Source of the DNA: Alphaproteobacteria bacterium
Lineage (GTDB): Bacteria > Pseudomonadota > Alphaproteobacteria > Reyranellales > Reyranellaceae
Assembly (NCBI GenBank): GCA_019239835.1
Contig: JAFAZJ010000178.1
Location: forward strand, 1 to 34,077
Direction: 5' to 3'
DNA: 34,077 nt
Under the pieces are notes generated by a model, which did not search any database, had not been told where the DNA came from, and saw only the letters and a list, made by a program, of their open reading frames with translations. The translations under genes and the position numbers were made by a program. Positions 1-34,077 of this stretch are shown here, one piece after another. Position 1 is the stretch's first letter, and each line of letters begins with the position of its first letter.

Positions 1-1
1 G

Positions 2-1093
2 TTCCATACGCCGCTGAAGCCGCTCGACCATCCCACGCCGTCGGGCGACCGTTCGATGGCGCGGGCGCTGGCCGGCATCCTGCGCCGCCTGGGCCACGAG
101 GTGATCGTTATCGACCACTACGATCCCGGACGCCGCGGCCTGGTCGGGCCGGATCGTCTGTCGGAGGAACGCGACCGCCAGCGCGCGCGCCTGCCCGAGC
201 TGATCGCATTGCGCCCCGATCTGTGGTTCACCTATCACCTCTGGTACAAACGGCCCGACTGGCTCGGCCCGGCCGTCAGTGCAGCGCTGAAGATCCCCTA
301 CGCCGTCGCTGAGGCGTCATACGCGCCCAAGCGTGCTGGCGGTCCCTGGGACCTCGGCCATCGTGCAGTCGGTGACGCGCTCCGTGCCGCCGATCTCGTG
401 CTGACGCTTAACCCCGACGATTCGGCGATGATCGCGCCGCTGCTGCGCGCGTCCGAAATCGCCGTGACGATCCCACCGTTCCTCGATGCAGCACCGTTCC
501 GTGCCGCGCGCCGAGCACCGCAGGCGGGCACGCCGATGCTGCTCGCCGTCGGCATGATGCGGCCGGGCGACAAGCTTGCGTCCTATCGCCTGCTGGCCGA
601 CGCCCTGCAGCGTGTGCGCGATCTCGATTGGCGATTGACGATCGTCGGCGACGGTGAGGCGCGCGCCGATGTCGAAGCCGCGTTCGCGCCGCTATCCGAT
701 CGCGTCACCTGCCGCGGCGCAGTCGATGCGGTGGGCCTGCCGGCGATCTACGCCTCGGCCGATCTTTTGGTGTGGCCGGCGATCAACGAGGCCTACGGCA
801 TCGCATTGCTGGAAGCGCAGGCAACGGGCTTGCCCATCGTCGCCGGCCGCACACGCGGTGTGCCGGCTGTTGTCGGCGAGGGCGAATCGGGATTGCTGCC
901 GACATTGGGCGACGCGCCGGCGTTCGCCGACGCGGTGCGTGCGTTGCTGGTCGATCCCGCGCGTCGAGCCGCGCTGGCCGCCGGTGCGCGGGCGCGCATC
1001 GATCGCGACCACGATCTGCCAGCCGCCGAGGCACGCATTGGCGCGGCATTGAAGTCGATGCTGGCACGTCGCGCGACGGAGGCGGCGGCGTGA
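2..1093 (+). CDS. GT4-type glycosyltransferase, 5' end cut by window edge
   Basis: Retaining glycosyltransferase of the GT-B fold, probably transferring a sugar from a nucleotide-sugar donor onto a cell-surface glycan or lipid. The reading frame is open from base 2. The residues before the first ATG at 56 (FHTPLKPLDHPTPSGDRS) match the usual N-terminus of this family, so the true start lies left of the window and the ATG at 56 is internal. Counting from ATG 56, the C-terminal half carries the GT4 E-x7-E motif (E245 in NEAYGIALLE, second E253) followed by the donor-site stretch ATGLPIVAG. The stop TGA overlaps the GTG start of the phosphatase gene by 4 nt. The donor and acceptor sugars cannot be read from the sequence. 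Family call strong; biological role inferred from the glycan genes downstream. Confidence 0.88.
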   Translation, partial: FHTPLKPLDHPTPSGDRSMARALAGILRRLGHEVIVIDHYDPGRRGLVGPDRLSEERDRQRARLPELIALRPDLWFTYHLWYKRPDWLGPAVSAALKIPYAVAEASYAPKRAGGPWDLGHRAVGDALRAADLVLTLNPDDSAMIAPLLRASEIAVTIPPFLDAAPFRAARRAPQAGTPMLLAVGMMRPGDKLASYRLLADALQRVRDLDWRLTIVGDGEARADVEAAFAPLSDRVTCRGAVDAVGLPAIYASADLLVWPAINEAYGIALLEAQATGLPIVAGRTRGVPAVVGEGESGLLPTLGDAPAFADAVRALLVDPARRAALAAGARARIDRDHDLPAAEARIGAALKSMLARRATEAAA

Positions 1094-1680
1094 GTGTGCG
1101 AATCGCCTTCCTGCGCCACGGGCCAACCGCATGGAACGACGAGGGCCGGCTGCAGGGCATGACCGACGTGCCGCTCTCGCCACGCGGCCGCGCGCTGGTC
1201 GCGACATGGCGTGTACCGTTCCAGGGCTGGCGCTGGGCGTGCAGCCCGCTCGCGCGCGCGCGCGAGACCGCTGCACTTGTCGGCGCACCGCCCTCGCTCA
1301 CCATCGAGCCTGCGCTACGCGAGATGGCCTATGGACGGTGGGAGGGGCAGACCCTGGCCGATCTGCGGACGCGCGAGCCCGAGGTCATGCGTGACGCCGA
1401 GACGCGTGGCCTCGACATGGCGCCGCCGGAGGGCGAGTCGCCGCGCCAGGTGATGGATCGTTTGCGGCCGTGGATCGCGGCGCAGGGTGAGAATGTCGTC
1501 GCGGTCTCGCACAAAGGCGTGATCCGCGTCGTGCTGGCGATGGCGACGGGCTGGGACATGAAGAGCCGGCAGCCGGTGAAGCTCGACTGGAACCGGCTGC
1601 ACGTCTTCGCCGCATCGACCGATGGCACGCTGGTCGTCGACAGCCTCAATACGCCGCTGCAGTCGGAGATCGCGGCATGA
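1090..1680 (+). CDS. Histidine phosphatase (phosphoglycerate mutase-like)
   Basis: A 196-residue cytoplasmic protein of the histidine phosphatase superfamily, which removes phosphate through a phospho-histidine intermediate. The RHG motif gives catalytic His10 (FLRHGPTAWN), the second catalytic His is H141 (VSHKG), and a likely acid Glu lies in the segment LREMAYGRWEG. The start chosen is GTG 1090, overlapping the glycosyltransferase stop as GTGA; this places the RHG motif about ten residues from the N-terminus, as usual. GTG 1096 is an alternative. It sits between two glycosyltransferase genes, so a sugar-phosphate or related glycan precursor is a reasonable substrate guess, but that is inference. 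The next gene starts inside its stop (ATGA). There is no signal peptide. Confidence 0.88.
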   Translation: MSVRIAFLRHGPTAWNDEGRLQGMTDVPLSPRGRALVATWRVPFQGWRWACSPLARARETAALVGAPPSLTIEPALREMAYGRWEGQTLADLRTREPEVMRDAETRGLDMAPPEGESPRQVMDRLRPWIAAQGENVVAVSHKGVIRVVLAMATGWDMKSRQPVKLDWNRLHVFAASTDGTLVVDSLNTPLQSEIAA

Positions 1681-2840
1681 GCGCGCGGCTGATGTTTCAT
1701 GTGCAACATCTGCTAGGCATCGGCCATCTGCGCCGTGCCGCGACGCTGTCGCGTCATTTCGCGGTCGCGGGCTATGACACGGTGCTGACCTCCGGTGGCG
1801 CGCCGGTGCCCGGCTTGGATATCGGCGGCGCGCGGTTGGTGCAGCTGCCACCAGTGCGTGCCACGGACAAGCTGTTCAAGGTTCTGGTCGACGACAACGA
1901 CGCGGTGATCGACGATGCCTTCAAGGCGCGACGTGCCGAGATGCTGGTCGACGCTTTGCGCCAGCAGAAGCCCGACATTTTGTTCATCGAGCTGTTTCCA
2001 TTTGGCCGTCGGCAATTGCGCTTCGAGCTGATGCCGCTGGTCAAGGCGGCGAAAGCTCTGCCCAAGCCACCACGCATCGTCTCGTCAGTGCGCGACATCC
2101 TCGTGCAATCGCCCAAACCTGAGCGCGTTGCCGAAATGGTCGAACTGTTCGAGCGCTATTTCGACGATGTGCTGGTGCACGGCGATCCAGCATTCATTCC
2201 ATTCGCCCGCACCTTTCCGGAGCACGCGCGACTGGCCGACCGTATGCATCACACCGGTTACGTGATCGACGGCCTGCCGAAGCCGGGCCAAACCTCCGAC
2301 GTTGGGCGCGGTGAGGTACTCGTCTCTGCCGGCGGCGGCGCTGTCGGCGCGCCGTTGATGATGGCGGCGCTGGATGCACGCGCACAGAGCAAGGTGCGCG
2401 ATCTGACGTGGCGCTTCCTCTGCGGGCACGGAATGCCGGAGGAGAATTTCAGCGCCTTGCGCGCGCATGCGGCGCGTCTTGACCCCAAAGGCATCGTCGT
2501 CGAGCGGGCGCGCAGCGACTTCACCACCATGCTGGCCAATTGCGTGCTGTCGATCTCGCAGGGCGGCTACAACACCGTGATCGAAACCTTGTCGGTCGCC
2601 GACCGCGCGGTGATCGCACCCTACGCCGGCGGCCTCGAGACCGAGCAGGCGTTCCGCGCCGACCTGCTCGCCGAACGCGGCGTCTTCCAGGTGGTGGCCG
2701 AGGATACGTTGTCGCCGCAGACCCTGGCCGCCGGAGTCGATCGTGCGCTCGACGGACCCTCGATCCGCACCTTCCCACGCATCGACGCCGATGGTGTCGC
2801 CAAAACGCTGAGCCTCGTTCGGGGATGGCTGCGCGCATGA
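1677..2840 (+). CDS. MurG/GT28-like glycosyltransferase
   Basis: A 387-residue protein resembling glycosyltransferases with a MurG/GT28-type C-terminal domain. The N-terminus has a glycine-rich loop with the motif GIGHLRRA, as in MurG-type acceptor domains. The C-terminal domain has the SQGGYNTVIETL segment that in this family lines the UDP-sugar site, followed by a conserved-looking PYAGGLETEQ. Related proteins are often annotated as 'predicted glycosyl transferase' and lie in glycan clusters with deacetylases, as here. No signal peptide or membrane helix is seen, so it is probably cytoplasmic or peripheral. ATG 1677 overlaps the upstream stop by 4 nt and its own stop overlaps the deacetylase start by 4 nt. 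The family is clear; donor and acceptor are unknown. Confidence 0.82.
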   Translation: MSARLMFHVQHLLGIGHLRRAATLSRHFAVAGYDTVLTSGGAPVPGLDIGGARLVQLPPVRATDKLFKVLVDDNDAVIDDAFKARRAEMLVDALRQQKPDILFIELFPFGRRQLRFELMPLVKAAKALPKPPRIVSSVRDILVQSPKPERVAEMVELFERYFDDVLVHGDPAFIPFARTFPEHARLADRMHHTGYVIDGLPKPGQTSDVGRGEVLVSAGGGAVGAPLMMAALDARAQSKVRDLTWRFLCGHGMPEENFSALRAHAARLDPKGIVVERARSDFTTMLANCVLSISQGGYNTVIETLSVADRAVIAPYAGGLETEQAFRADLLAERGVFQVVAEDTLSPQTLAAGVDRALDGPSIRTFPRIDADGVAKTLSLVRGWLRA

Positions 2841-3610
2841 GCGCCTGGCAGGAGCTCGACGATGAGCTGGCGCGCTGGGCCGATCTCGGTCGGATCGCCA
2901 CGTTGTGGTGGCGCGACGACGATGCGATCGATGCCACGGTTGAGCTCGATCGCCTGCTGGCGGTGCGCAGGCGCTATGACGTCGGGCTGGCGTTGGCGGT
3001 CATTCCCGAACGGGCAACCGATGGGCTATCGGCGCGTCTTGCTGAAGACGGTGCCGCGGCGGCGCTGCAGCACGGCTACGCACACCAGAACCATGCCGGC
3101 GGTGGCGAGAAGAAGATCGAGCTGGGGCCACACCGCCCGGCGATGATGGTACTGGGCGAGCTGGGTACCGGCTGGCTGGCGATGGAGCGCCTGTTCGGAA
3201 CCCGCGCGCTGCCTGTGATGGTCCCGCCGTGGAATCGCATCGCGCCGGCGCTGGTGCCGACCTTGCCGGAGATCGGTTTGCGCGGCCTGTCGACCTTCGG
3301 TCCGCGCAAGCGTGTCGAGCCGGTGCGCGGGCTGCGGCAGGTCAACACCCATGTCGATCCGATCGATTGGCATGGCGGTCGCGGCTTCGTTGGTGAACAG
3401 GCGGCCATCACGAGTCTGACACGATCTCTTGCGATTCGTCGCCAAGCCGGGGTCGAGTCCGGTATGAGAGAGGAACCAACGGGTTTGTTGACGCACCACC
3501 TCGTGCAGGATGAGGCGGTTTGGGCGTTCATCGACCAGCTGTTTGCGCGATTGCGCGCTCACTCCGGGGTCCGCATACTCGCGCCGCAAGAGGTCTTTGG
3601 GCTGTCATGA
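2837..3610 (+). CDS. Polysaccharide deacetylase-like (NodB-fold) protein
   Basis: A 257-residue protein with the hallmarks of carbohydrate esterase family 4-type deacetylases in divergent form. W25-R-D27-D28-D29 corresponds to the metal/catalytic Asp motif (TFDDG in classic members). HGYAH supplies the H79-x3-H83 metal ligands. VPPWNRI matches the conserved Pro-Trp motif. It has no signal peptide, unlike secreted chitin or peptidoglycan deacetylases, so it may act on a cytoplasmic glycan precursor. The start at ATG 2837 overlaps the preceding stop (ATGA). Co-location with two glycosyltransferases and a phosphatase supports a role in glycan assembly. Whether it removes an acetyl group from an amino sugar is inference. 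Confidence 0.8.
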   Translation: MSAWQELDDELARWADLGRIATLWWRDDDAIDATVELDRLLAVRRRYDVGLALAVIPERATDGLSARLAEDGAAAALQHGYAHQNHAGGGEKKIELGPHRPAMMVLGELGTGWLAMERLFGTRALPVMVPPWNRIAPALVPTLPEIGLRGLSTFGPRKRVEPVRGLRQVNTHVDPIDWHGGRGFVGEQAAITSLTRSLAIRRQAGVESGMREEPTGLLTHHLVQDEAVWAFIDQLFARLRAHSGVRILAPQEVFGLS

Positions 3611-4113
3611 CAGGGCGGTATCGCTATCGATCGAAGGACTTGCTTGGCGATTATGCGCGGGCCGCGGCCGGCGCGTTGATCTGCCTGGCGCCGGTGGTCT
3701 TCGTCGGCAGCAATGGCGTGACCCTGGCGCTGGCGGCCATCGGTTTGTTGTTCGTGGTCTTCGGCCTGCGCACCGCGTTGCGGCACGCGACGGAGATCGT
3801 GACCGACGATCAGGGCATCGCCGCCGTGGGCCCCCTGTCGCGGCGCATCGAATGGAAGGCGGTCCAGCGCGTGAAGCTCTCCTATTACGCCACGCGCCGC
3901 GACCGTCAGGGCGGCTGGATGCATATGATGCTCGGCGGCCAGGGCGGCACGATCCGCATCGATTCGGCGCTCGAGGGCTTCGACGACATCGCCCGTCGCG
4001 CCGGCCGCGTGGCGATCCAGAACGGCGCCGAGCTCAGCGACACCACCCGGGCCAATTTCGCCGCCCTGGACATCGTGCTGCCCGAGGCCGTGGCGACGGA
4101 TCGCGCGACATGA
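3607..4113 (+). CDS. Small PH-like membrane protein of unknown function
   Basis: A 168-residue protein I cannot assign to a characterised family. Residues about 15-60 hold two hydrophobic stretches (AAAGALICLAPVVFV and LALAAIGLLFVVFGL) forming a membrane hairpin. The remainder is a soluble domain with alternating beta-like segments (TEIVTDDQGIAAVGPLSRRIEW, split by turns) resembling bacterial PH-like domains that follow two transmembrane helices. ATG 3607 overlaps the deacetylase stop and its own stop overlaps the ATPase start, both as ATGA, so it is embedded in the operon at the junction between glycan genes and the ABC transporter. A scaffold or membrane-recruitment role is possible but nothing in the sequence proves it. 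Confidence 0.7.
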   Translation: MTGRYRYRSKDLLGDYARAAAGALICLAPVVFVGSNGVTLALAAIGLLFVVFGLRTALRHATEIVTDDQGIAAVGPLSRRIEWKAVQRVKLSYYATRRDRQGGWMHMMLGGQGGTIRIDSALEGFDDIARRAGRVAIQNGAELSDTTRANFAALDIVLPEAVATDRAT

Positions 4114-6125
4114 CCGATCTGTTGCGCGTCCGCGATCTGAAGATCAATTTCCGCGTCCATGACGGCACGCTGCGCGCGGTCGATGGCGTGTCGTTCTCGG
4201 TCAAGCCCGGCGGCACGGTGGCGCTGGTCGGCGAATCCGGCTCGGGCAAGTCGGTCTGCGCCCAGGCGATCATGGGCCTGCTGCCCAAGGTGGCGACCAT
4301 CGCCGGCGGGTCGATCGAGTTCATCGATCCGGCCGTGGTCGATGCCCAGCCGATCGACATCGCGCGGCTCGACCGCAACGGCAAGGAGATGCGCGCGATC
4401 CGTGGCGGGCGCATATCCATCATCTTCCAGGAGCCGATGACCTCGCTCTCCGCCCTGCACACCGTAGGCGACCAGATCGGCGAGGCTGTAAAGCTGCATG
4501 GCGGGGCGCTCTCGGAGATCGACACCCTGGGCCAGCAGATCGGCGAGGTCGCCGAGCGGGTGCAGGCGCGCGCCGGCCGCAAGATGAGCACCAAGGAGGC
4601 GCTTGAGCTCACCCAGGAGATGCTGGAGCTGGTCGGCTTCCCTGACCCAAAGCGCGCGATGCGCACCTATCCCTTCGAGCTCTCGGGCGGCCTGCGCCAG
4701 CGCGCCATGATCGCCATGGCGCTGGTCTGCCGCCCGGCGCTCTTGATCGCCGACGAGCCGACCACGGCGCTCGACGTCACCATCCAGGCGCAGATCCTGA
4801 AGCTGATGAAGGATTTGCAGGAAAAGCTCGGTATGGCGATGCTGATGATCACCCACGACCTGGGTGTCGTCGCCAACATGGCCGACGAGGTCGTGGTGAT
4901 GTACCGCGGCAAGGTGGTGGAGAGCGGCGCCAGCGAGGACATCTTCCGCCACGCCGAGCATCCCTACCTGAAGGCGCTGCTGCACGCCGTGCCGCGCTTC
5001 GGCATGGCCGACGAGGAGCGGCTGGTGCCGATCCGCGAGATCCAGAGCCAGACAGGCCATCTGCTGGCCGCCAAGGCGCCGGTCGAGAAGACCGGCGACT
5101 TCGATCCCGACGCACCGATCCTCTCGGTGCGTCACATCCACAAGACCTACGCCATCCGCAAGGCGGAGGGCTTCGTCGACTCGATGCTCGGCCGCGGTCC
5201 GGCGCGCATCGTGCACGCGGTCAACGACGTCAGCTTCGACGTGCAGCGCGGTGAATGCCTCGGCCTGGTGGGCGAGAGCGGTTGCGGCAAGACCACGCTC
5301 AGCAAGATCCTGATGCGCGCCATCAGCGCCGATCCCGTCATGGCCAGCAAGGGCGGCGGCATCGTCTTCGACGATCACGGCCGCAAGGTCGACGTCATGG
5401 CGCTGAGCGGTTCGGAGCTGGTGGGATTCCGCCGCAAGCTGCAGTTCATCTTCCAGGACCCGTTCGGCTCGCTCAACCCGCGCATGACGGTATTCGACAT
5501 CATCAGCGAGCCGCTGGTGATCCATCAGGTCGGCGATGCCGAGCATCGTCGCGAGATGGTGGGTGAGCTGATGGAGCTGGTCGGGCTCGACCGCCGCCAC
5601 CTCAACCGCTACCCGCATTCCTTCTCCGGCGGCCAGCGCCAGCGCATCGGCATCGCGCGATCTCTGGCGCTGCGGCCCGACATGGTGATCTGCGACGAGC
5701 CGGTTTCGGCGCTCGACGTATCGATCCAGGCGCAGATCCTCAACCTGCTGAAGGATCTGCAGGACAGGCTGGGCCTGACCTACATGTTCATCAGCCACAA
5801 CCTGGCGGTGGTCGATTACATTGCCGACCGCATCGCCGTGATGTGCGCCGGACGGCTGGTCGAGCTGGCGCCGGGCCGCGAGCTGTTCCGCAATCCCGTG
5901 CATCCCTACACCAAGGCGCTGCTGGCGGCGGTGCCCGAGCCCGATCCGTCCAAGCGGCTGGACCTCGGCGCGCTGATGGAAGGCAAGGCTTCGATCCCGT
6001 CGGAATGGCCTGCCCCGTTCACCGAGAGCGAGGCGACACCGCTGGATTGGATCGACCTCGGCAACAGCCATTTTGTGCGCGCAGGCGCCGGGCTGCTCGG
6101 ACGTCCCTCGGAGAGGGCGGCATGA
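4110..6125 (+). CDS. Fused double ATPase of peptide-type ABC importer (DppD-DppF-like)
   Basis: A 671-residue protein carrying two complete nucleotide-binding domains, equivalent to DppD plus DppF or to GsiA. First domain: Walker A GESGSGKS at 41-48, signature LSGG at 191-194, Walker B Asp215 with Glu216 in IADEP. Second domain: Walker [10 protein letters not shown] at 388-396, signature FSGGQ at 505-509, Asp529/Glu530 in ICDEP. After the first domain lies an oligopeptide-type C-terminal segment ([12 protein letters not shown]), repeated after the second ([12 protein letters not shown]). The first domain has an extra stretch between Walker A and signature, including a helical region around 125-165, which partly explains the greater length than YejF-type fused ATPases. 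It powers the permeases encoded at 8341 and 9350. Starts at ATG 4110 by 4-nt overlap. Confidence 0.95.
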
Positions 6126-8056
6126 TGAAGCGCTGGGTGATCGCCGTGATCTGTGCGGTCCTGTGGGCCGGCACAGGCATGGCACAGCCGGCGCCGAAGG
6201 AAACCGCGCTGTTCGCCGACAAGGTGAAGGCGGGACAGATGCCGCCGGTCGAGCAGCGCCTGCCGCAATCGCCCCTGGTCGTGACCGAGTTCGCCGGCAA
6301 GGACGGCCCCGGCAAGCAGGGCGGCGAGATCACCATGCTGATGGCCACGCCGCGCGACGTGCGCATGATGGTGGTCTACGGCTACAGCCGGCTGGTGGGC
6401 TTCAACCACAAGTTCGAGCTCAAGCCCGACATCCTCGAGAGCGTCAACGTCGAGCAGGGGCGGATCTTCACCCTGAAGCTGCGGCCGGGACACAAATGGT
6501 CCGACGGCGAGCCGTTCACGACGGAGGACTTCCGTTACTTCTGGGAGGACGTCGCCAACAATGAGGACCTGTCGCCGGTGGGCCCGCCGATCGAGATGAT
6601 GGTCGACGGCAAGCCGCCGAAGATCGACATCATCGACGCCACGACCATCAGATACACTTGGGATCAGCCCAATCCCGGCTTCCTGGAGGCCCTTGCCCGA
6701 CCCTCGCCGCTGTTCATCTTCCGGCCGGCGCACTACCTCAAGAAGTTCCACAAGAAGTACGCCGATCCGGCATTCCTCGATAAGGTGCTCAAGGAGTCCG
6801 GCCCGCGCGGCTGGGCGCCGCTGCACAATCGCCTCGACGACATGTACCGCAACGAGAACCCGGACCTGCCGACGCTCGAGTCGTTCGTGCTGAAGACGAA
6901 GCCGCCGTCGCAGCGTTTCGTCTTCGAGCGCAATCCGTACTATCACCGCGTCGACAGCCAGGGCACGCAACTGCCCTATCTCGATCGCATCGTGATGAAC
7001 ATCGCCAGCGCCCAGCTGATCTCGCTGAAGGCCGGCTCCGGCGAAAGCGACCTGCAGGCGCGCTACCTCAAATTCTCGGACTACACGTTCCTGCGCAAGG
7101 GCGCGAAGCAATTCGGCTTCGAGGTGAAGCTGTGGGACACGGCTTTGGGCAGCAACATCGCCATCTTCCCGAATCTTACCGTCAAGGATCCGGTGTATCG
7201 CGCACTGTTTCGGGAGGCCAATTTCCGGCGCGCGCTGTCGATGGCAATCGATCGCGAGGAGATCAACGAGCTGCTCTATATCGGCCTGGCGCAGCCCTCG
7301 CAGAACACGGTGCGCCCGCAATCGCCGCTCTATCGTCCCGAATACGCGAGCAAGTGGGCCAATTTCGACATCAAGGAGGCCAACCGGCTGCTCGACAAGA
7401 TCGAGTTCAAGTGGGCCGACGGCAAGACGGGTACGATCCGCAAGCGCGACGAGCTAGGCATCCGCCTCTTGCCCGATGGCAGGCCGCTGCACATCCTGCT
7501 GGAGACGGACGGGCAAGTGAGCGAGGAGGCCGACGTGCTGCAGCTGGTTGCCGACACCTGGAAGCAGGTCGGTATCAAGCTGTACGTGCGGGCCCGCGAT
7601 CGCCAGGATCTCCGCGCCCGGCTCTATGCCGGCGAGACGCAGATGACGGTCGACAATGGATGGGAGAATGGCCTTGCCAGCGCCACGTCCAACCCGGCCG
7701 ACCTCGCCTGTCTGACCCAGACCACGAGGTGGTGCTCGGCCTGGGGGCAATACCGCGACACCTATGGCAAGTCGGGCGAACCGGTCGACTTGCCGAGCGT
7801 CCAGCACATGAATGAGCTGGCTGAGAAGTGGGAGAAATCTTCCGATCCCAAGGAGCAGGAAAAGATCTGGCACGAGCTGCTGCAGGCGCATGCCGATCTG
7901 GTGTTCACGATCGGCATCGTGTCGGGCGTTCAGCAGCCGGTGGTGAGGAGTCCGCGTCTGCGCAACGTGCCGGACAAGGGCATCTACAACTGGATCCCCA
8001 CGTCGCACTTCGGGGCCTACCGGCTCGACTCGTTCTGGCTGGATGGCGCGCGATGA
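6122..8056 (+). CDS. Family 5 extracellular solute-binding protein of peptide-type ABC importer
   Basis: A 644-residue periplasmic binding protein that should deliver ligand to the adjacent permeases. The N-terminus is a signal peptide: K3-R4, a hydrophobic core WVIAVICAVLW, and a likely cleavage after GMA (residue 21). SBP family 5 features include the segment KLRPGHKWSDGEPFTTEDF and the motif RRALSMAIDREEINELL. At 644 residues it is about 100 longer than DppA or OppA. Two closely spaced Cys (LACLTQTTRWCSAW) near the C-terminal third may form a disulfide. Substrate is unknown: peptides, opines, oligosaccharides and other large solutes are all handled by this family. ATG 6122 overlaps the ATPase stop (ATGA); ATG 6125 is an equally possible initiator. 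The downstream small gene overlaps its stop. Confidence 0.92.
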   Translation: MMKRWVIAVICAVLWAGTGMAQPAPKETALFADKVKAGQMPPVEQRLPQSPLVVTEFAGKDGPGKQGGEITMLMATPRDVRMMVVYGYSRLVGFNHKFELKPDILESVNVEQGRIFTLKLRPGHKWSDGEPFTTEDFRYFWEDVANNEDLSPVGPPIEMMVDGKPPKIDIIDATTIRYTWDQPNPGFLEALARPSPLFIFRPAHYLKKFHKKYADPAFLDKVLKESGPRGWAPLHNRLDDMYRNENPDLPTLESFVLKTKPPSQRFVFERNPYYHRVDSQGTQLPYLDRIVMNIASAQLISLKAGSGESDLQARYLKFSDYTFLRKGAKQFGFEVKLWDTALGSNIAIFPNLTVKDPVYRALFREANFRRALSMAIDREEINELLYIGLAQPSQNTVRPQSPLYRPEYASKWANFDIKEANRLLDKIEFKWADGKTGTIRKRDELGIRLLPDGRPLHILLETDGQVSEEADVLQLVADTWKQVGIKLYVRARDRQDLRARLYAGETQMTVDNGWENGLASATSNPADLACLTQTTRWCSAWGQYRDTYGKSGEPVDLPSVQHMNELAEKWEKSSDPKEQEKIWHELLQAHADLVFTIGIVSGVQQPVVRSPRLRNVPDKGIYNWIPTSHFGAYRLDSFWLDGAR

Positions 8057-8337
8057 CCAGCCCGCCACGCTTCGCGATCCACGACATGCGCAGCATCGAC
8101 GCCGCACGGCGTCGGCGCTCGCGGCACTGGGATTTCCGCTTCGTCATGGCCGTGCTGCTGCTCTACGGCTGCCTTGGCGTAGCGTTCTTCGCCGTCGAAT
8201 GGATGCACACTGTGCCCGACAACAAGCCGCCTACCGCTCAGGAGCTGAGGGACTGGAGCACGGCGCGCGGCCTGCATCCGGTCGTGCGCCCGCTCGCGCT
8301 CGAGCCGCCGGGCAGTGGTCCGGCGGAGGGGCGCTGA
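8053..8337 (+). CDS. 94-residue single-helix membrane protein inside the ABC operon
   Basis: Small protein not recognised as any known transporter subunit. It has an Arg-rich N-terminal segment (AARRRRSRHWDFR), one hydrophobic helix at about residues 30-48 (FVMAVLLLYGCLGVAFFAVEW), and a Pro-rich C-terminal tail of about 45 residues. By the positive-inside rule the N-terminus is cytoplasmic and the tail periplasmic. ATG 8053 overlaps the stop of the binding-protein gene (ATGA) and the permease start follows after three bases, so translation is probably coupled on both sides. Position and topology suggest an accessory subunit of the importer. The overlap and packing argue that it is a real gene; its function is unknown. 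Confidence 0.72.
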   Translation: MTSPPRFAIHDMRSIDAARRRRSRHWDFRFVMAVLLLYGCLGVAFFAVEWMHTVPDNKPPTAQELRDWSTARGLHPVVRPLALEPPGSGPAEGR

Positions 8338-8340
8338 AAC

Positions 8341-9339
8341 ATGCTGTCCTACATCGTCAAGCGTTTCCTGATCATGATCCCGACGCTGCTCATCATCAGC
8401 GCGCTGGTCTACTTCATCATCAACCTGCCGCCGGGCGATTGCGTCACGACGATCATCGACGAGCTGATGGCGCGCGGCGATCCCAACGCAACGCGCAAGG
8501 CCGAGCAGATTCGCCACCTCTATGGCCTCGACCAGCCGGTGTGGATGCAATATCTGCACTGGGTCAAGGGCATCTTCTCGTGGGATTTCGGCCTGTCGTG
8601 CCAGGACCAGATCCCGGTATCGAAGCTGATCGGCGACCGCATGCTGCTGACCATCATGATGGAAAGCGCGACCATCGCCTTCATCTGGATCGTCTCTTTC
8701 GTCATCGGCGTCTATGCCGCCACGCATCAATATCGCCCGGGCGACTACCTGGCCTCGTTCATCGGCTTCATCGGCCTGGCGACGCCGAACTTCCTGCTGG
8801 CGCTGGTGCTGCTGTACATCGGCAAGGTCTATTTCGGCGTCTCCGTCGGCGGCCTGATGGATCCGCAGTATCTCGATCAGCCATGGAACTGGGCAAAGTT
8901 CCGCTCGGTTCTCGAGCATCTGCTGATTCCCGTCATCGTCATCGGCACCGCCGGGACCGCCGGCATGATCCGCCGCCTGCGCGCCAACCTGCTCGACGAG
9001 CTGCAGAAGCAATACGTGGTCACCGGCCGCGCCAAGGGCCTGCCGCCGATGCGGCTGCTGATCAAGTATCCGCTGCGCCACGCGCTCAACCCGTTCATCG
9101 CCGATATCGGCCACATCCTGCCCGAGGTGATCTCGGGCTCGGTGATCGTCTCGGTGGTGCTGTCGTTGCCGACAACCGGGCCGATGCTGCTGGAGGCGCT
9201 GAAGAGCCAGGACGTGAACCTCGCCGCGACCTTCCTGCTGTTCGTCGCCGTGCTGACCGTGATCGGCACCCTGATCTCCGACCTCCTGCTGGCCGCGCTC
9301 GATCCGCGCATCCGCCTGCAGGGCGGCGCGACGCGTTGA
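8341..9339 (+). CDS. ABC importer permease, DppB-like
   Basis: A 332-residue inner-membrane permease of the peptide/nickel family. It begins with the typical DppB helix (MLSYIVKRFLIMIPTLLIIS) and a periplasmic loop with a LYGLDQPVWMQYLHW segment, then has about five further helices. The cytoplasmic EAA-type coupling loop is visible as VVTGRAKGLPPMRLLIKYPL, which docks on the ATPase. A GAGGGG ribosome-binding sequence lies about nine bases before the ATG. It should pair with the DppC-like permease encoded at 9350 to form the channel. One unusual point is a longer loop before the coupling helix (about residues 160-195) than in E. coli DppB. Confidence 0.94.
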   Translation: MLSYIVKRFLIMIPTLLIISALVYFIINLPPGDCVTTIIDELMARGDPNATRKAEQIRHLYGLDQPVWMQYLHWVKGIFSWDFGLSCQDQIPVSKLIGDRMLLTIMMESATIAFIWIVSFVIGVYAATHQYRPGDYLASFIGFIGLATPNFLLALVLLYIGKVYFGVSVGGLMDPQYLDQPWNWAKFRSVLEHLLIPVIVIGTAGTAGMIRRLRANLLDELQKQYVVTGRAKGLPPMRLLIKYPLRHALNPFIADIGHILPEVISGSVIVSVVLSLPTTGPMLLEALKSQDVNLAATFLLFVAVLTVIGTLISDLLLAALDPRIRLQGGATR

Positions 9340-9349
9340 GGTCGCCAGG

Positions 9350-10516
9350 ATGACCGACGCGCCCGCGCCCAAGCCGCCGCACTTCGTCTCCAAGGAGCCA
9401 TGGGATCCGTACGTCGCCGACCGGCTGACGGCGGAGCAGGAACGCTTCTACATGGCCAACCAGTGGCAGCTGATGTGGTGGCGCCTGCGCCGCCACAAGC
9501 CGGCTGTCGTCTGCGGCTTCTTCCTGCTGTTCATGTATCTCACGGTCCTGATCAGCGAGCTGATCGCGCCCTACGACCTGCAGACGCGCCACACCAAGAG
9601 CATCTTCGCGCCGCCGCAGGGCATTCATCTGTTCCACGAAGGCAGTTTCGTCGGACCGTTCGTCTACGGCTACAGGATGGAGCGCGACCTCGACACGCTG
9701 CAGCGAATCTATATCGAGGACACGACTCAGGTGCAGAAGCTGCGCTTCTTCTGCCTCGGCGAAGAGTACGAATTCTGGGGCTTGATCCCCGGCCGCTTCC
9801 ATTTCGTCTGCCCGGCGCAGGGCGGCACCTTCTTCCTGCTTGGCACCGACCGGCTCGGGCGCGACATGTTCAGCCGCATCGTCTACGCGGCGCGCATCTC
9901 GCTCACCGTCGGCCTGTTCGGCGTCACGATGAGCTTCGTGCTGGGCCTCGTGATCGGCGGCATCGCCGGTTACTACGGCGGCTGGATCGACAACGTGATT
10001 CAGCGCGTCATCGAGATCATCAAGAGCTTCCCGCATCTGCCGTTGTGGCTGGCGCTTTCAGCCGCGCTGCCGGTCTCGTGGTCGCCGCTGCTGGTCTATT
10101 TCGGCATCACCATCATCCTGGCGCTGCTCGACTGGCCCGGCCTGGCGCGCGCCGTACGCTCGAAGCTTCTGAGCCTGCGCGAGGAGGATTTCGCCACCGC
10201 CGCGCTGCTGATGGGCGCCAGTCCGAAACGCATCATCGGCCGGCACCTGCTGCCCAGCTTCATGAGCCATCTGATCGCCTCGGCGACGCTCAGCATTCCC
10301 TCGATGATCCTCGCCGAGACGGCGCTGTCCTTCCTCGGCCTGGGCCTACGGCCGCCGCTGGTGTCGTGGGGCGTGCTGCTCAACGACGCTACGGACATCA
10401 ACGTGGTGGCGGTGAACTGGTGGCTGATGCTGCCGGTGGTGCCGGTGATCCTGGTGATCCTTTCCTTCCAGTTCTTCGGCGATGGCCTGCGCGACGCGGC
10501 GGATCCCTACCAGTAA
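9350..10516 (+). CDS. ABC importer permease, DppC-like, with extended N-terminus and periplasmic insert
   Basis: A 388-residue permease, about 90 residues longer than DppC. Residues 1-50 form a charged cytoplasmic extension, followed by the first helix (VVCGFFLLFMYLTVLISEL). A soluble insert of roughly 90 residues (about 77-168), with two Cys (RFFCLGEE and FHFVCPAQ), separates it from the conserved LGTDRLGRDMFSR motif that normally follows the first helix closely. The EAA-type loop is EEDFATAALLMGASPKRII. From memory, similar inserts occur in a subfamily of peptide-type permeases, so the insert is not an artefact. It closes the transporter operon; a pair of hairpins lies just after the stop. 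An AGG-rich ribosome-binding site precedes the ATG. Confidence 0.93.
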   Translation: MTDAPAPKPPHFVSKEPWDPYVADRLTAEQERFYMANQWQLMWWRLRRHKPAVVCGFFLLFMYLTVLISELIAPYDLQTRHTKSIFAPPQGIHLFHEGSFVGPFVYGYRMERDLDTLQRIYIEDTTQVQKLRFFCLGEEYEFWGLIPGRFHFVCPAQGGTFFLLGTDRLGRDMFSRIVYAARISLTVGLFGVTMSFVLGLVIGGIAGYYGGWIDNVIQRVIEIIKSFPHLPLWLALSAALPVSWSPLLVYFGITIILALLDWPGLARAVRSKLLSLREEDFATAALLMGASPKRIIGRHLLPSFMSHLIASATLSIPSMILAETALSFLGLGLRPPLVSWGVLLNDATDINVVAVNWWLMLPVVPVILVILSFQFFGDGLRDAADPYQ

Positions 10517-10532
10517 TCACCTGACTTTTTCG

Positions 10533-10573
10533 CTGACGCATCCGTCAGATTTTCCGACGCAGGATCGGAAAAT
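10533..10573. repeat. Two adjacent short hairpins after the ABC operon
   Basis: Two perfect inverted repeats stand side by side. CTGACG (10533-10538) pairs with CGTCAG (10543-10548) across a 4-base loop. ATTTTCCGA (10549-10557) pairs with TCGGAAAAT (10565-10573) across a 7-base loop. No U-tract follows on the + strand, so intrinsic termination is doubtful. The pair may instead be an operator or an mRNA-stabilising structure between the ABC operon and tctB. The repeats are seen directly; the role is unknown. Confidence 0.5.
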
Positions 10574-10699
10574 GCGTTGTGCGGTATCGACGCAAGGCGC
10601 GGTCAGTCCTGCGTCAGAGACCTCATGCTATGCGCTCAGTGTCGCCAAACAAACCGAGTGCGGACAACCGCACCCCGGCATCCGACAGGGGGGATTGGG

Positions 10700-11149
10700 G
10701 TGGACAGACTTCTATCGAAGGACTTCTGGTCCGGGCTGATGTTCGCCGGGTTCGGCGTGCTTGCCCTTGCCCTTGGCAGCAACCTCGCGGTGGGTACGGC
10801 GGTGCGCATGGGGCCCGGCTACGTGCCCCGCATGCTGAGCTACATCCTGATCGCGTTGGGCCTTGTCATTCTCGTGCGCGCGATCATCGCGCCCGGCGAC
10901 TCGATCGAGCGCCTGCGCTGGAAGCCGATCACCATGATCACCATCGGCGTGGTCGCCTTCGCGCTGCTGTTCGAAAGCGCAGGTATGGCGCCGGCCCTGA
11001 TTGCGCTGGTCTTTCTTTCGGCGCTGGGCGGCGAGGAATTCAAGGTGGTCGAGACCGTCCTGTCCTGCGTCGCGCTCATTGCGCTGTGCGTCGTCATCTT
11101 CAAGCTCGGTCTGCAAATGAACATCTACGTCATTCAGGGAGTGTGGTGA
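10700..11149 (+). CDS. tctB: Tripartite tricarboxylate transporter small subunit TctB
   Basis: A 149-residue membrane protein with four to five hydrophobic helices (for example LMFAGFGVLALALGSNLAVG and PALIALVFLSALGG) and the MGPGYVPRMLSY segment typical of TctB. It forms the small membrane subunit of a secondary, binding-protein-dependent carboxylate importer together with TctA. The start chosen is GTG 10700: a GGGGGGA ribosome-binding sequence lies just upstream, and the protein then begins VDRLLSKDFWSG as in TctB relatives. An in-frame ATG at 10577 would add 41 residues with no family resemblance. tctA follows after one base. No TctC-type periplasmic binding protein is in the window, so the ligand-binding partner must be encoded elsewhere. 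Confidence 0.88.
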   Translation: MDRLLSKDFWSGLMFAGFGVLALALGSNLAVGTAVRMGPGYVPRMLSYILIALGLVILVRAIIAPGDSIERLRWKPITMITIGVVAFALLFESAGMAPALIALVFLSALGGEEFKVVETVLSCVALIALCVVIFKLGLQMNIYVIQGVW

Positions 11150-11150
11150 C

Positions 11151-12671
11151 ATGGACATCCTCGGCCATGTCATGATGGGTTTCGGGATCGCGCTGACGTT
11201 CCAGAACCTGCTGTACTGCCTGATCGGTTGCATGGTCGGCACCTTGATCGGCGTGCTGCCCGGCATCGGCCCGGTTGCCACCATCGCCATGCTGCTGCCG
11301 CTGACCTTCAAGCTGCCGCCGACCTCGGCGCTGATCATGCTCGCCGGCATCTACTACGGTGCGCAGTACGGCGGCTCGACCACGTCGATCCTGGTGAACC
11401 TGCCCGGCGAGGCCTCGTCGGTGGTGACCACGCTCGACGGCTACCAGATGGCGCGGCGCGGGCGCGCCGGCGCGGCGCTATCCGTCTCGGCATTGGGCTC
11501 GTTCTTCGCCGGCACGGTGGGCACCTTGCTGATCGTGCTGTTCGCGCCCGCATTGACGGCAATGGCGCAGAAATTCGGCCCTGCCGAATATTGCTCGCTG
11601 ATGGCCCTGGGCCTGGTCGCCGCCGTCGTGCTGGCCAGCGGCTCGGTGATCAAGGCGATCGCCATGGTCTTCCTCGGCCTGCTGTTCGGACTGGTCGGCA
11701 CCGACGTCAATACGGGCGCGCAGCGTTACACCTTCAACGTGCCCGAGCTCAGCGACGGCATCGACTTCGCGCCGATCGCCATGGGCCTGTTCGGCATCGC
11801 CGAGATCATCGGCAACCTCGAGAAGCGCATGAACATGCGCGACGGCGCTGCCAGGGTCGGCAGCCTCCTGCTGTCGTTCCAGGACTTCAAGCGCTCGATC
11901 TGGCCGGTGATCCGCGGCACGGCGCTGGGCTCGGTGCTGGGTGTGCTGCCCGGCGGCGGCCCGACCTTGGCGGCGTTCTCGGCCTATACGCTGGAGAAGA
12001 AGTTCTCGGCCGCGACTGCGGCGAAGTATGGCGATGCCTTCGGCAAGGGCGCCATCGAGGGCGTGGCCTCGCCGGAAGCAGCCAACAACGCCGCGGCGCA
12101 GACCTCGTTCATCCCGATGCTGACGCTCGGCATTCCATCCAACGCCGTGATGGCGCTGATGGTCGGCGCGATGATCATCCAGGGCATCCAGCCCGGCCCC
12201 GAGGTGATGACCAAGAAGCCCGACCTCTTCTGGGGCATGATCGCCTCGATGTGGGTCGGCAACCTGATGCTGGTGATCATCAACCTGCCGATGATCGGCA
12301 TGTGGGTGAAGCTGCTGACGGTGCCCTACCGCTTCCTCTACCCGGCGATCCTGCTTTTCTGCGCCATCGGTGCTTACTCGCTGCAGAACTCGATCTTCCA
12401 CGTCGAGCAGGTCGCGATGTTTGGCGTGCTGGGCTACATCTTCATGAAGCTCGGTTGCGAGGGCGCGCCGTTCCTGCTCGGCCTCGTGCTCGGCCCGCAG
12501 ATGGAAGAGTATTTCCGCCGCGCCATGCTGCTGTCGCGCGGCGATCCCAGCGTCTTCGTCACCCGCCCGATCAGCGCCGGCCTGCTGATCGTCACCGCGT
12601 TCCTGCTGCTGCTCATGGCACTGCCCAACCTGCGCAAGAAGCGCGAAGAGGCGTTCCAAGAGGAGGGCTAA
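11151..12671 (+). CDS. tctA: Tripartite tricarboxylate transporter large subunit TctA
   Basis: A 506-residue integral membrane protein of normal TctA length with about 11-12 hydrophobic helices. Diagnostic segments are IGVLPGIGPVATIAMLLPLTF near the N-terminus (split by a loop), YYGAQYGGSTTSIL, the second-half repeat LGVLPGGGPTLAAF, and EGVASPEAANNAAAQTSFIPM. The paired LPGxGP motifs reflect the internal duplication of this family. It transports a carboxylate such as a tricarboxylate or aromatic acid using an ion gradient, with TctB and an extracytoplasmic TctC protein. It is almost certainly co-transcribed with tctB (one-base gap). The substrate cannot be told from the sequence. Confidence 0.96.
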   Translation: MDILGHVMMGFGIALTFQNLLYCLIGCMVGTLIGVLPGIGPVATIAMLLPLTFKLPPTSALIMLAGIYYGAQYGGSTTSILVNLPGEASSVVTTLDGYQMARRGRAGAALSVSALGSFFAGTVGTLLIVLFAPALTAMAQKFGPAEYCSLMALGLVAAVVLASGSVIKAIAMVFLGLLFGLVGTDVNTGAQRYTFNVPELSDGIDFAPIAMGLFGIAEIIGNLEKRMNMRDGAARVGSLLLSFQDFKRSIWPVIRGTALGSVLGVLPGGGPTLAAFSAYTLEKKFSAATAAKYGDAFGKGAIEGVASPEAANNAAAQTSFIPMLTLGIPSNAVMALMVGAMIIQGIQPGPEVMTKKPDLFWGMIASMWVGNLMLVIINLPMIGMWVKLLTVPYRFLYPAILLFCAIGAYSLQNSIFHVEQVAMFGVLGYIFMKLGCEGAPFLLGLVLGPQMEEYFRRAMLLSRGDPSVFVTRPISAGLLIVTAFLLLLMALPNLRKKREEAFQEEG

Positions 12672-12678
12672 TGCCTTC

Positions 12679-12830
12679 CCTTCTCCCCGCGCAGGCGGGG
12701 AGAAGGTGCCGAGCGTTAGCGAGGCGGATGAGGGGCTTACCGGCCTCTCATCCGCCTCGGTGCTTTTTGCAATACCGTGAAGCCCCTCATCCGCCCTTCG
12801 GGCACCTTCTCCCCGCATCCGCGAGGAGAA
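12679..12830. repeat. Intergenic mosaic palindromic repeat
   Basis: Nested inverted repeats fill the gap between tctA and the CorC-like gene. The first is a perfect hairpin, CCTTCTCCCCGC / GCGGGGAGAAGG (12679-12706, 4-base loop). Bases 12695-12738 are complementary in blocks to 12780-12815: GCGGGGAGAAGGTGCC with its reverse complement, and GGCGGATGAGGGGC with GCCCCTCATCCGCC. Inside, CGAGGCGGATGAG (12720-12732) pairs with CTCATCCGCCTCG (12747-12759). The wording is very like the intergenic mosaic repeats scattered through alphaproteobacterial genomes. It may end or stabilise the tctBA transcript, but there is no U-tract. Confidence 0.8.
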
Positions 12831-12875
12831 GGAGGCTTGATCACAACCCCGGCCCATGCGTGATTCAGGGCTGAC

Positions 12876-14153
12876 ATGGTCGATCTTCTCATCACCGTCG
12901 CGCTGATCGCGCTGAATGGCGTGTTCGCGCTGTCTGAGCTGTCGGTGATTTCCTCGCGGCGCGGCCGTCTGAAAGCCCTGGCCGACGCCGGCAACCGCGG
13001 CGCGCGTATCGCGCTGGATCTGGCCGAGAATCCAGGCCGCTTCCTGTCGACGGTGCAGATCGGCATCACCCTGGTCGGCATCCTGGCCGGCGCCTTCTCC
13101 GGCGCGACCCTGGGCGGCGCGCTCACCGAGCTCCTGGTGGCGCACGGCGTGCCGCATTCCTGGGCCGATCCCCTCGGCTTCGGTGGCGTCGTCGCCGTCG
13201 TAACCTACCTCTCCGTCGTGATCGGCGAGCTGGTGCCCAAGCAGCTGGCGCTACGCTCGCCCGAGCGCATCGCTGTCGTCGTCGCCGGTCCGCTGGCCAT
13301 GCTCTCGCGGATCGCCACGCCGCTCGCCGCCGTGCTCAACCTGTCGTCGTCGGTGGTGTTGCGGGTCTTCGGCAAGGCCAACGACGAGGACAAGCGCATC
13401 ACCGAGGACGAGATCCGCGCCATGGTCGCCGAGGCCGAGTCGGCCGGCATCGTCAAGCCGGGCGAGCGGCGCATGATCTCCGGCGTCATGCGTCTGGCCG
13501 ATCGCGGCGTGCGCGCCATCATGACGCCGCGCCCCGACATCGAGTGGATCGACATTAACTCGACCGACGAGGAGATCATCGCCGAGATCCGCGCCTCCGA
13601 CCGGACCTGGCTGCTGGCCTGCGAGGCCAACCCGGATCATGTCGTGGGCGTGCTGCGCGCGCGTCATCTGCTGCAGGACCGGCTCGACGGCCGCAACACG
13701 CCGATCCGCGAGCTGCTGAATCAGCCGGTCGTGCTGCCCGACACACTCAACGCCCTGCAGGCGCTCGATCGGCTCTACGAATCGGGCAACGGCTTCGGCC
13801 TGGTGCTCGACGAGTACGGCCATTGCGAGGGCATCGTCACGCGCGCCGACGCGCTCAAGGCGATCCGCGGCGAGCACGCCACCGGCGAGGCCGAGGACGA
13901 TCCGATGGTGGTGCGCCGCGAGGACGGCTCGTTCCTCGTCGCCGGCGCGCTGCCGGTCGACACCCTGCGCGACACCATGGGCCTGCGGCTGCCCACCGAA
14001 CGGCCCTACCACACGGTCGCCGGATTGGTGCTGCACGAGCTGCGTCGGGTACCTGCCGTCACCGACGTGGTGGTCGTGGACGGGTGGCGGATCGAGGTCG
14101 TCGACATGGACGCCCGCCGCATCGACCAGGTGCTGATGAGCAAAGCGCCCTGA
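12876..14153 (+). CDS. DUF21/CBS/CorC-domain membrane protein (hemolysin-like family)
   Basis: A 425-residue inner-membrane protein of the CNNM/CorC family. Residues about 1-180 are the DUF21 transmembrane domain (opening ITVALIALNGVFALSELSVI, with GELVPKQLALRSPERIA). Residues about 200-330 form a CBS pair that binds adenine nucleotides in relatives (DRGVRAIMTPRPDIEWI and LDEYGHCEGIVTRADAL). The C-terminal 85 residues are the CorC/HlyC domain (DPMVVRREDGSFLVAGALP). Members are linked to Mg2+ or Co2+ efflux; the old label 'hemolysin' is misleading. It stands alone between a repeat and a convergent gene only 18 bases away, with no clear terminator between them. Confidence 0.93.
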   Translation: MVDLLITVALIALNGVFALSELSVISSRRGRLKALADAGNRGARIALDLAENPGRFLSTVQIGITLVGILAGAFSGATLGGALTELLVAHGVPHSWADPLGFGGVVAVVTYLSVVIGELVPKQLALRSPERIAVVVAGPLAMLSRIATPLAAVLNLSSSVVLRVFGKANDEDKRITEDEIRAMVAEAESAGIVKPGERRMISGVMRLADRGVRAIMTPRPDIEWIDINSTDEEIIAEIRASDRTWLLACEANPDHVVGVLRARHLLQDRLDGRNTPIRELLNQPVVLPDTLNALQALDRLYESGNGFGLVLDEYGHCEGIVTRADALKAIRGEHATGEAEDDPMVVRREDGSFLVAGALPVDTLRDTMGLRLPTERPYHTVAGLVLHELRRVPAVTDVVVVDGWRIEVVDMDARRIDQVLMSKAP

Positions 14154-14171
14154 CGCGAGCGGACGCGCCCG

Positions 14172-15194
14172 TCACACCACGTCGTAGTTGATCTCGACCT
14201 CGCGGCCGAAGGCATGGCCCTGGCAGGTCAGCACCCAGCCATTGTCGAGGTCTTCCTGGGTGTAGATGTCGTTGGCCGCGAGCATGACCTCGCCCTTCAC
14301 CTTCTTGGCCGCGCAGGAAGCGCAGAAGCCTTCCTCGCAGGCCGAGTTTGGCGAAAGCCCCGCCGCACGCGCCGCCTGCAGGATGGTCTGCCCCTTTTGA
14401 TAGGGCACCGTGTAGGTCTTGCCTTCGAGGCGGATGGTGATGCTGTCCGGAATGACCTTGTCGTCGTCATCCGGAATCGGCACCGCCGCATTGGCCGAGG
14501 CCTCGAAGCGTTCGATGATCACGCGTTCGCGCGCCATGCCGCGCTTCAGCAGCGCGTCCTCGACCAGGGTCATGAAGGGGCCGGGCCCGCAGAGATAGGC
14601 GGCGCCGGCGTCGAAGCCGTCGGCCATCGCCGCCTCGATCTTCGCGGCCGTGGTCAGGCCGTGCTCGGCATCGAGATGGTGGATGATCTCCAGCCGGCCG
14701 GGATAGGCCAGCGCCAGCGCCTCGAGCTCGGCGCGGAAGATGATCGAGGGCCGGTCGCGGTTGGCATAGAACAGCCGCACGCGGCGCTGCGTGGTCTTCA
14801 GCGCGCTCTTGATCAAGGACAGCACGGGCGTGATGCCGCTGCCGCCGGCGAACAGCAGGATCGGCGCGCCGCCATCGACCAGCAGGAAACGGCCAGCCGG
14901 CGGCATGACGTCGATCGTGCCGCCCTCTACCAGCGCGTCGTTGAACCAGTTCGAGCCGCGGCCGCCGGCCACTCGCTTGACCGTGACCTTTGGTCGCGCG
15001 TCGGTCTCGGGTGAGGAGCAGAGCGAATAGCAACGCGCCACCTCGCCCTCGGGATGGGTGACGCGGAACGTCAGGAATTGCCCGGCCTTGTAGCGGAAAC
15101 GGTCGGCCAGATCGGGCGGGACCTCGAACACGAAGGAGCGCGCGTCAGAGGTTTCCTGGATGATCTGGATGATCTTGAGGGGGTGGTACGGCAT
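14172..15194 (-). CDS. Flavin- and 2Fe-2S-containing NAD(P)H oxidoreductase (PaaE-like reductase)
   Basis: A 340-residue electron-transfer protein with FAD-, NAD- and ferredoxin-type domains in that order. The FAD domain carries RCYSLCSSP (R-x-Y-S-type flavin motif). The NAD domain has LLFAGGSGITPVLSLI and the late YLCGPGPFM motif. The C-terminus is a plant-type ferredoxin domain with four cluster Cys: C286, C291, C294 and C324 (C-x4-C-x2-C-x29-C). This is the architecture of reductases serving diiron oxygenases, such as PaaE of phenylacetyl-CoA epoxidase. It is transcribed divergently from the ferritin-like diiron gene at 15305, its most likely electron acceptor. No PaaABCD homologues are in the window. 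Fold and cofactors are confident; the partner is inferred. Confidence 0.93.
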   Translation of the reverse strand: MPYHPLKIIQIIQETSDARSFVFEVPPDLADRFRYKAGQFLTFRVTHPEGEVARCYSLCSSPETDARPKVTVKRVAGGRGSNWFNDALVEGGTIDVMPPAGRFLLVDGGAPILLFAGGSGITPVLSLIKSALKTTQRRVRLFYANRDRPSIIFRAELEALALAYPGRLEIIHHLDAEHGLTTAAKIEAAMADGFDAGAAYLCGPGPFMTLVEDALLKRGMARERVIIERFEASANAAVPIPDDDDKVIPDSITIRLEGKTYTVPYQKGQTILQAARAAGLSPNSACEEGFCASCAAKKVKGEVMLAANDIYTQEDLDNGWVLTCQGHAFGREVEINYDVV

Positions 15195-15304
15195 GGACGT
15201 TGTCCTGCGGAATTTTCCCTGACTCGTCTAGCGCAGTGTGATAGCTTCCGGCCAGAAAAATGAACAGTGCGTCACGTTTCGCGACCCGACCTTAGGAGCA
15301 GGGA
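15195..15304. promoter_or_regulatory. Divergent promoter region between reductase and diiron-protein genes
   Basis: A 110-base intergenic gap lies between two divergent starts, so promoters for both genes must lie here or overlap the coding ends. I see no convincing -35/-10 pair on either strand. An AGGAG ribosome-binding site at 15294-15298 sits six bases before ATG 15305. The shared region would allow joint regulation of reductase and oxygenase. Confidence 0.5.
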
Positions 15305-16372
15305 ATGTCGAGCACCCGCCTCTACCAGCTGCCCGTCGACATCACCGAGTGGAAGTTCGACGGCAAGACCGAGATGAACTTCACCTGGGAGTACGAGGAC
15401 GGCAGCGCCGAGCTTCTGAACCTCTACGAGAAAGGCAAGCAGCAGCAGTGGGACGCCTCGACGCGTCTCGACTGGTCGCAGGAGCTGTTCGAAGAGAACC
15501 CGATGGGCATGGCCGACGAGACCATCCCGATCTATGGCTCGCCCTTCTGGGAGAAGATGACCGAGAAGGAGAAGATCGACCTGCGCTGGAACCTGCAGAG
15601 CCACTCGATCTGCCAGTTCATGCATGGCGAACAGGGCGCGCTGATCGCGACCGCCAAGATCGTCAACACCGTCCCCGACATGAACGCCAAGTTCTACGCC
15701 GCGACGCAGGTGATGGACGAGGCGCGCCACGTCGAGAGCTACAAGCGGCTGATCCACGAGAAGTTCAAGATGGCGTACCCGATCACGCCGTCGCTACAGA
15801 GCCTGCTCGAGCAGACGTTGAGCGACAAGCGCTGGGACTTCACCTATCTCGGCATGCAGGTGCTGATCGAGGGCCTGGCGCTGGCCGCCTTCCAGCGCAT
15901 CCGCGACACGGCGAAGAACAACCTCGCCAGCTCGGTCAACGCCTACGTCATGCAGGACGAGGCGCGCCACGTCACCTTCGGACGCCTGGCGCTACGCGAG
16001 TTCTATCCGCACCTCACCGAGGCCGAGCGGGCCGAGCGCGAGGAGTTCTGCGTCGAGGCGCTGTACTTCATGCGCGACCGCTTCAACCAGGGCGAGGTCT
16101 GGATGCGCTCGGGCCTGCCGGTCGATAAGCTGATGGAATACGCCTACAACTCCGGCGTCATGCAGGCTTTCCGCACCCGCCTGTTCACCCGCGTCGTGCC
16201 GATCCTCAAGGACATCGGCCTGTGGGGCGAGAAGGTGCAGAAGGCGCTCAACGACATGAACGTCATGGAGTACGCCAAGATCGACGCCTCGGCGATCCTC
16301 GCCAACGACCTGAAGGTCGCCGACGATTTCGACAAGAAGCGCTTCGTCGCCGAGCAGATCGCGGCGCAGTAA
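15305..16372 (+). CDS. Ferritin-like carboxylate-bridged diiron protein, probable oxygenase
   Basis: A 355-residue soluble helical protein with a full carboxylate-bridged diiron ligand set: E109 (GEQGA), E139 and H142 (DEARH), E189 (LIEGLAL), and E219 with H222 (second DEARH). Two ExxH motifs plus two single Glu on four helices is the arrangement of ribonucleotide reductase R2, bacterial multicomponent monooxygenases and AurF-like N-oxygenases. It is too long for a storage ferritin and has no signal peptide. It is transcribed divergently from a PaaE-like reductase, suggesting a two-component O2-activating system. The substrate is unknown. The AGGAG site at 15294 supports the ATG at 15305. A repeat and a terminator hairpin follow the stop. 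Confidence 0.88.
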   Translation: MSSTRLYQLPVDITEWKFDGKTEMNFTWEYEDGSAELLNLYEKGKQQQWDASTRLDWSQELFEENPMGMADETIPIYGSPFWEKMTEKEKIDLRWNLQSHSICQFMHGEQGALIATAKIVNTVPDMNAKFYAATQVMDEARHVESYKRLIHEKFKMAYPITPSLQSLLEQTLSDKRWDFTYLGMQVLIEGLALAAFQRIRDTAKNNLASSVNAYVMQDEARHVTFGRLALREFYPHLTEAERAEREEFCVEALYFMRDRFNQGEVWMRSGLPVDKLMEYAYNSGVMQAFRTRLFTRVVPILKDIGLWGEKVQKALNDMNVMEYAKIDASAILANDLKVADDFDKKRFVAEQIAAQ

Positions 16373-16380
16373 CGCCATCT

Positions 16381-16436
16381 GTCATTCCGGGCGCAGCGAG
16401 GAATCTTTCAAGATCCCTCGCGATGCTCGGGATGAC
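16381..16436. repeat. Intergenic imperfect palindrome (alphaproteobacterial type)
   Basis: An inverted repeat of about 27-base arms with almost no loop. The left arm, 16381-16407 (GTCATTCCGGGCGCAGCGAG...), matches the reverse complement of 16410-16436 with few mismatches. The wording (GTCAT-CCGGGCGCAGCGAGG-ATCTT / AAGATCCCTCG...CGGGATGAC) resembles a very common dispersed repeat of alphaproteobacterial intergenic regions. It differs from the repeat at 12679. Confidence 0.75.
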
Positions 16437-16450
16437 ACCAAGTACGCAAG

Positions 16451-16480
16451 GGCGGCGGGAGCGATCCCGCCGCCATTTTG
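16451..16480 (+). terminator. Hairpin terminator after the diiron-protein gene
   Basis: A perfect 10-base-pair stem, GGCGGCGGGA (16451-16460) with TCCCGCCGCC (16465-16474), closed by a GCGA tetraloop and followed by ATTTTG. It lies between convergent genes. The short T-run is on the + strand, so it best serves the diiron gene; whether it also stops the opposite transcript is uncertain. Confidence 0.65.
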
Positions 16481-16490
16481 CTTGGCTGCG

Positions 16491-17174
16491 CTACTTGCAA
16501 GCCTCGATCTTGGGCTCGCCATCGAGGATGGAAGCGATGCGGCTGATGTCGAGGCAGCGATCGCCGATCCAGCCCACGCCGTGCGCGAATAGTCCGTAGC
16601 GGGCCAGCGTGTCGACCTTGCCCTCGATCGATGGCTGCTGCTGCGCGATCAGCCAGCCCAGCATGAAGATGTTGGACGTGGCGAAGTCGCCGGCGACCTC
16701 GTTGCCATTCTTCCGCCAGAGCTCGGCGTTGGCCTTGGCCGCCTTGGCCGATGCACCGCTCGCCTGCGCGCCGACGCTCTCGGTCCAGCGATAGGCCGCC
16801 TCGGCTGCGGGATCCTGCCCGCCGGCGCGCGACTTCTCGGCCTTCACCTCGGCGGCGGCGGTGCGATAGGGCTTGCCGCCCATCGTATCGTGCTCGCAGC
16901 CCATCGTGCGGCAGATCTGCACCCACGACAGGTATTCGCCGAAAGTGATTTCGGTGTTGCGGTTGTTGTGCAGGCGCCACTTGCGCGCCATGTCCCAGCC
17001 GCGCGCGTAGAGATTGTGGGCGCGCGGCTTGCCCATCAGGGGCGAGTCTTTCTCGATGATGTCGAGGACCGCACCGGCCGCCTTGGGCCATTCCGCCGGC
17101 ATCTGCGCGTGGGCCGCACCCATGGCGCAAACCATGACCACGACGGCGACGATCGCCGCCCGAATCCCTGCCAT
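16491..17174 (-). CDS. Exported protein of unknown function with four mature cysteines
   Basis: I do not recognise the family. The start chosen (ATG with its complement at 17172-17174) gives 227 residues and has a GGAG ribosome-binding sequence eight bases upstream. An upstream ATG at 17204 would add ten residues and lacks such support. The N-terminus is a signal peptide (MAGIRAAIVAVVVMVCAMG, then AAHA cleavage site). The mature protein is mainly helical and contains four Cys (QICRTMGC, GDRCLD and IEAC near the C-terminus), compatible with two disulfides in the periplasm. A middle stretch (GASAKAAKANAELWRKNGNE) is Ala/Lys-rich. It is transcribed after the secreted histidine phosphatase gene, 69 bases away. 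Confidence 0.72.
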   Translation of the reverse strand: MAGIRAAIVAVVVMVCAMGAAHAQMPAEWPKAAGAVLDIIEKDSPLMGKPRAHNLYARGWDMARKWRLHNNRNTEITFGEYLSWVQICRTMGCEHDTMGGKPYRTAAAEVKAEKSRAGGQDPAAEAAYRWTESVGAQASGASAKAAKANAELWRKNGNEVAGDFATSNIFMLGWLIAQQQPSIEGKVDTLARYGLFAHGVGWIGDRCLDISRIASILDGEPKIEACK

Positions 17175-17243
17175 CCGTTTCGCTCCGTCGCACACCCGGC
17201 GCAAAGATGCGGGAGCGGATTCGTGCTTGTCCAGTCCGTGCGG

Positions 17244-17897
17244 CTATTGGCCCGCGCGCGGCGTGCCCGGCGGCGGCTGGCGGTTGGCGTCGAGGAACTG
17301 CGCCCAGCTTTCGGCGCGCACGCGCGCGATCATGGTGAACTTGTCGTCACCGTCGGGACGCACGACCATCGCCTCGGCCTCGCGCAGGAACTCATCACCC
17401 AGCAGGCCGGCTGCGCCGCCATGGCCGACCAGCACGCGGTTGGTGCCCGGCGCCGGCGGCGACGACAGCAGCTTCTGGAGGGCCGGCAGCTTGTCCTTGT
17501 CGCCACGCACCGCCTCGTCGGGCGCAACGCGGCCGAAGGCCAGGCGCGCGGTGTCCATCGTGCGGCAATAGGGACTGGCCAGGACCTCGGCGACGGCGAT
17601 GTTCAGGTCCCGGAAAGCCTCACCGATCATCACCGCCTGGGCGCGGCCGATACCGTTGAGGTTGCGCTGGCGCTCGCAGGAGGTGAAATCGACCGGGCTG
17701 GGCTCCTGGTAGTCCGGCGTCGTGCCGTGGCGCACGAAGATCACGAAGCCGCCCTTTTGCAGCATCTCGCGCAGAACGGGAGCCTGCGGCGGCTCGACCT
17801 TGGTGTTGAAGACGGGATGCTCCTGGCCCGCCGCTCCAGTCAGGCCGGCGAGCAGCAAGGCGAGCGCGAAGGTCAGGCGACGCGGCGTGGATGACAT
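17244..17897 (-). CDS. Exported histidine phosphatase family protein
   Basis: A 217-residue phosphatase with a signal peptide (MSSTPRRLTFALALLLAGLTG, cleavage near AAG-QE at about 24). Catalytic His57 lies in FVRHGTT and the second His159 in LVGHGG. A conserved Arg/Ser region (LASPYCRTMDTA) follows the usual pattern. Both histidines are present, so it should be active on a phosphate ester in the periplasm; the substrate is unknown. It is unlike the cytoplasmic histidine phosphatase at 1090, which lacks a signal peptide. A GGAGGGG ribosome-binding sequence precedes the ATG. The gene lies 73 bases downstream of hspQ on the same strand. Confidence 0.87.
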   Translation of the reverse strand: MSSTPRRLTFALALLLAGLTGAAGQEHPVFNTKVEPPQAPVLREMLQKGGFVIFVRHGTTPDYQEPSPVDFTSCERQRNLNGIGRAQAVMIGEAFRDLNIAVAEVLASPYCRTMDTARLAFGRVAPDEAVRGDKDKLPALQKLLSSPPAPGTNRVLVGHGGAAGLLGDEFLREAEAMVVRPDGDDKFTMIARVRAESWAQFLDANRQPPPGTPRAGQ

Positions 17898-17970
17898 GGC
17901 TCGACCCCTCCGTGGCGCGGAGGATGGACCGGTGCGGCCCGGTCACCGAGTCAAAACGGCTTGAGGCGCC

Positions 17971-18297
17971 TCAGTGCGCCTTGATGTGGCGCGGCTCGTA
18001 GAACGAGCCATGGAAGCCGGCGAACAGCTCGGCGATCTGCGGATGACCCACCGGCTTGCCGGTCCCGTCGGGCAGCAGGTTCTGCTCCGAAACATAGGCG
18101 ACGTAGGTGGTTTTCGCGTTCTCGGCCAGTAGATGGTAGAACGGCTGGTCGCGCCGGGGACGGACTTCCTCCGGAATCGACATCAGCCATTCCTCGGTAT
18201 TGGCGAAGACTGGATCGACATCGAAGATCACGCCGCGGAACGGGTACACGCGGTGCTTGACCACGTGGCCGATGCCGAACTTGGCGGTCCGCATCAT
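17971..18297 (-). CDS. hspQ: Heat shock protein HspQ
   Basis: A 108-residue member of the HspQ (YccV) family, small cytoplasmic hemimethylated-DNA-binding-like proteins. In E. coli HspQ destabilises mutant DnaA and enhances Lon protease. The family core is plain: FGIGHVVKHRVYPFRGVIFD, then DPVFANTEEW, RPRRDQPFYHLLAE and YVAYVSEQNL. The ATG pair at 18297/18294 puts the RTAKFGIG core at the usual distance from the N-terminus and follows a GAGGGA sequence. An in-frame ATG pair at 18342/18339 behind AGGGGG would add 15 residues and cannot be excluded. No RpoH-type heat-shock promoter was recognised upstream. Confidence 0.9.
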   Translation of the reverse strand: MMRTAKFGIGHVVKHRVYPFRGVIFDVDPVFANTEEWLMSIPEEVRPRRDQPFYHLLAENAKTTYVAYVSEQNLLPDGTGKPVGHPQIAELFAGFHGSFYEPRHIKAH

Positions 18298-18685
18298 TCC
18301 CTCGGGGGGCTGACCCTGTATTGTCGCTATACGTTGCATCATGCCCCCTAGACTGTCGCCGGATTGCGGCCGCACCGCGGCGGCCGATGTGGCGGACAGT
18401 CGTCCACCCTGTCAGGGATAATGCGCCCCGTTGGCGGCCATCGCAACGCAGCCGATGGGCTGGTTCCGGTTGGAGGAAGAGGGGGCATGGGCAATCTCGA
18501 GAACTCCGGGTGATCCTCGCCTCCCGGACGGACGGCGTGCCCCAGGCGGAACATTTCGCGACCGGCACGGCTCCGCTGCGGTTACGCCGCGGCGATCGAG
18601 ACACCGGCAACCGGCTTGTCGAAGTGAATTGACGATTTCGACGCCCGATGGTGGTCTGCGGCCGGGGGTCTCGGGGAGACTGCGT
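18298..18685. other. 388-base gap between divergent hspQ and MBL-fold gene
   Basis: No convincing gene. An in-frame extension of the MBL-fold gene back to ATG 18431 is open but reads as low-complexity Arg/Pro-rich protein with no family resemblance. A weak -10-like GATAAT occurs at 18417-18422 without a good -35. GC-rich stem-forming sequence lies at 18367-18385 (GCGGCCGCACCGCGGCGGC). Promoters for both flanking genes should lie here. Confidence 0.5.
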
Positions 18686-19540
18686 GTGGCGGCCGATTTA
18701 TCGGTGACGTTCTGGGGCGTGCGCGGCTCGATCGCCTGCGCCAGTCCCGAGTACATGCGCTACGGTGGCAACACGTCCTGCGTGGAAGTCACCGCGGGCG
18801 GACGTCGTCTGATCTTCGATGCGGGCACCGGCATCCGCAAGCTCGGCAAGCGCATCTGCGCCGCGGACGAATCGACCGAGACCGACATCTACTTCACCCA
18901 CACGCATGTCGATCACATCCAGGGGCTGAGCTTCTTCGCGCCGTTGGCGCGCGGCGAACACAAGGTGCGCTTGTCGGCCGGCCATCTCGCGCCGGAGCAC
19001 ACCCTGGAGCAGGTGATGCACCTGGCGATGGCGGCGCCGCTCTTTCCCGTCACCATGGATATCTTCGCGGCCAAGATCGAGTTCCACGATTTTGTCTGCG
19101 GCGACACGCTGAAGCCGGCGCCCGATATCACCGTGCGCACTGCGGCGCTCAACCACCCCAACGGCGCCACCGGCTATCGCGTCGAGCACGCCGGCAAGTC
19201 GATCTGCTACATCACCGACACCGAGCATCGACCCGGCGAGCGCGACGCCAACATCGTCGGTCTCTGCCGCGGCGCCGACATCATGATTTACGACAGCAGC
19301 TACACCGACGCGGAATATCCGGCGCATGCCGGCTGGGGCCATTCGACTTGGCAGGAAGGCGTGCGCATCGCCGACACCGCGGACATCGGCACGCTGGTCC
19401 TGTTCCACCACGATCCCACGCATGACGACGACACCATGGATCGGATCGTCGCCGAAGCAATGGCAACCCGGCCAGGCACGACGCCGGCCGGCCTGCCGCG
19501 CATCGTGGCGGCGCGCGAAGGCTTGATCCTGGCGCCGTGA
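18686..19540 (+). CDS. Metallo-beta-lactamase-fold hydrolase
   Basis: A 284-residue MBL-fold protein. The N-terminus TFWGVRGSIACASPEYMRYG resembles the RNase Z/PhnP-like group with a conserved GVRGS and GGNTSC. The metal site motif H72-x-H74-x-D76-H77 is in THTHVDHIQGL. Later ligands are plausible in LNHPNGATGYR (His), ITDTEH (Asp) and LFHHDPTHDD (His). The start chosen is GTG 18686, seven bases after GGGGAG; GTG 18701 is an alternative. It is probably a zinc-dependent phosphodiesterase or hydrolase acting in the cytoplasm, with no signal peptide. The substrate is unknown; similar proteins sit near cyclases and phosphorelay proteins. The downstream methyltransferase overlaps its stop. Confidence 0.87.
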   Translation: MAADLSVTFWGVRGSIACASPEYMRYGGNTSCVEVTAGGRRLIFDAGTGIRKLGKRICAADESTETDIYFTHTHVDHIQGLSFFAPLARGEHKVRLSAGHLAPEHTLEQVMHLAMAAPLFPVTMDIFAAKIEFHDFVCGDTLKPAPDITVRTAALNHPNGATGYRVEHAGKSICYITDTEHRPGERDANIVGLCRGADIMIYDSSYTDAEYPAHAGWGHSTWQEGVRIADTADIGTLVLFHHDPTHDDDTMDRIVAEAMATRPGTTPAGLPRIVAAREGLILAP

Positions 19541-20388
19541 TGCTCTGGCGCCGCCTGCGACTGGGCCTGCCGACACTCCTGGGGCTTCAGCGGCGCGGTT
19601 GGTTCATCCCCTACCGCTACGCCGCGACTCTACCGGCCACCGGAGGCTCGCCGCCCTACGCGGCGATCGAGACGTTGTTTGCCGCGCGCCGCGCCGCTTT
19701 CGAGTCGGTACTCGATCTGATCGATGTCGCGGCGCCGGCGCTGGAAGCCATCGCCCGCAAGGACCTGCCGCCCGGCTGGGCGGGCCCGACGCCGCGCTTC
19801 GATCAGGCCTGGTTTCCGACGCTCGACGCCTGTGCTGCCTACGCGCTGGTGCGGCAGCACAAGCCCAAGCGCATCGTCGAAGTGGGTTCCGGCCACTCGA
19901 CGCGTTTTCTCGCCGCTGCGCTGGATGACGGCACGATCACCGCGATCGATCCCGCGCCGCGCGCCGATATCAGCCGGCTGCCGCGCGTCAGCATCGTGTC
20001 GCGCACCGTGCACGATGCCGATCCGGCGGTATTCGCCGCGCTCGGCGCCGGCGATCTGCTGTTCATCGACTCCAGCCACATCCTGATGCCGGGCAGCGAT
20101 GTCGACCTGCTGTTCGGCCGCATCCTGCCGATGCTGCCACCCGACGTGCTGGTGCACATCCACGACATCACCTTGCCCGACGATTATCCGCCGGCCTGGG
20201 CATGGCGGAATTACAACGAGCAGCAGGGCGTCATCCCGCTGCTGCTGTCAGACGCCTACGAGGCGCTATTCTCGTCGCCCTACGTCGCGACCCGCATGGC
20301 CGAGCGCGTCAGCCGATGCGTGGCGGCGCGGCTGCCGCGCCATCCGCAGGGCTGGTCGACCAGCCTGTGGCTGCGCAAGCTGCGATAG
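19540..20388 (+). CDS. Class I SAM-dependent methyltransferase (Methyltransf_24-like)
   Basis: A 282-residue protein with a Rossmann methyltransferase domain in its middle. Motif I is VEVGSGHSTRFLAAAL, an acidic residue after strand 2 is in TAIDPAP, and the later motifs are DLLFIDSSH and VLVHIHDITLPDD. The residues 1-100 before the domain are Arg-rich and helical. The acceptor is unknown; relatives lie in cell-surface or natural-product clusters. ATG 19540 shares its A with the TGA stop of the MBL gene; GTG 19537 would add one residue. The last codons coincide with a 7-base stem (CGATAGC/GCTATCG, 20383-20401). Confidence 0.83.
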   Translation: MLWRRLRLGLPTLLGLQRRGWFIPYRYAATLPATGGSPPYAAIETLFAARRAAFESVLDLIDVAAPALEAIARKDLPPGWAGPTPRFDQAWFPTLDACAAYALVRQHKPKRIVEVGSGHSTRFLAAALDDGTITAIDPAPRADISRLPRVSIVSRTVHDADPAVFAALGAGDLLFIDSSHILMPGSDVDLLFGRILPMLPPDVLVHIHDITLPDDYPPAWAWRNYNEQQGVIPLLLSDAYEALFSSPYVATRMAERVSRCVAARLPRHPQGWSTSLWLRKLR

Positions 20389-20445
20389 CATGCGGCTATC
20401 GAGAGCCCGCTGCCCGACGACGGACATCGGGCGTAGACTGCCGAC

Positions 20446-21852
20446 ATGACGATCTCCGCGCCCGCATGGCTGTCCGGCCGTCGAGGCAATCAGGCGCTGC
20501 CGTCGCGCGTGCTCGACAGCATTCGCGTCCAGCAGGAGCGCAGCGAGATCCTGGTCAGTGCCGTCCAGCTTCTGATCACGCTGTTCTTCTTCGGGCTCTA
20601 CCATGCCGCGCCAATGGCGGAGGGCCGTCTGCAGGACATCTACCTCTTCGCCGAAGTCGAACTGACCGACGGTATCCTCGGGATTTATGCAATCCTGACA
20701 GTGCTGCGACTGGCTCTCGCACTCAGGCACATGCTCAGGGACTGGATGCTCTATGCCTCTACCCTGCTCGACATGGTCCTGCTGATGGCGGTGATCTGGA
20801 GCTTTCATCTGACCTATGGCCAGCCGCCGGGCTTCTACCTGAAGATTCCCACCTTCGCGTTTGTCTTCATGTTCATCGCCCTGCGTGCCCTGCGCTTCGA
20901 AGCGCGCTTCGTGGTGTTCGCCGGTGTGATGGCAGTTCTCGGCTGGTTCGTTCTGGTTGCCTTCGCCTCCGGCGTCAGCGAGGCATGGGACTACGGCGTC
21001 GGTCGCCCGCCCGGCTGTGAAGTGCATCCCTGCCGCACGCATAACTTCATCCAGTACATGCGCACGGACTTCCTGCTGTACGGCGCGGAGGTCGAGCGTA
21101 TGGCGGCGATCGCCGTGGTGACCCTGATTCTCGCGCTGGCGATCTCGCGTGCCCGCCGGTTGCTGATCCGCGCTGCCACCGAGCAGATCGCCGCGCGCGA
21201 CCTGTCGCGTTTTCTCGACCCCGAGGTGGCCGAGCGCATTCGGCGCAGCGAGATGGTGATCGCGCCGGGCGAGGGCGAATTGCGCGACGCGGCCATCCTC
21301 ACCACCGATCTGCGCGGCTTCACCCAGCTGTCGATGGCGATGGAGCCCGACGCCGTCATGCGATTGCTGCAGGAGTATCAGGGCCGCGTCTGCCCGGCGA
21401 TCCTCTCGGCCGGCGGCAGCATCGACAAGTTCCTGGGCGATGGCATTCTGTCGTCTTTCGGCGCGGCACGGCCGGGTGCGACCTATGCAGCCGATGCGCT
21501 GCGCGCCGCCGATGCGGTGCTGGCATCGGTCGCCGCGTGGAACGCCGAGCGGGAAGCTGCCGGCCAGCCGCCGGTGCGCGTCGGCCTCGCCATCGCCTCG
21601 GGCCGCGTCATTTTTGGTGCCGTGGGCGATGGCGACCGGCTCGAATACACGGTCATCGGCGATGCGGTGAATCTCGCCGCCAAGCTGGAGAAACACACCA
21701 AGGCCGAAGGCGTCCGCGCGCTCGTCGATGCCGCCACCTACGACCTGGCCGTGTCGCAGGGCTATGCCGCACCCGCGTCGGGCGAGCGACGCGCGCATCG
21801 CGCCGTTGGCGGCGTGGCGGCGCCTCTCGACCTCGTGATCCTTGCCGCGTGA
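20446..21852 (+). CDS. Membrane-anchored class III adenylate/guanylate cyclase
   Basis: A 468-residue signalling enzyme. Residues about 35-240 contain five or six membrane helices (for example LVSAVQLLITLFFFGLYHAA and FVFMFIALRAL), forming a sensor module I cannot name. After a short linker (RFLDPEVAERIRR) comes the cyclase domain. Metal-binding Asp288 (TTDLRGFT) and Asp332 (DKFLGDG) are present, with base-recognising Lys328 in the same motif. The transition-state pair is N409 and K413 (VNLAAKLE); the second position is Arg in the best-studied cyclases, so Lys is notable but may be common in related bacteria. Activity is likely but not assured. Expected product cAMP, judged from Lys328. Two short hairpins precede it. 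Confidence 0.92.
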   Translation: MTISAPAWLSGRRGNQALPSRVLDSIRVQQERSEILVSAVQLLITLFFFGLYHAAPMAEGRLQDIYLFAEVELTDGILGIYAILTVLRLALALRHMLRDWMLYASTLLDMVLLMAVIWSFHLTYGQPPGFYLKIPTFAFVFMFIALRALRFEARFVVFAGVMAVLGWFVLVAFASGVSEAWDYGVGRPPGCEVHPCRTHNFIQYMRTDFLLYGAEVERMAAIAVVTLILALAISRARRLLIRAATEQIAARDLSRFLDPEVAERIRRSEMVIAPGEGELRDAAILTTDLRGFTQLSMAMEPDAVMRLLQEYQGRVCPAILSAGGSIDKFLGDGILSSFGAARPGATYAADALRAADAVLASVAAWNAEREAAGQPPVRVGLAIASGRVIFGAVGDGDRLEYTVIGDAVNLAAKLEKHTKAEGVRALVDAATYDLAVSQGYAAPASGERRAHRAVGGVAAPLDLVILAA

Positions 21853-21901
21853 TTGCCTAATTTGCGGGCCAAATCAGGGTCTCGGCCAATTGCCGCTCGC
21901 C

Positions 21902-21930
21902 TTGCCCTTTCCCGGGCCTCCGCTTATGTA
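21902..21930 (+). promoter_or_regulatory. Candidate sigma-70 promoter upstream of timA
   Basis: TTGCCC (21902-21907) and TATGTA (21925-21930) are separated by 17 bases and lie about 48 bases before the timA ATG. The match is moderate (four and four of six), and the gap from the upstream cyclase gene is 125 bases, so a promoter is expected here. Confidence 0.35.
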
Positions 21931-21977
21931 GGTCGAGGCCAAGGCGAGCACAGGGCGCCCCGGCCGGCGAGGTCTCC

Positions 21978-22673
21978 ATGGGCAGCCATATTGAAATCAT
22001 CCTGATCGCCCTGGTCGCGGTGTTCCTGGTACTGCGCCTGCGGTCGGTGCTGGGTCGTCGCACGGGCAATGAGCGGCCGCCGACGCAGGATCCCTTCGCG
22101 CCGCCGGCACCCACTCCCGAGGCGCGGCGCGACAACGGCAACGTCGTGCAGCTGCCGCGGCCCAGCAGCGAGCCGTTGCCGCCACCGCAGCGCTCCGCCG
22201 GCCAGGCACGCCTCGCGCCGGCCGCGGCTTCGGGAATCGAGGCGATCCGCAACGCCGATCGCAGCTTCGACGCGCAGGGCTTCGCCGGCGGTGCACGCGC
22301 GGCCTTCGAGATGATCGTCGGCGCCTTCGCCAAGGGCGACCTCGCGACCCTGCGGCCCCTGCTGGACGATGCCACGTATGGCAGCTTTGAGGCTGCGGTG
22401 AAGGACCGTCAGGCACAGGGGCGCGTGCTGGAGACCAGCCTGATCGGCTTCGATTCGGCCGAATTGGTACGCGCCGAACTGCGCGGCACCGTGGCGCACG
22501 TGACCATGCGGTTTGTTACAGAACAGATCAACGTCACGCGCGGCGCCGATGGTCTGGTGGTCGATGGCAATCCCAACACGGTCGATCGCGTGACCGACGT
22601 CTGGACCTTCGCGCGCGACACGCGCTCCAACAACCCGAACTGGCTGCTGGTCGGCACCGACAGCGAAAGCTGA
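21978..22673 (+). CDS. timA: Tim44-like adaptor TimA
   Basis: A 231-residue protein of the alphaproteobacterial Tim44/TimA family, related to the mitochondrial import-motor component Tim44. It has an N-terminal membrane anchor (IEIILIALVAVFLVLRLRSVLG), a Pro-rich linker (about residues 30-80, with APPAPTPEAR), and a C-terminal Tim44-like domain (about 100-231) with AFEMIVGAFAKGDLATLRPLL and DVWTFARD. The domain should lie in the cytoplasm or periplasm according to topology; the family is usually drawn as anchored to the inner membrane. The timA-mltA order is conserved in many alphaproteobacteria, which supports both calls. ATG 21978 follows GAGGTCTCC. Confidence 0.85.
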   Translation: MGSHIEIILIALVAVFLVLRLRSVLGRRTGNERPPTQDPFAPPAPTPEARRDNGNVVQLPRPSSEPLPPPQRSAGQARLAPAAASGIEAIRNADRSFDAQGFAGGARAAFEMIVGAFAKGDLATLRPLLDDATYGSFEAAVKDRQAQGRVLETSLIGFDSAELVRAELRGTVAHVTMRFVTEQINVTRGADGLVVDGNPNTVDRVTDVWTFARDTRSNNPNWLLVGTDSES

Positions 22674-22765
22674 AATCGGGGTTCCATCCGACGCCGCGAC
22701 GTGGAATCGTCGCCGGTCCCGCGATCGTCCGAACCGGGACGCCCCCCTTTCCGGGAGAGCCCTTT

Positions 22766-23875
22766 TTGCACATGGCAGCGCTACGTCGGGTGTTCGGCGC
22801 CCTTGGCCTGATCGTTCTGGCGGGCTGCTCCGCCGGTGAAGGTGTCGGTACGGACCGTACGACGCGGCCCACGTTGACGAGCGTGGCCTTCACCGAGCTG
22901 TCGGGTTGGCGCGACGACAACCTCAGCGAAGCGGCGGCCGCCTTTCGCCGCTCCTGCCCGCGCCTGGTGGCCGGCGGCGAGACCCGGATCGCGGCCGACA
23001 ACGGCGAGCAGCGCGTCGGCGCCGATGACTGGAAGCGCGTCTGCCAGCGGGCCGAGCAGGCGCGCGACGCACGCACAGCGCGGGCGTTCTTCGAGCAGAA
23101 CTTTCAGGCCTTCGCCATCGGCGGCCAAGGCGTCGAGCCCAAATATACGGCCTACTACGAGCCGGAGCTGCGCGGCAGCAAGGCGCCGTCGCGGCGCTTC
23201 ACCATCCCGGTCTACAAGAAGCCGACCGACCTGCAGTCCGGCAAACCCTACCTGACCCGCGCCGAGATCGAGAACGGCGCGCTGCGCGGCAAGGGGCTGG
23301 AGATCGCCTGGGTCGAGGATCCCATCGGTCTGTTCGAGATGCAGATCCAGGGCGGAGGCCGCATCACCCTGGTCGAGGGCGGCTCGTTGCGCCTGGGCTT
23401 CGACGGCACCAACAACCGGCCCTATACGGCGATCGGCAAGGTGCTGGCCGACGAGGGCGCGATCCCCAAGGATCAGGTGACCGCGCCCAGCATCCGCAAA
23501 TGGCTGCAGGCCAACCCACAGCGTTCTCGCGACGTGATGCGGCGCAATGAGCGCTACGTCTTCTTCAAGGACACACGCGGCGCCGGCCCGGTCGGCGCGC
23601 AAGGCGTGACGCTGACATCGGGCCGCAGCGTGGCGATCGATGCTGCGGTGATGCCCTACGGCATCCCGGTCTGGGTCGACACCATGCGGCCGGGCGCGCG
23701 TGGCGGCGCGGCGACGCCCTATCGCCGCTTGATGGTGGCGCAGGACACCGGCGGCGACATCAAGGGTCCCGCGCGCGGCGACATCTATCTCGGCTCGGGC
23801 AACGCGCTGGCCGACGTCGCCGGCCGTTTCAACAGCGGCGGGCGGATGTTCCTCCTGTTGCCCAAGAAGAACTGA
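22766..23875 (+). CDS. mltA: Membrane-bound lytic murein transglycosylase A
   Basis: A 369-residue lipoprotein that cleaves peptidoglycan glycan strands to 1,6-anhydro products. The signal sequence ends in a lipobox LAGC (VLAGCSAG), so the mature protein should be attached through that Cys. The MltA domain is seen in YTAYYEPELRGS and the WVEDPIGLFEMQIQGGGRI segment, followed by a 3D-type domain with VWVDT, AQDTGGDIKGPARGD and IYLGSG; its conserved Asp is catalytic in E. coli MltA. Start: GGAG at 22754 is eight bases from TTG 22766 but fourteen from ATG 22772, so I favour the TTG, giving two more residues. A 92-base gap separates it from timA. Confidence 0.92.
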   Translation: MHMAALRRVFGALGLIVLAGCSAGEGVGTDRTTRPTLTSVAFTELSGWRDDNLSEAAAAFRRSCPRLVAGGETRIAADNGEQRVGADDWKRVCQRAEQARDARTARAFFEQNFQAFAIGGQGVEPKYTAYYEPELRGSKAPSRRFTIPVYKKPTDLQSGKPYLTRAEIENGALRGKGLEIAWVEDPIGLFEMQIQGGGRITLVEGGSLRLGFDGTNNRPYTAIGKVLADEGAIPKDQVTAPSIRKWLQANPQRSRDVMRRNERYVFFKDTRGAGPVGAQGVTLTSGRSVAIDAAVMPYGIPVWVDTMRPGARGGAATPYRRLMVAQDTGGDIKGPARGDIYLGSGNALADVAGRFNSGGRMFLLLPKKN

Positions 23876-23881
23876 CCGCAG

Positions 23882-24664
23882 ATGCGTAGTCCAACGCGGC
23901 CGGGCACCGGCCTCGATGTCGCGCTGTTCGTCACCTGCCTCGTCGATATGTTCCGTCCCTCCGTCGGTTTCGCCGCCGCGAAGCTGCTGGAGGACGCGGG
24001 CTGCCGCGTGGTCGTCCCTGATGCGCAGACCTGCTGCGGCCAGCCGGGCTACAACTCCGGCGATCGCGCCGACGCCATCGCCATCGCGCGCCAGGTGATC
24101 GAGGCTTTCGAGGGCTACGACTACGTCGTCGTGCCGTCGGGTTCCTGCGGCGGAATGATCTCCCACCACTATCCAGCGCTGTTCGCCGACGAGCCCGCGA
24201 TGAAGGCGCGCGCGGAGAAGTTGGCGTCGCGCACGCACGAGCTCACCGGCTTCCTCGTCGACGTACTGGGCGTTGCACCGACGCCGACGCGGTGCGACGC
24301 GACCGTGACGTATCACGATTCATGTTCGGGTCTGCGCGAGCTGGGCGTGAAGGCACAGCCGCGCCAGCTCCTCGCCGGCGTCGAAGGCGTCAAGCTGGTC
24401 GAGATGACAGGTGCCGAGATCTGCTGCGGCTTCGGCGGCACGTTCTGCGTGAAGTACCCCGACATTTCCAACGCCATGCTCGACGACAAGGTCGCGGATA
24501 TCGCCGCGACGGGGGCCGGGACCTTGCTCGCTGGTGACTTGGGCTGCCTGCTGAACATGGCGGGCAAGCTGCAGCGCGAAGGCAGACCGGTGAAGGTGCG
24601 CCATGTCGCCGAGGTGATCGCCGGCATGACCGACGAGCCGGCGATCGGCGAGCCCGCGCCATGA
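23882..24664 (+). CDS. lutA: LutA-type (Fe-S)-binding lactate-utilisation protein
   Basis: A 260-residue subunit of the LutABC (LldEFG) L-lactate oxidation complex, which passes electrons from lactate to the respiratory chain. It has two cysteine-rich CCG-type domains: the first spans VTCLVDMFRPSVG to QTCCGQPGYNSG and PSGSCGGM; the second has YHDSCSGLRELG, EICCGFGGTFCV and GDLGCLLN. All typical Cys positions are present. The start follows the mltA stop by six bases, and the stop overlaps the lutB ATG (ATGA). It acts in the cytoplasm or at the membrane surface. Heterodisulfide reductase-like proteins share the CCG motif, but the LutB and LutC neighbours settle the identity. Confidence 0.93.
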   Translation: MRSPTRPGTGLDVALFVTCLVDMFRPSVGFAAAKLLEDAGCRVVVPDAQTCCGQPGYNSGDRADAIAIARQVIEAFEGYDYVVVPSGSCGGMISHHYPALFADEPAMKARAEKLASRTHELTGFLVDVLGVAPTPTRCDATVTYHDSCSGLRELGVKAQPRQLLAGVEGVKLVEMTGAEICCGFGGTFCVKYPDISNAMLDDKVADIAATGAGTLLAGDLGCLLNMAGKLQREGRPVKVRHVAEVIAGMTDEPAIGEPAP

Positions 24665-26088
24665 AATCGACGGCGCACGCCTTCAAGGACAATGTCGGCG
24701 AGGCGCTGCGCGACACCAATCTGCAGCAGTCTCTGTCGATCATGAAGGTGGGCTTCGTCGAGCGTCGGCGCGGCGCCGTCGAGCGCATGCCGGAGTTCGA
24801 AGCGCTGCGCGATCGCGCCCGCGACATCAAGAACCACGCGCTGGCGCATCTCGACTTCTACCTGGAGCGCTTCGAGCAGAAGGTGCTGGCGCTGGGCGGC
24901 CACGTGCACTGGGCGCCGACGGCGGAAGACGCGCGGCGCATCGTGCTCGACCTCTGCCAGCAGGCCAATGCGCGCACGGTGGCGAAATCGAAGTCGATGA
25001 TTGCCGAGGAGATCGGGCTCAACGAGCATCTCGAGGCGCATGGCATCGCGCCGATCGAGACCGATCTGGGCGAGTACATCATCCAGCTGCGTCAGGAACC
25101 GCCCAGCCACATCATCGCGCCCGCGGTGCACCTGACCAAGGACCAGGTCGCCGACACTTTCCACGAGCATCACAGCAAGCTGGGCTTCACCCGCCGGCTG
25201 ACCGAGCGCAACGATCTCGTGGCCGAGGCGCGCCACGTGCTGCGGCAGAAATTCCAGCAGGCCGATGTCGGCATTACCGGCGCCAATTTCCTGGTCGCCG
25301 AGACCGGCAGCTCGATGCTGGTGACCAACGAAGGCAATGCCGATCTCTCGAACACACTGCCGAAGACACACATCGTCATCGCCAGCATCGAAAAAGTGAT
25401 CCCGACCCTGGAAGACGCCGCCACGCTGTTGCGCGTGCTGGCGCGCTCGGCCACAGGCCAGGAATGGTCGAGCTATACCACGTTCAACACCGGGCCGAAG
25501 CGTTCAGGCGATCCTGATGGGCCGCAGGCCTATCACGTCGTGTTGCTCGACAACGGCCGCAGCAACGTGCTGGGCAGCGAGATGCAGGACATGCTGCGCT
25601 GCATCCGCTGCGGCGCCTGCATGAACCATTGCCCGGTCTATGGCGCGATCGGCGGGCATGCCTATGGCTGGGTCTATCCCGGGCCGATCGGTGCGGTGCT
25701 CGACCCGCAGCTGCTGGGGCTGGAGGAGGCGGGTAATCTGCCCAACGCCTCGACGTTCTGCGGCCGCTGCGAGAGCGTCTGCCCGGTGCGCATCCCGTTG
25801 CCCAAGCTAATGCGCCACTGGCGTGAACGCGAGTTCGAGCATCACCTGACGCCGCCGACCGTGCGCAAGGCGCTCGGGTTATGGGCTTTCCTCGCGAAGC
25901 GGCCCAAGCTCTATCGCGCCGCCACCGGCATCGCCAATCGCGCGCTGGCATTGTTCGGCCGCGCCGAGGGCCGCTACGACGCGTTGCCCCTGGCCGGTGG
26001 CTGGACCAGGCATCGCGACATGCCGGCACCACAGGCCGGCGGCACCTTTCATGCGCAATGGAAAGCGCGCGGCGGGGCGACTCGATGA
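24661..26088 (+). CDS. lutB: LutB-type iron-sulfur lactate-utilisation protein
   Basis: A 475-residue subunit of the lactate oxidation complex. The N-terminal two-thirds is the LUD domain (about 70-290: AKSKSMIAEEIGLNEHLEAHG split, GANFLVAETGSSMLVTNEGN). Then come two 4Fe-4S-type clusters: C314-x2-C317-x2-C320-x3-C324 and C367-x2-C370-x3-C374-P. The conserved WVYPGPIGAVL lies between them. The C-terminal 100 residues are helical and less conserved. It overlaps lutA and lutC by 4 nt each, so the subunits are probably made in fixed ratio. Homologues are B. subtilis LutB and E. coli YkgF. Confidence 0.95.
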   Translation: MKSTAHAFKDNVGEALRDTNLQQSLSIMKVGFVERRRGAVERMPEFEALRDRARDIKNHALAHLDFYLERFEQKVLALGGHVHWAPTAEDARRIVLDLCQQANARTVAKSKSMIAEEIGLNEHLEAHGIAPIETDLGEYIIQLRQEPPSHIIAPAVHLTKDQVADTFHEHHSKLGFTRRLTERNDLVAEARHVLRQKFQQADVGITGANFLVAETGSSMLVTNEGNADLSNTLPKTHIVIASIEKVIPTLEDAATLLRVLARSATGQEWSSYTTFNTGPKRSGDPDGPQAYHVVLLDNGRSNVLGSEMQDMLRCIRCGACMNHCPVYGAIGGHAYGWVYPGPIGAVLDPQLLGLEEAGNLPNASTFCGRCESVCPVRIPLPKLMRHWREREFEHHLTPPTVRKALGLWAFLAKRPKLYRAATGIANRALALFGRAEGRYDALPLAGGWTRHRDMPAPQAGGTFHAQWKARGGATR

Positions 26089-26756
26089 ATGCGCGCGAGC
26101 AAATGCTGGGCGCGATCCGCCGTGGCCTGCGCCGCGGCGAGCTTGCCGGCGAGGCGCGCGCTGCCGCTGAAACGCGCCTGGCCGAGCATCCTGTCAACAT
26201 TGTACCCAAGCGCTCACAAATCCCGCGCGAGCGGCAGATCGACCTATTCGAGGAGGGCGCCAAGGCGGTCCACGCCACGGTGGCGCGCGTCGCCAGCACC
26301 GAGGTCGCGAGCGCCGTCACCGACTATCTCGCCGCCAACAACCTGCCCGCCGCCGCCGTGATGGCGCCCGATCCGGCGCTCGACCGCTACGGCTGGAAGG
26401 ACCGGCCGATGCTGGAAATCCGCCGCGGCCTGCCGGTCGACGCCGATCGTGTGGCGATCACCGGCGCCTTTGCCGGCGTGGCCGAGACCGGCACCCTGAT
26501 CTTCACCTCAGGGCCCGACCATCCAACATCGCTGAACCTGTTGCCCGAGACCCATGTCGTGATCTTGCGCGAGGACGATCTCGTCGGCGCCTACGAGGAG
26601 GTCTTCGCTCGCCTGCGCGCGCGCTACGGCGAGGGTTCGATGCCGCGTACGGTCAACACCGTAACCGGCCCGTCGCGCACCGCCGATGTCGAGCAACAGC
26701 TCGAGCTCGGTGCCCACGGTCCGCGCCGCATGCATATCCTCATCGTGCGCGACTGA
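26085..26756 (+). CDS. lutC: LutC-type lactate-utilisation protein
   Basis: A 223-residue protein with a single LUD domain and no Fe-S cluster, third subunit of the LutABC system. The family features are GAFAGVAETGTLIFTSGPDHP (split by a loop), TSLNLLPETHVVIL and, near the end, TGPSRTADVEQQLELGAHGP. Residues 1-60 are helical and variable (RRGLRRGELAGEARA). ATG 26085 overlaps the lutB stop (ATGA). Neither the LutR-type regulator nor a lactate permease is found in the window, so control and uptake must lie elsewhere. The gene order A-B-C is canonical. Confidence 0.94.
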   Translation: MNAREQMLGAIRRGLRRGELAGEARAAAETRLAEHPVNIVPKRSQIPRERQIDLFEEGAKAVHATVARVASTEVASAVTDYLAANNLPAAAVMAPDPALDRYGWKDRPMLEIRRGLPVDADRVAITGAFAGVAETGTLIFTSGPDHPTSLNLLPETHVVILREDDLVGAYEEVFARLRARYGEGSMPRTVNTVTGPSRTADVEQQLELGAHGPRRMHILIVRD

Positions 26757-26770
26757 GCTGGGGGCCGACG

Positions 26771-27499
26771 ATGGGCGCGCCCAAGCAGCTCAAGATCGTC
26801 GGCACGGCGGCCACGCGCGAAATCGCCACGATGCTCGAAGCCGTGGCGACATCGACCGGCAAGAGGAAGATCCAGGTTCTGCAGGTCGGCGCGCGCAGTC
26901 ATCCTGCCGAGCGCGGCGAACACCACTGGCGCCATCTGGTCGCGGACAAGCTCGGCAAACGGACCAAATTCACCGGCGTCGACAGCAGCGCCGGGGCCAA
27001 TGTCGACATCGTCTGTGCTGATTTCGCCGAACTCCATCGTAAGCTTAATCCTCAGGCATTCGACCTCGTGATCTGCGACCGACTGCTGGAACACACCAAA
27101 GCCCCATGGCGCGTCACCGCGCAGCTTCAGCAGCTTCTGGCGCCCGGCGCTCACCTGTTCGTCCGCGTCGCCTGGGCGCGCGCGCACCACGCCGAGCCGG
27201 ACGACTACTGGCGCATGTCCTTCGCCGGCGTGATGCAGCTGTTCGACGGGCTGAAACCGGTGTCGCTGTTCTATACCGGTGGCGCCGTCGGTCTCGACAT
27301 CGCCTACCGCGTGACACGCGGCGATGCCGTCGAGATCTCGCCGGCGATCGGCGCCGTCGAGCAAGGATTGTTCCAGGTCGTGCTTGACCACGAGGCCAAC
27401 CGGGCCATGCTGGCGAACCAGGCCGGTCAGCGTTACCCCCTGTCGCGGGACTACCTGCCGACCATGTTTGTCAACGTCGTCGCCCGGCGGGAGCCCTGA
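26771..27499 (+). CDS. Class I methyltransferase-like protein with degenerate SAM loop
   Basis: A 242-residue protein with a Rossmann methyltransferase outline. Motif I appears as LQVGARSHPAERG, where the usual GxGxG is not intact; an acidic residue follows in FTGVDSSAG. A VDIVCADFAEL and FDLVICDRLLEHT pair matches motifs II and IV of Methyltransf_11-type enzymes, and LLAPGAHLFVRV matches the later strand. SAM binding may therefore be altered. It lies 14 bases after lutC and two bases before an amino-acid-binding protein gene, hence in the same transcript. The substrate and any link with lactate use are unknown. Confidence 0.68.
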   Translation: MGAPKQLKIVGTAATREIATMLEAVATSTGKRKIQVLQVGARSHPAERGEHHWRHLVADKLGKRTKFTGVDSSAGANVDIVCADFAELHRKLNPQAFDLVICDRLLEHTKAPWRVTAQLQQLLAPGAHLFVRVAWARAHHAEPDDYWRMSFAGVMQLFDGLKPVSLFYTGGAVGLDIAYRVTRGDAVEISPAIGAVEQGLFQVVLDHEANRAMLANQAGQRYPLSRDYLPTMFVNVVARREP

Positions 27500-27501
27500 C
27501 G

Positions 27502-28305
27502 ATGCGATCCATCCTCGCCGTACTCCTGGTCCTGATCGCGACGAGCGCATCGGCCCAGCAGGTGAAACCGCCACAGACGCCGCCGGCGCCCGCACCCGCG
27601 GCGCCCTTGCCGCAGGCGGTGCGGCTGAAGGTGATCGTCGACCTGTCCGAGCCGCTGTTCGCCAAGAGATCGCCGGAAGGCAAGCTCGTTGGCTTCGACA
27701 TCGATCTGCTGAACGCCCTGTGCTCGCGGCTGAAGGCCGACTGCATCATCGAGGCTGTCGACTGGGACGATCTGCGGGCCGATATTGCGGCCGGCAAGGC
27801 CGATCTGGCCGGCGGCGGCATCAGGACCGGCAGCCTGCCGGCTGAGCGCAGTGTCTTTGCGGCGCCCTATGGCCGCGTGCCGCTCGCCATCGTCGTGCGC
27901 AAGGGTACAAAGCTCGAGGCGACACCGGCGGGCCTGAAGGACAAGCGCATCGCCGTGCAGCGTTCGACGCGCTGGGGCCAATGGATGAAGCAGTCTGGTA
28001 TCGCGACTGTGGTCGAGTTCGAGACCCCTGAAGAGGTCAAGGCCGCCCTGATCGCCGAGAAGGTCGATGGCGCGCTGATTGATCGCATCAGCACGGCGTC
28101 CTGGCTGGCTGGCCCGGCCGGTGCCTGCTGCGAAATGGCCAAGCCGGAGATCCGCGAACCCGATGCCACCGGTCCGAACCTCGCCCTGCTCCTGCGCTCC
28201 GACATCAAGCTGAAAGAGATGATCGAGAAGGCGATGACCGGTCTGCGCAGCGACGGCACGATTCAGAAGCTCGTGGCCAAACATCTGCCATTTCCGTTGA
28301 TATAG
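27502..28305 (+). CDS. Family 3 periplasmic solute-binding protein, orphan (copy 1)
   Basis: A 267-residue protein with a signal peptide (MRSILAVLLVLIATSASAQQ) and a Pro/Ala-rich linker (PPQTPPAPAPAAPLPQ), then the PBP type II fold. It resembles cationic amino-acid-binding proteins such as ArgT/HisJ: an LC-x6-C pair (LCSRLKADC), the VDWDDL segment, RTGSLPAER with conserved Arg, and a late NLALLLRSD. The GACC vicinal Cys pair near residue 210 is shared with the next protein. It is more diverged from ArgT than copy 2 (SxxxT is replaced by GGIRTG). No permease or ATPase gene is near, so it may feed a remote transporter or act as a sensor. Confidence 0.84.
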   Translation: MRSILAVLLVLIATSASAQQVKPPQTPPAPAPAAPLPQAVRLKVIVDLSEPLFAKRSPEGKLVGFDIDLLNALCSRLKADCIIEAVDWDDLRADIAAGKADLAGGGIRTGSLPAERSVFAAPYGRVPLAIVVRKGTKLEATPAGLKDKRIAVQRSTRWGQWMKQSGIATVVEFETPEEVKAALIAEKVDGALIDRISTASWLAGPAGACCEMAKPEIREPDATGPNLALLLRSDIKLKEMIEKAMTGLRSDGTIQKLVAKHLPFPLI

Positions 28306-28314
28306 AATGGCGTG

Positions 28315-29211
28315 ATGCGAATCGGGGCGCGCACGAGGCTTCTCGTTGCTGCGACGACGCTTGTCGTCGCGCTGGCGGTGATCTGTCCGCCGGTAACCGA
28401 GGCGCAGCAACAGGGCTCGACGACACAGCCGCCCGCGCCGCCGCCGCGGCCCAAACCGGTCACGCCGCCGCAAAAGACCAAGCCGAGCCAGAAACCGCCG
28501 CCGGCGCCGGCGCTCAAGGCCACGGTGGTGACCGAGGGCAAGTTCCCGCCCTTCAACATGGTCGATGCCCAGGGCCGTCCCGCCGGCTTCGAGGTCGACC
28601 TCGCCAACGAGCTGTGCAAGCGCGCCAAGGTCGAGTGCCGCATCGTCACCGCGTCGTGGGACGACATCCTCCCGGGCCTGCTCGACAAGCGTTACGACGC
28701 GATCATGGCGTCGATGGACATGACGCAGGAGCGCCGGCGACAGATCAGCTTCAGCAAGCGCTACATGCTGGTGCCGGGCGCTTTCGTTGCGCCCAAGAGC
28801 GCCGCGGTACCCGACGGCGCACCGGCGCTGCTGCGCGGCAAGACGGTGGGCGTGCAGCGCGGCACGATCTATGCCGATTATCTCGAGCGCACGTTCCGCA
28901 AAGCCGTGCGCACGAAGGGCTTCGCGAACGCCGACGAGGCGCGCAAGGAGCTGGTCGCGGGCAAGCTCGACGCCGTGCTGGGCGACAAGGTCTCGCTGTG
29001 GCAGTGGCTGAAGACGTCGGACGGCGCCTGCTGCGACTTCTTCGGCCAGGACGTGAAGGACACGCGCACTCTGGGCGACGGCGTCGGCATCGGCTTCCGC
29101 AAGGACGACGCCAAGCTGCGCGATGCCTTCAACAAGGCGCTGGCCGAGACTGTCGCGGATGGAACGCTGAAGCGCCTCGCCGACAAATACCTCCCCTTCG
29201 CGATCTACTGA
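28315..29211 (+). CDS. Family 3 periplasmic solute-binding protein, orphan (copy 2)
   Basis: A 298-residue tandem paralogue of the preceding protein. After a signal peptide (RLLVAATTLVVALAVICPP, cleavage near TEAQQ) comes a 35-residue Pro/Lys-rich linker, then the binding domain: LCKRAKVEC, SWDDILPGL, SMDMTQERRRQISFS, GVQRGTIYADYLER, LDAVLGDK and the family end GDGVGIGFRKDD...AFNKALAE. This matches the ArgT/HisJ group closely, so the ligand is probably a basic or polar amino acid. It shares the unusual GACC motif with copy 1. ATG 28315 is favoured over GTG 28312. The next gene starts two bases after its stop. Confidence 0.87.
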   Translation: MRIGARTRLLVAATTLVVALAVICPPVTEAQQQGSTTQPPAPPPRPKPVTPPQKTKPSQKPPPAPALKATVVTEGKFPPFNMVDAQGRPAGFEVDLANELCKRAKVECRIVTASWDDILPGLLDKRYDAIMASMDMTQERRRQISFSKRYMLVPGAFVAPKSAAVPDGAPALLRGKTVGVQRGTIYADYLERTFRKAVRTKGFANADEARKELVAGKLDAVLGDKVSLWQWLKTSDGACCDFFGQDVKDTRTLGDGVGIGFRKDDAKLRDAFNKALAETVADGTLKRLADKYLPFAIY

Positions 29212-29213
29212 CC

Positions 29214-30362
29214 ATGCGCCCGATCCTTGTCGCCCTGCTCCTCGCCCTGTCGCCGATTGCGATCGCCGCCGCGCAGGAGAAGGCGCCGACGCAGCGCAAC
29301 TGGTCGACCGAAGGCCGCGAACCGCAATGGCGCGCGCGCTTCGAGGCACAGGGCGCTGGCTCGATCGAAACCATGACGGTCCTCAAGTGGGATGCAACAG
29401 GGGTCGTGGTCGCCGTTCGCGAAGGCGAGAGCGACGACAAACCCACCTTCATCGAGCGCCGCGACGGCGCGGGGCAGAGGGTCTGGCGTCAGCCGGTGCC
29501 CGGGCTGCCGGCGAAGTACCAGGCGTTCAGTCTGGTGCGGATCGAGGGCAAGACGCGCGCCGAGCTCACCCTGGCGGCCGTGTTCAATCCCACGGATGCC
29601 AAGCCCGGTGACCCGTTCGCGCGCATCATCGAGGTCGATATCGCCAAGGGCGCGCTCAGCATTGTCGGCAGCTTCCCGTATCCCAAGAAGAGCCGCGACA
29701 CGCCCGACGACTGGCTCGAACTGACCCATGCCAAGGTGCTGCCCTCAGGTCAAATCGTCTTCTTTGGCGGCGTCGGCCCGGGACCGGTCTGGTGGTGGGT
29801 CGGCCTGCGCAAGCCCGACGGAACGCCGCTCTGGGATCTGGTCAGCCGGCGCGGCATCGGGCAGGTCGTCGACCTGCGGCAGGACGGCGACGGGTTCGAC
29901 GCGCTGGTCGTCAACATCATGTCGCAGGATGGTGAGCGCGGCACCGGCACGTTCCGCCTGCGCATCAACGCGGCAGGGCAGGTCGTCGGCAGTATCAAGC
30001 TGTGGCAGCGCGAAAGCGGCCCACGCTTCACGCCCGACGGCGGCATGGCGTATGTCATGTTCCATGAGAAGTTGCCGGCGGTCATCCATGTTCTGGATCG
30101 CCAGGGGCGTCAGCGTTTCACACGGACGCTGCCCGTCGACGTCTATGGCGTCGATCGTTGTCTCGACGACGGAACCATCGTGATGGGACGCGACAACGGG
30201 TACCTGTTCCTCGCTGCCGACGGCAACTCCATGATGGTCATCTCCGGCGCCGACTACGGCATGAATATCCTGCCTGACGGCAGGATCGCCTACGCCCAGT
30301 GCGAACGCCAGGAACAGGGCTGCAAGGTCATGACGCTGTCGCTATACGACCGGCCGCGCTGA
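29214..30362 (+). CDS. Exported beta-propeller-like protein of unknown family (paralogue A)
   Basis: A 382-residue protein I cannot assign. It has a signal peptide (RPILVALLLALSPIAIAAAQ). The mature chain is rich in beta segments with blade-like motifs ending in Gly-x-x-x-Trp: DGAGQRVWRQ, PDGTPLWDL and DRQGRQRFTR. A notable WWW stretch lies in GPGPVWWWVGLR. The C-terminus has ILPDGRIAY and a C-x6-C pair (CERQEQGC), then DRPR. It is clearly homologous to the product encoded at 31095, which shares QPVPGLP, GxGPxxWWV, TGxFRxR and ILPDGRI. Likely a periplasmic PQQ-type propeller without identified cofactor. It follows the binding protein by two bases and so shares its transcript. Confidence 0.78.
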   Translation: MRPILVALLLALSPIAIAAAQEKAPTQRNWSTEGREPQWRARFEAQGAGSIETMTVLKWDATGVVVAVREGESDDKPTFIERRDGAGQRVWRQPVPGLPAKYQAFSLVRIEGKTRAELTLAAVFNPTDAKPGDPFARIIEVDIAKGALSIVGSFPYPKKSRDTPDDWLELTHAKVLPSGQIVFFGGVGPGPVWWWVGLRKPDGTPLWDLVSRRGIGQVVDLRQDGDGFDALVVNIMSQDGERGTGTFRLRINAAGQVVGSIKLWQRESGPRFTPDGGMAYVMFHEKLPAVIHVLDRQGRQRFTRTLPVDVYGVDRCLDDGTIVMGRDNGYLFLAADGNSMMVISGADYGMNILPDGRIAYAQCERQEQGCKVMTLSLYDRPR

Positions 30363-30386
30363 CTGATTGCATCGAAAGTGCGACGG

Positions 30387-30608
30387 CTAGTGGATGGTCT
30401 GGCCGAAGCGCCACCGCACCTCGAAGCCCAGCTCGGTCTGCAGCTGAACCTGCGCCTCGTGTCCGCGCGCCTCGTCCGCTGCCGCTGCATCGCGTGCGCG
30501 TTTGAGCGCGGTGTCCTGGTCGGTATTGCCTTCGACGGCACCGTCATTCAGCCGTACGCCCCAGTCGTTTTCGCCGTCGCTCACGACGTAATATATTCTG
30601 TGTGCCAT
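30387..30608 (-). CDS. DUF2188-like small protein
   Basis: A 73-residue protein on the opposite strand to its neighbours. The start chosen has its complement at 30606-30608 and is preceded by a strong GGAGG ribosome-binding sequence about six bases upstream; an ATG four codons earlier is less well placed. The pattern (HRIYYVVSDGENDWGVRLND, then a helix TALKRARDAAAADEARGHE and a strand AQVQLQ) resembles DUF2188 domains, which are small alpha-beta proteins of unknown function. The match is from pattern only. It lies between the two propeller-like paralogues, convergent with the first. Confidence 0.62.
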   Translation of the reverse strand: MAHRIYYVVSDGENDWGVRLNDGAVEGNTDQDTALKRARDAAAADEARGHEAQVQLQTELGFEVRWRFGQTIH

Positions 30609-30808
30609 GGCTCCCTCCATTTTGGAGAAAGTCGCATCCGCGTCGTTGGTTCCCGCTGCGATGGCCGGGATAGATTTTGTGGCTCACAGCAGCAGCGACG
30701 CGCATTACTGCGAACACGCGTCGTTGATCAGTGAATTTGTGGGATTCGGGAACCCGCGCGTGGACCAAAGGTTGTCAGTCGAGGCCTGCCGCCTCGAGGC
30801 AATGCGCG

Positions 30809-31075
30809 ATGAACGCCTGGGTCCTGTCCTTGATCATCTGCTCGGCGACGCCGCTGCCCGGTGGCGGCTACTGCGAGACGCGGGCGGTCGACTATGGGAT
30901 GAGCCGCGAGCAGTGCAGCGCCGCGCTGGCCGTCGAGACCCGGCGGATCAGGCCGCCGATGCGCCTGGAATGCACCGAGGATCCGGCGCTGTCGGCGGAG
31001 TTGGAGGAGATGGACCACGACGGCCAGAGCCAGCCGGCTCCGCCCGCGCCAGCCACGATGCGTCGCCGGCGCTGA
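30809..31075 (+). CDS. Small exported cysteine-containing protein
   Basis: An 88-residue protein supported by a GAGG ribosome-binding sequence (30796-30799) nine bases before ATG 30809. The first 15 residues (MNAWVLSLIICSATP) form a short hydrophobic leader. The next segment has Cys residues in GGGYCETRAVDYGMSREQC and MRLECTED, and the C-terminus is Pro/Ala-rich and basic. Such short Cys-containing leader proteins without a known role recur in Hyphomicrobiales genomes, in my recollection. The upstream in-frame ATG at 30731 would add 26 residues without export-signal character. A lipobox is not evident. It ends 19 bases before the propeller-like paralogue B gene. Confidence 0.5.
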   Translation: MNAWVLSLIICSATPLPGGGYCETRAVDYGMSREQCSAALAVETRRIRPPMRLECTEDPALSAELEEMDHDGQSQPAPPAPATMRRRR

Positions 31076-31094
31076 AGGGTGTTAGCATGCGGCG

Positions 31095-32267
31095 ATGTCC
31101 CTTCGCCGCCGACCGCTCCTGGCCGCTGCCGCTCTGACGGTTCTGCCGCGGGACGGCGCATCGCAAAGTGATCTGCCCCGCCCCGTTCCCCTGACGATCA
31201 AGCGAGACCAATGGGCTGCCGCTGTCGAGTGGCGGAGCCCCATCAGTGCGCGCGAAGGCTTCAGCGTCGCCGCGGTGGAGGTGGTGCGTCGGTGCGATGA
31301 TGGGGTGCTTCTCCTGATACGCGAGGAGCCGCCGCGCAATGTTGACGAGCCCGCCATCCAGCACGTCCGGCTGGAACGCCGCGACGCGACGGGACGAATC
31401 CTGTGGCAGCAGCCGGTGCCCGGTCTGCCAGGCCGCTTCGGCAGATTCCGCGCCAGGTATCTCGCCGGGACAGGATCGCAGGCATCGCTGCTGGTCACGA
31501 CCTTCCTGCCGTTCGACCACAGGAAGCAGGCGGCCTACGGCCGTGTCGTCGAGGTCGATGAGGCGAGCGGCCGAATGCGGCCCTTGGGCGGCATCGCCCG
31601 GCCGCGGACGCGGGAATGGATCGAGGACGAGGCGATCGAGCTCGACGGCGCGCTGCGCCTGGAGGGCGGACGGGTCGCTCTGCATGGCGGCTTCGGCAGC
31701 GGGCCGTTCTCGTGGTGGGTCGCGCTGATGCGTCTCGACGGGACGTTGCTATGGCAGACGATCGGCCCGACTTCGGCCGGCGAGGTGACGGCACTGCGCG
31801 CCGTGCCCGGCGGTTTCGAAGGCAGCCTGCACATCATCATCGCCTGGCCGGCGGGCGCGAAGACCGGCGTGTTCCGCATGCGCTTCGACGAGGCGGGCCG
31901 GGTTGTCGGCAGCGTGTGGATCGCGGACCATATCAACCCGCTATTCGCGCCGGACGGTTCGGTCATCAGCCTGAACGAGGGTCCGCCACGGGTGCTGGTC
32001 ATCGAGGATCGTTACGGCCGGCACCGATCGGTCGCCGCGCTGCCGGACAATGTCGTCCTGCGCCATCGCCTGGATGACGGTGCGCTGGTGCTGATCGATG
32101 ATGATGACCATGATTTGGTCGTATCGGGGGATGGCCGCAGCGCAATCCGCATCGAGCGCGATTTTCGCTCCGACACCATCCTGCCCGACGGCCGCATCTT
32201 CACCACGACCTGCGCCGAGTTTGACTGCATCACGCGCGAGCTTGCGCTGTACAAGCGGCCGTGGTGA
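31095..32267 (+). CDS. Exported beta-propeller-like protein of unknown family (paralogue B)
   Basis: A 390-residue homologue of the product encoded at 29214. The N-terminus SLRRRPLLAAAALTVLP carries consecutive Arg before a hydrophobic stretch, so Tat-type or Sec-type export is possible. Shared blocks in the same order are QPVPGLP, FGSGPFSWWVALMRLDGTLLW, TGVFRMRFDEAGRVVGS, PLFAPDGS and TILPDGRIFTTTC; the C-terminal Cys pair is C-x4-C (CAEFDC). An acidic run (IDDDDHD, about residues 335-341) is absent from paralogue A. The two proteins are diverged, so the duplication is old or the second came separately. It is convergent with the hydrolase gene, with only four bases between stops. Confidence 0.75.
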   Translation: MSLRRRPLLAAAALTVLPRDGASQSDLPRPVPLTIKRDQWAAAVEWRSPISAREGFSVAAVEVVRRCDDGVLLLIREEPPRNVDEPAIQHVRLERRDATGRILWQQPVPGLPGRFGRFRARYLAGTGSQASLLVTTFLPFDHRKQAAYGRVVEVDEASGRMRPLGGIARPRTREWIEDEAIELDGALRLEGGRVALHGGFGSGPFSWWVALMRLDGTLLWQTIGPTSAGEVTALRAVPGGFEGSLHIIIAWPAGAKTGVFRMRFDEAGRVVGSVWIADHINPLFAPDGSVISLNEGPPRVLVIEDRYGRHRSVAALPDNVVLRHRLDDGALVLIDDDDHDLVVSGDGRSAIRIERDFRSDTILPDGRIFTTTCAEFDCITRELALYKRPW

Positions 32268-32271
32268 GCGC

Positions 32272-33411
32272 CTAGCGGTCGCCTAGCAGTTTGCCGCGCC
32301 GCCCGGGTATGGACTGCGGGCTGGCGACCTTGGCGACGCGGTCGCCAGCCTTGGCGAGGTCCGGCCGCATACGCGCGAACATCGTGCCGGCCACCGGCGC
32401 CTTCAGCGCCAACCGCCCGGCGTCGGCCGGCAGCATCGGATCGATCAGATGACCGACGATCTGACCAGCCGTCACGCGCGTGCCCGGCTCGACGCACGGC
32501 ACCCACAGCCCGGCATGCGGCGTGCGGACCGGCCCCACACCGTCGAGCGGCGTCGCCGGACAGGGCGCCACGGCCGGCGGCGCCTTGCCCGAAATCGCGC
32601 CACGCGCCTGCAGCCAGTCGAAGATGCCGTCCGCGTCGCGCTGGGCCGTCGCATCGTCGATATCGGCGCGGCCGCGCAGCTCGACGGTGCAGGAGATCAT
32701 CGCGTCGTTGGGGATCGGCTTGTCCTGATAGCGCTCCATCAGCCGCCACCACGGCCGCGTGAGCGCCTCGTCGAAGGGCGTGTCACCGGAATCCCCGGCC
32801 GTGAGCAGGGCTGCGGCGCCGAGGCGCGCGGCGAGGTCGGCGAAAGCGACGGCCTGGCGCGGGCCGCAGTAGATGTGCAGCGCCGCCTGGTCGTCGCAAT
32901 GCAGGTCGAGCGCGATGTCGGCGGTTGCGGCGAGGCGATGCAGGGTAAGCTTGAGGATCGCGCTCTCGTCGTCGGCCTTGTGCTCGGCCAGCAGCGCTTC
33001 GATCGTCGCGCGGATCGCGGTGACGTTGGCGGCCGCGTCGTTGCCGAGCTTCCCGGCCATCGCTTCTTCGAGCGCATCGCGCAGGTCGAGAAAGCCGCGG
33101 TTGAAATTGCCCGAGCCGTCGAGTGCGTAGCGGCCCTGCAGGACGCTGCCGACGACCTGGGTCAGGCCCACCGGATTGGCGAAGGGCGCCACCATGATCT
33201 CGCCGGGGATCTGGCCGTTGCGGTCGGCCTCGGCGAGCTTCGGCATCAAATGATGCAGCACCAACGGGCCGGGTAGCTCGTCGGCGTGGATCGCCGCCTG
33301 CAGCCAGACGCGCGGTCGCGCGCCCTTGCGACCGAAGCGGTGGACGACGAGGTGGCGTTCCGTGCCCGGCGACGGCGAGGGCAGCACAATACGCTCGATG
33401 GTACGCGCCAT
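32272..33411 (-). CDS. Succinylglutamate desuccinylase/aspartoacylase-family hydrolase
   Basis: A 379-residue zinc-dependent amidohydrolase of the AstE/ASPA group, which hydrolyses N-acyl amino acids. The metal site is H42-A-D-E45 (usually HGDE or HGNE; His and Glu are kept), with the third ligand in the later DLHCDD. A catalytic Glu candidate lies in SCTVELRG. The C-terminal 90 residues form a biotinyl-lipoyl-like beta domain (PGTRVTAGQIVGHLIDP and LKAPVAGTMFARM). This size and layout fit members more distant from E. coli AstE. It lies two bases downstream of the creatininase gene on the same strand, so the two are one operon. The substrate is unknown. Confidence 0.88.
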   Translation of the reverse strand: MARTIERIVLPSPSPGTERHLVVHRFGRKGARPRVWLQAAIHADELPGPLVLHHLMPKLAEADRNGQIPGEIMVAPFANPVGLTQVVGSVLQGRYALDGSGNFNRGFLDLRDALEEAMAGKLGNDAAANVTAIRATIEALLAEHKADDESAILKLTLHRLAATADIALDLHCDDQAALHIYCGPRQAVAFADLAARLGAAALLTAGDSGDTPFDEALTRPWWRLMERYQDKPIPNDAMISCTVELRGRADIDDATAQRDADGIFDWLQARGAISGKAPPAVAPCPATPLDGVGPVRTPHAGLWVPCVEPGTRVTAGQIVGHLIDPMLPADAGRLALKAPVAGTMFARMRPDLAKAGDRVAKVASPQSIPGRRGKLLGDR

Positions 33412-33413
33412 GC

Positions 33414-34077
33414 TTAGACCGGCTCAGTCCACAGACGCTCGTTGAGCAGCGCCTCGGCGACGTCGGCCGAGATCGCCGTCAGCATCTTCTCGCCTTTCTC
33501 GGCGCTGGCGGCGGAGGCGTCGCCGATCACGCCGATCGGCGAGCGGCTCGACAATTGGCGCCAGCGATAGACGCCTTCGTTCACGGTCGGGATCGCCGCC
33601 AGGCCGGGAATATAGGGCCCGTGCATCTGCGACAGCTCCTGCGGGTCCACCAGCTCCGGCGTCATCGCCATGATCATCGAGGTTTCGGCCTCGCAGGCAT
33701 GCAACAGCGCCTTCTGTTTCTCCAGCAGCTTGGCGATCGACTTCGCGGCGATGTCCCAATATGTGCCGGTGGCCAGCGGCAGCTTGGTCTCGACGGTGAG
33801 CTCGCCGATCATGTTCTGCAGCGCCGTCGTGTTGCCGCCATGGCCGTTGAGCACGAAGATGCGCTTGAAGCCGTGGCGGATCGCCGACATCACGACGCAG
33901 CGGATCACCGCGTTCATCGTCGCGTAGTCGAGCGTGATGGTGCCGTTGAGCGACATGTGATGCTCGGACATGCCGTAGGGGATCGTCGGTACCACGATGG
34001 TCGGATGCTTGCCGGTCATGATGCGGGCCGCGCGGTGCGATACCTCGTGCACACAGCGGTAGTCGACCATGGTCGGC
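33414..34077 (-). CDS. Creatininase-family amidohydrolase, N-terminus beyond the window
   Basis: The visible 221 residues end at the stop on the left and stay open to the window edge, where the frame reads PTMVDYRC before the first ATG at 34070. Creatininase-family proteins are about 250-270 residues and begin with an acidic and HLP-x-TD motif that is missing, so this gene is cut and ATG 34070 is not the start. Family motifs are PTIPYGMSEHH, LNGHGGN and HACEAETSMIM (metal-binding Glu and His). Such enzymes open cyclic amides such as creatinine, or amides in other pathways. The partner gene downstream is an aspartoacylase-type hydrolase, suggesting stepwise breakdown of an amide. Confidence 0.9.
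   Translation of the reverse strand, partial: PTMVDYRCVHEVSHRAARIMTGKHPTIVVPTIPYGMSEHHMSLNGTITLDYATMNAVIRCVVMSAIRHGFKRIFVLNGHGGNTTALQNMIGELTVETKLPLATGTYWDIAAKSIAKLLEKQKALLHACEAETSMIMAMTPELVDPQELSQMHGPYIPGLAAIPTVNEGVYRWRQLSSRSPIGVIGDASAASAEKGEKMLTAISADVAEALLNERLWTEPV

Follow-up and report, generated by a model that had tools for sequence, protein, structure and literature searches.

A divergent gene pair conserved in Reyranellaceae predicts a reductase-linked AurF-fold diiron oxygenase or oxidase lacking the N-oxygenase histidine

Here we describe two divergent genes in a 34,077-nucleotide stretch of alphaproteobacterial DNA (the window) that, in our judgement, quite likely encode a two-component NAD(P)H- and O2-dependent diiron oxygenase or oxidase, the diiron protein representing a distinct subfamily of the AurF fold. 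The reductase would transfer hydride from NAD(P)H to its FAD and relay electrons one at a time, via the [2Fe-2S] domain at its C terminus, to the dimetal centre of its ferritin-like partner which, once reduced, would activate O2 to a peroxo-level oxidant and oxidise an organic substrate. Electrons would thus flow from the reductase to the diiron protein, the metal would be iron rather than Mn/Fe, and the chemistry would be that of an oxygenase rather than an oxidase. A preliminary description of this DNA had considered a simple two-protein O2-activating system plausible; we infer the same from gene order and metal ligands, and conserved pairing of the two genes supports it. Two features go beyond that description: a conserved operator-like palindrome between the divergent genes, which is new here, and the absence from the diiron protein of the seventh-ligand His of N-oxygenases. 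The features discussed are as follows.

14172-15194, minus strand: reductase gene, 340 aa, predicted NAD(P)H-dependent, with domains in the order FAD - NAD - [2Fe-2S].
15195-15304: divergent intergenic region, 110 bases, aligned with 26 relatives.
15220-15278: conserved block with promoter-like TGTGATAG (15237-15244) and the operator-like element, from the alignment of 27 intergenic regions.
15256-15275: imperfect palindrome, operator-like, AAAA-ATGAACAGTGCGTCAC, with core TGAACAGTGCGTCA at 15261-15274, from the counts at paired loci.
15305-16372, plus strand: diiron protein gene, 355 aa, ferritin-like, from PF11583, ligands and model.
16491-17204, minus strand: convergent neighbour of no known family, 237 aa, conserved at the diiron gene in Reyranellaceae.

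The reductase and diiron reading frames are real, as judged by GC3 (0.89 and 0.95, respectively) and long HMM matches. Their divergent arrangement with a 110-base gap is as previously described, the gap being exactly 15195-15304, and no paaABCD genes adjoin the pair, again in agreement with the earlier account. The reductase gene is flanked by the diiron gene on one side and a gene for a CNNM/CorC-type protein on the other. The genome that contains the window is 67% complete and its relatives are Reyranellaceae. The convergent neighbour (cluster 5) adjoins the diiron gene in 41 loci, gave no match in a Pfam search and, by eye, likely carries a signal peptide; we regard it as a candidate member of the pair's system only. 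Elsewhere in the window (8341-12671), translations judged by eye resemble peptide-type ABC permeases followed by TctB/TctA-like proteins of a tripartite tricarboxylate transporter.

The diiron protein matches the Pfam family AurF (PF11583) over residues 38-305 with 65.3 bits, above the gathering cut-off of 29.6. The full ligand set assigned to it earlier (E109, E139, H142, E189, E219 and H222) proved invariant in 82/82 relatives, down to ~25-35% identity. One alternative explanation is that the protein is an N-oxygenase like AurF, CmlI and DnfA, acting on an amine, an amide or a hydroxylamine. The PF11583 match is consistent with this, as is the pairing of DnfA with an FAD/2Fe-2S reductase (PMC9478400) and the presence of a Streptomyces relative (41% identity) in a natural-product-like, possibly N-N, cluster. 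However, the FDO N-oxygenases are described as characterised by a seventh His located four positions ahead of the final Glu ligand (PMC12154687, PMC9478400), His209 in DnfA and His225 in AzoC, and this His occurs in none of the 82 aligned relatives; the equivalent residue four before E219, V215 in the window, is Val in 79 and Ile in 3. The ligand spacing also differs, being 30/50/30 in the window's protein as opposed to 35/59/31 in DnfA and 35/61/31 in AzoC. Because position 215 is Val or Ile and the spacing differs, the protein reads as an AurF-fold diiron protein that fails the N-oxygenase test, and we regard action as an N-oxygenase as distinctly unlikely. The phylogeny that the preliminary description had proposed as a check places the protein in a clade without the seventh His of AurF and CmlI. 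Since this hallmark metal ligand is missing, an amine-type substrate is unlikely and the enzyme probably oxidises something else; its O2 chemistry may nonetheless equal that of the N-oxygenases. Another contig of the window's genome (L124:7410-8546, minus strand) encodes a member of a paralogous ferritin-like family, 26-31% identical and with no Pfam match, of which many alphaproteobacteria carry several copies per genome.

An AlphaFold2 model of the diiron protein (39 relatives, mean pLDDT 75) is a ferritin-like bundle, and the nearest solved folds are effectively tied: AurF (Z 20.2), R2lox (Z 19.9) and CmlI (Z 19.4). Searches of the PDB with the single sequence or a single clade gave weak matches only, and a broader profile (A2) was used instead. 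This profile matched R2lox II (E 1.4e-8) and a designed helix bundle, with aldehyde-deformylating oxygenases (ADOs) next at E ~1e-6. No NCBIfam family scored above its cut-off, including the R2-like ligand-binding oxidase model NF006200 (20.5 bits, cut-off 194) and the ADO model TIGR04059 (16.4 bits, cut-off 222.65), and the Pfam family of the ribonucleotide reductase small chain (PF00268) was likewise below threshold (23.2 bits, cut-off 33.6). These scores bear on two further possibilities. The protein might be a dimetal oxidase or scavenger that yields no organic product, R2lox-like or removing O2 or NO, with the reductase as its source of electrons; the R2lox II match and fold score favour this, the low score against the NCBIfam R2lox model argues against it, and we consider it unlikely. 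Alternatively, it might be an ADO-style aldehyde-deformylating enzyme or another oxygenase of fatty-acyl-derived substrates. The rank of ADOs among the solved matches is consistent with the latter, as are aldehyde and alcohol dehydrogenase genes behind one relative and genes for acyl-CoA enzymes near others. We nevertheless think this very unlikely given the TIGR04059 score, a chain more than 100 aa longer than those of ADOs, and no acyl-ACP reductase gene seen adjoining the diiron gene.

The preferred reading, a two-component AurF-fold system, also depends on the reductase. Its FAD_binding_6, NAD_binding_1 and Fer2 domains each score above the Pfam cut-off, and the iron-sulphur Cys residues (C286, C291, C294 and C324) are identical in 41/41 related reductases, in keeping with the domains and cysteines first assigned to it; so is the motif R54-x-Y56-S57 (RxYS). 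The label 'PaaE-like', given in the same description, is right as to architecture, FAD, NAD and plant-type [2Fe-2S] domains following one another in the PaaE-type order, but by the curated cut-off the protein falls outside PaaE. PaaE (TIGR02160) is its best NCBIfam match, at 221.3 bits, approximately half of the equivalog cut-off of 420.8. The gene is not encoded with paaABCD, and in the reductase tree its branch is separate from that of PaaE and nearer to the reductases of HsaA/BphC-type clusters. That its nearest relatives elsewhere, 43-45% identical, are found in clusters with HsaA/BphC-like genes is a point against dedicated pairing, and the reductase could also serve other oxygenases. Taken further, the two genes might be incidental neighbours, the reductase serving another oxygenase of the Rieske or PaaABC type and a housekeeping ferredoxin reducing the diiron protein, in line with the many diiron relatives that have no reductase in cis. 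Against this explanation, which we consider highly improbable, stand the divergent arrangement and common operator, both strictly conserved in Reyranellaceae, the pair in a genome of another alphaproteobacterial family (G044) and a separate pairing in gammaproteobacteria.

An order-wide search found the diiron gene in 74/75 Reyranellaceae genomes, including all 51 of good quality, and it is therefore a core gene of this family. Conservation of the pair in relatives, a check set out in the preliminary description, was examined in a contig scan of 76 loci. Of these, 64 contain the reductase, which in almost every case diverges from the diiron gene across a gap of 110-280 bases; most of the remaining loci are at contig ends or hold paralogs without a partner. 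This conservation rules out a divergent pair by chance. A second diiron copy (B, ~72% identical) is found in Reyranella beyond the reductase gene, where it lies behind the gene of an OmpR-type response regulator and opposite one for GTP cyclohydrolase II, and some genomes have a third, unpaired copy (C), giving up to three diiron paralogs per one reductase gene. The block of GTP cyclohydrolase II, OmpR-type regulator and second diiron copy beyond the reductase can be seen at L062:2367-5504 and at many other Reyranella loci.

Beyond Reyranellaceae, the divergent arrangement is retained in G044 (reductase and diiron protein each 58% identical), next to an AMP-ligase gene. In further families of Alphaproteobacteria, diiron relatives that are 52-66% identical lack a reductase gene of this kind within at least 1.5 kb, indicating that the partner need not be encoded in cis. 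In gammaproteobacteria, where diiron relatives are 33-39% identical, 12 loci have a reductase gene directly upstream and co-directional, and in G042 a MerR gene separates the two (reductase-MerR-diiron); these reductases fall on a different tree branch from that of the window. Reductases of two lineages thus accompany one diiron family, and no other observation speaks as strongly for the two proteins working together. A better electron-transfer partner beside the diiron gene, which the preliminary description had named as grounds for rejecting the pairing, was not found in most genomes; an FdxA ferredoxin gene lies beside it in one Rhodococcus plasmid. Three gammaproteobacterial copies seem to contain an in-frame TAG, but this is simply their ordinary stop codon close to the C terminus.

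In addition to gene order, the paired loci share a candidate cis-regulatory element. The 27 aligned intergenic regions have a common block around AAAAATGAACGGAGCGTCATCTTT, within which the palindrome follows the family consensus TGA[AC]CGnnGCGTCA. Allowing up to 1 mismatch to this consensus, with expectations from dinucleotide shuffles, and with the caveat that related loci do not give independent observations, the palindrome occurs upstream of 57/57 paired genes (0.10 expected). It also occurs upstream of 33/52 B copies (0.25 expected) and 8/10 remaining Reyranellaceae copies, B and C classes being set by identity and pairing such that a few may be misplaced. A symmetric form, TGACGC-N2-GCGTCA, precedes 12/23 distant relatives of 33-40% identity that have no reductase in cis (0 expected), and the palindrome is found in 0/23 members of the clade at 52-59% identity. 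Scans of whole genomes with the pattern gave few further sites, with no clear recurrence between genomes. The one recurring site, in the gap between FAD monooxygenase and acyl-CoA dehydrogenase genes, overlaps a possible start codon; two genomes from the same genus as the window have it, and it was not found in a third. A literature search for the palindrome returned nothing relevant. Its conservation suggests an operator, with TGTGATAG as a putative promoter element, and a regulator that recognises the palindrome probably controls expression of the pair.

A second element bears on the oxidase or scavenger explanation. An exact TTGAT-N4-ATCAA box (FNR/FixK-type) stands beside the palindrome at 5/10 unpaired Reyranellaceae copies and 3/23 distant ones; L055, L058, L063, L053 and L059 are loci where such boxes lie upstream of unpaired diiron paralogs, next to the palindrome. 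If these boxes are FNR sites, as their conservation suggests, the unpaired paralogs that carry them are probably tuned to low oxygen, in keeping with a role in O2 or NO removal. In contrast, the box is found at 0/57 paired genes, and we therefore claim no oxygen control for the window's pair.

Neighbourhoods vary between clades; no constant neighbour or common substrate gene emerged across them. Acyl and hydrocarbon chemistry are the recurrent themes, and they hint, as the most speculative part of our proposal, at a substrate that is lipid-, acyl- or hydrocarbon-like rather than an amine. Aldehyde dehydrogenase and Fe-ADH genes lie behind one diiron relative (L233), an FA_hydroxylase gene adjoins another (L289), and enoyl-CoA hydratase (ECH) and acyl-CoA dehydrogenase (ACAD) genes are near others. 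The diiron neighbours in L298 include an AMP-ligase, an FMO, a PF10118 protein, a GMC oxidoreductase, a P450, a ferredoxin and a ferredoxin reductase, and the stretch could be a hydrocarbon or lipid oxidation island. In this gammaproteobacterial stretch (L298:321-15185), diiron and reductase genes occur together with those for the PF10118 metal hydrolase, FMO, P450, ferredoxin and GMC oxidoreductase. CYP153 and AlmA were considered as identities for these neighbours, but NCBIfam matched them to no more than generic P450 and FMO models, with scores under the cut-off. The Streptomyces relative noted above (L111, positions 1-12978, plasmid of Streptomyces sp. NBC_00536) is accompanied by AMP-ligases, carrier proteins, an FAD/NAD-binding protein and a lyase-family protein, a cluster that resembles a natural-product cluster, possibly of N-N chemistry.

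Altogether, we tentatively propose, at somewhat less than even odds, a previously undescribed two-component AurF-fold subfamily that has a six-ligand site, attacks lipid-like C-H bonds, belongs to the Reyranellaceae core, answers to a conserved dedicated regulator through TGACGC-N2-GCGTCA and has extra copies under FNR-type control. The characterised AurF-fold enzymes considered here are all N-oxygenases, and chemical mediators are commonly used in their assays. The present subfamily lacks the N-oxygenase hallmark, comes with a reductase of its own and is found in 74/75 genomes of one family. Two questions thereby become directly testable: what the AurF fold does without its seventh His, and whether its electrons naturally come from a reductase of the PaaE type. 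The operator between the genes offers a way to find the regulator and, through it, the inducer, possibly the substrate itself.

How does the pair compare with known systems? With PaaE, the window's reductase shares the FAD - NAD - [2Fe-2S] order and 37-41% identity to the reductases of apparent paaABCDE operons, called from gene sizes and order, whereas it scores under the PaaE cut-off, lacks paaABCD and occupies a separate tree branch. R2lox and cyanobacterial ADO resemble the diiron protein as ferritin-like dimetal proteins with six ligands and are its best profile matches among solved structures, yet it falls far below their curated cut-offs. To our knowledge, R2-like ligand-binding oxidases and cyanobacterial ADO as a rule have no adjacent gene for a dedicated PaaE-type reductase. 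AurF, CmlI, AzoC and Dob3 share with it the fold (Z 20.2 for AurF and 19.4 for CmlI), the six core ligands and PF11583; unlike them, it has no seventh His, another ligand spacing and 15-16% identity in structural alignments, and its gene is a family core gene rather than a member of a natural-product cluster. The nearest precedent is the Alcaligenes system DnfAB, in which DnfA, of the AurF family, acts with DnfB, an FAD/NAD/2Fe-2S reductase (PMC9478400), in hydroxylamine oxidation or glutamine N-hydroxylation (PMC9478400, PMC11160463), and a two-component AurF-family design is thus already known. As in Dnf, a PF11583 diiron protein and an FAD / NAD(P) / 2Fe-2S reductase are encoded side by side, in the window and in 64/76 loci, and both systems have a predicted cytoplasmic two-component design. 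The site of DnfA comprises three His and four Glu, with His209 as seventh ligand (PMC9478400), whereas the window has V215 at that position and no three-His site; the spacing is 30/50/30 rather than 35/59/31, no dnfC-type amidotransferase gene is adjacent, and the genes are divergent, in contrast to the single dnf operon. The pair described here is therefore distinct from DnfAB in its metal site, ligand spacing, core-gene status, divergent layout and shared operator.

Follow-up and report, generated by a model that had tools for sequence, protein, structure and literature searches.

Several beta-propeller proteins provide the closest described systems for the locus reported here. CylK carries a C-terminal seven-bladed propeller (PDB 7fh6, 7ron) and, according to the available part of its description (PMC8916777), is an enzyme whose active site needs the N-terminal Ca2+-binding domain, in which the catalytic Arg105 lies beside Tyr473 of the propeller. 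AztD, as described in the accessible part of PMC6689063, is the zinc chaperone of the AztABC importer, an eight-bladed periplasmic beta-propeller with a disulfide and conserved His zinc sites that passes zinc directly to the solute-binding protein AztC. The delta-60 repeat or DUF5122-like propellers (TIGR02608, PF17164) form a further kind, and the literature found on DUF5122 propellers is a methods paper whose available part holds nothing on function. YncE of E. coli is another seven-bladed propeller.

The window, that is, the whole stretch of 34,077 nucleotides that was analysed, comes from an alphaproteobacterium of the Reyranellaceae and encodes two predicted exported propellers, P1 and P2, behind a pair of solute-binding proteins. 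Its relevant features are the following.

23882 to 26756, forward strand: LutA (CCG domain), LutB (TIGR00273 above cut-off) and a LutC-like gene, the upstream part of the gene run
26771 to 27499, forward strand: methyltransferase-like gene, same run
27502 to 28305, forward strand: SBP1, solute-binding protein family 3, a diverged SBP2 paralogue
28312 to 29211, forward strand: SBP2, solute-binding protein family 3, with a match at E <= 1e-60 in 71 of the order's 76 genomes
29214 to 30362, forward strand: P1, predicted exported beta-propeller, 382 aa, Sec-like signal by eye, Cys363/Cys370
30809 to 31075, forward strand: small ORF (88 aa) in the P1-P2 interval, 71.6% at the amino-acid level in the related genome G004
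31095 to 32267, forward strand: P2, predicted exported beta-propeller, 390 aa, twin-arginine-like start RRRPLL, Cys373/Cys378
32272 to 33411, reverse strand: AstE/AspA-type deacylase, convergent with P2, the right border of a variable slot
33414 to 34070, reverse strand: creatininase-family hydrolase, cut by the contig end

The third lut gene, which shares a LUD-like stretch with LutB, we take to be LutC-like. P1 lies at the end of the lutABC-methyltransferase-SBP1-SBP2 run and starts 2 bp past the SBP2 stop in the same direction, and the stop codons of P2 and the deacylase are 4 bp apart. SBP1 and SBP2 are both SBP_bac_3 proteins, and in relatives each matches the region of the other at about 27-36%, a divergence that speaks against a fresh tandem copy; the "duplicated binding proteins" of the earlier note are therefore a related pair and not a recent duplicate. 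The small ORF differs from its G004 counterpart at 14/12/28 of 88 codon positions each, which suggests that it is coding, and a longer frame at 30731-31072 has no Pfam or NCBIfam match.

Both open reading frames of P1 and P2 are present, and their products are paralogues with a likeness far beyond chance, sharing 119 of 351 identities in BLASTP (34% over 351 aa, E 5e-56). All of the blocks and the C-terminal Cys pair that had been noticed before were located in both proteins. Specifically, with positions given for P1 and P2, respectively, QPVPGLP lies at 93 and 106, GxGPxxWWV at 188 and 201, DGTxLW at 202 and 215, TGxFRxR at 244 and 257, and ILPDGRI, itself containing one PDG, at 352 and 362, with an additional PDG at 274 and 286; the Cys pair is CX6C in P1 (363 and 370) and CX4C in P2 (373 and 378). 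The P2 orthologue in the related genome G005 (59% identity to P2) retains only DGTxLW exactly, the other blocks being replaced by QAVPGLP, GTGPFRWWI, VGGFRMR and ILADGTI, so the blocks, as read from these sequences, are no fixed signature. P2 is under purifying selection (dN/dS 0.42).

The family to which P1 and P2 belong was found in 28 of the 76 genomes of their order, at 41 places, four of which are partial or broken and do not appear in the tree. The tree and the conservation counts use 37 rows out of 44 distinct matches; three rows under 331 residues (one cut P2 copy, two partial copies), three more cut duplicates and L031, a generic propeller, were left out, and row L087 was trimmed to its last 392 residues. 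In this tree, a split with 100/100 support sets P1, P2 and the G005 copy apart from the other 34 rows, under a long-branch warning, in line with the paralogy claimed for the two products. It is thus well supported that these three proteins form their own clade within a family observed nearly exclusively in the Reyranella-related order. A P2 search of 385 genomes of the class (E <= 1e-6) matched its own genome (1/385). Profile A1 matched 2 of 398 genomes of the phylum at E <= 1e-5 and 3 of 385 of the class at E <= 1e-4, with at most four candidates scored per genome; the matches outside the own genome are delta-60-like propellers by sequence. In these wide scans, genomes of the own taxonomic family with many candidates went unmatched, although the survey of the order does find members in some of its genomes, so distant members were possibly missed. 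P2 relatives were found in neither viral contigs nor plasmids.

Neither P1 nor P2 has a match of weight in Pfam, NCBIfam, PHROGs (best 0.015) or PADLOC, and Pfam over the 18 rows of A1 likewise gave nothing of weight (best 0.0038, one row each). Among PDB sequences, the best match to P1, P2 and profiles A1 and A2 is a designed protein at 0.038; CylK is not listed at E <= 10 for profiles A1 and A2 in this direct search, which counts against a close link of the family to CylK. The 37-row family profile, however, aligns over 301 columns with four delta-60-like proteins at E 5.7e-14, a score favoured by the choice of these proteins as the best outside matches of the same profile, against a control of 0.25 for the reversed delta-60 profile and a range of 0.017-0.86 for reversed profiles. 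For BamB, represented by PF13360 proteins of five relatives, the corresponding values are 7.9e-4, 0.061 and 0.15 with the 37-, 34- and 3-row profiles. The profile of the three-member clade alone is weak, reaching the delta-60-like proteins only at E 1.1e-4. The delta-60-like proteins in turn match the CylK seven-bladed propeller at E 6e-29. The four comparison proteins themselves lie below curated cut-offs, one of them without any match, and the relative L013, at 0.057, is below the cut-off too. By eye, P1 and P2 share with the delta-60 or DUF5122-like propellers a Gly-rich repeat ending in ..W..K.D..G...W, best preserved in the GxGxGPxxWW blade, yet they match neither TIGR02608 nor PF17164 (E <= 1). 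Taken together, these comparisons make it well supported that the family is a divergent relative of delta-60-like and CylK-type propellers. The description "unknown family" in the earlier note therefore holds insofar as no curated model or PDB sequence names P1 or P2, and fails insofar as the family is not isolated: P1 and P2 have a common fold and represent a little-known, lineage-restricted branch within a kind of propeller that is already described. A limited literature search returned no paper on the P1/P2 family.

Structure prediction agrees with the propeller-like fold suggested earlier. AlphaFold2 gave all-beta models of P1 and P2 (pLDDT 80.3 and 76.0; pTM 0.77 and 0.74) with 29 strands each, arranged in four-stranded blades, and the best matches of both models among solved structures are propellers, not an unrelated fold. 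CylK is the top structural match (Z 18.9 for P1 and 19.9 for P2), and YncE (Z 18.4 and 17.8) is level with other propellers; Foldseek E values are as low as 4e-9 (P1) and 3e-8 (P2), with a high rmsd of the matches (3-5 Å in VIA, mostly 5-12 Å in Foldseek). YncE resembles P1 and P2 in fold, whereas identity is about 8% and no sequence-level match was found. When the family profile was compared with itself, six off-diagonal pairs appeared, with scores from 107.6 down to 24.2, and therefore seven repeats are indicated; the next alignment (11.6) falls within the range of the best scores from six column shuffles (9.7-11.8), and the three-member clade alone gives a weak self-repeat score of 22.9. 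These results support the prediction that P1 and P2 fold as seven-bladed beta-propellers.

The export signals of P1 and P2, assessed by eye, look right, and both products are predicted to be exported, as the earlier note had proposed. The start RRRPLL of P2 resembles what we take to be the twin-arginine consensus, and residues 1-21 of P1 have a pLDDT under 50. Cys363 and Cys370 of P1 sit on the paired strands of the final predicted hairpin, where the C-terminal pair may lock the last blade through a cross-strand disulfide.

Four genomes of the genus all retain the lutABC-methyltransferase-SBP1-SBP2 run, and the slot behind SBP2 differs between them, holding P1, the small ORF and P2; P2 alone; the small ORF alone; or neither, with a different short ORF. 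P1 is found in one genome and P2 in two of the four, and in G005 the P2 orthologue begins 64 bp after SBP2. Since the run occurs without both in two of the four genomes, P1 and P2 look accessory. At other loci, the wider family adjoins gatB, a luciferase-like monooxygenase or a 2-hydroxyacid dehydrogenase, so partnering binding proteins cannot be what it does in general. The expectation of conserved neighbours is borne out for P2, which keeps its neighbours in both genomes that have it; P1 comes from a single genome, and the wider family lies elsewhere. Searches by profile and tblastn for a third copy or remnant in 30363-31094 and for P1/P2 remnants in the slots of G003, G004 and G005 gave nothing below 0.01 (best 0.014), and both ideas were rejected. 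A seemingly conserved neighbour of 116-151 aa, present at 22 of 31 loci, is most probably an antisense shadow, because in L102 this ORF sits within gatB on the opposite strand.

We tentatively propose, by analogy with AztD and AztC, that P1 and P2 may be non-enzymatic periplasmic accessories that bind and hand over ligands for SBP1 and SBP2. They would be produced along with both binding proteins from the end of a lactate-utilisation-type operon and would have a non-catalytic role in the periplasm. The propeller face bearing the conserved glycine-proline-tryptophan loop GxGxGPxxWW would hold a ligand or partner, to be stored for, or handed to, the neighbouring binding proteins. In their predicted form, P1 and P2 would share with AztD a periplasmic propeller and a disulfide, and AztD, in the accessible part of its description, acts on a solute-binding protein; they differ from it in having no conserved His, seven predicted blades and binding-protein neighbours of family 3. 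A far more specific version, in which P1 and P2 would be a dedicated, metal-free, AztD-AztC-like relay of a small organic solute to the two family-3 binding proteins of the lactate-type operon, brought into the variable slot through gain and loss of genes, seems quite improbable.

It is possible, though doubtful, that P1 and P2 are instead structural or envelope protein-interaction propellers, scaffolds like BamB or YncE unconnected to the neighbouring transport genes, in a slot that acquires genes for small exported proteins. The differences of the slot between the four genomes, the occurrence of family copies in at least three genomic settings and the faster evolution of P2 than of the genes around it (dN 0.33, compared with 0.03-0.18 for six neighbour genes, with the dS of P2 the highest too) are consistent with such scaffolds. 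The co-directional position of P1 immediately behind SBP2 and the retained position of P2 in both genomes argue against them, as does BamB, which is not close by profile and whose PQQ_2 model (PF13360) P1 and P2 do not match.

Propellers of this size are often enzymes, and P1 and P2 might be lactonase- or lyase-like hydrolases acting in the periplasm on a substrate of the operon, which we consider unlikely. CylK, the best structural match and, among solved proteins, the nearest relative of the delta-60-like group, is an enzyme in the available part of its source, and the 101 columns identical across the three clade members include many Arg, Asp and Glu. Family-wide, however, the 27 columns that reach at least 85% conservation over the 37 rows, 18 of these columns being Gly, Pro or Trp, include no His, Cys or Glu, and those kept in both proteins hold one Arg (R250/R263) and one Asp (D355/D365); no column carries His in all three members of the clade or in 19 of the 37 rows. 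Furthermore, P1 and P2 are single-domain proteins whose propeller fills almost the whole length, without the N-terminal Ca2+ domain that CylK needs according to that source, and neither has an SGL- or GSDH-type Pfam model at E <= 1; Pfam GSDH was not found in the own genome. PQQ-dependent or other quinoprotein enzymes, the known family that the earlier note had considered, are hardly credible: the propeller fold and a below-cut-off PQQ_2 match (E 0.0011) of the distant relative L071 in the same genome stand against the absence of any PQQ model at E <= 1 for P1 and P2 and of what we take to be the tryptophan-docking pattern in all three clade members.

These findings connect an unnamed, lineage-restricted family of predicted exported propellers with those of the delta-60-like and CylK type. 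They also define a slot in the genome whose gene content can be compared, as present or absent, among close relatives. If P1 and P2 really are partners of the binding proteins, they would add a further example of a propeller that feeds an importer.

P1 and P2 are encoded by two intact ORFs whose products share 34% identity over 351 residues (E 5e-56), which bears out the paralogy proposed in the earlier note, and the shared sequence blocks and C-terminal Cys pair listed there are present in both. The pair is real, uncharacterised and correctly observed; its fold is common, and the wider group is already known. Since the G005 orthologue of P2 retains only one listed block letter for letter, these blocks in their exact form do not serve to define the family. 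The features concerned are:

23882-29211: LutABC-type genes, then a methyltransferase gene and two family-3 solute-binding protein genes (SBP1, SBP2); no transporter gene within the run
29214-30362, plus strand: P1, 382 aa
30809-31075: 88-aa ORF; its product has several Cys and may carry a signal sequence
31095-32267, plus strand: P2, 390 aa

Using a 12-row alignment of the window proteins and named relatives, AlphaFold2 predicts all-beta models with 29 strands each for P1 (pLDDT 80.3, pTM 0.77) and P2 (pLDDT 76.0, pTM 0.74). Foldseek returned 404 (P1) and 459 (P2) PDB matches at E <= 0.001, and all name-recognisable proteins among the matches listed are propellers. The best VIA-align match to either model is the CylK propeller (Z 18.9 for P1, 19.9 for P2), closely followed by YncE, Sec12 and WD40 domains; because the rmsd is 3-5 Å despite high Z, these matches indicate likeness of fold rather than prove kinship. 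Independently of the models, comparison of the family profile with itself yields six off-diagonal pairs, the number expected from seven repeats. Specifically, their scores run from 107.6 down to 24.2, and the next alignment, at 11.6, lies at the level of six column-shuffled control profiles (best of each, 9.7-11.8). The three-member clade (P1, P2 and the G005 orthologue) alone gives a weak signal of 22.9.

P1 and P2 fall under no curated family, and PDB sequences gave no match of weight to either protein or to the family profiles. An outside group of delta-60-like propellers, themselves chosen as family-profile matches, yields a profile that aligns with that of the window's family over 301 columns (E 5.7e-14) and matches CylK at E 6e-29; CylK was not reached by direct search with the family profiles. 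As controls, BamB-type proteins of the order reach at best E 7.9e-4 against the family, and reversed profiles E 0.017-0.86. It is the remaining 34 family rows (E 2e-20) that link P1 and P2 to the delta-60-like group; the clade itself gives only E 1.1e-4 directly. Of four outside proteins scanned, three have matches to the delta-60 repeat model that score below its cut-off. We read the family as probable remote kin of delta-60-like/CylK-type propellers.

An 18-member profile (E <= 1e-10) places the family at 41 sites in 28 of the order's 76 genomes; beyond the order, the few wide-scan matches are all propellers of another kind. A scan of named genomes gave seven family loci from 77 pattern matches: two in Reyranella, one in Vineibacter terrae and four in metagenome bins labelled Alphaproteobacteria (one), Rhodospirillales (two) and Asaia (one). 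On this distribution, the window's genome probably belongs to a relative of Reyranella. Tandem copies were seen in Vineibacter terrae (L034; two complete, plus a short third ORF, ~112 aa, that has the family start and end) and in Reyranella sp. CPCC 100927 (L032; two). An opposite-strand gene adjoins family members in 22 of 31 loci, and is GatB in L102, the sole member scanned. In G002, three tandem copies (L070, 6188-9996) lie between genes for a luciferase-like monooxygenase and a 2-hydroxyacid dehydrogenase, which also flank the single copy at C202, the window genome's second locus.

All four genomes of the genus retain the lutA-lutB-lutC-methyltransferase-SBP1-SBP2 run and a convergent AstE/AspA gene, with a creatininase gene beside the latter in three (not found in the G004 piece examined). 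LutB scores above the TIGR00273 cut-off, and SBP2 has a match in 71 of the order's 76 genomes (E <= 1e-60). The site of P2 is conserved, and the slot between SBP2 and the AstE/AspA gene is variable:

Window: P1, 88-aa ORF and P2
G005: P2 only
G004: 88-aa ORF only
G003: neither; a short minus-strand ORF (L059, ~7905-8171) with an EF-hand-like DANGDG stretch and no Pfam match at E <= 0.001

The G004 slot DNA matches the window's P1-P2 intergenic stretch at 78% over 630 bases, and no remnant of P1 or P2 was seen in it. The 88-aa ORF is conserved at 71.6% in G004, and third codon positions differ most often (28 vs 14 and 12, of 88), so it probably encodes a real small secreted protein. The slot seems to gather genes for small exported proteins. 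Additionally, G005 carries an ABC transporter (ATPase, two permease-type frames and a third family-3 SBP) beyond the creatininase gene; the window contig stops short of the matching position.

Among the 37 rows of the family tree, the three clade members stand apart from all others (100/100); within the clade, P2 and the G005 protein are sisters (98/82), and the P1 branch is long. From this topology, the duplication seems to predate the divergence from G005, which would then have lost P1; the tree program warns of long branches. The window genome, G003 and G005, three of the genus's four genomes, each have a further copy at another locus, that of G005 being partial. P2 and its orthologue give dN/dS 0.42 with dN 0.33, vs 0.03-0.18 for six neighbouring genes, so that P2, by its substitutions, is constrained yet fast-evolving.

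Conservation in at least 85% of the 37 rows is seen in 27 columns. Gly, Pro or Trp fills 18 of these, and His, Cys and Glu fill none; both window proteins keep one such Asp and, leaving the signal aside, one such Arg, and the three clade members have no His column in common. This pattern argues against metal binding through His, and against a large catalytic centre shared across the family. GxGxGPxxWW, the best-conserved block, is confined to one middle blade, as would fit a candidate binding surface. The C-terminal Cys pair is spaced CX6C in P1 vs CX4C in P2, and in the P1 model each strand of the last hairpin holds one Cys. Many Reyranella-type members (L013, L015, L083-L095) have a different pair, 7-8 apart within residues ~323-350; with the pairs in different parts of the chain, the predicted disulfides seem to have arisen separately.

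AztD is described as a periplasmic propeller from which the binding protein AztC receives zinc (PMC6689063). It has eight blades, whereas seven are predicted for P1 and P2, which lack a conserved His and so do not qualify as AztD members; only its way of working is taken as a model. Most family members sit at other loci, which counts against partnership with the binding proteins, so that a role as a general scaffold is almost equally probable. In the proposed partnership, P1 and P2, whose export is predicted by eye, would be co-transcribed with their neighbours, the 2-bp gap between SBP2 and P1 suggesting a single transcript for these two. They would reside in the periplasm and, without catalysis, may bind a ligand or partner on behalf of SBP1 and SBP2.
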